IMG/VR virus record: IMGVR_UViG_3300048591_000451
Location: 1 to 37,069 of that record
DNA from: a virus
Reading direction: 5' to 3' (one strand)
DNA length: 37,069 bases
Shown: positions 1 to 37,069 of the stretch, in pieces
How positions within the stretch are numbered: the first letter of the stretch is position 1
Layout: the number at the start of each line of letters is the position of its first letter
Translations under genes and position numbers: made by a program
Notes under the pieces: model-generated
Told to the model about the DNA's origin: nothing
Database searches by the model: none
What the model saw: only the letters and a program-made list of their open reading frames with translations

Positions 1-20
1 AGTCTATAAGATTAATATTT
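1..20. repeat. Terminal overlap, left copy
   Basis: Bases 1-20 match bases 37050-37069 at 19 of 20 positions; the only difference is at base 10 (G here, T at 37059). Both copies lie in the same reading frame of a minus-strand gene. This suggests that the window is a circular or circularly permuted genome cut open here, although the mismatch leaves room for doubt. Confidence 0.55.
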
Positions 21-334
21 TTGTTATTTAAAAATTCATCATTTTGTTTTATCAATAATTTTTTTAATTCTTTTAATAATTTTTCTTCTTTAGTTTCTTC
101 TTTTTCTTTTTTTATTTTTTCAAACAATTCAATGTGCTTAAAAAGTTCTATGTGCGTTGGAAACCAATCAGATATTTTTAAATGATTAAGTAAACAAAAT
201 TTGAATTGTTCAAAATCATTGATTTCAAATTTTATTAAAGTGAAATGAACTTTTAGAGTTTCAACATCTTCAGGATAGTTTTTTAAAATTCCCTTGAATG
301 TTAAAATTATTTTTAGATAATCTTCGTAAAGCAT
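1..334 (-). CDS. Partial hypothetical protein at left edge (continues at right edge)
   Basis: This ORF starts with ATG at 334, 8 bases after a GGGAG ribosome binding site, and is still open when it leaves the window at base 1. The 111 visible residues are rich in Lys, Glu and Leu, with a charged stretch around residues 75-100 that is probably helical or coiled coil. No family is recognised. The last codons visible (reading N-I-N-L-I-D) match, in the same frame, the first codons of the partial ORF at 37068-36979 (N-I-N-I-I-D). The two pieces would make one protein of 134 residues if the genome is circular. It follows the DUF4373 gene closely and is probably in the same transcript. Function is unknown. 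Confidence 0.6.
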   Translation of the reverse strand, partial: MLYEDYLKIILTFKGILKNYPEDVETLKVHFTLIKFEINDFEQFKFCLLNHLKISDWFPTHIELFKHIELFEKIKKEKEETKEEKLLKELKKLLIKQNDEFLNNKNINLID

Positions 335-364
335 TTAATTAACTCCCTAGTTTTTATTATTGCT

Positions 365-1273
365 TTAAACCGTGCCAATTTGTTTTGGTGCGGTTTTTTT
401 GTTACCTTGCAACCAATCCAAATCATTTAAAACTTGAATCTGTTCACCGTTTTGTTTAGCTACTGCCAATTCTGCCATAGCCTTTTCTTTCATTTTTTCG
501 ACCCTTTGCGATTTATTCAATTTGTTTTCTGTATGTGAATTTTGATTGTTTTGCCATCGGATTAGTCTCTTTTTTGTGTCCCAAGTTTCTTGTAATTGAA
601 ATTTCATGACTCCATTTGAATTTTTCTCCGTCCAATACTGGCCAAATTCAAAAATTAGGTGGGTAGAGAACTCTTTTTCGTACTCAGCAAGGGAAACCAT
701 AAAGTCATGTTCAGAAAGTGATTTAAAGCTATTTATTTTTTGATTTTGATTTTTAGGCGATTTATCGCCATCTAAACTTAAAATAAGAGAAGACTTATCT
801 TTATCTTTATTTTCTTTTTCTTTTATTTTATTTTCTTTTATGCTTGAAGGGTCATCCAAGGGTGGCTTCAAGGCTGGCTTCAAGGCTGGCTTCAAGGGTG
901 GCTTCAAGGCTGGCTTCAAGGGTGGCTTGGAATTAGCTACTCTTTTTAACCCTCCAATACGACCTTTTTCAGCTAAAATTGCTCGTTTTTCAAAGTGTTT
1001 ATTTAATCTTTCAGACCAAAAAAATTGGTCGTCTATTTGAAAAAGTTTGTAATCCTCAACTATGCTTTTCACTAGCTCGAATTTTGTTCTTAAAACAAAT
1101 GCAATTCTGTCATATAATTTTAATAATTTATGGCAAGGTTCTTGTGCTAATTTTTCGATAATTGCCCAAAAAATGCCGTACCCCTCCCAACCTTTTTCAA
1201 AAAGCATAGCTTCGATTTTTGGGTCATTCTGTGCATTGTAATCGTGGTCAAAATAAAAAGTGTTATTTTTCAT
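365..1273 (-). CDS. DUF4373 (Lin1244/Lin1753-like) replication-type protein
   Basis: This 302-residue protein has an N-terminal domain (about residues 3-110) of the Lin1244/Lin1753-like DUF4373 type. It shows the FYFDHDYNAQNDPKIEAML opening, the GWEGYGIFWAIIE segment and a basic end of the domain (EKGRIGGLKR). In phages this family sits in replication modules and is thought to resemble DnaD/replisome-organiser proteins; that role is inferred from the family and from location. Residues 116-139 are six KPPL/KPAL tetrapeptides encoded by a 12-bp tandem repeat (858-929), followed by a Lys/Ser/Asp-rich linker and a C-terminal region of unknown fold. The start at 1273 overlaps the end of the upstream HTH gene by 11 bases. 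The internal repeats recall phage initiator genes that carry the origin inside them, as in lambda O. Confidence 0.75.
   Translation of the reverse strand: MKNNTFYFDHDYNAQNDPKIEAMLFEKGWEGYGIFWAIIEKLAQEPCHKLLKLYDRIAFVLRTKFELVKSIVEDYKLFQIDDQFFWSERLNKHFEKRAILAEKGRIGGLKRVANSKPPLKPALKPPLKPALKPALKPPLDDPSSIKENKIKEKENKDKDKSSLILSLDGDKSPKNQNQKINSFKSLSEHDFMVSLAEYEKEFSTHLIFEFGQYWTEKNSNGVMKFQLQETWDTKKRLIRWQNNQNSHTENKLNKSQRVEKMKEKAMAELAVAKQNGEQIQVLNDLDWLQGNKKTAPKQIGTV
858..929. repeat. Six 12-bp tandem repeats inside the DUF4373 gene
   Basis: Six perfectly phased 12-bp units have the plus-strand form AAGGSTGGCTTC, with one variable base (G or C); the last unit ends TTG instead of TTC. They keep the reading frame and encode alternating KPPL and KPAL tetrapeptides. 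The array could be a simple protein linker, a length-variable tract, or origin iterons inside a replication gene. Confidence 0.9.
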
Positions 1274-1463
1274 TTGTCACCGCCTTACTTTTTTCTTCAA
1301 GATACGCTTTAACATCGGCTTCGACAAAACGATAATCTGATAAAACCTTGACTTTTGGAAAACCATCTTGGTGCATCAGCTTATACATAGCTGAAAGGCT
1401 AATTTTAAGCAGTTCTGCTATTTCTGCAGTGGTCAAATATTCTTTTGGTTCAATATTTTCCAT
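1263..1463 (-). CDS. Excisionase/AlpA-type helix-turn-helix protein
   Basis: This small DNA-binding protein (66 residues) belongs to the HTH_17 group of AlpA, excisionase and MerR-like winged helix-turn-helix proteins. The pattern YLTTAEIAELLKISLSAMYK followed by a short wing (DGFPKVKV..DYRFVEADVKAYL) is typical of the group. The start is ATG at 1463 behind an AAAGGGAAAA ribosome binding site. It lies immediately upstream of the DUF4373 gene and overlaps it, and it is transcribed out of the 375-base non-coding stretch with the 10-bp repeats, so autoregulation or a role in replication start is plausible. No integrase is visible, so a true excisionase function is not supported. DNA binding is likely; the target is unknown. 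Confidence 0.8.
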   Translation of the reverse strand: MENIEPKEYLTTAEIAELLKISLSAMYKLMHQDGFPKVKVLSDYRFVEADVKAYLEEKSKAVTNEK

Positions 1464-1587
1464 TTTTCCCTTTCTTTTGTATGTTTATATTTATTTTTGT
1501 TATTTTTTAATATCGTTTTTTAAAAAGTAAACATATTTTTTGCCTACTTCTATAAAATTTAATATTCGCTTTTGAGATTTATTAAAT

Positions 1588-1627
1588 TGGCGGTAAATGG
1601 CGGTAATTGGCACCTTTTGGCACCATT
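1588..1627. repeat. Four 10-bp phased repeats beginning TGGC (iteron-like)
   Basis: The word TGGC starts at 1588, 1598, 1608 and 1618, exactly 10 bp apart. The units are TGGCGGTAAA, TGGCGGTAAT, TGGCACCTTT and TGGCACCATT, so the first two and last two form closer pairs. A spacing of one helical turn places every copy on the same face of the DNA, as expected for binding of several copies of one protein such as an initiator or repressor. Confidence 0.7.
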
Positions 1628-1768
1628 CTAAGTTGTTCTAAAAACGACCATGAAATACATGCAAAACCCATGCAACTAACACCTTTTTTTTAAATCGCTA
1701 ATATCTAATAATGCTGAATTTATGTGATTCTAAAATTTATATGCTTTATTTTTGAGGTAGGTAGAATA

Positions 1769-1834
1769 GGCGCTAGGATTGAACATTGCCCTTAACAATG
1801 CCGGTCCTAACGCCCAAAGCGAAAGCCGAGGGCG
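1769..1834. repeat. GC-rich double hairpin (inverted repeats)
   Basis: GGCGCTAGGA (1769-1778) can pair with TCCTAACGCC (1805-1814) with one mismatch. Inside it, CATTG (1784-1788) pairs with CAATG (1796-1800) around a 7-base loop. Immediately after it, CGCCC (1811-1815) can pair with GGGCG (1830-1834), enclosing a GC-GAAA-GC mini hairpin. The CG at 1811-1814 is shared, so the two hairpins are alternatives. The block is much richer in GC than its surroundings. It could be a structured RNA, a cruciform origin element or a regulatory leader. Confidence 0.65.
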
Positions 1835-1839
1835 TTCAC

Positions 1840-2007
1840 TTATTTTGTTTCGAGGTAGTTTATTACTTTTGTGAGATAAAAGCGATATTCATTGCCAATT
1901 TTAAACTTTGGCAAACCTTCACGAATCATCTTACGAACCATTGATTCACTACATTTTAATTTTTGTCGTAATTCTTTAAGCGTCAAAACTTCTTCTTTTT
2001 GTTCCAT
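1840..2007 (-). CDS. Small excisionase-like helix-turn-helix protein
   Basis: This 55-residue ORF starts with ATG at 2007, behind AGGA about 9 bases upstream. The sequence shows a compact helix-turn-helix of the excisionase/HTH_17 type: VLTLKELRQKLKCSESMVRK, then MIREGLPKFKIGNEYRFYLT, then a C-terminal helix VINYLETK. It is laid out like the 66-residue HTH protein at 1263-1463, so the phage carries two related DNA-binding proteins on either side of the repeat-rich non-coding stretch. A regulator or replication accessory role is likely; the target is unknown. Confidence 0.75.
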   Translation of the reverse strand: MEQKEEVLTLKELRQKLKCSESMVRKMIREGLPKFKIGNEYRFYLTKVINYLETK

Positions 2008-2079
2008 GGGAAACATTCCTAAAATAGCTTTTATTTGTAAATTAATCCGTATTGTAGCGTAATCCTACACAAGTCAATA

Positions 2080-2274
2080 TTAACCCCCACAACACCGCCC
2101 ACCGCCTTTGGTTGGCTTCTTATCTCTGTATGGTATTCTGTTTTTTAACAGTCTAAAAAGGCAATTCTCGTCCGAACATCTTTTTATGCCTTCATCGTCG
2201 CCAATCAAATTTTTACCGCAATAATGGCATTTACTGCGGTATTGCTCTATGTCTTTTAAGTCGATTTTAATCAT
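2080..2274 (-). CDS. Small zinc-ribbon-like protein
   Basis: This 64-residue protein has two Cys pairs typical of metal binding: C16 and C19 (CHYC) and C33 and C39 (CSDENC), plus a Gly/Cys-rich tail (GGGRCCGG). The four Cys could hold one zinc ion in a ribbon or treble-clef fold. The start at 2274 overlaps the end of the upstream gene by 8 bases. The first five residues (MIKID) and the underlying bases repeat those of that upstream gene. Function is unknown; nucleic acid binding is a reasonable guess for a small zinc protein next to RusA. Confidence 0.6.
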   Translation of the reverse strand: MIKIDLKDIEQYRSKCHYCGKNLIGDDEGIKRCSDENCLFRLLKNRIPYRDKKPTKGGGRCCGG

Positions 2275-2536
2275 TTGATGTCTTTAACAAATTATGTTCC
2301 GGTTTGTCGATTGAAACAAAAGTTGCCATTGCTATTTTTTTATTTAAATCATATTCTTTTGCAATGACTTTTATTTTAAATGTTAAAAATTTAAGCTCAT
2401 AAACATCTATCTTATTAAAATCAAAGTTTAATGTTTTAAGTGAAATTTTTAATTTGAATTCAAGCCCAACGATAAAATTTTCTTTGTATTCATGCCTTAT
2501 CAAAACTTTTCTTTTTCTACAATCAATTTTAATCAT
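2267..2536 (-). CDS. Hypothetical protein, 89 residues
   Basis: No family is recognised. The protein is basic, rich in Lys, Phe and Ile, with alternating hydrophobic residues through the middle (FIVGLEFKLKISLKTLNFDF) suggesting a small beta-rich fold. It starts just after the RusA gene ends and overlaps the following zinc-ribbon gene by 8 bases, so it belongs to the same transcript. It has no signal peptide or membrane segment. Confidence 0.55.
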   Translation of the reverse strand: MIKIDCRKRKVLIRHEYKENFIVGLEFKLKISLKTLNFDFNKIDVYELKFLTFKIKVIAKEYDLNKKIAMATFVSIDKPEHNLLKTSND

Positions 2537-2537
2537 G

Positions 2538-2990
2538 TTAAAAACTCCGAAATGGATTTTCTAAGATTTTAATTTTACGATACCTAAGCAAAGAATTAAA
2601 AACATCTTTATCAAATAATTCTAAGTGATAAACAATTTTTTCTTTTTGCATCCCACTAAGCATTATCATGTCGCCAGTGATTAAATGCTTACTATCATCA
2701 GCAAGTATAATTTCTTGTGAAACCAAAGCATCAGTATAATATTTAGTTCCACCAAAAAAATTATCATAATCTCGTCTATTATCTTTTTTAAAATGCCATT
2801 GAACATTTAAAACGGCACCGTAAAAAGGTTTATCAATGCCGTAATTTTTTTTTGCTAGATATACAAAAGTTTCGCATTTTGCTTTAAGTTCATTCTTTAA
2901 TCTTCTGCCTTTAAACTCAAATTTACCTGCTCTTTTTTTGTTGCCGGTCTGGCTTCGTTCAACAAACGGAAATTCAATTGTTATTCTCAT
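2538..2990 (-). CDS. rusA: RusA-like Holliday junction resolvase
   Basis: RusA-family endonucleases cut four-way DNA junctions formed in recombination and replication, which helps resolve phage DNA before packaging. The signature is clear: RRDYDNFFGGTKYYTDALV at residues 72-90, followed by IILADDS at 94-100. Asp74, Asp76, Asn77, Lys83, Asp87 and Asp98/99 sit where the family has its metal-binding acidic residues and catalytic Lys. At 150 residues it is slightly longer than Escherichia coli RusA (120), because of a C-terminal tail of about 35 residues that I cannot assign. The start at 2990 overlaps the preceding stop (ATGA). It works in the same pathway as the RecT and nuclease genes upstream in the operon. 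Confidence 0.85.
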   Translation of the reverse strand: MRITIEFPFVERSQTGNKKRAGKFEFKGRRLKNELKAKCETFVYLAKKNYGIDKPFYGAVLNVQWHFKKDNRRDYDNFFGGTKYYTDALVSQEIILADDSKHLITGDMIMLSGMQKEKIVYHLELFDKDVFNSLLRYRKIKILENPFRSF

Positions 2991-3223
2991 AGTTTTAATT
3001 CTCGTGGTGGTGGTAATCCAAGATATAAATTAGCCATTGCAACGCAAGCGAGAATATTTTTTTCTCGTGCTTTTTCAATATCCGAATTCACCTCATTAAT
3101 TGCCTTTTGAGTAATACAATTTAATCGTCTTGCGGAGCTGTCTTTCATTCTGTCGTGATTATCTGAAATTATTTTTCGCAATTGACTTGCAATGACTTCT
3201 TTTTTTTCTTCGGATAACATCAT
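2987..3223 (-). CDS. Hypothetical protein, 78 residues
   Basis: No family is recognised. The protein is predicted to be mostly helical and highly charged, with a short hydrophobic C-terminal helix (ILACVAMANLYLGLPPP) that is probably not a membrane segment. It overlaps both neighbours by 4 bases (ATGA type), which ties it to the RusA operon and suggests translational coupling. A role in recombination or replication is possible by location only. Confidence 0.55.
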   Translation of the reverse strand: MMLSEEKKEVIASQLRKIISDNHDRMKDSSARRLNCITQKAINEVNSDIEKAREKNILACVAMANLYLGLPPPRELKL

Positions 3224-3501
3224 TTTATTATTCTTCCTTTCAAGTGAACCAATTTATCGTCAATAGTAATTGACATATCGCTACCGCCCATTTCACGCCA
3301 ATTTTTAACTAGCGTATTAATATCAGAATCAATCAAAGAAAGCAATTTAAGATTATTTTCTTCCTTTGCTTGCTTTCTTTTTGTGACTAATCTTGAAATC
3401 ATTTCATGAGGTTTATTATAGAACAAAACCTCACAAATAAATTTCAATTGTTCGACCTTAAAATTTTCTAATACTTCTATTTTTTTTGTTTCATTTTCCA
3501 T
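3220..3501 (-). CDS. Hypothetical protein, 93 residues
   Basis: No family is recognised. The sequence is helical and charged for the first 70 residues, with a short beta-like end (DMSITIDDKLVHLKGRIIK). It starts immediately after the upstream coiled-coil gene stops and overlaps the next gene by 4 bases, so it is part of the same translationally coupled run. It has no metal-binding Cys cluster, signal peptide or membrane segment. Confidence 0.55.
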   Translation of the reverse strand: MENETKKIEVLENFKVEQLKFICEVLFYNKPHEMISRLVTKRKQAKEENNLKLLSLIDSDINTLVKNWREMGGSDMSITIDDKLVHLKGRIIK

Positions 3502-3945
3502 TTAATTTTTCTCCGTAATTGTTTTCGCTTCAATCGCAAAGCGTTTTTGATGAATTTTATCACCAAGTTCTTTGCAAATTTGAGGTGTTAATAGTGTTTC
3601 GCTACCGTCGTCATTCAAAATAAAAACTTCGAAATTGCTATGCTCATAAATTAATAGTGCCATTGGTTCTTTTATTTCAACCAAAATTTCATTTGATTTT
3701 TTTGTTGATTCCAAAGCCGTTTTTACTCGCAATTTAAGTTCATCAATAGCCTTATTTTTTAAACCAATGATTGCTTTGTTTCTTTGGTTTAATTTTGATA
3801 ACTTTTCATTTTTTGATTTCAATTCAACATTGATTTTTCTCAACGCACGATTAATTTTTCGTATATTTTCAATGTCTTTTTTAATTCTCGTTAGCTCATA
3901 TCTTAATTTTTTACTTAAACTTGCATCAACTTCAATTTTTACCAT
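3502..3945 (-). CDS. Coiled-coil hypothetical protein
   Basis: This 147-residue protein is a long charged coiled coil over about residues 8-90, rich in Lys, Asn, Leu and Ile heptads. It is followed by a small C-terminal domain with alternating hydrophobic residues (MALLIYEHSNFEVFILNDDG). No family is recognised. The start is ATG at 3945, preceded by AGGGAGTT, 6 bases after which comes the start region. An AT-rich hairpin (3964-4027) lies between it and recT, so this gene may begin a partly separate transcription unit. A role as a scaffold or inhibitor in recombination is possible by location only. Confidence 0.55.
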   Translation of the reverse strand: MVKIEVDASLSKKLRYELTRIKKDIENIRKINRALRKINVELKSKNEKLSKLNQRNKAIIGLKNKAIDELKLRVKTALESTKKSNEILVEIKEPMALLIYEHSNFEVFILNDDGSETLLTPQICKELGDKIHQKRFAIEAKTITEKN

Positions 3946-3963
3946 TTTTTAAACTCCCTAATT

Positions 3964-4027
3964 AAAAAGAGATTGACTATATAAAGTGATAATCTGATGA
4001 TACGAGATTATTTATATATAGCCAATC
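3964..4027 (-). terminator. AT-rich intergenic hairpin, possible terminator after recT
   Basis: Bases 3971-3994 and 4006-4027 form a long imperfect inverted repeat (GATTG-CTATATA-GATAATC type arms) around an 11-base loop. On the minus strand it is followed by TCTCTTTTT. It lies just after the recT stop, so it may terminate or stabilise the recT transcript. The stem is AT-rich, so termination would be partial. Confidence 0.5.
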
Positions 4028-4034
4028 GCAGGTT

Positions 4035-4871
4035 TTATTTATTAAATAAATCATCAACAGGATTATCTGTTTTTGCTTTTTCCTCACTATTTAATTCACC
4101 TTGCGTTTCAAGTTCATAAATCGGTTCGCTATTTTCAATCAAACCATTCAAATTATTATCAAGTTTTGTTATAACTTTTTCGTCCATGTGAACAAGTCGT
4201 TGGTCTTCGATTGAAAGCGGAAGCAATTTGCAAAGTGATTTTAAAACCGTTTTCTTTGCCATTTCTTCTTCCCAAGCATTCCAAATGCTTGCACCTTGTG
4301 CAACTGCTTTGCGTTTCATAATTTGTTCTTTGGTCATGAAGTCGATTTGTTGGTCGCCATTTTTGAATTTGGCAACCGCAACCGCCAAATACCATTTACC
4401 TCTATCACCTTTTAAAAGCGGTCTGAAATTAACCGTATTTTGTAAAGGGTCAATTTCGATAAAATCATTTTCATAAACAATTTGAGCCGATATTGAGCTA
4501 ATCTTGTCAGACCTTCTCACAAGTTCAATCAATCCTTTATAACCAAATTGTAAGCTACAAATTACCTTGCCTTGTGTCTTGTTGCGATAAGGTATTAAAA
4601 AACTATGACCTAAATGTGAACCGATTTCTAAACCCATTTGAGCAGATAACATAACAGAACCCAAAAAGCTGTTAGGCGTACATTCTAAAAGCAAAGGATT
4701 TTTAGTTATTTCGCTTGAACAGATTCTTAAAAATCTGTCTGCCCCAACATGTGCCGGCAATACTTTTTTAAACTCGTCCGCATAACCCTTTAACTTTTGA
4801 TTAAGCAAATTATTCAAGCTAGGCGGTAAAGCTTTCTTTTCTGCAACTTCATTTTTTGCATTTTCAACCAT
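4035..4871 (-). CDS. recT: RecT single-strand annealing recombinase
   Basis: This 278-residue protein is a RecT-family annealing protein, which coats single-stranded DNA and pairs complementary strands in phage recombination. The family pattern runs in order: KVLPAHVGADRFLRICSSEI (residues 37-56), the GSVMLSAQMGLEIGSHLGHS block, then IPYRNK and VICSLQFGYKGLIELVRRS. The closing block is ASIWNAWEEEMAKKTVLKSL followed by the acidic, low-complexity tail. The length is close to the usual 270 residues. It is the partner of the PD-(D/E)XK nuclease fusion just upstream (4953-6965), like RecE/RecT in E. coli prophage Rac. The two genes are separated by a clear terminator-like hairpin, so the amounts of the two proteins may differ. 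Confidence 0.92.
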   Translation of the reverse strand: MVENAKNEVAEKKALPPSLNNLLNQKLKGYADEFKKVLPAHVGADRFLRICSSEITKNPLLLECTPNSFLGSVMLSAQMGLEIGSHLGHSFLIPYRNKTQGKVICSLQFGYKGLIELVRRSDKISSISAQIVYENDFIEIDPLQNTVNFRPLLKGDRGKWYLAVAVAKFKNGDQQIDFMTKEQIMKRKAVAQGASIWNAWEEEMAKKTVLKSLCKLLPLSIEDQRLVHMDEKVITKLDNNLNGLIENSEPIYELETQGELNSEEKAKTDNPVDDLFNK

Positions 4872-4904
4872 TTTAAAAACTCCCCAAAAATTTAATTAAT
4901 TTAA

Positions 4905-4938
4905 CAAAAAAAGCACTATACACTATTATATAGTGCTT
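4905..4938 (-). terminator. Intrinsic terminator after the DUF1351-nuclease gene
   Basis: A 9-bp stem, AGCACTATA (4912-4920) with TATAGTGCT (4929-4937), is followed on the minus strand by seven T residues (4906-4912). It sits between the nuclease gene stop and the recT ribosome binding site, so it should lower, not abolish, recT transcription from upstream. Confidence 0.75.
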
Positions 4939-4952
4939 CAAAAATATATAAA

Positions 4953-6965
4953 CTATTTTTTTGAAATTCTCTCGCTTACTTCTTTTTCAGTGAAACCTTT
5001 TTTGTTTAGCTCATCAAAAAAGGCTCGCCATTCAGATATTTTTAAATTTTTAGGTGCTTCCGACATCTTTAATTCTTTTAGTTCAGTCTCACTTAAACTT
5101 AAAAATTTAGTCATTTGTGACCCAAAAATTGAGTACAAATATTCAAAACTTTCGGGCGTTAAAATAATTTTTTCTTTAACTGTTTTCGAAATGTAATAAG
5201 TATTAATTCCGACTCGAACTTCGCCTTCTGCTTCTACTTTTTGTTTGAACAGGTCTTTAAATTTTTTCACTGCTTTTTCAATCAACGATACTTTTTCAAA
5301 CATTTCGACATTAATTACGCCGTTGCTTTCTTCTAGCAAAGACTGAATTGTACCGTTCAATACGCCTTGTTTAGCTGCGCATTCGTATCTCAATGGGCAA
5401 TAAGTGCAATTATCGCCGACATTGTAGCCGTTCTTTTTACCGCTGAAAATCTCGAACAACTCTTTTTCGAAGGCTTCGCTATCGGCCCGAGTAAATGATT
5501 CTGTTTGCATCTTACCGCTTGAAGCATAGGCGGTTATAATAGCGACTTTTTCTAGTTCGGCAAAGTTCTTAAACATCAAAAGCATATAGCCTTTTAATTG
5601 TGCAGTGTAATCAAATCCTCCAAATCCTGCCTTGACATCTATAATGACCGCCTTTGTCTTGTCTACCCACCCGACCAAGTCCATAGTTCCAGATAATGTT
5701 CCCGATGTTATTGCTGCACTTAGTGGTTTTTCTGCGGTTATATTTTTCAATGCAGGGCGGTATTTAAGAAGCATCTTAGCCAAATTCCAACACAAATAAG
5801 CAATGTCAACCTTGTATTCGTCTTCGACTTCTCCGATAATTGCCTTAATGTCGGTGTTTTGTGAAGTGAAATACCGTTCTGAAAATTTATGCAAAGCCTT
5901 TCCCTCGGCGTTTCCTGCGAATGATTCTTCAATAGTTATTTCGGGCGCATGGCGTGAGTTGGTGCAAGAAAATATTCTAGGCAATGAGCTTGGGCGAATC
6001 TTTTTTGATTCAAGTTCTTTCTTTGCAATTGCTTCATTCATTAAAGCATGTCGTTCGCTTTCTGAATCTTTCATGTAAGAAGTGTAAACTTCTTCGGGCT
6101 TTGCGTGTTCAATTTTTATCGGCTTAAACTCTACCGCTTTTGCAATAGCATTATTAATCTTTGCCTCGTCAATTCTTTTTTGGTTTTCTTCGATCAACTT
6201 ATTTCTGTCAATCTCGTCTTGCTTTTCCTTTGCTTGTTTTTCAGCCTTGGCCTTGGCATCGGCTTCAACCTTTAAGCGATATTTTTCATTGCGTTCAATT
6301 TCAGCGTGAATACTCGCAATCAATCTTTGCTTGAAGTCTTCTTCATCAATTAAAAGAATATGCGCCACGCTTGTTTCAGTGAAAGGCTGAATACCCATTT
6401 TTAGGCATTCGCTTTCGACTTCTTTGTATCTGCCTTTGTACAAATTTTGCGTATATTGCTCTTTTTGAACTCTCGCAAGAATGGTTTCTTTTGTTTGTTT
6501 TGCTAGGCCACCTTTGGCAGTTACCGCCGTAAGTTTAATGCAATCTTTGTATTCCGCTGAATAGAAACGGCTTTCGATTTTGTAGTCGCTACGAAGGTCA
6601 TTAATCAATTTAATTAATAATCGTTCGCATTCTGCTTTCGTTGCGTCTTCAAATTTTTGAACTTGCAAAGAAATATCCGCACGGCTTGAATCGCAGATAG
6701 TTTCTAGCTCTTTAATTTGGGCCTTGAATCCATCGACAGGCTTTCGGAATACATCGATAGTAGCCTTTTCTTTATCTTTGATTGCGCCCTTAATTTTATT
6801 AAGGCTTGCCATCATTTTTTTAGCTTCTTGAATGTTGTCTTCTGTTACTTCAATTTTGAATTGCTCTACCGCCAAAATCAATTCACTTTTGAACTTATCA
6901 AAATTGCTTTTGAGTTCAGGCAATTGAATACTCTCAACTGCAAATTCTAATTGTTCCATTTCCAT
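4953..6965 (-). CDS. DUF1351-like domain fused to PD-(D/E)XK exonuclease (DUF2800/Cas4-RecB type)
   Basis: This 670-residue protein joins two phage recombination domains. Residues 1-230 match the DUF1351 pattern: a helical region with KKMMASLNKIKGAIKDKEK and FRKPVDGFKAQIKEL. Residues 230-320 are a charged Lys/Glu linker. Residues 325-535 form a PD-(D/E)XK nuclease of the DUF2800/RecB type, with His359 (GKALHKFSE), Asp429 (GTMDLVGW), Asp443-x-Lys445 (IIDVKAG) and Gln456/Tyr460 (AQLKGY). Cys334, Cys520, Cys523 and Cys529 are placed as in the iron-sulphur cluster of Cas4/AddB nucleases. It would resect DNA ends for RecT. About 120 residues after the last Cys are unassigned. In many phages these two parts are separate neighbouring genes, so the fusion is notable. 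The start is ATG at 6965 after AGGGAGTT; an internal start at 6959 is also possible. Confidence 0.85.
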   Translation of the reverse strand: MEMEQLEFAVESIQLPELKSNFDKFKSELILAVEQFKIEVTEDNIQEAKKMMASLNKIKGAIKDKEKATIDVFRKPVDGFKAQIKELETICDSSRADISLQVQKFEDATKAECERLLIKLINDLRSDYKIESRFYSAEYKDCIKLTAVTAKGGLAKQTKETILARVQKEQYTQNLYKGRYKEVESECLKMGIQPFTETSVAHILLIDEEDFKQRLIASIHAEIERNEKYRLKVEADAKAKAEKQAKEKQDEIDRNKLIEENQKRIDEAKINNAIAKAVEFKPIKIEHAKPEEVYTSYMKDSESERHALMNEAIAKKELESKKIRPSSLPRIFSCTNSRHAPEITIEESFAGNAEGKALHKFSERYFTSQNTDIKAIIGEVEDEYKVDIAYLCWNLAKMLLKYRPALKNITAEKPLSAAITSGTLSGTMDLVGWVDKTKAVIIDVKAGFGGFDYTAQLKGYMLLMFKNFAELEKVAIITAYASSGKMQTESFTRADSEAFEKELFEIFSGKKNGYNVGDNCTYCPLRYECAAKQGVLNGTIQSLLEESNGVINVEMFEKVSLIEKAVKKFKDLFKQKVEAEGEVRVGINTYYISKTVKEKIILTPESFEYLYSIFGSQMTKFLSLSETELKELKMSEAPKNLKISEWRAFFDELNKKGFTEKEVSERISKK

Positions 6966-6987
6966 TTTATAAACTCCCTAAATTATT

Positions 6988-7018
6988 AAAAAAATGCCGG
7001 CGAAACTTATCACCGGCG
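6988..7018 (-). terminator. Intrinsic terminator, copy 1 of a repeated element
   Basis: An 8-bp stem, GCCGGCGA (6996-7003) with TCACCGGC (7010-7017), has the loop AACTTA, and on the minus strand is followed by seven T residues (6988-6994). It is almost the same in flanks and loop as the element at 7219-7249. It lies between the 55-residue gene and the nuclease gene. Confidence 0.8.
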
Positions 7019-7024
7019 GTAAAA

Positions 7025-7192
7025 TTAAAATACTTTCTTCATAAATTCCAAGTCTGATTTTGAAACAAAAATGTTTGAAACTATTTTGTTTTCATCTGTC
7101 TTAAAAAAATAATAACCTTTGCTATCATGAGTTATTAACACTACATCGTATCCGGTGTACATTCTTACTATGCTTTCGATTGAAGCCACCAT
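7025..7192 (-). CDS. Small hypothetical protein, 55 residues
   Basis: This short ORF starts with ATG at 7192 after a strong GGGGG ribosome binding site 8-9 bases upstream and ends with TAA at 7025. The protein has an N-terminal helix (ASIESIVRMYTGYD) and then alternating hydrophobic residues typical of a small beta sheet (DVVLITH, GYYFFKT, KIVSNIFVS). No family is recognised. It is bracketed by two nearly identical terminators (6988-7018 and 7219-7249), which suggests that the unit gene-plus-terminator arrived or duplicated as a cassette. Confidence 0.6.
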   Translation of the reverse strand: MVASIESIVRMYTGYDVVLITHDSKGYYFFKTDENKIVSNIFVSKSDLEFMKKVF

Positions 7193-7218
7193 AAAAATAA
7201 CCCCCTATTTTAACTGTT

Positions 7219-7249
7219 AAAAAAATGCCGATTAAACTTATAACCGGCG
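7219..7249 (-). terminator. Intrinsic terminator, copy 2 of a repeated element
   Basis: An 8-bp stem, GCCGATTA (7227-7234) with TAACCGGC (7241-7248), has the loop AACTTA and seven T residues next on the minus strand (7219-7225). It shares loop, T-tract and flanks with the terminator at 6988-7018. The stem differences largely keep pairing, as expected for selected structure. Confidence 0.8.
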
Positions 7250-7255
7250 GTAAAA

Positions 7256-7660
7256 TTATTTGCAAAGTGCGTGTATTTCTTCTGCGTCCAACTGGCTTAC
7301 GCCTAGTTTTTTTAGTTGTTCGCCGTCTTCAAATACTGCTTTTAAGTGCGTTTTTAAGTCTTCAAGTAAAGCTCCGTAATTTGTCGCTTCATATCCATGT
7401 TCAAACATAAAAAAATCTTGAATTATAGTCTCCATACTATCATTTATCTCGTTGATTTCATCTTTAAATCTGTATAGCTTTTTTGCTTCAATAATAACAC
7501 AATCCCAAAAGTTAAAATCAACTTCCTTGCATTCATAAAGCCCGGTGTCTTCGTTGTACAAAAAGTCTTTTAGTCCGTCGTGATTACCAATAAAATCATT
7601 TGTGTAGTCAAAGCCTTGAGAATCTTTAATTGTCAATGTTCCGAATTTTGTATTAAGCAT
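7256..7660 (-). CDS. Hypothetical protein, 134 residues
   Basis: No family is recognised. The acidic protein opens with a small beta-like part (KFGTLTIKDSQGFDYTNDFIG) and then becomes helical (WDCVIIEAKKLYRFKDEINEINDSMETIIQDF). There is no signal peptide, membrane segment or Cys cluster. The start is ATG at 7660 behind AGGGAGT. It follows a hairpin-leader element at 7682-7726 and ends directly before the terminator at 7219-7249, so it is probably expressed as an early gene of its own short unit. Confidence 0.6.
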   Translation of the reverse strand: MLNTKFGTLTIKDSQGFDYTNDFIGNHDGLKDFLYNEDTGLYECKEVDFNFWDCVIIEAKKLYRFKDEINEINDSMETIIQDFFMFEHGYEATNYGALLEDLKTHLKAVFEDGEQLKKLGVSQLDAEEIHALCK

Positions 7661-7681
7661 TTTAGTTACTCCCTAAATTAT

Positions 7682-7726
7682 TATTTTTCTATTCAATAGA
7701 ACAACCCAAGCTGAAAAGCTCGGGTT
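7682..7726 (-). repeat. Hairpin-leader element, copy 1
   Basis: The arms AACCCAAGCT (7703-7712) and AGCTCGGGTT (7717-7726) enclose a GAAA loop, with one mismatched pair. On the minus strand the hairpin is followed by GTTCTATTGAATAGAAAAAT and then the ribosome binding site of the 134-residue gene. The same tail follows a different hairpin at 7962-8005. There is no T-tract directly after it on the minus strand, so it looks more like a leader or mRNA-stabilising element than a terminator; the plus-strand side has GTTTTT. Confidence 0.6.
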
Positions 7727-7734
7727 GCATGTTT

Positions 7735-7941
7735 TTAATAATCCCATTTTGTAACCTTCGTGTATTGCTTTCCGAAGTCTTTTATTTCGATTTGAACTAT
7801 TTGCTTTTGAACTCCAATTAAGTCAACTAATGCAAGATAGTTTACTTTACTCGGTGGATTTTTTATTCCATACTCATTGTATAAATTTATTTTGCCTTTT
7901 AGTTCGGTTTCTTTTTTTTGTAGTTCGCTTAATAAGCTCAT
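7735..7941 (-). CDS. Hypothetical protein, 68 residues
   Basis: No family is recognised. The first half is helical (MSLLSELQKKETELKGKINL), followed by a conserved-looking NPPSKVNYLALVDLIGVQKQ segment and a short basic C-terminus. The start is ATG at 7941 after CGGAGAA. It is the first gene downstream of the promoter candidate at 8169-8196 and the 220-base structured leader, so it is likely one of the earliest expressed genes. Many phage first genes take over host functions, but nothing in the sequence shows that here. Confidence 0.6.
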   Translation of the reverse strand: MSLLSELQKKETELKGKINLYNEYGIKNPPSKVNYLALVDLIGVQKQIVQIEIKDFGKQYTKVTKWDY

Positions 7942-7961
7942 TTTATTTTCTCCGAAAAGTT

Positions 7962-8005
7962 ATTTTTCTATTCAATGAAACAAGCCAAAGTGAAAACCTT
8001 GGCTT
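7962..8005 (-). repeat. Hairpin-leader element, copy 2
   Basis: The arms AAGCCAAAG (7982-7990) and CCTTGGCTT (7997-8005) pair with one mismatch. On the minus strand the hairpin is followed by GTTTCATTGAATAGAAAAAT and then the ribosome binding site of the gene at 7735-7941. The tail is almost identical to that of copy 1, although the hairpin arms differ in sequence. Confidence 0.6.
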
Positions 8006-8168
8006 ATATCTTTTTTTGTTTCTTGTGCCTCCGAAACCAGTCTTTAAACCGAATCAAAGTAAATTTTTCAAAGAACTAACTAGCCCCACCGAGAAGGGCT
8101 TGAAAGCTAATCGCTTCTATAAGGTCTCCTAAAACCTTATTTTCACTTTCGCTTGCTTTATATATGAC

Positions 8169-8196
8169 ATTATATAATAGTTTATGCTAGCGTAAA
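8169..8196 (-). promoter_or_regulatory. Sigma-70-like promoter for the early genes
   Basis: On the minus strand a perfect -10 box TATAAT (8169-8174) is preceded by a 16-base spacer and a -35-like TTTACG (8191-8196; 4 of 6 positions fit the consensus). Transcription would start near 8162 and run into the genes from 7941 downward. It is the best promoter candidate I could find in the window. Confidence 0.6.
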
Positions 8197-8311
8197 GCGT
8201 ATTTGTACTGTTAAAATAAGATTTTTGATATTTTTACAGTCTTTTTTATTACAAATAGTAAACTTTATACATATTTTTAATGTTTTTCACATAAATATTA
8301 CAGATTGTAAA

Positions 8312-8503
8312 TTATATGCAGGTTTTTAGAAATTCTTTGAATTCATTTTCACACAAAATATCGGGCTTATCTTTACTATATATATACAAATTGCCGTCAG
8401 ATTCAAAAATAATTTGAACGCCAAAAAATTCTGAGGCTTTTTTTTCAACTTCGCACATACACATTTTTGTTTCTTCAAGCAAAATATCAATATGCGATTT
8501 CAT
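8312..8503 (-). CDS. Hypothetical protein, 63 residues
   Basis: No family is recognised. The small acidic protein has an N-terminal helix with Met and Cys residues (LEETKMCMCEVEKKASEF) and then a beta-hairpin-like part (GVQIIFESDGNLYIYSKD). It begins 6 bases after the upstream membrane protein gene ends and is the last gene of the late transcript before the AT-rich intergenic region. It has no signal peptide or membrane segment. Confidence 0.5.
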   Translation of the reverse strand: MKSHIDILLEETKMCMCEVEKKASEFFGVQIIFESDGNLYIYSKDKPDILCENEFKEFLKTCI

Positions 8504-8509
8504 AATCTT

Positions 8510-8878
8510 TTAATCTTGATTATAATTTATTTCTTGAGTGTCATTACCAAATTCATTTTCGAAATTTAAATTATTTTCTTCATTGTTTTTTCGTCCACCA
8601 TTTAGAGAACCGATAATTTGACACAACCTTGAGTAATCTTTCGAATGTTGCAATAGCGCATTGTTGTTTTGAATAATTACTTTTTGCTGTTGCTTTATCA
8701 TTTCGGCCATTTCGTTTCGGATAAATAAGTTTGCTATGTCTAAATCAGTTTCGATTTTAGTAAATCTTTTTTCGCTTGCTTTGATATAGCGAACAAACAA
8801 AAAAAGAAAAAGGCAAAACAAAATTATCATTATGCCGTATTCTTGTACCATCTTTGGATTACTGAAAATCGTTTCCAC
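8510..8878 (-). CDS. Membrane-anchored coiled-coil protein, possible holin-like lysis protein
   Basis: This 122-residue protein has one strong membrane segment at about residues 14-31 (YGIMIILFCLFLFLFVRYI). A charged helix or coiled coil follows over residues 35-90, and the tail is Asn/Glu-rich. A short N-terminus, one membrane helix and a charged coiled coil recall BhlA/UviB-type holins and some inner-membrane spanin parts, but no diagnostic motif is present. Its place at the end of the tail gene cluster, where lysis genes often lie, supports a lysis role by context only. No endolysin is seen next to it. The start is ATG at 8878, behind a GGTGG-containing purine-rich stretch. Confidence 0.55.
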   Translation of the reverse strand: METIFSNPKMVQEYGIMIILFCLFLFLFVRYIKASEKRFTKIETDLDIANLFIRNEMAEMIKQQQKVIIQNNNALLQHSKDYSRLCQIIGSLNGGRKNNEENNLNFENEFGNDTQEINYNQD

Positions 8879-8902
8879 CTATCGCCCACCCTTCAAAAAA
8901 AA

Positions 8903-9823
8903 TTAACCTTTGGCATTCCATTCTTGCCATGCCCACATACCACCTATTTCTGGTAAAACTGTTGTCATTTGTTCAGTTCCAACATTTAAAACAGCCGGTG
9001 CTGATTTAATCAAATTCAATTCTACAAAATCATTATCATAACGCCCAATGTTCGTGCTGATTGTTATCCCTACTCTAAACCTTTTTACTCCGCCGGTGCC
9101 AGTAGCCACAAAAGTTGGCAAAGTCTGAACTTCGGCAAAGTTTCCGTTCGGCCCAACTGCATTAATAGTTAATGTTCCTATTCCAACCAATGCAGAAACC
9201 CAGCCGTACAAATAACCTGTTAGATAAGCATATTCCCCATTGTAAGAAGGCACTCGAACGAAACCTTTTGGATTAGGCGCACCACCAAAAGGTATAGAAA
9301 CATGACAACAATCTTTGAATTGTGAAGGTCTTAAATCAGTAATTGAAGTAATAATTGGCGTTCCATTTGTTACTATTTTTGCAATAGGAACAGCATTTGC
9401 AGGTCTTGAATGTGGTAAATTGTGAGCAACGCTAACAGTTATAAATCTTGCCGGAGGTGTAATCTGCACGCTACCTGAAATATTTAATTGCAAATAAATA
9501 TAAGTATCTTTATCAGCATCAACAGTAACAGCAAAAGAACCACCAGCATTTAATTCTACATATCTGCCCTCAATGTATGCACGACCACGAGTAATATTAA
9601 CGATTACACCGCCACCGTCAGAACAAACAAAACCTGCAGATACATCGGGATTGCCAAAGCCGTCAAGATTAGCGAGTATACAATTTTTGGGTCTACGCCA
9701 TTGCAAATTTTTAGAATAATTTACTTCACTGCCATTTACTCCGTTATAAGGTGAAAAAGCAATATCGTTTTCAGTAGGATATATTCGTTCAAATTCTGCA
9801 AAGTTAATATCTAAGTTTGCCAT
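8903..9823 (-). CDS. Distal tail/fibre structural protein
   Basis: This 306-residue protein is Gly, Asn and Thr rich and beta-sheet-like, with no signal peptide. The segment PIITSITDLRPSQF (about residues 153-166) matches a motif common near the end of the N-terminal attachment domain in phage tail fibre and tailspike proteins. The preceding part has the DTYIYLQLN..GSVQITP and VPIAKIVTNG pattern typical of such domains. The C-terminal part (170-306) is presumably the exposed, host-facing domain. It lies after the duplicated-domain tail protein and the hub-like protein and is the last large tail gene, so it is a reasonable receptor-binding candidate. The start is ATG at 9823. Confidence 0.65.
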   Translation of the reverse strand: MANLDINFAEFERIYPTENDIAFSPYNGVNGSEVNYSKNLQWRRPKNCILANLDGFGNPDVSAGFVCSDGGGVIVNITRGRAYIEGRYVELNAGGSFAVTVDADKDTYIYLQLNISGSVQITPPARFITVSVAHNLPHSRPANAVPIAKIVTNGTPIITSITDLRPSQFKDCCHVSIPFGGAPNPKGFVRVPSYNGEYAYLTGYLYGWVSALVGIGTLTINAVGPNGNFAEVQTLPTFVATGTGGVKRFRVGITISTNIGRYDNDFVELNLIKSAPAVLNVGTEQMTTVLPEIGGMWAWQEWNAKG

Positions 9824-9826
9824 TTA

Positions 9827-10837
9827 TTATGCACCTCGTTTAAAATTTATTTCCCAAGTCAAAACTGCTTCCGTATTCGCAGGAATCGGAGCAGGTAATA
9901 CAACACGAGAAAACATTGTCCTTAAATTTGTTTTAACGCCAGAATTTGAAATTAATCTTGCATTTCTAACATTGAACAAACCGGCTTCTTTTATTATAAA
10001 AGGAATTTTATTTAAAGGTATATATCTTTGGATAATTACCTTTGGATTATAATTAACATCGCTTGATTCACCGGTTAAATCTAATCTTGTAATTGTCGGC
10101 GGTGCGTCATAGTCTGTCATCGGAGTATTTAATTCTGTGGTATCAAGTGTTGTTGAATTAGTTCCAGTCCCTAAACTCACTGTATTTATTCCCCATGGGT
10201 GAGGCGTAAATTGATAATCTTGCGCCTCGTTATCATGGTCATAATATTGATTTTGATTATCAATTAATGGGTCAAATTTCATCATTGATTTACAAACCAA
10301 TTCGCTACCTTTGCGAACAATTCCACCACTAGTAAAAATATCTTGGACATTTATTTTTATTTCCCAAATACCGCCAAGAATCGAATCATTATCCATTGTC
10401 AAACTAGGGAATTTAGGAACTCTCGCAATCATTTCGCCTTCTGCGTAACGATTGAATAGTCCAACTTCTTTTATCTCTTGACCTATTAATGAAGTCAAAC
10501 CGCTAATATATCCGGCTGTATTTTGACTAAATTGTGCTTCTGCTACAAATTTATAATTTAAATCAATATCTTGCGTAACTTTTCTTTTATCTAAATATGC
10601 CCTTTGAATTTCGGCTTTCAATTGATTCTGCAAAGCAATTTCATCGGTTGTACTGTTTGAATCGTCCGTGCCAATTGCAAAATAATACCATGGCATAGAT
10701 TTATCAAGCATAGCATAACAAATTTCGCTTAATCCTTTATTAGTTACGGCGTTTTGTTTTCTAATAGTTCCGCTTTTTAGAATCAAACTAGCGAAACCTT
10801 GAACGCCGATATTCATTTTAATTTTTATTTCACGCAT
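9827..10837 (-). CDS. Tail protein with two tandem related domains
   Basis: This 336-residue protein contains two copies of one module. Copy 1 has YFAIGTDDSNSTTDEIALQN, then EIKEVGLFNRYAEGEMIARV, then a closing WEIKINVQ. Copy 2 has VSLGTGTNSTTLDTTELN, then FIIKEAGLFNVRNARLIS, then a closing LTWEINFKRG. This pattern is common in baseplate and tail fibre-associated proteins of tailed phages. The gene starts with ATG at 10837, overlapping the hub gene stop (TAATG), so translation is probably coupled. A second in-frame ATG 7 codons in could also serve. The role is likely structural at the tail tip; the exact part is not resolved. Confidence 0.65.
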   Translation of the reverse strand: MREIKIKMNIGVQGFASLILKSGTIRKQNAVTNKGLSEICYAMLDKSMPWYYFAIGTDDSNSTTDEIALQNQLKAEIQRAYLDKRKVTQDIDLNYKFVAEAQFSQNTAGYISGLTSLIGQEIKEVGLFNRYAEGEMIARVPKFPSLTMDNDSILGGIWEIKINVQDIFTSGGIVRKGSELVCKSMMKFDPLIDNQNQYYDHDNEAQDYQFTPHPWGINTVSLGTGTNSTTLDTTELNTPMTDYDAPPTITRLDLTGESSDVNYNPKVIIQRYIPLNKIPFIIKEAGLFNVRNARLISNSGVKTNLRTMFSRVVLPAPIPANTEAVLTWEINFKRGA

Positions 10838-12501
10838 TATACAAGCCCCAACTTTTTAACTTGTGGTACACAATGAAAATTGTAAAAAGATAAAGCCCTG
10901 CCAATATGGCAAAGGCAACGCTCATAATTTTCGTCTTGTGTTTCCAAGTCTGTGATTCCTGTCGATGAAGTAAAAGTTTGACCAACCAAAATACCTTCTG
11001 GTAAATCATCAATTGCATAGATTTTATTTTGTTCTTTTAATTTCAATTGTCTACCAAAATATTCTATTTTTTTATAGTAATCTTGCCAACCGCCTAAATT
11101 TTCGGTTGAAATTAGTTCATAGTAAAAATGAAAAATACTTCCGTCTTCCTCATCAATTTCTACGGAATTAACAAGAAAACCATTATTAATATCTATTTTA
11201 TGGTCATTTAATTTGACGCTTAAAATATCGCCAATTGATAAAATTTGACTATCACTTTTAAAATTAATTGAAATAGGTATTTTTGAAAATTTTCTTACAA
11301 GTCCACCGGCTAATTGGCTTGCATATTCTCCGCTCTCAATACTTTCGTCGTCGAAAACATCCTCGTAAATTCCGCTTGAATTTTCAATGTTTGACCGTTC
11401 AGATATACTTGTTTCATTGCTTCTTTGTCTAACAACAACAAATAATCCTTTATATGAAACTGTTAAAATATCGCTATCAGTTAATTCAGTTTCGCCATCG
11501 TCTTGTACGATTCCACTTTCACCCTTTTCATAGTACCATTTTGCAGTAGTTTCACTATCTCGTTCAGCAACGGTTTGGTCAACGCCATTTACTTGTATTG
11601 CATCAGGTCTTAAAGTTCCATCAGCATTTTTTATCAAAGTCGATAATTTGTATTTTAAATTAAATGTTCTTCTTGTTCCATCACCAACAAATGAATCAGT
11701 TCTTTCATCAGTTTCATCATTACCGGCAATAATATACTGCCTATTCACTAATTGGTCTGAACGCCTTTCAATTTTTATATTTCCGTGTCTTATTCCTTTA
11801 TTGCAAACCTGATTGTTAATAAAATAACAAAACTCATTTTCTGTATTTTGACTTTCTTCACAATCAGGCGATAAAACTGCACCGGTAGTCTGTGAGCTTC
11901 TAACAAAAAAATGCAATCCTTTATAAAAGTCTATATACCAAAATAAACCGCTTACATTTGAAATGTCATTAAATGCTTTGCTCACTTTAACATAGCTAAA
12001 AACTGTTTTCGCAATTTCTAAATATTCTGCGTTTACATTTTCAAGCGTAATACCTTCTTGTTCTAAGTAATCTGTCCAAATTCGTTCAATCAAACTTTGA
12101 ACGCTTTGAGCCGGATATATATTTATTACTAATCGTCTATCAAGTATAGCGTGATAATCAACGCAAGTAACATCGTGAAAAACTGTTTTCCCACAATATG
12201 AATTTTGACTTGATATGTCTTTTATATTTCCTGCAAAAATTCTTTTAAATGGCTCACCGGCACAAGGTGATTGCTCAATAACTACCTCATGACCGATTTC
12301 TGGCGTATAACCACCAATGCCGACAAGTGTAAAACTTGCTGTGCTTCGATTATTCATATTTTGCTTTATTTTGAGTGTAGAAACTTTTAAATATTCTAAA
12401 GCAGATTTATGATTAATTGAAAATATAAAATTTCCAACACCAAAAACAGTAAAATGTTTGCTCGCAAAATGCTTGCTTTCAAAATGTTTTGAAGTAAACA
12501 T
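10837..12501 (-). CDS. Tail tip/hub-like protein
   Basis: This 554-residue protein lies where siphovirus tail hub or tail-associated genes usually lie, two genes after the tape measure. The N-terminus has a short repeat (SKHFESKHFASKHFT) followed by a domain with YLKVSTLKIKQNMNNRSTAS and VVIEQSPCAGEPFKRIFAGN. That domain resembles the beta-barrel start of phage hub proteins (gp27/gp44 type), with the HDVTCVDYHAILDRRLV segment typical for them. A central FVGDGTRRTFNLKYKL segment is also common in such proteins. The C-terminal 60 residues are Cys-containing and unassigned. It would join the tail tube to the fibres. The start is ATG at 12501, directly abutting the previous gene. Confidence 0.65.
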   Translation of the reverse strand: MFTSKHFESKHFASKHFTVFGVGNFIFSINHKSALEYLKVSTLKIKQNMNNRSTASFTLVGIGGYTPEIGHEVVIEQSPCAGEPFKRIFAGNIKDISSQNSYCGKTVFHDVTCVDYHAILDRRLVINIYPAQSVQSLIERIWTDYLEQEGITLENVNAEYLEIAKTVFSYVKVSKAFNDISNVSGLFWYIDFYKGLHFFVRSSQTTGAVLSPDCEESQNTENEFCYFINNQVCNKGIRHGNIKIERRSDQLVNRQYIIAGNDETDERTDSFVGDGTRRTFNLKYKLSTLIKNADGTLRPDAIQVNGVDQTVAERDSETTAKWYYEKGESGIVQDDGETELTDSDILTVSYKGLFVVVRQRSNETSISERSNIENSSGIYEDVFDDESIESGEYASQLAGGLVRKFSKIPISINFKSDSQILSIGDILSVKLNDHKIDINNGFLVNSVEIDEEDGSIFHFYYELISTENLGGWQDYYKKIEYFGRQLKLKEQNKIYAIDDLPEGILVGQTFTSSTGITDLETQDENYERCLCHIGRALSFYNFHCVPQVKKLGLV

Positions 12502-13086
12502 TTATACCCTTTCGATTTCTGTCCTATTGAAACCATCATCGGAAGTTGATTTTACTCTGGTTACTGAATTATCACCATAACTTTTAAATAATGTCTGTGA
12601 AGTTTCTGCGCCTTCTGTTTCACCCATTAAAACTGCTCCGATGTCTTCCATTAAATCGCTTAGATTTAAAGCACCAACTGGAACTTGTTCCAATCCATCG
12701 GAAGAAATTTTAACACCATTATTTAATGCTTTCGCAACAATACAAATTTGAAGTAATACATCTTGATTACTTCCTGAACTAAATTCAAAATTAATATAAA
12801 CGATTCCACTATTAGCCTGTAAAGCAGTGTTAGGAATTGAATATTGATAAATGCCCGGTAAATTTGCGCTATCAACTTCTTTCCAGCCATTAGAAAGATA
12901 AGTATCATTTGTCGCATTAACAACCGGATTTCCCGAAGCACTCGCACCGGCTTTGCCTCGTTCCCATGAACGAACCTTTACGCCTGTGTTTATAATACCT
13001 GTAACACCCTTACCGCTACCGTCAACAGCTTTTATTTCAACGATATTGTTAATGCTATTTTTTTCTATCCATTCGACTTGAATCAT
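12502..13086 (-). CDS. Tail-associated structural protein, 194 residues
   Basis: No precise family is recognised. The N-terminal 120 residues are a beta-rich domain of the kind seen in baseplate and fibre-linked proteins: NIVEIKAVDGSGKGVTGI opening, GWKEVDSANLPGIYQYSIP, and SGIVYINFEF. The rest (LNLSDLMEDIGAVLMGETEG and on) is a helical tail with a possible trimerising or attachment role. It lies between the tape measure and hub-like genes, the place of distal tail proteins, so it is probably part of the tail tip. The start is ATG at 13086 after AAGGAAAAAA. Confidence 0.55.
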   Translation of the reverse strand: MIQVEWIEKNSINNIVEIKAVDGSGKGVTGIINTGVKVRSWERGKAGASASGNPVVNATNDTYLSNGWKEVDSANLPGIYQYSIPNTALQANSGIVYINFEFSSGSNQDVLLQICIVAKALNNGVKISSDGLEQVPVGALNLSDLMEDIGAVLMGETEGAETSQTLFKSYGDNSVTRVKSTSDDGFNRTEIERV

Positions 13087-13098
13087 TTTATTTTTTCC

Positions 13099-15570
13099 TT
13101 ACATTAGTACGCCGGTTGATAATCTAATTTCACGAGGCGAATTTTTTATAACTGTTCTCGCCAAAGTTCTACCATCTAAATTCATGATAATAGTTTGTTC
13201 TCTATTACCTAACATTGAATCCAATCTATCAAGTGGTATAACTGCTTCTTGACCTTTTTCACCAATTAAGGCATTTGTCGGCCCTTGTGTTATACCACCA
13301 CTAGCAAGTTTTAATTTGCCTTGTAATCCCATAACAGTAGCAATCATAGCGCCCATTGCAGCAATCGCCAAAATCGGCCCAATAATTGGGATACCGGCTT
13401 GTGAACTTGCTGCGCCCGAACCGGCTACAATTGCGTTGTTTGCAATCATAGTTTTTGAACTGGCAACACTTGAAGCCGTAGCAATTCCTGCTGTTGTAAT
13501 TGCATCAGCCTGTACAATTTTTGAAGTTACACTGCTTACAGTTCTTTTCATTAATTCAGTCATTAACCATTGCATACCCATTTTAACTATATTTTGAATT
13601 ACAAAATCAGCTAACGATTTAAACATAGACTTAAATGTTTCAGCAAAACTAGCACCGTCTAAAATCATATTAGAAATGCCTTGCGAAAAATTATTAAAGA
13701 CATTGTCCCATAACCCGCTTACAACAGTCGAGGCAGTAATCATAGAGTTTTCTATATGTTCTGCCAATTCCGTCCAAATTGTTTTTTGCGATTCTATTTT
13801 ATCTTTTAAATTTGTATCGTCTGATTGTTTTAAATCAGCGGTACTACTTCCACCAACACCAATAAAAGAAGGCATTTCATTTTTTGCCATTGATTTAATA
13901 TTAGGGTCTTCCTGTGCAACTTCTGGAACTGGCTTCTGTTTTGCTTTTCCAAATGGATTAAAATCACCAAGTAAAGAAAGCGAACCAATTGCTAAATTTT
14001 TCATATATTCAAGTGCCGAAGTAAAAGCGCTTTTTGCCCCATCGGCAACAGTATCCCAAGCACCACCCATTTTAGATTTTACCCAGTCGGCAGTATCACC
14101 AATCGCACCTTTAACACTGCTACCAATTCCGATTAATGTTGCGTCGAAATCTTCTGCCATATCATTTAATTTTACTTCAATTTTTGTTGCTTCTTCTCTA
14201 AAACTATCTGAAAAACCAGTAAATTTAGGATTATTTATTTCTTGTTTTAAATCACCAATTGAAGTATTAATGCCCATTATAGCATTAGTTGCAAGTCTTG
14301 AAGCCTCATCAAAACCCTTGCCGATATTTGCCAAAAATACGCTTGTTTCAATAGCCTTTTCCATGCTTTGAAGCAATATGAGAATTGCTGGCCCAAATTT
14401 ATCAACAATTACTTTTGCATTGTCTGCAAAAATTCCTGCCAAACCTGCAAAGGCAACTATTGCCATTCTGATTATTTGAATTACACTTCCAATTATTACA
14501 ACAATTGGCAAAGCTACCGAAGCAAAAGCAGAAACAGCAGTTACCATTGCCCCAACATTTGCAACAAAAAAGGCAAATGCTTTTGAAATCAAAGAAGCGG
14601 TAAAGGCTAAAACACTAGAAATGGCAACAGCCAAACCTTTAATTAACGACCAAATTATACCTGTTGCTGTAATTAATGCAGTGCTTAATGTTCCCACAAC
14701 CGTAATCAAAGGCGGAAGCAAAACGGCAAATGCTAGAACGGTCATTGCACCACGCTTAACAGAATCGTCAAGTGAAATAAAATAGTCAATTAAGGGCATT
14801 ATTTTATCAATCAATGAGCTAACGATAGGAATTAATTCTTTTCCAAAAGTTTCTTGCAAAGTTTTTACTTTTGCATTGAATCTGTTCATCACTTCGCCCC
14901 AACCTTCTTGCGACTTGGAAGTGCTTCCTATTGATTTTTCAAAAGTTTTATGAAGCAAGCTAGACATAACTAAAGCTTTGTCACGCTCATTTAATTGTTC
15001 TTTTGTTTTATTAATTCCTAAAATAAACGCTTCATTTTCTATTTCTGCATCAGATATAGAAATACCTAATTGTTTTAATGATTTTACATTTCCGGTTAAA
15101 CTAGAAGTAAATGCTTCCATTACTTTTGAATCAGATATTCCTTTTAAACTAGCAACATCAATTCCAAGTTGAACTAATGACCGTGATAAATCTCCGGCTT
15201 CTGATTCCGTTAAATCCATTGAAGTAAAAAGGCTACCAAATTCGGAAGCATAATTCTTCAAATCAGTTGTATTTCTTCCAAATATTTTAGATAAATTTAA
15301 TAAAGACTTTTCTATTTTAGGAGCAGAATCGCCAAAAACGGCAGTAATTCTGCCGTTAGCGTCTTCCGCCTCACCTGCCATTTTTAAAAGAGATTTTGAT
15401 ATTAATGTAGCAGGCAAAGCAAGCGCAACCGACATTTTTGCGCCTAATGTTTGAATATTTTTAGTGATTTTTTTTGTTGAATTAATTACTTCACTTACGG
15501 ATTTATTAAGATTTTTTGAAAAATCTTTTGTAAGTAATTCAAGTTTAACGCTTAATGTTTTTTGAGCCAT
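13099..15570 (-). CDS. Tail tape measure protein
   Basis: This 823-residue protein sets tail length and fills the tail tube before DNA ejection. The N-terminal part (residues 1-290) matches TP901-type tape measure proteins, with the RITAVFGDSAPKIEKSLLNL and LGIDVASLKGISDSKVMEAF blocks. Several hydrophobic segments lie between residues 275 and 400, as usual for the membrane-inserting part, and there is a Gly/Ala-rich C-terminal region (about 695-760). The closing part with ASGGITQGPTNALIGEKGQE and VIPLDRL is a common tape measure end. It starts with ATG at 15570 inside the end of the chaperone extension ORF, an overlap of 26 bases. By the known rule of about 0.15 nm per residue, the tail would be roughly 120 nm; this is an estimate. 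Confidence 0.93.
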   Translation of the reverse strand: MAQKTLSVKLELLTKDFSKNLNKSVSEVINSTKKITKNIQTLGAKMSVALALPATLISKSLLKMAGEAEDANGRITAVFGDSAPKIEKSLLNLSKIFGRNTTDLKNYASEFGSLFTSMDLTESEAGDLSRSLVQLGIDVASLKGISDSKVMEAFTSSLTGNVKSLKQLGISISDAEIENEAFILGINKTKEQLNERDKALVMSSLLHKTFEKSIGSTSKSQEGWGEVMNRFNAKVKTLQETFGKELIPIVSSLIDKIMPLIDYFISLDDSVKRGAMTVLAFAVLLPPLITVVGTLSTALITATGIIWSLIKGLAVAISSVLAFTASLISKAFAFFVANVGAMVTAVSAFASVALPIVVIIGSVIQIIRMAIVAFAGLAGIFADNAKVIVDKFGPAILILLQSMEKAIETSVFLANIGKGFDEASRLATNAIMGINTSIGDLKQEINNPKFTGFSDSFREEATKIEVKLNDMAEDFDATLIGIGSSVKGAIGDTADWVKSKMGGAWDTVADGAKSAFTSALEYMKNLAIGSLSLLGDFNPFGKAKQKPVPEVAQEDPNIKSMAKNEMPSFIGVGGSSTADLKQSDDTNLKDKIESQKTIWTELAEHIENSMITASTVVSGLWDNVFNNFSQGISNMILDGASFAETFKSMFKSLADFVIQNIVKMGMQWLMTELMKRTVSSVTSKIVQADAITTAGIATASSVASSKTMIANNAIVAGSGAASSQAGIPIIGPILAIAAMGAMIATVMGLQGKLKLASGGITQGPTNALIGEKGQEAVIPLDRLDSMLGNREQTIIMNLDGRTLARTVIKNSPREIRLSTGVLM

Positions 15571-15931
15571 TTTCTAAAGCCTTTTTCTTGTTTAGTTCAA
15601 TTAAGCGTTTAGTGATATTTTCTTTTCTTAAAGCCTGTTTTTCTTCGGTAGTCATAAACATTTTTTCAAATGCTTCAGCCTCGTCTTCTGGCGTTAACAA
15701 CGACTTGGCTTTTATTTCTTCCCAATTAAAAAGCTCTTTAGGCTTCAACATCTTTTTAACATGCGGTGCTGTCAAATAGCTAATCTGCCAACTCGCTAGT
15801 TCGTACTTCTCTTTAAAGTCTTGCTCTTTGTATAAATACATGTAGTCAATATCTTTGCAGGTCATATCCCAAAAATCTTTTGGTTTTATGCCTATTTCGG
15901 ATATTGCAATTTCATAATATTTATTAATCAA
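15545..15931 (-). CDS. Tail assembly chaperone, frameshift extension part (gpT-like)
   Basis: This ORF encodes about 128 residues before the tape measure gene, but its only nearby start is a TTG at 15931 without a good ribosome binding site. In the same frame it is open upstream to the nine-A run at 15976-15984. A -1 shift there, after codon 102 of the preceding chaperone gene, gives a product of 245 residues: 102 from the first ORF, 15 linking residues and these 128. This is the conserved G/GT arrangement described in lambda and in most siphoviruses, in which both products help the tail tube form around the tape measure. The sequence itself (KYYEIAISEIGIKPKDFWDM, then basic C-terminus) fits the tail chaperone extension type (GT-like, with tryptophan-aspartate/YMYLYKEQ). 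It is best annotated as a frameshift extension, not a separate gene. Confidence 0.8.
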   Translation of the reverse strand: MINKYYEIAISEIGIKPKDFWDMTCKDIDYMYLYKEQDFKEKYELASWQISYLTAPHVKKMLKPKELFNWEEIKAKSLLTPEDEAEAFEKMFMTTEEKQALRKENITKRLIELNKKKALENGSKNIKR

Positions 15932-15945
15932 TTCCTTAAAGGTTT

Positions 15946-16281
15946 TTATCTCTTTTTCTTCGCCTGTTCCGATTCTTTTTTTTTCATTTCTTTAAACAAG
16001 GCGCTTTCTTCTATTGTTTCGTTAATCAATTCCATTAGCTTATCAATGCCATTTTTTTCTACGAAGTCATCTAATAAATTTTTGAAATTTTTTAAGTCTA
16101 GCCCGTCATTATCACCAGATATGCAAGCCTCGACAAAATTTGAAACAACTGTCAAATCGCCCTTGTTTAAATTTTTAAAAAAGTCTTCAATGCCAACCGC
16201 ACCGAAAACAGTTTTTAAGTAATCAAAAGCAGAAAAGCCAAAACGCAATCGTCTTGGCCTGTCTAATTGTATAAATGCCAT
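15946..16281 (-). CDS. Tail assembly chaperone (gpG-like)
   Basis: This 111-residue protein is the short form of the tail assembly chaperone. It has a beta-like start (MAFIQLDRPRRLRFGFSAFD) and then a helical body (FFKNLNKGDLTVVSNFVEAC, NLLDDFVEKNGIDKLMELIN), as in the family of small chaperones just before tape measure genes. The C-terminus is a Lys/Glu-rich tail. Near its end it runs through the slip site ATGAAAAAAAAAG, which allows a share of ribosomes to shift into the extension ORF. The start is ATG at 16281 behind GGGAG with a run of A between. It follows the tail tube gene directly, the usual order tube, chaperones, tape measure. Confidence 0.8.
   Translation of the reverse strand: MAFIQLDRPRRLRFGFSAFDYLKTVFGAVGIEDFFKNLNKGDLTVVSNFVEACISGDNDGLDLKNFKNLLDDFVEKNGIDKLMELINETIEESALFKEMKKKESEQAKKKR
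15976..15984 (-). promoter_or_regulatory. Nine-A slip site for -1 frameshift between chaperone ORFs
   Basis: On the minus strand the zero frame reads ATG AAA AAA AAA GAA. Slipping back one base on the last AAA gives AGA, which is the frame of the extension ORF. A AAA AAA G is a known slippery heptamer type. Transcriptional slippage adding one A would have the same effect. No clear downstream stem-loop was identified by eye. Confidence 0.8.
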
Positions 16282-16319
16282 TTTTTTTTACTCCCTTAAA
16301 ATAAAAAAAGTTTATTTGA

Positions 16320-16751
16320 TTACGGCAAAATTAAAGTCTGTGGTTTTCCGCAACCTTGAAATGAACCGCTAATCATAACAGCGTCTTCGAGTGCGTTCTT
16401 TTCTTCCCACGATTTTACTAAAACCGTACCTTCAAAATATTTTGCACCGCTGACATCATTAGGTCGATATTGAAAAATCAATTCGCTACCTTCTGTAATG
16501 CCACCAAGTACGGCTTCTTGTCCCGGGTCAGCTTCCAACGAAATGACTTCGATTGATACTTCCCATTCTTTCAAGCCTTCAATGAATTCCTTCCAACCAT
16601 CTACCGAATCAAAAGAAGTAACATCAATTGGCGTCATGTTTTTTGAAATGCTCATGTCTTTAGCATTTGCGACTACTAAATAAGTAGAACCGCCATCCGT
16701 AGATACATACGGCTTGCCTTTATATCCCGCTACACCTTTACCGCAACCCAT
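16320..16751 (-). CDS. Major tail tube protein
   Basis: This 143-residue protein is likely the tail tube subunit, placed just before the tail chaperones. The pattern GYKGKPYVSTD, KDMSISKNMTPIDVTSFDS, EFIEGLKEWEVSIEVISLEA, DPGQEAVLGGI and then EDAVMISGSFQG fits tail tube proteins of the TP901-1 major tail protein 2 family, which form hexameric rings stacked into a tube. The length is typical for one tube domain without an added Ig domain. The start is ATG at 16751 with AAAGGAAA upstream. A second, clearly related tube domain occurs at the junction 20455-20018, where it is fused to other domains. Confidence 0.85.
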   Translation of the reverse strand: MGCGKGVAGYKGKPYVSTDGGSTYLVVANAKDMSISKNMTPIDVTSFDSVDGWKEFIEGLKEWEVSIEVISLEADPGQEAVLGGITEGSELIFQYRPNDVSGAKYFEGTVLVKSWEEKNALEDAVMISGSFQGCGKPQTLILP

Positions 16752-16785
16752 TTTATTTCCTTTTCATAATAAGATTTATTTTAAA

Positions 16786-17118
16786 TTACACTTTTTGACG
16801 AATAACCGCAACTTCAATATCAGTGATAGAGCCAAAAGTCAATTCGACATTTCCACCATTATTAAAAAGCATTTGTTCAAAAAAAGATGATTCATAAACC
16901 TTATTTGCAACCATTGCAACGACAATATCGCCACTTCTTCGATTGCTATCTACACGACTTTTTACAGTCAAATTTCCCGTTGGCGTTGCACCGGTTTTTA
17001 CAATCAACTTGCAAAATCCATTGTTTTTGAAAACCATTTCCAAAGCACCGGCAACAAATGTAACTGTGCTTACTGCATGGTTTAATTGGTCTTGTACTAC
17101 GATTTCTGTTGCTGGCAT
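16786..17118 (-). CDS. Hypothetical tail/virion protein, 110 residues
   Basis: No family is recognised. The protein looks like a single beta-sandwich domain: ATEIVVQDQLNHAVSTVTFV, then GFCKLIVKTGATPTGNLTVK, then VELTFGSITDIEVAVIRQ, with few charged residues. It lies between the tail terminator and the tail tube, a place where decoration or tail-associated proteins occur in siphoviruses. The start is ATG at 17118. A structural role is inferred from location and composition. Confidence 0.55.
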   Translation of the reverse strand: MPATEIVVQDQLNHAVSTVTFVAGALEMVFKNNGFCKLIVKTGATPTGNLTVKSRVDSNRRSGDIVVAMVANKVYESSFFEQMLFNNGGNVELTFGSITDIEVAVIRQKV

Positions 17119-17140
17119 TTTAAGAACTCCATAAAAATTT

Positions 17141-17551
17141 TTATAATGTAATCACTCTAAACTCAATTGAAAGCATTCTGCCTTGAGTTTCCATATTCAC
17201 ATTAGGATTTTCATCCCGACCAGAATATTTAAACATCAAAACACAACACGCAAGCGAACTAATATTTTCTTCCTGTCTTGAAAGCAATTCTTTAATTCGC
17301 TTTTCTATATCATAGATTGTACTCAGTGAAAGCGATTTTCCATAAATATCTACATAATAAGTCATTGCATCGCCGTCATCGTCAAAAGTAGAAAAGTCAC
17401 TCGATGAAGTGCGACCAATACAAATATAAGGATACAATACATTATCTTGCGGTACATAATTATAAACGCCCTTTGCAAGACTTTGTATTGTCGCATCATT
17501 GTTTATAATAGCATAAACAGAACAGTGCAGGTCTTTAATAGAGCATGTCAT
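17141..17551 (-). CDS. Tail terminator-like protein (DUF3168 type)
   Basis: This 136-residue protein resembles tail terminators, which cap the tail tube and make the head-joining interface. The pattern HCSVYAIINNDATIQSLAKG VYN at the N-terminus, then LYPYICIGRTSSSDFST, DAMTYYVDIYGKSLSLSTIY and the closing RMLSIEFRV matches the DUF3168/gpU-like family. Its position, between the gp10-like gene and the tail tube gene, is exactly where the terminator normally sits. The start is ATG at 17551, two bases after the gp10-like stop. Confidence 0.7.
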   Translation of the reverse strand: MTCSIKDLHCSVYAIINNDATIQSLAKGVYNYVPQDNVLYPYICIGRTSSSDFSTFDDDGDAMTYYVDIYGKSLSLSTIYDIEKRIKELLSRQEENISSLACCVLMFKYSGRDENPNVNMETQGRMLSIEFRVITL

Positions 17552-17552
17552 T

Positions 17553-18011
17553 TTATTTCATTTCCTTTAAAATTTTTTCTAATGCCTTTTCAACCTTTGG
17601 GTTAATTTTATTAAATGCAGGAATAAGAAAAGGCTTTTCTTCAATACCATTTTTTACAATTTTTCTATAAACTGGATAAAAAGGAAGACCATGCCTTGCG
17701 CACCAAACTTTTAAATCTGCCTTAAATTGTTCCGAGCCATTACTTGTAGTGTGCGGGCTTGTTCCATATTCGACATGCGGGGCGTATGGCACGGTACAAC
17801 CGATTTCAACTTCAACGGCAATCTTACCCATAATATTTGCGGTGCTTTGAATATCATTTGCAAGTCTTCCGGTATCAAAACTGTTTTGAGTTACAGTATT
17901 GACAGCTTCTTTTTGTATTTTATTTCCACCTTCAATCATTACCCTAGTTAGTTTTTCGGAAGTTTCTTTGCCCAAAGATTTAAGCCATTTTTCAAATTGT
18001 TTCGGAGTCAT
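17553..18011 (-). CDS. HK97 gp10-like tail completion protein
   Basis: This 152-residue protein belongs to the HK97 gp10-like family of neck/tail completion proteins. The diagnostic segment is VPYAPHVEYGTSPHTTSNG (about residues 80-98), followed by KPFLIPAFNKINPKVEKALE near the C-terminus, as in the family. The N-terminal helix (EKLTRVMIEGGNKIQKEAV) is also typical. In most siphoviruses this gene directly follows head closure; here a block of about 6 kb separates the two. The start is ATG at 18011, four bases after the upstream stop region. Confidence 0.85.
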   Translation of the reverse strand: MTPKQFEKWLKSLGKETSEKLTRVMIEGGNKIQKEAVNTVTQNSFDTGRLANDIQSTANIMGKIAVEVEIGCTVPYAPHVEYGTSPHTTSNGSEQFKADLKVWCARHGLPFYPVYRKIVKNGIEEKPFLIPAFNKINPKVEKALEKILKEMK

Positions 18012-18015
18012 TTTT

Positions 18016-18870
18016 TTACCCTAAATTAATTTCAATTTGAACAATCGGACGAATTCTTCCTACACGATAAACAAAATCACTTAAACAAAGTTTTGCGCTA
18101 TAGGAATCACAATTATTATTTTTTCTTGTGTAAATTATTTTATTTTCAAAAATTGAACATTTATAAATAGATTTTTGGTCTGCAACAATTGCCTTAACTT
18201 CTAAAGTATCTAAATCTAGTTCATCGGTAAAATGACAATCATTTGTTTGTTGTTTTCCAATATTGCTAGGATAAGTAAGCAATAATTTATTTGTGCCATA
18301 AACAAATGAAATTCTCCTTACAAAACCACATAAACCTATTGCAATTTTTCTAATTACTTTGGCTTGTTTGTTTTCTACAACAATAAAAGCATTGCCGATA
18401 TAAGAACTCGCAACTGCTTTATATTTAATATTTTCAGCAACACAATAAGACCTTAAACCCATTATTTGCGGTATAAATTCAGGCTCGCCAAGAGAATTTA
18501 AATCGTCGCCTTTTCTTCTATATGCTCTATATATTGGTTTTCTATGGCTTACTAAATCCTCACGAGTATATATTAAATTTATTTTACCTTGCCCATCAGT
18601 AAAAGCCGAAGGCGAGCAATAAACATTTTTTAAATCATCTTGAAAAATATTTTGCTCATTTGTAGCAATTCCTGTTTCCAAATCTATATCGCAAGTATAA
18701 ATAGAATAATCTCGGTAATATGTTTCCGTACCCATATCATGCAATTGCCTGTATCCCTGTTCTTCTAACTTTGTATCATCTAAATTAGCACGACAATACA
18801 AAAGTTTATTGCCACCAATTAAAAAAGGCATGTGCCTATGATAACTATTATTTGAAAAATTTATTTCCAT
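18016..18870 (-). CDS. Hypothetical beta-rich protein, 284 residues
   Basis: No family is recognised. The correct start is ATG at 18870, directly after the stop of the tube/LRR ORF (TAAAATG); a longer frame upstream overlaps that ORF and looks non-coding. The protein repeats a motif of short strands with aromatic and Asp residues: LIGGNKLLYCRANLD, YSIYTCDIDLETGI, KINLIYTREDL, NAFIVVENKQAKVI, NKLLLTYPSNIG, ENKIIYTRKNN. This looks like a beta-propeller of several blades. It has no signal peptide. It is linked by position to the beta-rich/tube/LRR locus and may be a virion surface or glycan-binding protein, which is inference. Confidence 0.55.
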   Translation of the reverse strand: MEINFSNNSYHRHMPFLIGGNKLLYCRANLDDTKLEEQGYRQLHDMGTETYYRDYSIYTCDIDLETGIATNEQNIFQDDLKNVYCSPSAFTDGQGKINLIYTREDLVSHRKPIYRAYRRKGDDLNSLGEPEFIPQIMGLRSYCVAENIKYKAVASSYIGNAFIVVENKQAKVIRKIAIGLCGFVRRISFVYGTNKLLLTYPSNIGKQQTNDCHFTDELDLDTLEVKAIVADQKSIYKCSIFENKIIYTRKNNNCDSYSAKLCLSDFVYRVGRIRPIVQIEINLG

Positions 18871-18871
18871 T

Positions 18872-20470
18872 TTAATACAACCAACTTCTTGGCAAAGCCA
18901 AAGGATTAAACTGTTCAACAGGTAAAATTTCTGAATATTTCGGAGTATAAGTAATAAGACTTTCAGCTTCTGCAAGCGTAATTCCCTTATCACTTGCAAT
19001 TTGTGCAATTAAAAGCGTTATATCATCAAGCGGAGATAATTCAAGTTCTGATATATCTAGCTTTTCAAGTATAATAAAGTCTTTACACAATTGAGGAAAC
19101 ACGGAAGCCACAAGCAAAGAACTATTAGCCGTTAATTTTCTTGACTCCCAATAACCATTTCCGTAGAAAGCATCGTTAGGGTAACGGTTTAAAGCAAAGT
19201 ATAGCTCTTTTACTTTTAGTTTATCGCAATTCCAAAACGAAACAATATTTTTATTCACATTCAAATAGTCAAGCGTGCTTGGATTCGGTGCGCTTGTAAA
19301 ATTGCTAAACAAAAATTGCTCTGTGATAAAGTTATAACTCAAATCTAAATACTTGATCGTGTCGGCAAAGTTTACCAGTGCGCTTGACCATTGGCCTAGA
19401 AGATTGTGGTCAGCCTTTAAGTATTTAAGTTCTAGGTCTTGAATCGACTCAATGTCCGTAAAGCTTAAATCATTGAAAGATATGTTGACGCCTGTCAACC
19501 CTGTTAGTGTTCCAATGATCGTAAGGTCTGAAAGCCTCATGTTCGATAGGTCTAATATATAATCTGGGTTTGCAGGGAAGAAGCTATAAACCAAAAGAAT
19601 CCACACATCGGAAGCGTTTCCGTTATGGCCCAATGTGATACCTACCAATGAAGCCAATTTCTTTATGATCTGAATTTGCCCGAAATTGGTTGTCTTTTCG
19701 GCAATCTCAACGAATTGCTCATACTTTGTAAGCGAATTATTAGGAATATAAGCACTATCTCGACATAAATAGCGATAAACGACATGAACGGGGCAACCGC
19801 TTAGGCCGGCACCACTGGCATTAAGCGTGATCGTTCCAATGTCTCCGGTGCCTGTCTCAATCGGTTCAAAGGTTTTCTCAACTATCCAACCAGTAGAGCC
19901 GGCCGGTGCCTTTGGGGCCTCAAATGTTTGGCCATTAAACATATAAATATTTTCATTCAATTCCTCACAACAGATATTATTGCAAGTGATTAAATTAGCC
20001 TGTTTCTCGAACATTCTTTGTAAAGGGCCTGTGCCAAGAATGGCAAAGCTATTGTTTACGGCATCTTGTGTGCTTTGTTGAATGCCAACAGAAACAACAA
20101 ACCCCATACCAATACGAACGGTGCGATAACCACGGGTTCCGAAGTCTTTATTTCTAACTAGCTTAATCCAAACCCGTTCATGATTGTCGATTGCTTCCCT
20201 TAATCGTTCTTGACCGGCATCGTCTTCAATATAAACATTTGAAATTGTTACTGACCAACGCTTAAAAGAGGCTTCAAATTTTTTATATTTATTATCTCTT
20301 TGAAGTTGACCGTATGTTGAAATATCGGTCATTTCAGATTGAATATTTAATTTGAAATTAAGAATAGCGCCAACTTTTACGAATTCAGAATCAGCACAAT
20401 TAGCATCTTTACGAAGCCAAATTTCGCCTTTGTAGCCGTTCTCGCCTATTCCACAAGAAAAAATGCCGTT
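18872..20470 (-). CDS. Tail-tube-like domain plus leucine-rich repeats, -1 frameshift extension of the upstream ORF
   Basis: The first ATG in this frame is at 20332 (486 residues), but the frame is open to 20476 and the 46 upstream codons are clearly coding. They supply SCGIGENGYKGEIWLRKDA, which matches the start of the tail tube protein (MGCGKGVAGYKGKPYVSTD). Further matches are KKFEASFKRWSVTI with KEFIEGLKEWEVSI, DDAGQERLREAI with ADPGQEAVLGGI, and QDAVNNSFAILGTGPLQ with EDAVMISGSFQGCGKPQ. A full tube domain therefore requires entry from the upstream ORF by a -1 shift. No ATG, GTG or TTG lies in the 46 codons. Residues 258-395 (counted from the ATG) are leucine-rich repeats: YILDLSNMRLSDLTIIG, GVNISFNDLS, IKYLDLSYNFI, LDYLNVNKN. 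The linker between has four Cys. The fused product would be about 1190 residues. Confidence 0.75.
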   Translation of the reverse strand, partial: NGIFSCGIGENGYKGEIWLRKDANCADSEFVKVGAILNFKLNIQSEMTDISTYGQLQRDNKYKKFEASFKRWSVTISNVYIEDDAGQERLREAIDNHERVWIKLVRNKDFGTRGYRTVRIGMGFVVSVGIQQSTQDAVNNSFAILGTGPLQRMFEKQANLITCNNICCEELNENIYMFNGQTFEAPKAPAGSTGWIVEKTFEPIETGTGDIGTITLNASGAGLSGCPVHVVYRYLCRDSAYIPNNSLTKYEQFVEIAEKTTNFGQIQIIKKLASLVGITLGHNGNASDVWILLVYSFFPANPDYILDLSNMRLSDLTIIGTLTGLTGVNISFNDLSFTDIESIQDLELKYLKADHNLLGQWSSALVNFADTIKYLDLSYNFITEQFLFSNFTSAPNPSTLDYLNVNKNIVSFWNCDKLKVKELYFALNRYPNDAFYGNGYWESRKLTANSSLLVASVFPQLCKDFIILEKLDISELELSPLDDITLLIAQIASDKGITLAEAESLITYTPKYSEILPVEQFNPLALPRSWLY

Positions 20471-22443
20471 TTTTTTTCATCGCACGAATTTACATTCGTT
20501 ATGACGCCGGCTAATGTTCCAGTTATCGTACTGAGCGGTGTCTTTCGAAGCTCAGCAGAACTTAGAACAATTATTGTTCCATCAACAGTTAAATTAAAAT
20601 TATTAGTACACCATGCACCGGCTAATATAACTAAATTATTTAGCCCATTATCTCCGGCTTGACCATTGTCAATAGTGATTGCGCTCAATTGAGTAACCTT
20701 ACCGCTAGGCTTGTTTACTTGCCATATACCGCTATCAAGTTTACCGTCCGATGAAGTTACTGTTTGGTCTGACGCACCATTTAAAAGAAATGTTGGTGAA
20801 GTCGCTAAAACTCTACTTGAATATAAATTGTTTTGCTCAACATTTCCACCTATGCGAACCATAAACCCTGCACCAATAACATTTGCAGTCGTTGCCGTTG
20901 AACTCTTTTTATAGTAGCCGTTAATTGTAAGGCTTGAACCTAAAGTTAATGAAGCGGTTAAGCGTGCGAAACTAAAATTGCTTAAAGTCCAACCGTTAGT
21001 AGTTAAAAGCAAAGCGGTTCCTACCGCAGTATTTGCAAACAAACCGCCACCAATTAAGCTACGATTAAACACCGAAGCAATGCCTATAATAAAATCAGTA
21101 CCTCGACAAATAATTCCTTGCGAACCCTCATTAAATGTGCCTAGTGTTGAGACAAAACGCAATAAATCTAATACGCCGGCGCCTTGATTATAAATACCGC
21201 CTGTTTGATTGAATGCATCAGGTATTACTAAGTTGAAACCGTTTTGATTAAAGGTTCCGCTTATCATATTGAAGTCGTTAGTAGCGCCTAACATTGTAAA
21301 GTTAGACATTAGCGTAACAGTACCGCCCGACTTATTAACATCGATTGGAACTTGATAAGATGCTACTGAACTTGTAAAGCTTTGAGCGCCTGTACCGTTA
21401 AATATTGCTCCCGAACAATTTCCATTTGCAGTAAGGATAGATAAATTTCCTCTAAATCTAACTGGTGGGAAATTGTTAGCTCCTGTTTGGGCATTTAAAA
21501 TAAAATCACCTTCGCATTGTATTTGAGTTCCTGCCCAACCAACACCTACACCACTAGTACAATTTTGTTCTAGGTGGTGAAATTGTCCGTTGGTTATTGT
21601 TATTCCGTTATTTGTGAATCTAGCGATAGCCTTTTTTGAATTCCAGTTTATTGTTCCTACAATATGATTCCAGTTTCCATACCAAGCAAAATCATTAATA
21701 ATATTTAATGTACCGCTAGGTTTGTTTATTGTAATTGCATTTACTACTATTGCGCCTGTAACATTGAAGTCTTGATTTCCTGTTCCTTCAAAAACAACAG
21801 AAACGCTACCTAGTGCGAATGTAACATTACCTTTAACATAGGCAACCAATGACCCACCATTTGCATAATTATTTAGAGTTCCAACTAAATTATTTGCAAC
21901 ATATATTCCTGTTCCTGCTAATGTACAACTTGGACACATATTAAATTCAAAATTGTAGAATGGATACCCGATTAAATTTCTTGCATTTGTGTGATTGCTT
22001 CCGCTAATTAACATCGTTCCATTATTATGATTAAATACACCGCCTGTAATATCAAGGCTATAAGTTCCGATTCCTGCGACGCCTACCGTGTGTACTCCGC
22101 TTGTGCTTGTGAAAGTTCCTGCGGTCATTACGAATCGGCTTGAACTGCTTCCAGTTATTGCGGAAGATGAACCAACAAAAACGCCTCCGTTTACTGTCCA
22201 CCAAGCAGAACCATAATTAATAGTAAAAGCATTTTGAGTAAAGGTATTTATATACCCTGCGCTCATTAAAATACCTTGAACATTTATATTAACTTCAAGA
22301 CTTAAATTACCACTATTGGCATCAAGAATAATTCTGTCGCCCGAAGCAGGAACGCTTGCACCGGAAGCACCGCCGGAAGTCGTTGACCAATTGGCGGTAG
22401 TGTTGAAATTTGTACCAACATTTAAAAAATAGCGATCAGCCAT
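20446..22443 (-). CDS. Large beta-rich (beta-helix-like) virion protein, 665 residues
   Basis: The protein starts at ATG 22443, two bases after the upstream stop region. It opens with RYFLNVGTNFNTTANWSTTS and SVPASGDRIILDANSG, a motif found at the start of many beta-helical phage and cell-surface proteins. The rest is a long run of short strands rich in Gly, Asn, Thr and Ser, for example AGTFTSTSGVHT, SGTFNQNGFNLVIPD, and NKPSGTLNIIND paired with NKPSGKVTQLSA. No catalytic site is evident. It ends seven codons after a nine-A run (20469-20477), and a -1 shift there fuses it to the tube/LRR ORF. It is therefore probably an exposed virion domain carried on a tube-like base. Confidence 0.7.
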   Translation of the reverse strand: MADRYFLNVGTNFNTTANWSTTSGGASGASVPASGDRIILDANSGNLSLEVNINVQGILMSAGYINTFTQNAFTINYGSAWWTVNGGVFVGSSSAITGSSSSRFVMTAGTFTSTSGVHTVGVAGIGTYSLDITGGVFNHNNGTMLISGSNHTNARNLIGYPFYNFEFNMCPSCTLAGTGIYVANNLVGTLNNYANGGSLVAYVKGNVTFALGSVSVVFEGTGNQDFNVTGAIVVNAITINKPSGTLNIINDFAWYGNWNHIVGTINWNSKKAIARFTNNGITITNGQFHHLEQNCTSGVGVGWAGTQIQCEGDFILNAQTGANNFPPVRFRGNLSILTANGNCSGAIFNGTGAQSFTSSVASYQVPIDVNKSGGTVTLMSNFTMLGATNDFNMISGTFNQNGFNLVIPDAFNQTGGIYNQGAGVLDLLRFVSTLGTFNEGSQGIICRGTDFIIGIASVFNRSLIGGGLFANTAVGTALLLTTNGWTLSNFSFARLTASLTLGSSLTINGYYKKSSTATTANVIGAGFMVRIGGNVEQNNLYSSRVLATSPTFLLNGASDQTVTSSDGKLDSGIWQVNKPSGKVTQLSAITIDNGQAGDNGLNNLVILAGAWCTNNFNLTVDGTIIVLSSAELRKTPLSTITGTLAGVITNVNSCDEKKTAFFLVE
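20469..20477 (-). promoter_or_regulatory. Nine-A slip site for -1 frameshift into the tube/LRR ORF
   Basis: On the minus strand the zero frame reads GAT GAA AAA AAA ACG. Slipping back one base on the second AAA gives AAC GGC, the frame of the tube-like domain. The context ATGAAAAAAAAA is the same as in the chaperone slip site at 15976-15987. Transcriptional slippage adding one A, or a homopolymer sequencing error, would also join the frames. Confidence 0.65.
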
Positions 22444-22446
22444 TTA

Positions 22447-22896
22447 TTATTCACCTATCAAATTATTAAAAAATACTTCCGCTTCCGCTCGTGTATTAAA
22501 GCAAGTGTCTACCTCTGGATAATTCGAACAATCTAAAACAATATGCTGATTCCATTTTGCGTCAAAAATAATTGAATACAAACCATTGTCTATTTGTGCG
22601 TCAAAAATTGGTGCATCTTCTTCGATTGCTTCAACGATTCTCAAATAATCGTTTGTTGCCTCGGTATCACCTTCATAATGTTTTAGGTATCCGTGATACT
22701 TCAAAGTATCGCTAGAAGCATCAACCCAAACTTTAAAAACTGAACCAATTAAACCAAAATATTTTTTACTTACAGTAATATTTTTGCCGTTATATTCGAC
22801 AATAGAAACGCTTTCAACTTCGCTATATTTTAATTGTTGCCAAGCATTGAAGTCAATCGGTTGGTTGTCTTTATCACGATAATTTAAGTCTGACAT
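22447..22896 (-). CDS. Hypothetical protein, 149 residues
   Basis: No family is recognised. The acidic protein shows alternating strands: VSIVEYNGKNITVSKKYFG, VFKVWVDASSDTLKYHGYL, LYSIIFDAKWNQHIVLD. A short helical end (FNTRAEAEVFFNNLIGE) follows. The frame starts with ATG at 22896 after AAAGGAAA and stops four bases before the large beta-rich gene, so the two are probably translated together. It may be a small virion part or chaperone for that protein; this is only a location argument. Confidence 0.55.
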   Translation of the reverse strand: MSDLNYRDKDNQPIDFNAWQQLKYSEVESVSIVEYNGKNITVSKKYFGLIGSVFKVWVDASSDTLKYHGYLKHYEGDTEATNDYLRIVEAIEEDAPIFDAQIDNGLYSIIFDAKWNQHIVLDCSNYPEVDTCFNTRAEAEVFFNNLIGE

Positions 22897-22918
22897 TTTC
22901 GTATTTCCTTTTTATTAA

Positions 22919-23419
22919 TTAAACGCCATTCATTTCAATTGCTTTGTTAGCTTCTTCCGGAGTCAATGAAGCAAGATATTTCTTCCAATCCTCGTCTTCT
23001 TTTCTTCTTTTTGCCATATTTTGATTTCTATTATCTAAAGCCTTTTTGCCACCAAAGAAACCAAGCAAACCTAAAACAATATCGGTTGCAAGTCCACCGT
23101 AAGGAATACCGCACATTTCAGTAATACTTCCAACGGCTTTCACGCCCTTTGTAACGGATTCATTATCTAACGATAAGCCTTTTGATTTTTGAGATTCCTC
23201 AAAAGAAACAATTGCTTTTTCGGTTGCTTCGGCTTTTAATTTTGCCGTCGCTTCTGTTTTTTGATAAGCATCAAAAAGGTCAGCCATTTTTTTAGTAGTG
23301 TCTGCATTATCACTAACGACTTTCGATAATCTTTCAACATCTACCGACTTCGCTAAACAACCACTAAGAAAAAATACCGCAATTACAAAAACACTTAAAA
23401 GATAAATTTTTCTACCCAT
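22919..23419 (-). CDS. Lipoprotein with C-terminal hydrophobic segment, possible unimolecular spanin
   Basis: The better start is ATG at 23419 (166 residues), behind AAAGG. The N-terminus is a lipoprotein signal: MGRKIYLLSVFVIAVFFLSG followed by Cys at residue 21, lipobox LSGC. A charged helical region (about 25-100) comes next, rich in Lys, Glu and Ala, then a hydrophobic segment GIPYGGLATDIVLGLLGFFG and a basic tail KKALDNRNQNMAKRRK. An outer-membrane lipid anchor at one end and an inner-membrane segment at the other is the layout of unimolecular spanins such as phage T1 gp11, which fuse the two membranes at lysis. The Asp in the hydrophobic segment makes this uncertain. It overlaps the small membrane gene upstream by 25 bases. 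Confidence 0.6.
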   Translation of the reverse strand: MGRKIYLLSVFVIAVFFLSGCLAKSVDVERLSKVVSDNADTTKKMADLFDAYQKTEATAKLKAEATEKAIVSFEESQKSKGLSLDNESVTKGVKAVGSITEMCGIPYGGLATDIVLGLLGFFGGKKALDNRNQNMAKRRKEDEDWKKYLASLTPEEANKAIEMNGV

Positions 23420-23523
23420 TTTTCGACCTTTATTAAAAATGTTTGAATCCAAAAAACTACCGTACTCAAAACAATAACGATTAAATATAAAGGCATTGCT
23501 AAAAGCCTTAATATATTTTTCAT
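23395..23523 (-). CDS. Small single-span membrane protein, 42 residues
   Basis: The start chosen is ATG at 23523, overlapping the upstream stop (TAATG), with AGAAGG about 8 bases before it. A longer frame to 23580 overlaps the previous gene out of frame and is less likely. The protein is MKNILRLLAMPLYLIVIVLS followed by TVVFWIQTFLIKVEKWVEKF and IF: one membrane helix and an amphipathic basic C-terminal helix. It could be a small holin or a membrane partner of the lipoprotein gene that overlaps it. No family is recognised. Confidence 0.55.
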   Translation of the reverse strand: MKNILRLLAMPLYLIVIVLSTVVFWIQTFLIKVEKWVEKFIF

Positions 23524-23993
23524 TACGGATACCTTCTTAAGTTCGGAAGGAAATCCCATTTGCCATTTGTTGCATTCCAAATCAATTGGTGATAATCACG
23601 ACTCAAAGCGGTGCCGTTTAAAACTGGTACGCCAACATCAAGTCCGCCTTGTGTTTTCGTTGCATTATATCCTAGAGTACGCCCACCAGTTGCATCTTGT
23701 TTTAAAACCAAAAGTAAAATCTGACCGTCAAAAGCACCGTCTGCAAGTAATAAACTAGCAATATTTGCGTTCATATTTATTAAAAATATTCTTGCCAATT
23801 GAGTGTTTAATGGGTTAGGAATTGAATTGGCATCATAGGAAATTGGAACTAAAGCCCTTTTCATTTCAGAACTATAAACTTGGTCTTGTAGTTGTAACAA
23901 AGTAGCATCTTCTACCGCAGGCTTATTAGGGTTTGGGTTTAAAGGTGGTACTGATGAATAAACTTGAATTTTTCCTGCCGTATTTGTTCCCAT
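23523..23993 (-). CDS. Fibre- or decoration-like structural protein, 156 residues
   Basis: The N-terminal third is an extended, Pro/Asn-rich segment (VYSSVPPLNPNPNKPAVEDA). The C-terminal part has the pattern GQILLLVLKQDATGGRTLGY followed by VPVLNGTALSRDYHQLIWNA, which is frequent in small beta-sandwich domains of phage tail fibre and decoration proteins (QDATGGRT motif). No enzymatic site is seen. The gene follows head closure and opens the accessory block that reaches down to 18016. The start is ATG at 23993, one base after the head-closure stop. Confidence 0.6.
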   Translation of the reverse strand: MGTNTAGKIQVYSSVPPLNPNPNKPAVEDATLLQLQDQVYSSEMKRALVPISYDANSIPNPLNTQLARIFLINMNANIASLLLADGAFDGQILLLVLKQDATGGRTLGYNATKTQGGLDVGVPVLNGTALSRDYHQLIWNATNGKWDFLPNLRRYP

Positions 23994-23994
23994 T

Positions 23995-24432
23995 TTATCC
24001 TACCCCACTTTGCGAAAACATTTCTTGTCCCTGTTGGTTAAACATTTCTTGCCCCTGTTGGTTATATAATCCTGCAAGTGCAAAATTCACCTCATCATTT
24101 TGAATTGCAATTGCATTAATCGAAATATTATAATCGCCTTCATCTTTATTCGATATTCCTTGAATACGCAAAATTTTACCATTAAAAACAATTATATCAG
24201 TAGGTAAAAACTCAAAACCAATATTAAATCGAGTAGTGATTTTATAAGTTTTTACATTCGTAATTTTTCTGTCAGTGAATCTTTCGTCATTTCCTGCATC
24301 AAAATAAGGAGAAACTTTAGACCAACATTCACCTTTATAAACAAATTTTTCAGTAGCACCAATACAACCAACATCGCTTAATTGTTGCGAATAAACATAA
24401 ATATAATTGCTTAAACTACCGGCTTTGGTCAT
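23995..24432 (-). CDS. Head closure/head-tail joining protein
   Basis: This 145-residue protein follows the gp6-like connector and fits the head-closure family (HK97 gp7/SPP1 gp16, head-tail joining). The signs are the N-terminal beta strands (YIYVYSQQLSDVGCIG), then KGECWSKVSPYFDAG and TDRKITNVKTYKITTRFN. The middle GFEFLPTDIIVFNGKILRIQ GISN block, with strand pairs and the RIQGIS sequence, is typical of the family. The C-terminus carries a repeated octapeptide NQQGQEMF, from a 24-bp tandem repeat, followed by SQSGVG; this tail is unusual. The start overlaps the connector stop (ATGA). Confidence 0.7.
   Translation of the reverse strand: MTKAGSLSNYIYVYSQQLSDVGCIGATEKFVYKGECWSKVSPYFDAGNDERFTDRKITNVKTYKITTRFNIGFEFLPTDIIVFNGKILRIQGISNKDEGDYNISINAIAIQNDEVNFALAGLYNQQGQEMFNQQGQEMFSQSGVG
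24017..24064. repeat. Two 24-bp tandem repeats at the end of the head-closure gene
   Basis: Two adjacent 24-bp units (24017-24040 and 24041-24064) differ at one base (T or C at the twelfth position). They stay in frame and encode the octapeptide NQQGQEMF twice. A recent slipped-strand duplication near the C-terminus is the simplest reading. Confidence 0.85.
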
Positions 24433-25130
24433 AGTTCTAGCACCCGATAAGGATTCAAAATACTTTTTGCAAGTGGTTGAATTGCGCCTATTGTTTCTCT
24501 ATTTTCGTACCAGTCATGAGCTGTCATCATAACCGCTAGTTTAATCTGGTCAGGTATTTCTCCCACATTTGCAAACCCTGCGGTGTACTCTAGTTTGTAT
24601 TGCGTGAATTGGCGTGAGTTTATTCCAACACTTGAACCATTTTTAAAAATGATTCTAGCCGGCTGATTACTATTAGCCCTGTCAAGCCGATATAAAGTAT
24701 TAGAAATTATTGTTTCATTGTCATCAATATCATACATTTTTAATGCAAGAATAGCTGAAACTTGAATATTTTTTATTTCGAATCCGTACTCATAGCCAAA
24801 TAATTTTCTAAATGCTAAAGTAAACTGCTCCCAAGTTGAACAAAAATTGTCCTGCGATTGCTCATAATTACGGGTAAGAAATCCACCTCGAACATACTTT
24901 TCACAAATACTAGTTGAGGCATTAATCAAAGTTTGAATTAATGTATCCTCGAGAGTTCCATTAATTCTTGAAAACAATTTTTGCTCTGCAAGAGTAACAG
25001 GGGCCGAAGCTGGGGCAGTCATTTGTTTGATATTTATTGTGCCTAAAGGCAATTTATCGCTTGTTATACCCATTCGTTCCCCTATTAACTCATAAAGATT
25101 AAGCGAAACACTCAAAGAATATTTCGCCAT
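24429..25130 (-). CDS. Head-tail connector protein (HK97 gp6/adaptor-like)
   Basis: This 233-residue protein resembles phage head-tail connectors that bind below the portal ring. It has an N-terminal extension of about 45 residues, then the helical EDTLIQTLINASTSICEKYV block. The strand-rich middle contains KNIQVSAILALKMYDIDDNE, YRLDRANSNQPARIIFKNGS and QYKLEYTAGFANVGEIPDQI, and the gene ends with KLAVMMTAHDWYENRETIG and LNPYRVLEL. The YTAGF..PDQIKLAV and LNPYRV elements are typical of this family (phiE125 gp8/gp6-like). The start is ATG at 25130. Order after capsid and before head closure supports the call. Confidence 0.8.
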   Translation of the reverse strand: MAKYSLSVSLNLYELIGERMGITSDKLPLGTINIKQMTAPASAPVTLAEQKLFSRINGTLEDTLIQTLINASTSICEKYVRGGFLTRNYEQSQDNFCSTWEQFTLAFRKLFGYEYGFEIKNIQVSAILALKMYDIDDNETIISNTLYRLDRANSNQPARIIFKNGSSVGINSRQFTQYKLEYTAGFANVGEIPDQIKLAVMMTAHDWYENRETIGAIQPLAKSILNPYRVLEL

Positions 25131-25138
25131 AATTTATA

Positions 25139-25525
25139 TTACGCTCTTTGTGCTTCGCTTGCCAAAACTACGCAGTTAGCAGATAATGCGACAGTTCCAA
25201 CCGTTACAATTCTTGCGTGCGTATATGTCTGCAAATCAATACCACTTAAACCGATACTAGCAATATCACCGAGTGAACTTAACGCATCGGTTGAATTTGT
25301 AATATATTTAGCGTCAACATCTGTCCAACCAGTAGAACCATCTGGCGATAATTGAATTTTAAAAGTCATTGTTCCACTTGTATAAGCACTGCATACAATA
25401 ACCCAAGCAAGAGAAATTAAACCAGCCAATGGAATTGCAACACCATCGATAGGCGTAGTAATTGCAACATTTTGAAAACCAACGAACTTTTTCACCGCAG
25501 TGGTGAATCTATCATACATACTCAT
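25139..25525 (-). CDS. Probable capsid decoration or head structural protein
   Basis: This 128-residue protein has a beta-sandwich-like pattern with few charges: VAITTPIDGVAIPLAGLISL, MTFKIQLSPDGSTGWTDVDA, ASIGLSGIDLQTYTHARIVT and ALSANCVVLASEAQRA. The SxDGxxW motif with alternating strands recalls capsid decoration and fibre-associated domains. It lies directly after the major capsid terminator and before the head-tail connector, where decoration proteins are often encoded. The start is ATG at 25525, with a GAGGT ribosome binding site. No family is certain. Confidence 0.55.
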   Translation of the reverse strand: MSMYDRFTTAVKKFVGFQNVAITTPIDGVAIPLAGLISLAWVIVCSAYTSGTMTFKIQLSPDGSTGWTDVDAKYITNSTDALSSLGDIASIGLSGIDLQTYTHARIVTVGTVALSANCVVLASEAQRA

Positions 25526-25554
25526 TTTTATACCTCACTTTAATTTTAATTTTC

Positions 25555-25594
25555 AAAAAAAACTAAGCGATTATAAAAACTCTAACCGCCTAGC
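25555..25594 (-). terminator. Strong intrinsic terminator after the major capsid gene
   Basis: An 11-bp stem, CTAAGCGATTA (25563-25573) with TAACCGCCTAG (25583-25593), pairs fully if G-U pairs are allowed on the minus-strand RNA. It encloses a 9-base loop and is followed on the minus strand by eight T residues (25555-25562). It should set the capsid gene at higher expression than the genes after it. Confidence 0.85.
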
Positions 25595-25615
25595 AACAAA
25601 CAAAACATAAAAATT

Positions 25616-26785
25616 TTATGCTTTGATTTTTAAAATTTTCAAGGCTTCCGCTAAATAAACGGCACCGCCTGTTCGTTTTTCAAATTGGAATTCAACCATT
25701 CTTTGCTTTTTCTTTGTGTAAGGGTCACGCAAAATCGACATACCAACACGGTCGTAAATTCTATAACCTCTGAACATATCGCCGTAAATCAAAACTTGCT
25801 TGCCGGCTGAAACAGTGTCATCCATTGCTGGCAATTCAACAAATGGCGTACCGAATAAATTAAATTGAATACCGCCAGTTTGAACAGTCGATACGATATA
25901 TTGTCCATCCGTACCTTTTGCTTTACGCAAATGTGCTAAAATTTGACGATTACCAAAGAAAGCCGAACCGCTTCTAGCGTAAGGCGTTTTCAATTTGAAC
26001 ATTAAAGAAATTACATCGTCCGGAATTAAAGCACCCGAGCCGACAGTATCTAGTCTTTCAATGCCATTTGTAGACAATGTTAAACCTTCCGGCTTTTGAA
26101 CATTATTACCAGTCACGAAACCAGTACCTTCAACATCGGCAAAACCTTCACTTGCGTCCATAGAAACTTCATTTTGAATATTTGCAAAAGAATCTTGCAA
26201 TAATTCATTTGATACCGGAACATCTACCGCCATGGCGTGAGCTATAATTTCGCCTTGACCATATTTACTTGCGTCTTCGACAACATCGCCTTGTTCGCCC
26301 ACCCAATAACCTTTTGACAATGAAATTCTTTTTGAATAAATAAAAGAACGAGCATTACCCGAAGTTACACGAGCATATTCACGCAAAGGATTAAATTCGG
26401 TTAAATTCTTTTGGATAATATCCTCAAATTCTGGGCGAACTAAATAACCGCCAAGTGGATTTTCGCCTGCAATCAATTTTGCTTTTTCTTCTAACAAAAT
26501 AGATTTATTTTCTACCTTCATATCTTCAGCGCCATGCTTCATGTAATCATGCAAAGCAATACATTCTTTAGATTCAATCCAAGAATTTTCTTTTTTGCTT
26601 TTCTTATCGCCTAGCTCGATTTCTTTAAACTTCAATTCAATGACATCTAATTGCTTTGCAATTTTGTCAACATTTGCTTTGTATTCAGCCTTATTTGTTT
26701 CTAAAGCCAAATCATTGGTTTTTTTGAACTCTACGAATGTTTTTTCGAAACTTTCTTTAAGTTCTTTTAAAAATGCTTCGCTCAT
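25616..26785 (-). CDS. HK97-family major capsid protein
   Basis: This 389-residue protein is the HK97-fold capsid subunit. The N-terminal 75 residues are a charged coiled coil (the delta/scaffold domain), and the mature domain follows. The signature runs VRPEFEDIIQKNLTEFNPLR, ITHA-like VAMAVDVPVSNELLQDSFAN, GFVTGNNVQKPEGLTLSTNG and then SAFFGNRQILAHLRKAKGTD. YGDMFRGYRIYDRVGMSILR and the FQFEKRTGGAVYLAEALKIL close follow. The family protease normally removes the N-terminal coiled coil; the cut probably lies near residue 100-115, but I cannot place it exactly. It overlaps the protease gene by 4 bases (ATGA) and is followed by a strong terminator. Confidence 0.95.
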   Translation of the reverse strand: MSEAFLKELKESFEKTFVEFKKTNDLALETNKAEYKANVDKIAKQLDVIELKFKEIELGDKKSKKENSWIESKECIALHDYMKHGAEDMKVENKSILLEEKAKLIAGENPLGGYLVRPEFEDIIQKNLTEFNPLREYARVTSGNARSFIYSKRISLSKGYWVGEQGDVVEDASKYGQGEIIAHAMAVDVPVSNELLQDSFANIQNEVSMDASEGFADVEGTGFVTGNNVQKPEGLTLSTNGIERLDTVGSGALIPDDVISLMFKLKTPYARSGSAFFGNRQILAHLRKAKGTDGQYIVSTVQTGGIQFNLFGTPFVELPAMDDTVSAGKQVLIYGDMFRGYRIYDRVGMSILRDPYTKKKQRMVEFQFEKRTGGAVYLAEALKILKIKA

Positions 26786-27498
26786 TTCATTTTCTCCGAT
26801 AAATAATTTTTAAAGTCTAGTATCAATTTTGATTCTTGTTCTTTTTGCAAGAGTTCTAGCTTGAGTTTATCTGGCTCGGAGTTTGCAGGGTCTTTGCCTT
26901 CTAAAGTTGCTAAAAGTTGGTTAAATTGAACAATTGATTTCTTAATAATGTCTATGTCGCCTTTGTTAGCATTGCCTAGACAATCAAGCAATACTTCCAT
27001 TTCTTCGGTAAAAGAAAATTCACTTTTCCACCCTGTAACTTTTCCACCCAAATTCATTGGAAAAGTTACAAGTGAAATTTCATGTAGTGCCAATTCTTTT
27101 AAAATTCTAAAATCACCGTCAAAAGCCACCTTTTCGGCAATATAGCCAATAGATAAACCTTTGATAATCTTTTCTTTAATCATTGTAGCTGATTCTTTAC
27201 CCCAATATAATGCTTTGCAAATTTTACCTTCTTTAAGTTTAAGCCCTTCGCTTGAATCTTCGACTATTGCGGTTCCTACAGGACAATCCATTTTATGTTG
27301 ATATAAATAAACTCGCTCATTTCCCTTTTGGTCAATAGTCCTTTTATATGCACCTTGTTTAATTATATCACCGCCTAAATCTGGCTTATCATCATAAGGC
27401 GAAATCATTCCTTCGGTGTATAAATAATTATCATCGCTAGACATTTTATCAATGTCCAATTGAATGTTTAACTGCTTGAATTCAATTTTCTTTTTCAT
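26782..27498 (-). CDS. HK97-family prohead protease
   Basis: This 238-residue protein is the capsid maturation protease (peptidase family S78/U35). It has the opening YTEGMISPYDDKPDLGGDII, then VYLYQHKMDCPVGTAIVEDS with the catalytic His at residue 68, then GLSIGYIA with the catalytic Ser at residue 117. The block LKELALHEISLVTFPMN (residues 133-149) is diagnostic for the family. The C-terminal 70 residues are a charged helix. It removes the N-terminal part of the capsid protein during assembly. It overlaps the portal gene stop and the capsid start (both ATGA), so portal, protease and capsid are coupled. Confidence 0.93.
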   Translation of the reverse strand: MKKKIEFKQLNIQLDIDKMSSDDNYLYTEGMISPYDDKPDLGGDIIKQGAYKRTIDQKGNERVYLYQHKMDCPVGTAIVEDSSEGLKLKEGKICKALYWGKESATMIKEKIIKGLSIGYIAEKVAFDGDFRILKELALHEISLVTFPMNLGGKVTGWKSEFSFTEEMEVLLDCLGNANKGDIDIIKKSIVQFNQLLATLEGKDPANSEPDKLKLELLQKEQESKLILDFKNYLSEKMK

Positions 27499-29624
27499 TC
27501 GAAATACTCGTCTAAAGATGAATCATGATAAGTAACAACACAACGACAATTTATAACATTGCCGGCACTCGCACCGTGCGAGCTGTCTCTGGGAAAATCT
27601 AATCTTTCACCGCTAACATTAAAAGAATAACCCAAGTCAATTTCACCGTTCACAAAATCAACTGATTTGTGGTCAAAAGGTGAATTAATACCATCACGAA
27701 CTCGGTCATCATGTCCACTATGCCATTGCTTTTTGCTTAAAGGTGCAATCTTTTTTTGACTTTCTAAGGAAGCAAACGAAGTCGCCCTTAAACTTTCTGT
27801 TCGGGCAATTTTTTCAGCCCTATAAGTTGTCATATTTGAATCATAAAATTCATTTATAGCTCTGGTAGTATCTTGAATTGAAAGACCTTCTTTAACGCTT
27901 TCAATAATTACATTTTCAATTAATTTTTGTGTTTCTTTGTTTATATCAACAATCAAATTTCCAATTTTTATTTGCTTGAAATAATTATCCACATATTGAG
28001 CATATTCAGCTTTGAATAATCTTAACAAATTAATATCTGAATTTAATTTAGGAGTCTCTTTTGTTTCTATTCCTAGAAAACTAATAAAGTCTTTTTTTGC
28101 TTGCATTCTAGCTTTTAAAGCACTTTCAAAAGCAATATCTTTATAAATAATATTGTAAACTTCTTTTAATGCCTGAGTGGTTCGCTCTATAACTTGCTTT
28201 ACCATTTCGGAATATTGGTCAACAGTTGCAAGCGTTTTGGCTTTTTCTTCAATCTCTTTTAATTGAAATTCAAAATATTTATTAATAACTTCTTTTGATT
28301 CGTCAATCGCTTTATCCTCATTTCTAGTAAAGGCTTTTATTTGCAAATCAATATATTTATTTTTACATTCAAATTTTCTTTTTAATTTTGCATCATCTTT
28401 AAATAAAAAATTTTGTTGACCTTCAATAATTTGTTCTAATGTTTTGCCACCAATTATAATTACATTTCCATTGTCTATTGGTTTATGTCCTTTTAAAAAT
28501 CTTTTTTCATTAATTGTTAATTCATTAGATGAATCAATTTTTGACCACTCACTTTTTTTCTGTTCATGTAACGCTTCAACGCCAGTATCATCAATATAGA
28601 TTTTTAAGCCCATATTAAATTTAGGCATCAAGAAACGATTTAAAGCATCGACAATATTTGAAAGCAAAGGAAAAGCAGTATCATTATGCAAAGATAAAAC
28701 CGCTTGCGTATAATTAGCGAATGTTTGACTTTCGGTATCTCCAATTAATTGTGGAGGCACATTAAAAGCAGAACTAATTTCTCGTTTACTTGTTTTTTGT
28801 GCAACTGTAAAATCGGCATCTTTAGGGCTTAAACCTGTTTGAGTAAACTTTAAACCACCTTCTAATAATTTATTTTTACCAGCGTTTTGTACTCCGCTTT
28901 CCTCATTTATTTGTGATTTCAATCTTTCGAATTGTTCAGTGGTTAAATCATTTTCCGTGCTAAATATACCGGTCGGATTAACGCCATTTAAAAGTAAATT
29001 AACATTCCATTTTTTTGCGGAATTATCTACATCTATTGAATATCCACACGCATTAATTGCAGAAAATCCCTTAGTTCTGTCCAAAGGGTTAAACGATTTA
29101 AAGTGCATAAAATTATTTGAATCAAGTTTAATAGATTGATTCGCTCTTAATTTATATCCTACAATTTCACAACCAATTGCAGTTTCACTTGTAATTACTT
29201 CAATTTCTTTTCTTGTTAAAATAACTAATCGTTGTGGTTTACCTGCATTAATCCCATTTTCTGTACTAATAGCATAAATAAAGACTTCTCCATAAGTCTC
29301 ATAAAATCCTACAAACATTTCTAGCCAATCACTTTGGCAAAGATTTTTATCTGGGTAATCAATTAATTTGTAAAAATCGCTTTTTGTATCAATTTTTTCT
29401 GAATTGCTTTCAAGAGCAACATAGAGTCGCATTTGTAAAACGGCATTTATAATTTTTCTTATTGCTGAATATGTACTTGTGTTAAGGCAATAACCACTTT
29501 CTGCCAATATTTGCGAGTCTTGATTTAAGGAATAGTTTCCTGTGGCAGTTACTACCGACAACTTATAAGAAAGCGCCTGTATACCTTTTTTAAGAAAACT
29601 AGGAATTAAATTTGAGAATTGCAT
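27495..29624 (-). CDS. Portal protein fused to a MuF/SPP1 gp7-type domain
   Basis: This 709-residue protein joins two usually separate head proteins. Residues 1-410 are an HK97-type portal: STYSAIRKIINAVLQMRLYV, DWLEMFVGFYETYGEVFIYA, FNPLDRTKGFSAINACGYSI and KREISSAFNVPPQLIGD. Residues 420-590 are a long helical linker. Residues 599-705 are a MuF/gp7-type head morphogenesis domain with RAEKIARTESLRATSFASLE, KQWHSGHDDRVRDG, LDFPRD and the closing NCRC (692-695). The portal forms the dodecameric DNA channel; MuF-type proteins sit near it inside the head. The start ATG at 29624 has no strong ribosome binding site. The gene overlaps the protease start (ATGA). Confidence 0.9.
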   Translation of the reverse strand: MQFSNLIPSFLKKGIQALSYKLSVVTATGNYSLNQDSQILAESGYCLNTSTYSAIRKIINAVLQMRLYVALESNSEKIDTKSDFYKLIDYPDKNLCQSDWLEMFVGFYETYGEVFIYAISTENGINAGKPQRLVILTRKEIEVITSETAIGCEIVGYKLRANQSIKLDSNNFMHFKSFNPLDRTKGFSAINACGYSIDVDNSAKKWNVNLLLNGVNPTGIFSTENDLTTEQFERLKSQINEESGVQNAGKNKLLEGGLKFTQTGLSPKDADFTVAQKTSKREISSAFNVPPQLIGDTESQTFANYTQAVLSLHNDTAFPLLSNIVDALNRFLMPKFNMGLKIYIDDTGVEALHEQKKSEWSKIDSSNELTINEKRFLKGHKPIDNGNVIIIGGKTLEQIIEGQQNFLFKDDAKLKRKFECKNKYIDLQIKAFTRNEDKAIDESKEVINKYFEFQLKEIEEKAKTLATVDQYSEMVKQVIERTTQALKEVYNIIYKDIAFESALKARMQAKKDFISFLGIETKETPKLNSDINLLRLFKAEYAQYVDNYFKQIKIGNLIVDINKETQKLIENVIIESVKEGLSIQDTTRAINEFYDSNMTTYRAEKIARTESLRATSFASLESQKKIAPLSKKQWHSGHDDRVRDGINSPFDHKSVDFVNGEIDLGYSFNVSGERLDFPRDSSHGASAGNVINCRCVVTYHDSSLDEYFE

Positions 29625-29690
29625 TAAATATGCTCGGATTTTATTTATATCAATTAATGTTATCCGATTATTTATAAATATGCAAGAAAA

Positions 29691-31181
29691 TTAAAATGTT
29701 CTGACTTGTGCAGTCTTTTTATTTACTGCCCAATTTAATAATTGGGTTAAAGTGTCTACGCTGTCATCATGACTGCCAAAAGGAAAAGATTCGAGTTCAT
29801 CTATAAATTCAGCAATCCATGGAGCAGATTCTGGTATACTTACTCGTCCTTGTTCAATTATATTTGTAATAGCATAAGCCCTTGCAACTTTGTCTTTATC
29901 GACTCTTACCGCCTCAACTACAACTTTAAGGTCGTATTCTGTTCTTAACTGTTGTATAATGCTTTGCCCGCTAGCCTTATCCTCAATTAAAACTTTGTGA
30001 GGCTTAAAATTTTTAATATTAGCTCTGACCCTAGTAAATAGTTCAGGAAATCCCCAGCGACCTTTAGAAATATGCTTAATATAAAAATGGCTTATTCCTT
30101 CAATGATATATTCATAAGCAGTTAAGCAAACTGAATAATCGTTTTCCTCACCTTCTTTGAAAGCAGTATCAATGCTTTGCAGAATTCTAACTGGCTTTGG
30201 GTCTTCGGCTAATCTTTTGAAAAAATGTGGTTTTATAATATTTCCACTATCTGTATTAGGCTTTTGCTGAAACTGTGCATTGTATGCTCGCTCGCCTAAT
30301 TGTTTTTTTCTTTTGCGTAGAAATTCTTTATTTAATCTCTTTTCGCAAAGCACATCACCACATTTTCGAGAGTGAAGCAATTTTCCAGTCAGAGGCGAAT
30401 ACCAATCTTCGTCTTCGGTTGCCTCGGCTTTTAAAATTAACTTAGTCACCGATATTTCGTTTTCTTTTTCTATAACATCGCCGGCAATGTCTAAAGCGTG
30501 CCCCCTTTGTTGCATAATTATTTTTCTACTTTTTTCGGGGTCATTTTCACGAGTCGAAAATACTTGATTCCAAAAGTTTAAGGCAGTATTTCTTTTTGCT
30601 ACTGATTCAACTTCTCCCATGTCATTTAAATCGTCAGCAATTAATATATCGCCATTCATACCGGTAACTTTAGAGTCAACCGAAACTGAATTTCTCGAGC
30701 CTCCAAAATTTGTACGATAATTATTTTTTGTGTTTTGGTCTTCTGCTAAGTTATAATTTAAACCCCAATTAAGGCGATACCAATCCGAGAAAATTATCTT
30801 TCGACAATTTAAAGCATGTTCGACCGATAATTTATAAGTCGAGGAAGCACAAAGAAATTGCTCAAAAGGGTTTTCTATCCAATGCCATGCGTTTAATGTT
30901 GTTGAAACACAAACAGATTTCAAACTTCTCGGAGGCATACATATTAAAAGTTGAGTAATTCTGAAATCTTTAGAAAGCCCTGTTATATATTGCCTAGCGT
31001 TTTCATGCACCGGAATATTTTTTGCAACGCATTGCAGATAATCGCAAAGTAATTCTATGTGCCAATTTTCGACAAATTTATCACGAGGCTTTAATACTTT
31101 AAATGCTTGTTTTGTAAAGTCGTAAAGGCTTTTCTCGCAAAGAACCTTATTCAAAATAAAATCATCAAGCTTGTTTTTCAT
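29691..31181 (-). CDS. terL: Terminase large subunit
   Basis: This 496-residue protein is the ATP-driven packaging motor and headful/cutting nuclease. The Walker A region is LLICMPPRSLKS (residues 78-89), a known variant form with Lys88. Walker B is ILIADD (179-184), and the region around KIIMQQRGHALDIAGDVI (220-237) is the motor coupling segment. The nuclease domain carries Asp338 (QSIDTAF), Glu400-Asp401-Lys402 (VLIEDKASGQ) and Asp472/Asp473 (FGSHDDSVD). The length is normal. The start overlaps the ParB gene stop (ATGA). The sequence is closest in style to terminases with the GSHDDSVD ending found in many siphoviruses. The packaging mode (cos or pac) cannot be decided by eye. Confidence 0.95.
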   Translation of the reverse strand: MKNKLDDFILNKVLCEKSLYDFTKQAFKVLKPRDKFVENWHIELLCDYLQCVAKNIPVHENARQYITGLSKDFRITQLLICMPPRSLKSVCVSTTLNAWHWIENPFEQFLCASSTYKLSVEHALNCRKIIFSDWYRLNWGLNYNLAEDQNTKNNYRTNFGGSRNSVSVDSKVTGMNGDILIADDLNDMGEVESVAKRNTALNFWNQVFSTRENDPEKSRKIIMQQRGHALDIAGDVIEKENEISVTKLILKAEATEDEDWYSPLTGKLLHSRKCGDVLCEKRLNKEFLRKRKKQLGERAYNAQFQQKPNTDSGNIIKPHFFKRLAEDPKPVRILQSIDTAFKEGEENDYSVCLTAYEYIIEGISHFYIKHISKGRWGFPELFTRVRANIKNFKPHKVLIEDKASGQSIIQQLRTEYDLKVVVEAVRVDKDKVARAYAITNIIEQGRVSIPESAPWIAEFIDELESFPFGSHDDSVDTLTQLLNWAVNKKTAQVRTF

Positions 31182-31783
31182 TTGGCTTTATTTTTTTTAT
31201 TATCTATCGTAACGGATTTAATTTTATAGCCTTGAGCTAACAATAATTCATGATTAATTGTTTGCTCGTCCTTGTCTTCACATTCGATTTCAAGGAAGTA
31301 CTCAACATCTTTATTTGACGGTGTGTCTTTGGTTGGCTGACTAATTGGTGGTGTAACGATTTTAGGAATATCAGGAAATACAAATTCTTTCATGACATCC
31401 TCAACCTTGAACTCATTTAATTTGCAGAAATTAATCAATCCGTCTTGCGTCATAGTTCCAAATTGCGAAGTTAAGGCTAAAACCTTTTTCTTCGCTTGCT
31501 TTATGTTGTCTGCCTCGACTAATGACACTGGGATAAGTGGGATTTCGTAGCCTTCATCACGCATTTTTTTTAATGCAGTATGTCTTTGATGTCCTCCCAA
31601 AATATAATTTTTACCTTCATTTTGCCAAATAGAAATGGGCTCCGAAAATCCCAAGTCAGTTATAGACAATTTTATTTTTTGATAGTTTTCTTCACTAAGA
31701 TTTTTCAGGTCATGCTGAAAATGAATCATTTCTTCTATACTCATTAAATCAGCGCCCGAACAAACTATTTTTATTTGTTTCAC
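31178..31783 (-). CDS. ParB/Srx-like nuclease domain protein
   Basis: I choose GTG at 31783 as the start: it overlaps the HNH gene stop (GTGA) and has GGGGG 9 bases upstream, whereas the longer frame starts with TTG. The 201-residue protein has a ParB N-terminal-like domain: LSEENYQKIKLSITDLGFSE, the ParB box PISIWQNEGKNYILGGHQRH and TALKKM, with Gly-Gly-His-Gln-Arg-His as the nucleotide-binding core. Proteins with this domain are common beside phage terminases, sometimes with methylases, and some bind or cut DNA. The C-terminal 60 residues are unassigned. The start overlaps TerL (ATGA), so a packaging link is plausible. Confidence 0.8.
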   Translation of the reverse strand: MKQIKIVCSGADLMSIEEMIHFQHDLKNLSEENYQKIKLSITDLGFSEPISIWQNEGKNYILGGHQRHTALKKMRDEGYEIPLIPVSLVEADNIKQAKKKVLALTSQFGTMTQDGLINFCKLNEFKVEDVMKEFVFPDIPKIVTPPISQPTKDTPSNKDVEYFLEIECEDKDEQTINHELLLAQGYKIKSVTIDNKKNKAK

Positions 31784-32361
31784 TGTATATGCCCCCAATT
31801 AGTTCTGTTTTTTATTCTTCTTGCTTGCGTATCTGATATTGAATATTTATTGCAAATATCTTTATAGCTTAAATCTGAATTTCTAATCTCGATGACTTGC
31901 TTTTCTGTTAATTTACTTCTTCCGCTAGCAACACCAACAACATTTTTTTTGCCTAAAACATTTCTTGAATGTCTTTCGTTTTCTAAAACCGTACACCATT
32001 CTAAATTTTCTATTCTATTATTTAGTTTGTTTCCGTCTTTATGGTTTACAATATTTTTATTATCAACCAAATCAATAAATGTCATCGCAACCAATCTATG
32101 AACCGGCACAAATTTTCTTTTTCCGAAACCTTCATTTATCCATATTCTTTGGTATCCGTCTTTGTCTAAATATTTTTCACATATAGCCTTTGAATTACGA
32201 CTTAAAGATAAATTCACAACATGACCGGATTCATTAACAAAATAATTTTTATATATTGTTTGCCTATATCCACGAATTGACAAAAAATCTATAACATTTG
32301 CAATATTTTCTTTTGTTATTTTTTCGGGAAAATTTTTTAATAAAGCAATTTCAATCTGCAT
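31780..32361 (-). CDS. HNH homing-type endonuclease
   Basis: This 193-residue protein has the three-part build of free-standing phage homing endonucleases. A NUMOD4-like part comes first (NYFVNESGHVVNLSLSRNSK, then YLDKDGYQRIWINE, then VPVHRLVAMTFI). An HNH nuclease centre follows (VNHKDGNKLNNRIENLEWCT, with His107, Asp109, Asn113/115). A C-terminal helix-turn-helix ends it (KLTEKQVIEIRNSDLSYKDI, then ISDTQARRI). Such genes insert between phage genes and copy themselves by cutting phage DNA that lacks them. It overlaps the upstream lipoprotein gene by 11 bases and the ParB gene by 4. An HNH gene near a terminase can also aid packaging as HK97 gp74 does, but the domain set here fits homing better. 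Confidence 0.85.
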   Translation of the reverse strand: MQIEIALLKNFPEKITKENIANVIDFLSIRGYRQTIYKNYFVNESGHVVNLSLSRNSKAICEKYLDKDGYQRIWINEGFGKRKFVPVHRLVAMTFIDLVDNKNIVNHKDGNKLNNRIENLEWCTVLENERHSRNVLGKKNVVGVASGRSKLTEKQVIEIRNSDLSYKDICNKYSISDTQARRIKNRTNWGHIQ

Positions 32362-32707
32362 CGATAATTCCTTTTTCTAAAATTTCTTTTGTATTGTAAT
32401 TGAAAACCTCATACCTCAAATCTGAAAATGGGAAATAAATAATCAAATCTTTTTCACCATTAAAAAATTGTTTCGAATCATTTAAACCATATTCATTTAC
32501 CCAATTTATTTTAAGACAAATATAAGTTGAATCATCATTTAAAACTACTTTATACATTTGCCAAGAATCAGTTTTGAAATCTTTTTTGATTAAAAATGTA
32601 TAATTAATTTTTTGAATTTGTTGTTCTATCATAATTGTTTCTTGGTTATTTCCACCACCACAAGCAGATATTAAACCAAAAAGCATGATTGCTATTATAT
32701 TTTTCAT
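32351..32707 (-). CDS. Small lipoprotein, 118 residues
   Basis: The N-terminus MKNIIAIMLFGLISACGGGN is a clear lipoprotein signal with the lipobox ISAC at residues 13-16. The mature part of about 100 residues is beta-strand-rich (INYTFLIKKDFKTDSWQMYK, STYICLKINWVNEYGLND) with no known family. A lipoprotein among packaging genes is unusual; in other phages such moron-type lipoproteins block superinfection or alter the host surface. That role is a guess from the class. The start overlaps the upstream stop (ATGA). Confidence 0.7.
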   Translation of the reverse strand: MKNIIAIMLFGLISACGGGNNQETIMIEQQIQKINYTFLIKKDFKTDSWQMYKVVLNDDSTYICLKINWVNEYGLNDSKQFFNGEKDLIIYFPFSDLRYEVFNYNTKEILEKGIIDAD

Positions 32708-33045
32708 TTTGCCATTTCCTTTATAGTTAATTCAATTGCTTTTCTGATAGACTCGTGCAGGGCTTCTATTAAAATTTCGAATGGTGTTTTTATCACAAAT
32801 TCATAGGATAAGATTGCCTCAACGAATCGCCGTGAATTTTTATTTGTAGAAAAAACTCTTACATGTACTCGTCTTATATTATGGTAAAAAACGATAATGT
32901 ATTTTTTTATTTTATCGCCTAAAGCTTCTAACAAAGCGGAAACGATGAATTGATTTTCTTTTTCAATGTTTTTATATAAAGCTTCTTTGAAAAGCTTATC
33001 GTTCTCATTCATGCAAAAATAAACGATGTAATTATCGTCAACCAT
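32704..33045 (-). CDS. Hypothetical protein, 113 residues
   Basis: No family is recognised. The sequence alternates helices and strands (FKEALYKNIEKENQFIVSAL, KYIIVFYHNIRRVHVRVFST) and ends in a helix (IEALHESIRKAIELTIKEMA). There is no signal peptide or membrane segment. It follows the TerS-like gene by 17 bases behind an AAGGGGG ribosome binding site, and its stop overlaps the lipoprotein start, so it is expressed with both. Confidence 0.55.
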   Translation of the reverse strand: MVDDNYIVYFCMNENDKLFKEALYKNIEKENQFIVSALLEALGDKIKKYIIVFYHNIRRVHVRVFSTNKNSRRFVEAILSYEFVIKTPFEILIEALHESIRKAIELTIKEMAK

Positions 33046-33062
33046 AAAGCCCCCTTAAAACT

Positions 33063-33476
33063 TTACTTCTCTTTTTTAGCTTTTTCGCTAAGTCTCTTTA
33101 ATTCTCTTAACTCATCAACGCTTAAATTAGAAAAATCTAGAGCTGTTTCCTGCATTATACGCAATTCCCCCAAATGCTCAACCTCTGTCTTTTCGACATA
33201 ACCTCTAGATTTCATTCTTGTTTTGAGCATGAAAATAAGCATTGAAGTATCACCACCATTATTTAAGGCTTTTGCAATTGCAGTTGTTTCGATATTATCG
33301 TCAATCTGCATTCTTAGGTCATCGATATTTTCACGAAATAAAGCATCTTTTGTATACCATTGATAATAGGCGCTTCTTGAAATATTGCACATTTGGCAAG
33401 CCCTAGCAATATTTGAAAAGCTCATTGCCATAGCTTTTACAAGCGCCTGTTTTTTAGGTGGTAATTTTTTTGCCAT
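33063..33476 (-). CDS. Terminase small subunit-like helix-turn-helix protein
   Basis: This 137-residue protein is a phBC6A51-type helix-turn-helix protein, a group that includes small terminase subunits. The N-terminal DNA-binding part is KQALVKAMAMSFSNIARACQ then MCNISRSAYYQWYTKDALFR (residues 9-48). The following helix pair (IDDNIETTAIAKALNNGGDT then SMLIFMLKTRMKSRGY) is typical of the family, with the KSRGYVEK ending. The Glu/Leu-rich C-terminus may contact the large subunit. It is four genes upstream of terL, with other genes in between. As a TerS it would recognise phage DNA and start packaging. Confidence 0.75.
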   Translation of the reverse strand: MAKKLPPKKQALVKAMAMSFSNIARACQMCNISRSAYYQWYTKDALFRENIDDLRMQIDDNIETTAIAKALNNGGDTSMLIFMLKTRMKSRGYVEKTEVEHLGELRIMQETALDFSNLSVDELRELKRLSEKAKKEK

Positions 33477-33482
33477 TTGAAT

Positions 33483-33860
33483 TTAATCCTTAAACAGATT
33501 TCCTTCTTTTATTATATCGTCTTTTCTGCCAAAGCGTTCATGAAAACTTAATTCCTTTATTTCTTGCTTAGTTTCAAGTTCTAATTGACCTACTCTTATC
33601 TTATATTTCTTTCCTCTTAGTTCTGGATTTTCTTCTTGTATCTTTTGGCGAACTCTACGAATAGATTCAGGATTAGACAACAATCCTTGAGCTAAATATT
33701 CCAAAAATTTATTAGCAAATGTATTGTATTGAGAACTAAATTCGCCTACTTGTTCTAAGTCTTCCGCCCAAATTATTGATAACAACAAATTATCATTATC
33801 CCTAGTTTCTTCTTTTGTTATTAATAAATCTTTAATCCTTTGATAAACTTTCTTAAGCAT
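33483..33860 (-). CDS. Hypothetical protein, 125 residues
   Basis: No family is recognised. The protein is helical and charged, with a Leu-rich middle (NTFANKFLEYLAQGLLSNPE) and an RRVRQKIQEENPELRGKKYK block that may bind nucleic acid. The start ATG at 33860 has an excellent AGGGGGAAA ribosome binding site and lies 40 bases inside the end of the previous gene. It stops 6 bases before the TerS-like gene, so a role in packaging or virion assembly is possible by location. Confidence 0.55.
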   Translation of the reverse strand: MLKKVYQRIKDLLITKEETRDNDNLLLSIIWAEDLEQVGEFSSQYNTFANKFLEYLAQGLLSNPESIRRVRQKIQEENPELRGKKYKIRVGQLELETKQEIKELSFHERFGRKDDIIKEGNLFKD

Positions 33861-34129
33861 ATTTTCCCCCTTAAAAAAAACACTTTTAAAATTTTGATTA
33901 AATTATACTCTTTTTTGACTTCTAACTCAAACGGTTTTGGCACTAACGAAATACAAACTACTTTTAAAGAGCTTGGGTCAATAATTCCATTAGTTATTTT
34001 AGTGTATGAATACCCAATACTTATATTATAGTGCTTTAAATTAATGCCGTCATTCAATTGTATTTTGTCATCGTCCATAACACCGACAACCTTATCATAT
34101 TGGTAGTTGTTTAATATCGGGAATTTCAT
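33821..34129 (-). CDS. Hypothetical protein, 102 residues
   Basis: I choose ATG at 34129 because GGGAGTGG lies about 6 bases upstream; a GTG five codons earlier also keeps the frame. The N-terminal 80 residues are strand-rich (YDKVVGVMDDDKIQLNDGIN, YNISIGYSYTKITNGIID), and the last 25 are basic and hydrophobic (KVFFLRGKICLRKFIKGLKI), possibly membrane- or nucleic acid-associated. The last 40 bases overlap the next gene in another frame. A 21-codon ORF upstream (34132-34197) ends just before it but lacks a ribosome binding site and is probably not a gene. Confidence 0.5.
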   Translation of the reverse strand: MKFPILNNYQYDKVVGVMDDDKIQLNDGINLKHYNISIGYSYTKITNGIIDPSSLKVVCISLVPKPFELEVKKEYNLIKILKVFFLRGKICLRKFIKGLKIY

Positions 34130-34200
34130 TTTCACCACTCCCACTCTTTCCTTTTTCTTTTATCCCTGTAATTTTTAACAAATTTCATTTTTTTCATTTT

Positions 34201-34350
34201 TTATTTTACTTTTTGTGCATTATCATAATCGTCGTCAAAACTTGGCGGTAGTTTCGCATATGCAGTTTCTTTAACTAACGCTATATGCTGACAGCCACTT
34301 AAGCCGCAAGGACATTTGTTCATAAAAACCTTTCCTTCATCGGTTTCCAT
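34201..34350 (-). CDS. Small Cys/His protein, 49 residues
   Basis: This short ORF starts with ATG at 34350 after a GAGGGGAA ribosome binding site and ends with TAA at 34201. It carries a metal-binding-type cluster CPCGLSGCQH (residues 13-22), followed by an acidic end (SFDDDYDNAQ). It starts one base before the stop of the upstream gene's codon region, so it is tightly packed and likely translated. Small zinc proteins of this kind are common in phage early regions; function is unknown. Confidence 0.6.
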   Translation of the reverse strand: METDEGKVFMNKCPCGLSGCQHIALVKETAYAKLPPSFDDDYDNAQKVK

Positions 34351-34351
34351 T

Positions 34352-34723
34352 TTAATTCCCCTCAAATTTAATTGAATCCGCCAATTTTGACATTTTCACA
34401 TTAAAAAGATTGACATAAAACAAATCCATTCTTTCTAATATTTTTGAATGTATCTCTTTCGATATTTTGCTTTCATCTCTGAAACGAGTCCACAATTTAT
34501 TTTCACAATCTAAGCCGTAATATTTTTTATCTTTGCTCATTTCTATTTTATCACTTAGATTTACACGCTTTTCAAACTTATTTAAAAAGTCAATGCTTAA
34601 TTGTATTTCTTCATCAAAAGCATTATTCGTTTCGTCTATACAAAGTCTTGATATTTTACTCTTTTTAGATTCCAAAAATTTTGATACTTCTTCTTCTATT
34701 TTGAATAAGTGAATGTTTTTCAT
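34352..34723 (-). CDS. Hypothetical protein, 123 residues
   Basis: The start chosen is ATG at 34723, which has GGGGGG 8 bases upstream; the longer frame uses a TTG 11 codons earlier. The sequence is helical and charged: HLFKIEEEVSKFLESKKSKI, NAFDEEIQLSIDFLNKFEKR and then a C-terminal helical part (SKEIHSKILERMDLFYVNLF). A short middle (KDKKYYGLDCENKLWTRFRD) looks strand-like. No family is recognised. It is tightly packed between two small genes. Confidence 0.55.
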   Translation of the reverse strand: MKNIHLFKIEEEVSKFLESKKSKISRLCIDETNNAFDEEIQLSIDFLNKFEKRVNLSDKIEMSKDKKYYGLDCENKLWTRFRDESKISKEIHSKILERMDLFYVNLFNVKMSKLADSIKFEGN

Positions 34724-34724
34724 T

Positions 34725-34891
34725 TTAATTCCCCCCTTTTGGTATAATAAATTCAAGATTATTCATTTTGCACATTTCGATAAAAAGTTCTTTTTCGGTT
34801 TTGAATAATAATTTAGAAAACCAACCGTCACATTTCTATTGCAGATGAAGTTGTAAATAAATTCGTAGTCTTTTGATAAGTTGTAGCTCAT
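34725..34891 (-). pseudogene. Small gene apparently broken by a frameshift
   Basis: The ATG at 34891 overlaps the upstream stop (ATGA) with AGCAGGTG before it, and the frame reads MSYNLSKDYEFIYNFICNRN before turning into unlikely sequence and stopping at 34763. Another frame picks up at about 34834 with KCDGWFSKLLFKTEKELFIE and MCKMNNLEFIIPKGGN and ends at 34725, right at the ribosome binding site of the next gene, as real genes here do. Joining the two with a one-base shift near 34830-34836 gives a natural protein of about 55 residues. The shift could be a real mutation, a sequencing error or, less likely, recoding. If the frames are not joined, the first frame is a 42-residue ORF. Confidence 0.45.
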
Positions 34892-35247
34892 TGTTCACCT
34901 GCTTTCTTTTTTTGTTCTTCAAACCAAGCGATGAATCGGTCTTTTTCTTCGTCTTTCAAAATGAAATTTCTGTCTCTCTGGCAATAAATAGCAATAGATT
35001 TTCCGTCATATTCGAACTCTTTGCTAATACTATCTATTTCAGAGTATTTAATTCTAACCCAGCCGTATTCTTTTTTGCTATCAAAAGTAAAATCTTCCGC
35101 CTCCTCTTTCGAGTTCAGCTTTTCATCCGATGTGTTTTCGCAAATTTCTTTATAGCGTTGCTTTAAAACTTCCAATTCTGTTGTTTTGATGGCCATAAAC
35201 CAACCATTTTTTATTATATAATTCAATACAAATTCTCTTTCAGTCAT
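34888..35247 (-). CDS. Hypothetical protein, 119 residues
   Basis: No family is recognised. The protein begins with a helix (TEREFVLNYIIKNGWFMAIK), continues charged and helical, and then shows strand-like parts (YGWVRIKYSEIDSISKEFEY, KSIAIYCQRDRNFILKDEEK) before a basic C-terminal helix. The start at 35247 overlaps the preceding stop (ATGA), and its own stop overlaps the next start (ATGA), so it is translated in a coupled series. It has no signal peptide or membrane segment. Confidence 0.55.
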   Translation of the reverse strand: MTEREFVLNYIIKNGWFMAIKTTELEVLKQRYKEICENTSDEKLNSKEEAEDFTFDSKKEYGWVRIKYSEIDSISKEFEYDGKSIAIYCQRDRNFILKDEEKDRFIAWFEEQKKKAGEQ

Positions 35248-35426
35248 TTTAATCCTTTCCCTAAATATTTTTCACAATATATTTCAACTGATTTTTTCTT
35301 GGATACGCCATTTCCAATTTTAGATAGCATTATCTTATTACCACAAAACGGACATGGCTTTAATTTATCTGTAAACTCTCTATTGTTTGTTAACTTAAAG
35401 TAAAAACAAAAATCGGTTGATGTCAT
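35244..35426 (-). CDS. Lar-like small zinc-finger protein
   Basis: This 60-residue protein has the CPFCG motif (KLKPCPFCGNKIMLSK, about residues 22-37) found in the restriction alleviation protein Lar family and related small phage zinc proteins. A second Cys pair is incomplete: only one more Cys is present in the C-terminal part (EIYCEKYLGKG). Lar-type proteins reduce host restriction in Rac prophage, but many family members have no tested role. The start ATG at 35426 has AGGCGGAG upstream and lies inside the end of a 42-codon ORF in another frame. Confidence 0.6.
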   Translation of the reverse strand: MTSTDFCFYFKLTNNREFTDKLKPCPFCGNKIMLSKIGNGVSKKKSVEIYCEKYLGKGLK

Positions 35427-35523
35427 TCTCCGCCTGCTTTCTTAAAATGGAATGTCTTCTTTTACATAAAATATAAAATATCTTATTACCGTCTTTTGTT
35501 TCAAAATAATTCTCGTTGTTCAT
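35395..35523 (-). CDS. Short hypothetical ORF, 42 residues
   Basis: The ATG at 35523 has a very good GGGAGTT ribosome binding site 8 bases upstream, at the expected place after the terminator at 35550-35577. The product (MNNENYFETKDGNKIFYILC and a basic end) is not recognised. Its last 32 bases overlap the start of the Lar-like gene in another frame. It may be a real small gene or the damaged N-terminal part of a longer one. Confidence 0.45.
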   Translation of the reverse strand: MNNENYFETKDGNKIFYILCKRRHSILRKQAENDINRFLFLL

Positions 35524-35549
35524 TTTTTTAACTCCCTAAGTTAAAGTTC

Positions 35550-35577
35550 AAAAAAAGGCACTGCCTAAGCAATGCCT
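35550..35577 (-). terminator. Intrinsic terminator after the DUF2303-like gene
   Basis: An 8-bp stem, GGCACTGC (35557-35564) with GCAATGCC (35569-35576), encloses a 4-base loop and is followed on the minus strand by seven T residues (35550-35556). It lies 13 bases after the stop of the 274-residue gene. Confidence 0.85.
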
Positions 35578-35589
35578 TCATTATTTTAT

Positions 35590-36414
35590 TTAATCATTTT
35601 TACCATAACGCTTTACATTTTCATATTTTGGATACCCATAAACCAATAAAACATCAGTAGGCAAATTGTTTTGCAATATCTCAAAATAATTTTCTGACAT
35701 TTTTTTGAATAAATCATCCTTGTTTTCAACGATTATTTGAATATGAACTTCATTGTTGTTTTTAATCGTATAATAAATATCAGCGTTAATTTTATAAAAT
35801 TCTGCTTGACTATTATTATTGTCTTCAAAAAGAACTACTAATCGTTCTGGAAGTTCAACCGGTCCGCCTTTTACTACGCCTTTTACTTCTGCTTTGACAA
35901 TGTAATTATATTCTGAATGTTTGCCTTGAACATCAAGTTTTTCAACGCTTGAAGAAATTTTTAGCGCTGACATTGTTTGATAAAAATGCGTGAAGTCTTC
36001 TATTTTTTTCTTGTTGTTTTTAACAAAAGCCAACAATTCATTACTTGATTGAATTCTTTCAATATTTTCAATCAAATCAAAAAGTTTTTTGTTCATCGTT
36101 TGACATTGAATTATCTCGGGTGAGCCTTCTTTGGCAAACTCATCAATTACACAATGTGCCAAACTTCCTTGATTATCAAAATAAACAACAGTATTCTGAT
36201 ATTTGAATTTTTCTATATAATTGCAAAACTTTTCAATGTTGTTGAATTGATGATTTCTGTTTAGTTGAACCAAAGGCAATAAGACTTTTTCTTCTTTGAT
36301 TATAATTTCATTGACACCTTCTGAACTCATTTGCTTTAAAACTGCAATTGATGTTCCTTGTTCAGGAATGTTTTTTAGTGCATCCAATAATTTATTTTCG
36401 CTTTCTAATTCCAT
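35590..36414 (-). CDS. DUF2303-like phage protein
   Basis: This 274-residue protein has the build of DUF2303 proteins. There is an N-terminal region with FNNIEKFCNYIEKFKYQNTV and VYFDNQGSLAHCVIDEF, a central CQTMNKKLFDLIENIERIQS then LLAFVKNNKKKIEDF, and a C-terminal beta-rich part with VELPERLVVLFEDNNNSQAE. It ends with LPTDVLLVYGYPKYENV, a usual end for the family. DUF2303 proteins lie in early or recombination regions of many phages, but their role is unknown. The start ATG at 36414 follows AAAAGGAAA. It ends before a strong terminator. Confidence 0.6.
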   Translation of the reverse strand: MELESENKLLDALKNIPEQGTSIAVLKQMSSEGVNEIIIKEEKVLLPLVQLNRNHQFNNIEKFCNYIEKFKYQNTVVYFDNQGSLAHCVIDEFAKEGSPEIIQCQTMNKKLFDLIENIERIQSSNELLAFVKNNKKKIEDFTHFYQTMSALKISSSVEKLDVQGKHSEYNYIVKAEVKGVVKGGPVELPERLVVLFEDNNNSQAEFYKINADIYYTIKNNNEVHIQIIVENKDDLFKKMSENYFEILQNNLPTDVLLVYGYPKYENVKRYGKND

Positions 36415-36450
36415 TTTTAATTTTCCTTTTTAAAATTTATTTTCAGTTAA

Positions 36451-36879
36451 TTACGCTTTTTTGACTTCACCTGTTTTAGTGCTAATCTTATTTCCTTTTC
36501 CATCCTTAATATATTCGCCTTCTTCTTCTACTTCTTCTTCAAAATTTTCTATTGTAGTTTGTAAAGGTGAATCATAGTCACTACCTCGTTCTTGAACAAA
36601 CAATCCCTCATCTTGCTTGATTGCAAGCGAAGTATTTGTTATCTTTGGAAGGACCCTTGTCACTTCGCTGCTAATAGAAAAATGGTCTTCTAAGTCGCTG
36701 AGTGGCTGAATAGTTAAGCAAATCATTACTTTGCCTTTTAATTTTTTTGCATCGACATGATGAATATCTGCCATTTTAAATAAATCTTTGGCCGTTATAC
36801 CCAAATACTCATTTATCAATTCTACAGTTTTTCCGCTTTCGATATTTTGAATTCCTACTTTTTGAAATTTTATTGTCAT
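36451..36879 (-). CDS. Hypothetical protein, 142 residues
   Basis: No family is recognised. The sequence has a folded N-terminal part of about 100 residues (VELINEYLGITAKDLFKMAD, KGKVMICLTIQPLSDLEDHF) and then an acidic region (ENFEEEVEEEGEY) before a short basic tail (KISTKTGEVKKA). The acidic end resembles the tails of single-strand DNA-binding or scaffold-type phage proteins, but no core motif confirms this. It lies just before the DUF2303-like gene, and both are probably early. The start ATG at 36879 has AAAGGT upstream. Confidence 0.55.
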   Translation of the reverse strand: MTIKFQKVGIQNIESGKTVELINEYLGITAKDLFKMADIHHVDAKKLKGKVMICLTIQPLSDLEDHFSISSEVTRVLPKITNTSLAIKQDEGLFVQERGSDYDSPLQTTIENFEEEVEEEGEYIKDGKGNKISTKTGEVKKA

Positions 36880-36978
36880 TTTGTTTTACCTTTTTTAAAA
36901 GTTTGTTTTTTTTTAATTCACTCCCTATTTTTTTTATTTTTTTTACCTCCCTTCTTTTTGTATTGAATGTATTTTTTT

Positions 36979-37068
36979 TTAAACACTGTTAATAATTCCT
37001 TCTAGTTCTTTTATTTTTTTTTCTGTATCATTTAACTTAAATCTTAAATAGTCTATAATATTAATATT
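36979..37068 (-). CDS. Partial hypothetical protein at right edge (C-terminal end)
   Basis: This frame enters from the right edge and ends with TAA at 36979. It reads NINIIDYLRFKLNDTEKKIK then ELEGIINSV, a charged helical end. Its first codons coincide in frame with the last codons of the partial gene at 1-334, so together they make one protein of 134 residues if the window closes as a circle. Between 36880 and 36978 there is only A/T-rich sequence with two Shine-Dalgarno-like words (36951-36957 and 36921-36926) and no other gene. Confidence 0.6.
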   Translation of the reverse strand, partial: NINIIDYLRFKLNDTEKKIKELEGIINSV

Positions 37069-37069
37069 T

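Follow-up and report, generated by a model that had tools for sequence, protein, structure and literature searches.

A putative slip junction between a beta-rich protein and a second tail-tube domain in a gene block of an uncultured bacterial virus

Why does a siphovirus carry about six kilobases of genes between head closure and tail completion? The block lies at positions 18,016 to 23,993 of a viral contig of 37,069 nucleotides, the whole of which is called the window here. Such a cassette between head and tail genes occurs in bacterial viruses that are uncultured and form a rare group. The main feature of the block is a putative frameshift junction, which is absent from the initial annotation. 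The block is probably a clade-specific virion-decoration cassette around a duplicated tail-tube protein (MTP2), in which slippage, either of the ribosome by -1 or of RNA polymerase during transcription, would join a beta-rich protein to a tail-tube and LRR-like product. Judged from sequence, this explanation as a whole has a probability of about 0.6.

Position and gene content of the block

The upstream border is the gene for the head-closure protein Hc1 (23995..24432, minus strand), which matches phrog_25 (E 3.1e-5) and, below the Pfam cut-off, Phage_HCP (E 4.9e-4). The downstream border is the gene for the gp10-like Neck1/tail completion protein (17553..18011, minus strand; phrog_5, E 6e-21; Pfam HK97-gp10_like, E 1.9e-8), after which comes the terminator gene (17141-17551; phrog_176, E 9e-15). 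With both borders identified by family matches, the block of seven ORFs described initially is real. In the three nearest named phages the head-closure and gp10 genes are adjacent, in a comparison that used only annotation and the order of genes. Two fairly complete relatives also have 6-7 kb between these genes; the block occupies 11008-17079 in the relative L003 and runs from Hc1 to gp10 in L005/L011.

The first gene after Hc1 (23523..23993, minus strand) encodes a fibre-like protein of 156 aa. In pairwise comparison 47 of 119 residues are identical to a 164-aa protein of L005, and 43 of 97 to a protein of L002 that bears fibre-type repeats. It is followed by a small one-helix membrane protein (23395..23523, minus strand; hydropathy 2.46 over 19 residues), which is 42 aa long from its probable start, ATG 23523. 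A lipoprotein with an LSGC lipobox is encoded at 22919..23419 (minus strand), with 166 aa from the likely ATG at 23419. It was considered as a u-spanin and rejected, its second hydrophobic stretch being weak (1.41 over 19 residues). Neither the small membrane protein nor the lipoprotein has a counterpart in L005 or L003 by pairwise comparison, and L003 encodes a lipoprotein of its own that is unrelated. The next gene (22447..22896, minus strand) encodes a 149-aa protein with weak similarity to a 119-aa protein of L005 (24/84). At the other end of the block, downstream of the tube-LRR frame, a 284-aa protein (18016..18870, minus strand) is identical to an L011 protein at 114 of 274 positions. 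The TTG start of the ORF listed as 18016-19008 is spurious, and the likely start is ATG 18870, right after the stop of the preceding gene. A start at 19008 was rejected because a gene that long would run into the conserved end of tube-LRR above 18870. The protein had been labelled propeller-like; no Pfam or PHROG family matches it at E 0.1, and the label finds no support.

Between the 149-aa and 284-aa genes lie the two largest proteins of the block. One is a Gly/Asn/Ser/Thr-rich, beta-rich repeat protein of 665 aa (20446..22443, minus strand), the product of the 0 frame and presumably an adhesin. It is homologous to a 904-aa protein of L005 (32%), with a local score of 250 and a shuffle maximum of 132, and its internal similarity exceeds that of 50 of 50 shuffles. 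No Pfam or PHROG family matches it and its structure model is uninformative, neither of which speaks for or against a BppU-like N-terminal anchor. Because the mean pLDDT of this model is 34, the protein is called only beta-rich; a beta-solenoid fold would be a guess. The other is the tube-LRR protein treated below.

The members of the block differ between L005 and L003, which does not bear out the idea that it is gained and lost as one unit. The window and L005 have in common the fibre, the beta-rich protein, tube-LRR, the 284-aa protein and, weakly, the 149-aa protein. L003 keeps only the second tail-tube gene, with an unrelated C-terminus; its tube domain is 36% identical to that of the window, and fibre similarity is borderline at most. 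The tube domain is common to L003 and the window while their lipoproteins are unrelated, so parts of the block are exchanged separately. Of the initial proposal, the idea of a single unit is not supported; the position and structural nature of the block are, and a second tail-tube protein fits a virion-decoration role. Note that records L004, L006, L012, L013 and L020-L023 duplicate the contigs of L003 or L005, and that L007-L010 and L024 are distant portal or capsid matches left out of all counts. MTP2 was searched for in the L007 and L008 records, and none was found. Pfam and PHROG searches with the block proteins of L005 and L003 gave mostly no match. A scan of viral contigs with a single protein, tube-LRR, found no relative, and searches of phage records with tube-LRR, the beta-rich protein, the 284-aa protein, the L003 MTP2 and a 110-aa protein gave no match. 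For the host, genome scans with the portal protein gave no match, and a search for tRNAs found none.

The second tail-tube protein and the A9 tract

The true major tail tube protein, MTP1 (16320..16751, minus strand), matches phrog_1407 (E 2e-16), and a profile of MTP1 from three phages matches the tail tube of a monocin (8qhs, E 5e-10). MTP2 (20012..20458, minus strand) matches the same family, with E 1.4e-11 in the window and 5.4e-5 in L003, and hhalign relates MTP2 to MTP1 at 97.6% (E 4e-12). Its Pfam match to Phage_tail_2 is sub-threshold (19.1 bits against a cut-off of 23.8). By these profile comparisons MTP2 is homologous to MTP1 and is a diverged second tail-tube protein. In a tube-LRR model of low confidence (mean pLDDT 34), residues 10-163 have tail chains of NF5, 80alpha, SaPI1 and SPP1 as best matches (Z 7.7-8.2), and unrelated flavin-binding folds come next (Z 7.2 and below). 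Each of the five top structural matches is a chain as long as a tail-tube protein and comes from the structure of a tail tube, a baseplate or a neck. MTP2 is grouped with the neck genes in all three phages (window, L003 and L005). The C-terminal part had been labelled LRR; it has a match to LRR_4, though at E 0.0038 and 17.9 bits, under the cut-off of 27, and with repeats seen by eye only. It is therefore called LRR-like.

The tube domain and the LRR-like part share an open -1 frame of 534 aa (18872..20476, minus strand). This frame opens inside the end of the beta-rich ORF, so that the two are not the two ordinary genes first described. The tube domain is whole only if the frame is read from a tract of nine A (20469..20477, minus strand), where the 0 frame reads GAA AAA AAA ACG and the predicted -1 site is A AAA AAA. 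From the first ATG (20332) the frame is open for 48 codons upstream, back to the A9 tract, and it is these codons that supply the N-terminal part of the tube domain. In both the window and L005 the open frame of MTP2 starts right at the A9, with a TGA just upstream, and has no ATG, GTG or TTG before codon 48 (window) or 35 (L005). In L003, which is without the beta-rich gene, MTP2 starts at an ATG of its own behind a purine-rich leader.

The junction is known from two phages only, and in both the sequence GAAAAAAAAACGGC is identical (position 20010 in L005), with the slippery heptamer A AAA AAA in phase within the overlap of the 0 and -1 frames. The A tract of the junction is the sole run of at least nine A on the coding strand in L005 and in L011. 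Codon usage alone is expected to yield GAA AAA AAA ACG for EKKT in 4-7% of cases. Tube-LRR is 53% identical between the window and L005 over its whole length, the frame being intact for 533-534 aa in both. In the 48 codons after the slip 24 of 48 residues are identical, and the differences fall at codon positions 1, 2 and 3 in the numbers 17, 15 and 35. RNA folding downstream of the slip gives z scores of -1.55 (window) and -3.63 (L005) with differing structures; no shared stimulatory RNA structure or conserved element was recognised at the junction in this comparison.

For 86 adjacent gene pairs of three phages, -1 heptamers inside an open overlap were screened. Six pairs have one: the tube junction in 2/2 cases, the tail assembly chaperone pair in 3/3, and one L003 pair with an ATGA overlap and a normal start. 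Among the 86, only the tube junction and the chaperone pair combine such a heptamer with an architecture that can be read by a shift only. The chaperone pair serves as an internal positive control; its A9 slip site lies at 15976..15984 (minus strand), and its -1 frame stays open into the second chaperone ORF.

A predicted fusion and its alternatives

In the window phage MTP2 and its LRR-like tail would have no start codon of their own. Ribosomes on the 665-aa gene would slip by -1 at the A9, or RNA polymerase would slip there, and two products would result: the 665-aa protein, free or loosely attached, and a minority fusion of about 1,200 aa. The fusion would consist, in order, of the beta-rich adhesin, the tail-tube domain and the LRR-like domain. 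Its tube domain would let it join a tail-tube ring, the simplest place being the neck or the head-proximal end of the tube, as suggested by gene order only. The adhesin and LRR arms may then project as a collar or whisker that makes the first contact with the host. We infer the slip, its efficiency, and the assembly of the fusion into the virion, its position and its role in binding. Against the fusion stands L003, which uses an unfused MTP2; the fusion is therefore not essential in the clade. The 665-aa part ahead of the tube domain may also hinder ring assembly, known cases being decorated after the tube domain.

Several other explanations bear on the junction itself. RNA polymerase slippage could produce A8 transcripts, on which the ATG (window) or GTG (L005) that directly precedes the tract would start a separate tube-LRR protein (MKKNG...), with no need for a fusion. 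The length of the tract agrees with this: according to PMC1088944, many bacteria show evidence of selection against A/T runs from nine A onwards, and dnaX of T. thermophilus uses an A9. However, unlike many genes of the window, neither start has a Shine-Dalgarno-like stretch before it, the TG of the supposed start is also explained by a 0-frame GAT or TGT followed by GAA, and the same slippage would equally yield A10 fusion transcripts. Separate initiation on A8 transcripts is thus rather improbable. Internal initiation at ATG 20332, the first ATG of the frame, would make tube-LRR without the first part of its tube domain and leave the A9 a coincidence. This is very unlikely, since the 48 upstream codons are conserved with L005 as protein and can be aligned to the N-terminus of the tube domain, the first start in L005, a GTG, lies at another place, and ATG 20332 has no ribosome-binding site. 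Homopolymers are error-prone in some sequencing methods, and the true tract might be A8 or A10 or the tube-LRR gene might be decaying. Of all the alternatives this one is given the least credence: the A9 is the same in two contigs that are only ~50% identical in these proteins, a true A10 would give the same fusion directly, and the downstream frame is intact and conserved (533-534 aa) in both phages.

Two more alternatives concern the place and purpose of the products. The frameshift fusion may be real and sit at the tail tip, as a Dit-like protein, or scattered along the tail and not at the neck. The genes after the tape measure gave no family match to a Dit, and mimicry of the tube fold by a distal tail protein has been described (PMC11445458). 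These genes are, however, far from the block, and MTP2 is beside neck genes in 3/3 phages, which makes a tail-tip or scattered location fairly unlikely. That the block is chiefly a collection of morons with functions inside the infected cell, in superinfection exclusion or lysis, is hardly probable; it does contain a lipoprotein and a one-helix membrane protein, but neither has an L005 counterpart, and the conserved members look structural.

Beyond the preferred fusion at the neck, a wider reading is tentative and less likely than not. Frameshifting would have made the adhesin tail-anchored, a set fraction of its chains gaining a second, specialised tail-tube domain. These chains would form a mixed ring or collar of their own at the neck, with an N-terminal beta-rich arm and a C-terminal LRR arm. 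The tube would then contain two or more types of paralogous ring, of which one would serve as a display platform that can be swapped. The L003 MTP2 is unfused and carries another C-terminal domain.

Comparison with known tail decorations

If true, the fusion would give a siphovirus another route by which host-binding proteins are fixed to it, and would be a new means of attaching such a protein to the virus particle. The neck would get a tube-type collar in place of a BppU-type one, and the junction would be a test case for the way in which phages control how many optional adhesins each particle gets. The start of the tube-LRR protein would escape gene callers, and its tube domain would stay hidden. 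In the limited open-access literature no description was found of a frameshift that fuses an adhesin, placed first, to a tail-tube domain.

In sequence the closest solved relative of MTP1 is the monocin tail tube MttP (8qhs, E 5e-10). The tail chaperone pair gpG-gpGT is similar to the junction in using a -1 slip on an A-rich tract (A9, A8 and A AAA AAG in this clade). It differs in that the mature virion lacks the products of the chaperone pair (PMC5009743). The neck passage structure (NPS) found in lactococcal phages of the 936 and P335 groups is likewise an optional neck protein; its C-terminal modules vary (carbohydrate-binding, beta-helix), and an ancillary binding role is proposed for it (PMC6669499). 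The NPS anchor is described as a BppU-like domain and not a tail-tube domain, and section 3.5 of that paper does not mention a frameshift.

Frameshift decoration of tail tubes has already been described, as far as the covered parts of PMC5009743 and PMC6669499 go. In SPP1 (gp17.1*), Listeria A118/A500/PSA and 936 phages (TpeX) a frameshift likewise gives a second form of the tail-tube protein, whose extra domain is probably host-binding. In those phages normal translation yields the major tube protein, which the shift extends at its C-terminus; in the literature covered, known frameshift decorations of the tail tube are always C-terminal additions to the major tube protein. The order of the SPP1 gp17.1*/TpeX type, with the tube domain first and the decoration after the shift, is reversed in the window phage. 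Here, unlike in those phages, the normal product is beta-rich, the shift would add a tube domain and an LRR-like part, and the tube gene beside the neck genes is a second, diverged copy, the true major tube protein being encoded separately.

Position and stability of the block

The larger ORFs of the 37,069-base virus record are on the minus strand, and its head and tail genes are in an ordinary order. The head side consists of large terminase, portal with a MuF-type end, protease, capsid, a 128-aa protein, adaptor, and head closure. After the block come gp10-like Neck1, terminator, a 110-aa protein, major tail protein, the tail chaperone pair, and tape measure. The block proposed in the initial annotation is confirmed: seven ORFs occupy 18016-23993, with head closure on one side and gp10 on the other. 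In the three nearest named phages examined (Geobacillus GBK2, Bacillus Silence, and Paenibacillus Tadhana, picked by portal or tail-protein similarity), the counterparts of head closure and gp10 adjoin, based on annotation and gene order.

Scans of viral contigs gave two larger relatives, L003 (a 38.7-kb contig) and L005/L011 (parts of one 39.9-kb contig), and a 4.3-kb fragment, L002; five distant portal or capsid matches were left out. Both larger relatives have a block at the same place as in the window, and L002 includes its first gene. The place is thus stable across this small clade while the content varies.

L005 has counterparts of the window's fibre-like protein (47/119 identical), its beta-rich protein (665 aa in the window, 904 aa in L005), its tube-LRR protein (53% identity), and its 284-aa protein (114/274 identical). 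The 149-aa protein of the window is weakly similar to L005 (24/84), the L005 block holds an additional 253-aa protein, and pairwise comparison gave no L005 match for the small membrane protein and the lipoprotein of the window. The L003 block differs in content from both. Its proteins include a glycine-rich protein (Pfam Gly_rich_2) and a DUF1353-like protein, both matches being slightly under the cut-off, its own lipoprotein, unrelated to that of the window, and a 426-aa protein combining a second tube domain with a different C-terminal part. Two neighbouring proteins at L003 11477-13392 have a similar repeated domain; the second, the one scanned, has three stretches of phrog_3030.

Elsewhere in the window, the 110-aa protein (16786-17118), between terminator and major tail protein, is conserved across the window, L003, and L005/L011 (56-59% to the window copy), and a phage-record search returned no match to it. 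At 4035-6965, RecT (Pfam E 5e-41) adjoins a 670-aa protein; the latter matches phrog_674 at its N-terminus and by eye has a RecB/Cas4-like nuclease part. By eye, the window ends (1-20 and about 37050-37069) resemble each other for some 20 bases apart from a single mismatch, which is perhaps terminal redundancy of a nearly complete genome.

A second tail-tube domain

For the 486-aa tube-LRR ORF, the match to phrog_1407 begins only at profile position 68; the true major tail protein (MTP1) belongs to this family. Extending the frame of the ORF upstream adds 48 codons, whose product can be aligned with the N-terminal end of MTP1 and of the tube domain in L003. When profiles of three such second domains (MTP2) and three MTP1 were compared, hhalign gave 97.6% (E 4e-12). 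A low-confidence structure model aligned best with phage/SaPI tail chains (NF5, 80alpha, SaPI1, and SPP1; Z 7.7-8.2), followed by flavin-binding folds (Z 7.2 and below). The model of the 665-aa beta-rich protein was likewise poor. Identity between the window and the two relatives is 69-71% for MTP1, compared with 35-48% for the MTP2 domain. MTP2 is a duplicated, faster-changing copy of the tail-tube gene.

The A9 junction

In the window, the tube-LRR frame opens at an A9 tract (20469-20477) inside the final codons of the 665-aa beta-rich ORF. In this frame a TGA is found just upstream of the tract and the first ATG 48 codons downstream. The same 14 bases, GAAAAAAAAACGGC, exist at the homologous junction of L005, and the junction evidence comes from these two phages. 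In frame 0 the beta-rich protein ends with EKKTAFFLVE in one phage and EKKTALFYAV in the other; frame -1 reads KKNGIFSCG and KKNGSFLCG. Comparing 48 post-slip codons between the two phages gave 24 identical residues; the differences (17, 15, and 35 at codon positions 1, 2, and 3) have the pattern of protein-coding sequence.

Besides the junction tract, the L005 coding strand (22.2 kb) has no run of at least nine A, and neither does that of L011. The coding set examined in the window has three A9 tracts: the junction, the chaperone slip site, and 2845-2853, inside the coding ORF 2538-2990. Codon usage on its own would encode EKKT as GAA AAA AAA ACG 4-7% of the time, so the tract is not very improbable on that count. 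Its weight comes from its place and conservation.

We screened 86 adjacent gene pairs from our own gene lists of three phages (44 from the window, 10 from L005, 11 from L011, and 21 from L003) for a -1 heptamer where the upstream gene overlaps the open downstream frame, and six had one. Since the tail chaperone frameshift is widely conserved (excerpts of PMC5009743), this pair serves as a positive control. It was positive in all three phages, with A9 in the window (15976-15984, in the pair at 15545-16281), A8 in L003 (19107), and A AAA AAG in L011 (10756). The beta-rich/tube pair was positive in both phages possessing it. The sixth was the L003 protease/capsid pair, whose TTT/AAA motifs fall within a conventional ATGA overlap that has a normal start.

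Proposed mechanism and known systems

The simplest reading of the junction is a -1 shift, made either by the ribosome or through slippage in the transcript. No conserved stimulator of a shift was seen when the window and L005 junctions were compared, and selection against A/T runs appears at nine A in many bacterial genomes (excerpts of PMC1088944); both routes are therefore kept. The -1 shift at A9 would produce a beta-rich/tube/LRR fusion alongside the unshifted 665-aa protein, with the tube domain as the anchor and the fusion as an option. L003, which is without the beta-rich gene, has a tube gene that starts at an ATG of its own, in keeping with this model. Homology and gene order suggest that the putative anchor is seated in the tail, at the neck.

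SPP1, Listeria phages, and the TpeX phages of lactococci use a frameshift to attach an extra segment after the major tube domain, and in neck passage structures a BppU-like base bears variable binding modules, as described in excerpts of PMC6669499 (for both) and PMC5009743 (for the former). Although the window junction has the defining order of neither system, it would work like both.

Follow-up and report, generated by a model that had tools for sequence, protein, structure and literature searches.

A nine-adenine run as a candidate -1 frameshift site between a beta-rich phage protein and a tail-tube-like, leucine-rich-repeat ORF

The G/GT -1 frameshift of tail assembly chaperone genes is known from lambda, and versions of it at A-runs occur in many phages. 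Frameshifting also lengthens the tube proteins of SPP1 (gp17.1/gp17.1*), of the Listeria phages PSA, A118 and A500 (tsh), and of the lactococcal 936 phages (TpeX) (PMC8718954, PMC6669499, PMC5009743). In these systems the 0 frame encodes the tube protein that builds the tail, with an Ig/FN3 or carbohydrate-binding domain supplied by the shift. Ig-like extensions are added to the capsid proteins of T3 (gene 10) and Lactobacillus phage A2 by a -1 shift (PMC5009743), and transcriptional slippage at A9 is described for Thermus dnaX and the Shigella mxiE and spa genes (PMC5009743, PMC3711429). In lactococcal phages, the large accessory proteins of the neck passage structure have been proposed to be neck-bound and to carry binding domains (PMC6669499). 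Frameshifted virion proteins are therefore known, with a small display domain placed onto a shell or tube protein; what is new at the locus described here is the reversed order, in which the shift would add a tube-like domain to a surface-type protein.

The window analysed covers positions 1 to 37,069 of the viral record IMGVR_UViG_3300048591_000451, and its features are collected in Table 1. The original prediction placed the stop of a 665-residue ORF at 20446 and the opening of the next ORF at 20476, and proposed -1 entry into the latter at the A9 run to give a product of about 1190 residues. The stop-to-stop ORFs bear out both boundaries, the predicted fusion length is 658 + 532 = 1190 residues, and the -1 entry is supported by the slip block and both frames in a relative (G002), by codon selection, and by a parallel in the chaperone gene. 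The junction is GATGAAAAAAAAACGGC, with the beta-rich ORF overlapping the tube/LRR ORF in the -1 frame. A slippery heptamer of the X_XXY_YYZ type, A_AAA_AAA, lies in the 0 frame inside this overlap, ahead of the 0-frame stop, and the TGA inside TGAAAAAAAAACGGC closes the -1 frame upstream. The unshifted codons are GAT GAA AAA AAA ACG, and a -1 slip on the heptamer would yield GAT GAA AAA AAA followed by AAC GGC. The predicted junction peptides of the fusion are ...SCDEKKNGIFSCG... and ...NVNSCDEKKNGIFSCGIGENGYK, their unshifted counterpart being ...KKTAFFLVE. At nine A's in both phages, the run at the frame change also reaches the 8-9 or more A or T residues associated with transcriptional slippage, and the shift may be either ribosomal (A_AAA_AAA) or transcriptional (A9 becoming A10 in the mRNA).

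Table 1. Features of the junction and of related genes in the window
Feature	Coordinates	Strand	Remarks
Second A9 run	15976..15984	-	End of tail assembly chaperone gene (16281..15946)
T ORF	15991..15545	-	Open in -1 frame at second A9 run
Phage's own tail tube protein (PF06199)	16320..16751	-	Paralogue of tube-like domain
-1 frame ORF, 534 codons	18872..20476	-	Tail-tube-like domain, middle domain, leucine-rich repeats
Tail-tube-like domain	19985..20470	-	Up to about residue 163 of the -1 ORF
Codons after 0-frame stop, before first ATG	20333..20445	-	-1 frame under purifying selection
0-frame ORF, 665-aa beta-rich protein	20446..22443	-	TAG at 20448-20446; ends TAFFLVE*
Dual-coding stretch	20446..20468	-	0-frame tail TAFFLVE*; -1 frame NGIFSCGIG
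15-nt block TGAAAAAAAAACGGC	20465..20479	-	Identical in G002
A9 slip run	20469..20477	-	In-frame heptamer A_AAA_AAA at 20476-20470; kept in G002
Out-of-frame ATG directly before A run	20478..20480	-	Starts tube/LRR ORF only if one A is lost

As in the SPP1, Listeria and 936 tube extensions, frameshifting near the end of the ORF would here produce a second, longer form of a virion protein, and a surface-exposed domain is involved along with a tail-tube fold. Unlike in the SPP1 type, the 0 frame encodes the surface-type, beta-rich protein instead of the tube protein, a second, tube-like domain would come from the shift, and the main tube has a gene of its own; the earlier reading that the tube-like domain itself lies behind the shift, in contrast to the known Ig additions, thus holds. 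The chaperone G/GT shift shares the direction and the kind of slip sequence, with an A9 run in this very phage and A-run -1 shifts in the chaperone gene of both relatives, but the completed particle lacks the chaperone, whereas the fusion would probably be structural. Thermus dnaX and the Shigella genes likewise have nine A (or T) residues at a conserved frame change, although the run in the window also contains a ribosomal heptamer. T3 gene 10 and A2 share a minor lengthened form of a virion protein made by a -1 shift (here predicted); there a display domain is added to a shell protein, and here a putative anchor and leucine-rich repeats (LRR) to a surface protein. The lactococcal neck passage proteins are also large accessory surface proteins, but theirs have a BppU-like rather than a tube-like N-terminal domain and no frameshift.

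A stop-to-stop ORF scan from 20476 found no ATG, GTG or TTG in the -1 ORF before 20332. Codons 12-49 of this frame, upstream of the ATG at 20332, gave a pN of 0.34 and a pS of 1.05 (saturated) against G002, with 19 of 38 residues identical, and the other frames contain stops in the region 20333..20445. The ORF is thus coding and lacks a start of its own, as expected behind a programmed frameshift. Together with strands predicted at residues 15-22 and 33-47, this selection agrees with the earlier proposal that the codons before 20332 supply the first strands of the tube domain. The domain matches the tail tube fold (Phage_tail_2 / TP901-1 type) at the profile level, with hits to the phrog_1407 major tail protein (3e-15) and to PF06199 (7e-5; 23.3 bits, slightly below the curated cutoff of 23.8), and an alignment profile of it matched the monocin tube (9e-12) and SPP1 gp17.1 (1e-3). 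BLASTP aligned it with the phage's own tube protein (7e-9) starting at CGxGxxGYKG, just as had been proposed. Residues 11-162 of the predicted model have tail-tube structures as their top fold matches (Z up to 9.7 over 114-128 residues), the tail-tube chains aligning from residue 11-17 onward, so the predicted fold is like that of solved tail tubes at a modest model confidence (pLDDT about 55-75). The suggested leucine-rich repeats drew profile matches in both homologues, but weak ones that lie below the curated cut-offs (LRR_4 0.0024, LRR_1 0.011). With the main tube encoded separately, the tube-like domain may sit in the tube, the neck or elsewhere.

The 665-residue protein belongs to a widespread phage family characterized by 'MADRYWVGGTGTW..NWSxxSGGxxGASVP', having both the N-terminal motif (MADRYWVGG/WSxxSGGxxGASVP) and the usual aromatic C-terminal end. 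The family's C-terminal motif, F[FL][LMFI]x1-3*, is present in 19 of 73 members compared with 0.4% in shuffles, and it is matched by the 0-frame end, indicating that the upstream frame is correct with nine A's and lost with eight. That TAFFLVE* conforms to the family's usual C-terminus argues for nine A's and against either eight or ten. Of 74 other complete beta-protein genes examined, none is followed by an out-of-frame ORF that likewise lacks a start. The predicted model of the protein is mostly beta and of low confidence (mean pLDDT 48), and no structural match below E 1 was found for it. A reading as a lactococcal-type neck passage protein was dropped, as those proteins start with a BppU-like domain.

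Two relatives, G002 and G003, were found with a DNA pattern for CGxGxxGYKG. On a separate viral contig, G002 encodes a homologue with 53% protein identity to the tube/LRR ORF (56% at the DNA level), and its junction, TGTGAAAAAAAAACGGC, also has A9, the -1 frame and a 0-frame stop soon after. Its 0-frame end reads ...DDCEKKTALFYAV (TALFYAV), and its -1 frame at the junction, KKNGSFLCGLALQGYLGEIWLRND, contains no ATG, GTG or TTG. The longest run of identity in the 1.6 kb alignment with G002 (56% nucleotide identity overall) is the block TGAAAAAAAAACGGC. The original prediction had named the junction in related genomes as a check, and G002, with A9, both frames and the missing start, answers it. 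This junction is the decisive new evidence, since a distantly related phage keeps the exact arrangement, and judged from the two sequences the arrangement is very probably genuine rather than a product of sequencing error. A relative with a separate start had been named as grounds for refutation. In G003, a more distant relative, the tube-like protein does have a gene to itself, with an ATG start and without a beta-rich gene upstream, showing that a free tube-like protein can work, but this protein is only 36% identical and has a different C-terminal half. Conservation of the slip site and both frames was seen in this one relative, G002, and that the junction is common to two phages only was counted against a programmed shift. 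Peptide patterns for either protein found no close relatives in viral contigs, and tblastn against INPHARED phages returned none, whether the query was one of the two proteins, a homologue from G002 or G003, or the 64-aa C-terminal piece. Capsid-based scans yielded only a 4.3-kb fragment ending short of the junction (L002) and the distant L003, with nothing in genome contigs, where a search with the tube/LRR alignment also found nothing.

Among the alternatives, the one that survives best is that transcriptional slippage mainly makes A8 transcripts, on which the ATG or GTG before the run would start a free tube/LRR protein (M-KKNGIFSCGIG...), the fusion being a by-product or absent. Nine A's is a classic length for such slippage (PMC5009743, PMC3711429), the tube protein and the G003 tube-like protein start a few residues before the homologous block, and an RTG directly adjoins the run in both phages (ATG here, GTG in G002), such that A8 transcripts could also give the free protein. 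However, the TGA ahead of the run partly accounts for the RTG, and neither RTG has a Shine-Dalgarno sequence (-1.7 kcal/mol for the ATG and -0.2 kcal/mol for the G002 GTG, compared with mostly -4 to -10 for presumed starts). The start context in the window is the worst of all scored, with -14.3 for ATG 20480 and -15.0 for ATT 20464, whereas 27 presumed starts score from -5.4 to 9.7. A conserved slip site would also be needless for a free gene, G003 simply using an ATG, and we consider this account improbable.

An ordinary ATG or ATT start for the tube/LRR ORF is likewise unlikely. If the gene instead started within the overlap by termination-reinitiation, at ATT 20464 or ATA 20449, the upstream stop would be nearby and the resulting MFSCGIGENGYKG would resemble the tube protein's MGCGKGVAGYKG; in G002, however, TCT replaces the ATT and TTA the ATA, and a start at Ile19, the first ATN codon common to both, would leave out the conserved KKNGxFxCGxxxxGYxGE block. 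With a start context as poor as possible and the conserved A9 left unexplained, such a start appears very improbable. Equally improbable is phase variation, in which the run would change length in replication and A8, A9 and A10 genomes would switch the fusion on or off: poly-A is also slippery for DNA polymerase, often in surface-protein genes (PMC3711429), but both assembled genomes stand at nine, the length that keeps the native 0-frame end, and the chaperone gene, which is not of a phase-variable kind, has the same device. A sequencing or assembly error or fixed indel, with a true run of eight (a free gene) or ten (a plain fused gene), is largely refuted and barely credible: homopolymers are error-prone and the record is a single contig, but a run of exactly nine also stands in the relative, which was assembled independently and is 56% identical, eight or ten A's would lose the conserved 0-frame end (TAFFLVE* / TALFYAV*), and the other main ORFs of the window, with dozens of runs of at least 7, are without obvious breaks.

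We therefore favor, with good confidence, a programmed -1 shift at A9 that makes two proteins from one start. The nine-A frame, junction conservation, codon selection and tube homology make it likely that a free 665-aa protein and a 1190-aa fusion are both produced. Most decoding would end in frame after DEKKTAFFLVE*, releasing the beta-rich surface protein with its native C-terminus, and a fraction would shift -1 on the A run, giving a low level of a fusion of the beta-rich part with the tail-tube-like and leucine-rich-repeat domains. The tube-like domain may then serve to dock this longer protein in or on the tail or neck, anchoring a minority of the beta-rich adhesin together with the LRR. 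The fusion may in this way display a large protein on the tail, as originally proposed. Joining 660 residues to the N-terminus of a ring-forming tube fold is unusual on steric grounds, which counts against the favored reading. Were the fusion incorporated into virions, the number of anchored adhesins per phage would depend on the slip rate and the tube paralogue would be a docking module. A more tentative idea, falling a little short of an even chance, is that the shift gives the adhesin alternative C-terminal anchors (the FFLVx end or the tube-like ring with LRR) for two virion sites or amounts; if true, frameshifting would choose an anchor instead of adding a display domain.

No conserved stimulatory RNA structure was found at the junction (window z about -1, not significant), and the stable downstream fold in G002 has a z of about -4 with a stem roughly 20 nt from the run. 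An upstream hairpin, ACGAAT-GTAA-ATTCGT, is absent from G002 and was not taken as functional, and searches for Rfam matches and tRNAs returned none. ORFs that lack a start and follow A-runs in the tail modules of phages merit a systematic survey. As a side observation on annotation, gene callers would place the start of the second gene wrongly at 20332, losing the first strands of the fold.

The window, a 37,069-bp viral contig of 33% G+C, has a siphophage-like gene order on its minus strand, in which terminase, portal, protease, capsid, and connector genes are followed by the beta-rich and tube/LRR ORFs and, 3' of this region, by genes for an HK97-gp10-like tail completion protein, the tail tube, the tail assembly chaperone, and the tape measure. 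The ORF map and the junction sequence, GATGAAAAAAAAACGGCATTTTTTCTTGTGGAATAGGC, were rechecked; the coordinates and the count of nine A residues in the original prediction were all correct, and the overlap of the two ORFs in the -1 frame at this run was confirmed. Frame 0 reads D E K K T A F F L V E before its stop; slipping by -1 on A_AAA_AAA changes the reading to D E K K N G I F S C G I G E N G Y K G.

Coordinates of the features discussed (L176 and L182 are viral contig loci)
Feature	Location	Strand	Description
Beta-rich ORF	22443..20446	(-)	665 aa
Tube/LRR ORF	20476..18872	(-)	open in -1 frame relative to beta-rich ORF
Tail assembly chaperone shift region	15945-15991 and 15545-16281	(-)	A9, G/GT type
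Free tube-like protein of G003	L176:6301-7578	(-)	36% identical in domain, own ATG, different C-terminal half
Protein without assigned family	18016-18870	(-)	right after tube/LRR gene, which it overlaps at the 5' end
ORF amid terminase genes	31780-32361	(-)	resembles HNH homing endonuclease (NHKDGNKLNNRIENLEWCT), judged by eye
RNA fold in G002	L182:6455-6550		downstream of slip site

Residues 1-160 of the tube/LRR ORF matched phage tail tube families (phrog_1407, 3e-15), with PF06199 slightly below its curated cut-off (7e-5). As predicted, this domain aligned with the phage's own tube protein (16320..16751; E 7e-9), beginning at residue 8 of the open frame with C-G-x-G-x-x-G-Y-K-G, which lies 41 residues ahead of the first ATG. 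A structure model of the ORF was built with related tube domains, with modest confidence in the tube part. Its best solved-structure matches were the tail tubes of 80alpha/SaPI1, monocin, SPP1, lambda (gpV), and a gene transfer agent, which align from residue 11-17 up to about 160, and a profile from the same tube-domain alignment gave sequence matches to the monocin tube and to SPP1 gp17.1. Leucine-rich-repeat matches in the C-terminal part were weak.

A DNA pattern for CGxGxxGYKG, run on viral contigs, yielded two tube-protein relatives with about 70% identity. The viral record G002 (IMGVR_UViG_3300022707_000821, 39,929 bp) carries a full-length tube/LRR homologue, 53% identical across residues 1-533, and keeps the slip run, the -1 frame, and the missing start. 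Its junction is TGTGAAAAAAAAACGGCTCTTTTTTATGCGGTTTAGC; frame 0 terminates in VDDCEKKTALFYAV followed by a stop, and the -1 frame, KKNGSFLCGLALQGYLGEIWLRND, is opened by the same TGA as in the window, with no ATG, GTG, or TTG in the start-less stretch. The upstream ORF of G002 (910 codons) is also beta-rich and very diverged from that of the window, apart from the last ~52 residues, which reach up to the slip site and are 48% identical. The two tube/LRR ORFs share 56% DNA identity, and over 1.6 kb no identical stretch is longer than the 15 nt of TGAAAAAAAAACGGC. From the 0-frame stop to the ATG at 20332, the -1 frame has a pN of 0.34, a saturated pS, and 19 of 38 residues identical, and the remaining two frames are interrupted by stops. 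It follows that this stretch is read in the -1 frame by translation that enters it upstream of this ATG, which bears out the claim that its codons are coding.

Could the tube/LRR ORF start by itself? The ATG directly ahead of the A run would be in frame only if one A were lost, and in principle translation could start from it on a transcript with eight A residues. The context scores of 27 presumed starts of this phage range from -5.4 to 9.7, and that of this ATG is -14.3; its Shine-Dalgarno energy is -1.7 (-0.2 at the G002 counterpart, a GTG). With eight A residues the beta-rich end would become RHFFLWNRRERL and stay open; nine are favoured because they keep a C-terminus typical of the beta-rich family. 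Initiation at an ATT at position 20464 would produce an attractive N-terminus, yet its context is equally poor and the codon is TCT in G002, which disfavours an independent start there. Given these poor starts, entry from the upstream beta-rich ORF is the simplest reading. As an account of how the gene is expressed, such -1 entry is supported and quite probable.

The family to which the beta-rich ORF belongs was surveyed by turning the motif near its start, W-S-x-x-S-G-G-A-x-G-A-S-V-P, into a DNA pattern, which matched at least 120 viral contigs whose encoded proteins begin MADRYWVGGTGTW. This family (MADRYWVGGTGTW...NWSxxSGGxxGASVPT) is very common, and aromatic ends such as NFLMFF, NFFLVF, and TFFLMF recur at the C-termini of its members. 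The window's member had no match in Pfam. Of 73 distinct complete members, 19 close with F[FL][LMFI] followed by one to three further residues, compared with 0.4% in shuffled tails, and the window's TAFFLVE agrees with this pattern. The conserved aromatic end may be an attachment peptide. A start-less out-of-frame ORF was found in none of the 74 other complete family genes; ORFs overlapping their ends out of frame have a normal start near the stop or are opposite-frame artefacts.

The chaperone gene of this phage ends in ATGAAAAAAAAAG, also with nine A residues and with the T ORF open there in the -1 frame, and its relatives in G002 and G003 have A_AAA_AAG or A8G; -1 slipping on A-runs is thus a device of the lineage. 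Nine A residues suffice for RNA polymerase slippage, and A_AAA_AAG/A_AAA_AAA are used for ribosomal shifts (PMC5009743, PMC3711429). No stimulatory RNA structure is conserved between the window and G002. In G002 itself, the predicted RNA fold downstream of the slip site is unusually stable (lowest 0.3-0.4% of 80-nt windows), with no counterpart in the window. Two products are predicted, the free beta-rich protein and a fusion of 1190 aa; the same calculation puts the G002 fusion at about 1430 aa. Reporter tests of two chaperone cassettes gave 6-7% shifting (PMC3711429), which by analogy suggests that the fusion would be a minor product. The tube-like domain would dock the fusion at the tail or neck, with the beta-rich and LRR parts pointing outward, and we infer that the fusion is displayed on the virion.

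Tube proteins are extended via frameshift in SPP1, Listeria phages, and 936 phages (PMC8718954, PMC6669499, PMC5009743). In the window, by contrast, the tube-like domain comes after the shift, and frame 0 yields a protein other than the tube protein, so this case does not belong to that type. No description of the reversed order, a surface-type protein first and a tube-like domain after the shift, was found in searches of open-licence papers, and, as read from the sequence, a tube-like domain added by the shift in this order is new relative to known frameshifted tube proteins. A normal separate start does occur in one relative, G003 (IMGVR_UViG_3300049857_000025), which shows kinship with the window phage throughout its head and tail genes, while G002 keeps the start-less junction. 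No beta-rich gene directly precedes the tube-like gene of G003; a glycine-rich protein (PF21722) is encoded further upstream. G003 thus shows the tube-like domain to be a module of its own in the lineage; it seems to be a swappable carrier, and the frameshifted linkage is one of its arrangements. Directly after the window's tube/LRR gene lies the gene for a protein without an assigned family. This protein is conserved in G002 (41%), and no counterpart was found in the examined part of G003, which lacks the LRR half as well; it may act together with the LRR part.

Follow-up and report, generated by a model that had tools for sequence, protein, structure and literature searches.

It is known that phages decorate their tails through a frameshift that appends a small Ig or carbohydrate-binding domain to the tube protein. 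Adhesion domains added to tube proteins in this way are carried by a minority of subunits, and binding to the host surface has been proposed for them (PMC8718954, PMC6316719, PMC5009743). In SPP1 the major tube protein is read in the zero frame, and a +1 shift gives gp17.1*, which gains a C-terminal Ig/FN3 domain. Adhesins may also be borne on the neck, as in the lactococcal 936 and P335 phages with their neck passage structure (NPS) and TpeX-extended tail proteins (PMC6669499).

The locus described here, in which a beta-rich arm, a second tail-tube-like domain and a leucine-rich-repeat (LRR) region may be joined by a -1 frameshift, resembles SPP1 gp17.1/gp17.1* and the Ig-like additions of Listeria and lactobacillus phages in that a frameshift would join a tube protein to an extra, putatively host-binding domain. 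However, unlike in SPP1 gp17.1*, the tube paralogue lies downstream of a -1 shift and would be the C-terminal anchor of a beta-rich protein, with an LRR as the extra module. Moreover, the major tube protein is encoded by a separate gene, which sets the fusion apart from an extended tube protein of the gp17.1* type. NPS and TpeX of the 936 and P335 phages are likewise accessory adhesins at the neck or tube with variable C-terminal binding modules, and a beta-helix is present in two NPS groups (PMC6669499). The NPS anchor, however, is a BppU-like beta-sandwich and not a tube paralogue, and neither an LRR nor a -1 frameshift fusion is described there (PMC6669499). The neck passage structure has a BppU-like N-terminal domain, a coiled coil and a C-terminal binding module, whereas the anchor found here is tube-like; no BppU match was found in Pfam, PHROGs or NCBIfam. 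Lambda G/GT offers a further parallel, with its -1 shift on a slippery run within the tail gene cluster. Lambda GT acts as an assembly chaperone and does not remain in the virion, and the arm-tube-LRR fusion differs from it in domain content and gene position. Finally, the Listeria 'antigen A' (lmo2291 family, 8qhs) is simply a tube subunit and has neither arm nor LRR, unlike the fusion.

The window (the whole stretch of 37,069 bases analysed; IMG/VR virus record IMGVR_UViG_3300048591_000451) is from an uncultured tailed phage. Its minus strand carries a gene order typical of siphophages: terminase, portal-Mu-F fusion, capsid, connector, head-closure region, Neck1, terminator, tail tube protein, chaperone pair and tape measure, where the names connector, head-closure and tape measure are based on position and sequence pattern. 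The portal protein and a Mu protein F-like domain are contained within a single ORF (27495-29624; PF04860 + PF04233). When the tube-LRR frame, the arm or the 284-aa protein that follows them was itself used as the query, viral contigs, phages and genome contigs yielded no relative. Two relatives were reached through searches with the tail tube protein, namely L003 (IMGVR_UViG_3300022707_000821, a metagenome assembly, as is the window) and L005 (IMGVR_UViG_3300049857_000025), whose tail tube protein is 70% identical to that of the window. These are the only two relatives with a second tube domain in the viral contigs, phages and genome contigs searched, and wider scans with the tape-measure C-terminus, the second tube-like domain, the linker and the arm C-terminus found no additional double-tube genome. 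The tube-LRR frame sits between the head-closure region and Neck1, and the interval is the same in all three genomes.

Several neighbouring genes were also noted. A small conserved protein (110-113 aa; 16786-17118), without a confident family match, is encoded just upstream of the tail tube protein in 3/3 genomes. Within the virion-gene cluster, a 177-aa protein with a lipobox-like signal (FFLSGC) is found at 22919-23452, and a lipoprotein-like gene occupies the corresponding interval of L005 (6739-7344). Immediately after the tube-LRR frame, positions 18016-18870 encode a 284-aa protein with 42% identity to its L003 counterpart and zero matches in Pfam, PHROGs, NCBIfam or phages; from its periodic sequence pattern it could be a small beta-propeller. 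The features on which the argument depends are collected in Table 1.

Table 1. Positions of the arm, the tube-LRR frame and related features in the window.
Feature	Position	Strand	Basis
665-aa beta-rich, Asn/Gly/Ser/Thr-rich ORF ('arm')	20446..22443	-	ORF, SD AGGTG
A9 slippery run, proposed -1 frameshift site	20469..20477	-	zero-frame reading A_AAA_AAA_C
-1 frame ORF: tube domain, Cys linker and LRR	18872..20476	-	translation; 534 codons
Second tail-tube-like domain, residues ~8-154	20018..20455	-	phrog_1407, PF06199, hhalign, orthologous domain in L005
Cys-containing linker domain	19727..20017	-	67% identical to L003, best conserved part
Leucine-rich-repeat region, residues ~303-496	18990..19570	-	Pfam, motif counts, PDB profile search
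Tail tube protein proper (paralogous to the second tube domain)	16320..16751	-	PF06199 E=8e-12, phrog_1407 E=2e-16
Tail assembly chaperone pair, -1 frame overlap at A9 (15984-15976)	15545..16281	-	Phage_TAC_12 / phrog_183

Sequence comparison indicates that the second tube-like domain and the tail tube protein are paralogues that have diverged. A preliminary description of this DNA had proposed that the two align along their full length, and this was borne out by a Smith-Waterman score of 98, against 28.8 +/- 4.6 (maximum 57) in 1000 shuffles. Profile matches to the phage tail tube protein family extend across the domain: in a single-sequence scan, residues 28-153 matched phrog_1407 'major tail protein' (E=3.1e-15), and nearly the full PF06199 profile was matched at E=7.4e-5, 0.5 bit below the gathering score. 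Moreover, when the three second-copy domains were aligned as a profile to the three tail tube proteins by hhalign, the result was E=2e-11 with a probability of 97%. A combined tube alignment, which included the tail tube proteins, had Listeria 'antigen A' 8qhs as its best PDB match (E=9.5e-10) and a weak match to the SPP1 gp17.1 structures (E=0.012). With a profile of the second copies only, the top PDB hit was again 8qhs, a tube structure, but its E-value was 0.32, and most of the match of the combined alignment thus stems from the tail tube proteins of the phages themselves. The AF2 models of the tube-LRR frame (mean pLDDT 32.6) and of the 665-aa arm (pLDDT 34) were unusable because only two rows were available in each alignment.

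The tube-LRR frame overlaps the end of the arm ORF at GAAAAAAAAACGGC. Here the zero frame reads GAA AAA AAA ACG and the -1 frame opens right after a TGA, at AAA AAA AAC, so that a slippery heptamer stands in the correct zero frame with an open -1 frame downstream, as in programmed -1 frameshifting. L003 shares all 14 bases (its A9 lies at 6285-6293), keeps the -1 relation between the two frames and likewise has no start codon there. Site and frame relation are thus conserved, albeit across two genomes only, between flanking proteins that are 32% identical for the arm (904 aa in L003) and 53% identical for the tube-LRR frame (L003:6286-7893, 535 codons open). Long A runs are error-prone and both sequences are metagenome assemblies, and a homopolymer sequencing error, hiding a true run of 8 or 10 A's and an ordinary gene, either separate or fused, was considered. 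However, the exact A9 and its frame relation recur in two independent contigs with diverged flanks and the chaperone pair is arranged likewise; we regard such an error as very improbable and, given the conservation, rejected it as the source of the frame break.

The chaperone pair has its own -1 overlap at a second A9, where the slip site reads A_AAA_AAA_G, and provides a within-genome precedent for a frameshift between the arm and the tube-LRR frame. Tail chaperone overlaps of this kind on slippery runs are a known class of site. At the slip position of the chaperone pair L005 has A8G, and L003 is without a long A run. A stimulatory RNA structure downstream of the arm/tube-LRR A9 was also sought by comparison with shuffled sequences; it is unsupported in the window itself (z -0.5), but the signal in L003 is significant (z -3.5). 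In E. coli, A_AAA_AAA frameshifts less than A_AAA_AAG (PMC5009743).

The preliminary description took ATG 20332 as the start of the tube-LRR protein. It is indeed the first in-frame start, with no ATG, GTG or TTG before it, but homology to the tube protein begins ~48 codons upstream, where there is no start codon, and the start of the protein must be sought elsewhere. The first 48 codons of the tube domain in the window, and the first 35 in L003, precede any such codon, and the first in-frame start of L003 (GTG, 6391) is not homologous in position to ATG 20332. No Shine-Dalgarno sequence was found ahead of ATG 20480 or ATG 20332; one is present for most neighbouring genes. Across the 38 aligned codons between the zero-frame stop and the window's first start, the window and L003 differ at 13/12/30 sites in codon positions 1/2/3, a third-position bias characteristic of a translated and constrained frame, here the -1 frame upstream of 20332. 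Translation of the tube-LRR frame alone, from ATG 20332 or a non-AUG codon, with the missing N-terminus dispensable or pseudogenised, could draw on the in-frame starts of the two genomes and has a free-standing counterpart in L005. We judged it improbable, however, in that it would delete the first tube-domain strands, which are conserved upstream of the start; the candidate starts lack a Shine-Dalgarno sequence and lie at non-homologous positions, and the L005 protein begins at a proper domain boundary.

The simplest reading of these sequences, and one we consider fairly probable, is that the arm ORF and the tube-LRR frame are expressed through a conserved programmed -1 frameshift, giving a fusion. 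It is supported by the identical site and shared overlap in two phages with diverged flanking proteins, and by start-less tube codons that are constrained in the -1 frame and have no Shine-Dalgarno sequence at either ATG. It is weakened by the small number of genomes, two, in which the frameshift is seen, by sub-cut-off LRR scores (below) and the E=0.32 of the second tube-like domain in the PDB, by an RNA structure that does not stand out in the window and by the lower shiftiness of A_AAA_AAA.

Under the frameshift reading, the two frames would be one cistron pair. Most ribosomes would terminate at 20446 and release the beta-rich protein alone, with the C-terminal end ...CDEKKTAFFLVE. Some would slip by -1 on the A9 and read ...CDEKK-NGIFSCGIGENGYKGEIWL..., yielding a predicted fusion of ~1190 residues with the junction peptide ...CDEKKNGIFSCG..., in which the arm would form the N-terminal part (658 of its 665 residues), followed by the tube-like domain, the Cys linker and the LRR. 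The frameshift would thereby keep anchored copies few in comparison with free arm protein. The arm holds three '[VI]NK[PS][SG]G' repeats and had no confident match in Pfam, PHROG, NCBIfam, PDB or phages. Joint display of the arm and the tube-LRR part, as envisaged in the preliminary description, is retained, but not as separate proteins: the start-less tube domain seems to be made only by the -1 shift, which would join it physically to the arm.

Slippage of RNA polymerase on the A9, a somewhat unlikely alternative, would produce the same fusion from 10-A mRNAs and a free-standing tube-LRR protein from 8-A mRNAs, starting at the RTG that immediately precedes the run, which is an ATG in the window and a GTG in L003. 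A nine-base run is long enough for this in bacteria, as in T. thermophilus dnaX, where slippage occurs on nine T's (PMC5009743). However, the window ATG is without a Shine-Dalgarno sequence, and a clean A_AAA_AAA heptamer is positioned in the frame that a ribosomal -1 shift requires.

The order of domains in the preliminary description, with a Cys linker and then an LRR after the tube-like domain, is supported by sequence profiles. Between the window and L003 the linker is conserved above the tube domain (49% identity) and residues 301-500 (54%), and it has no PDB relative. The LRR region consists of tandem LxxLxLxxNxL-type repeats, ~5-7 in number and irregular (counted by eye). Pfam LRR_4 matched residues 308-338 (E=0.0024), and the same place in the L003 homologue matched LRR_1 (0.011) and LRR_8 (0.024). 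In a search with a two-sequence LRR profile, the top PDB matches are LRR structures (GALA 9j7j, E=0.0022; designed LRR 4r58, E=0.023), and LRR motif counts are above those of shuffles in both homologues (P=0.0009 and 0.0025). Every LRR Pfam score falls short of its curated cut-off, which points to an irregular repeat region. Profiles agree on both domains (phrog_1407, PF06199 and hhalign for the tube; LRR_4 and the PDB profile search for the LRR), and the same domain pair was found in another phage genome, that of L003. A search of the open literature found no case of an LRR domain in a phage virion, and such domains seem to be scarcely reported. The GC-richer codon use reported in the preliminary description is seen in the linker and LRR (GC3 0.37-0.385, versus ~0.25 in most neighbours) but not in the tube part (0.27), and the separate ancestry proposed from it is rejected because the L003 homologue has no GC3 rise (0.25-0.28).

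At the same locus L005 encodes a tube-like protein with its own ATG at the domain boundary, no arm ORF directly ahead and an unrelated C-terminus. The tube domain is thus the constant part, with varying N- and C-terminal modules, which favours an anchor function; from these sequences, the domain would behave as a modular anchor. It would probably insert into or cap a hexameric ring, at the head-proximal tail end or within the tube, and would anchor the arm and LRR as exposed adhesion modules towards the host surface. A tube-based anchor displaying the LRR and arm, as first proposed for this DNA, is the best-supported reading; the mucosal surface named with it was not upheld. We infer slippage at the A9, a virion location, ring insertion and a binding function, and by analogy with known systems the arm-tube-LRR protein may act as an accessory adhesin of the neck or tube. 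The tube-like domain might instead have a structural role at the neck or in tail completion, as a spacer ring or terminator, with the LRR making assembly or protein-protein contacts inside the virion and not binding the host. The head-closure/Neck1 neighbourhood in 3/3 genomes would suit such a role, but we consider it unlikely; L005 retains the tube but has an entirely different C-terminal domain, as expected of a surface-exposed variable module. The head-closure to Neck1 interval of L005 (L005:5052-6776) also holds a glycine-rich fibre-like protein and a DUF1353-like protein, and the gene for the 284-aa protein is missing at this locus. The contents of L005 suggest that the interval is a hot spot for accessory-gene exchange.

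By analogy with the adhesins of other phages, the fusion would probably give the virus extra host-adhesion appendages near the neck or tail. The known pattern of tail decoration would be inverted here, with the second tube paralogue being the part added by the frameshift, and the shift would decide the number of large appendages that are anchored. More tentatively, we consider it possible that the tail-tube paralogue has become a dedicated anchor encoded downstream of a -1 frameshift, that slippage sets the fraction of a giant beta-rich appendage that is built into the neck or tail of the virion, and that the LRR is a virion-borne recognition domain. If expressed, the locus would offer a simple system for frameshift-controlled virion stoichiometry and for LRR-based host recognition in phages.
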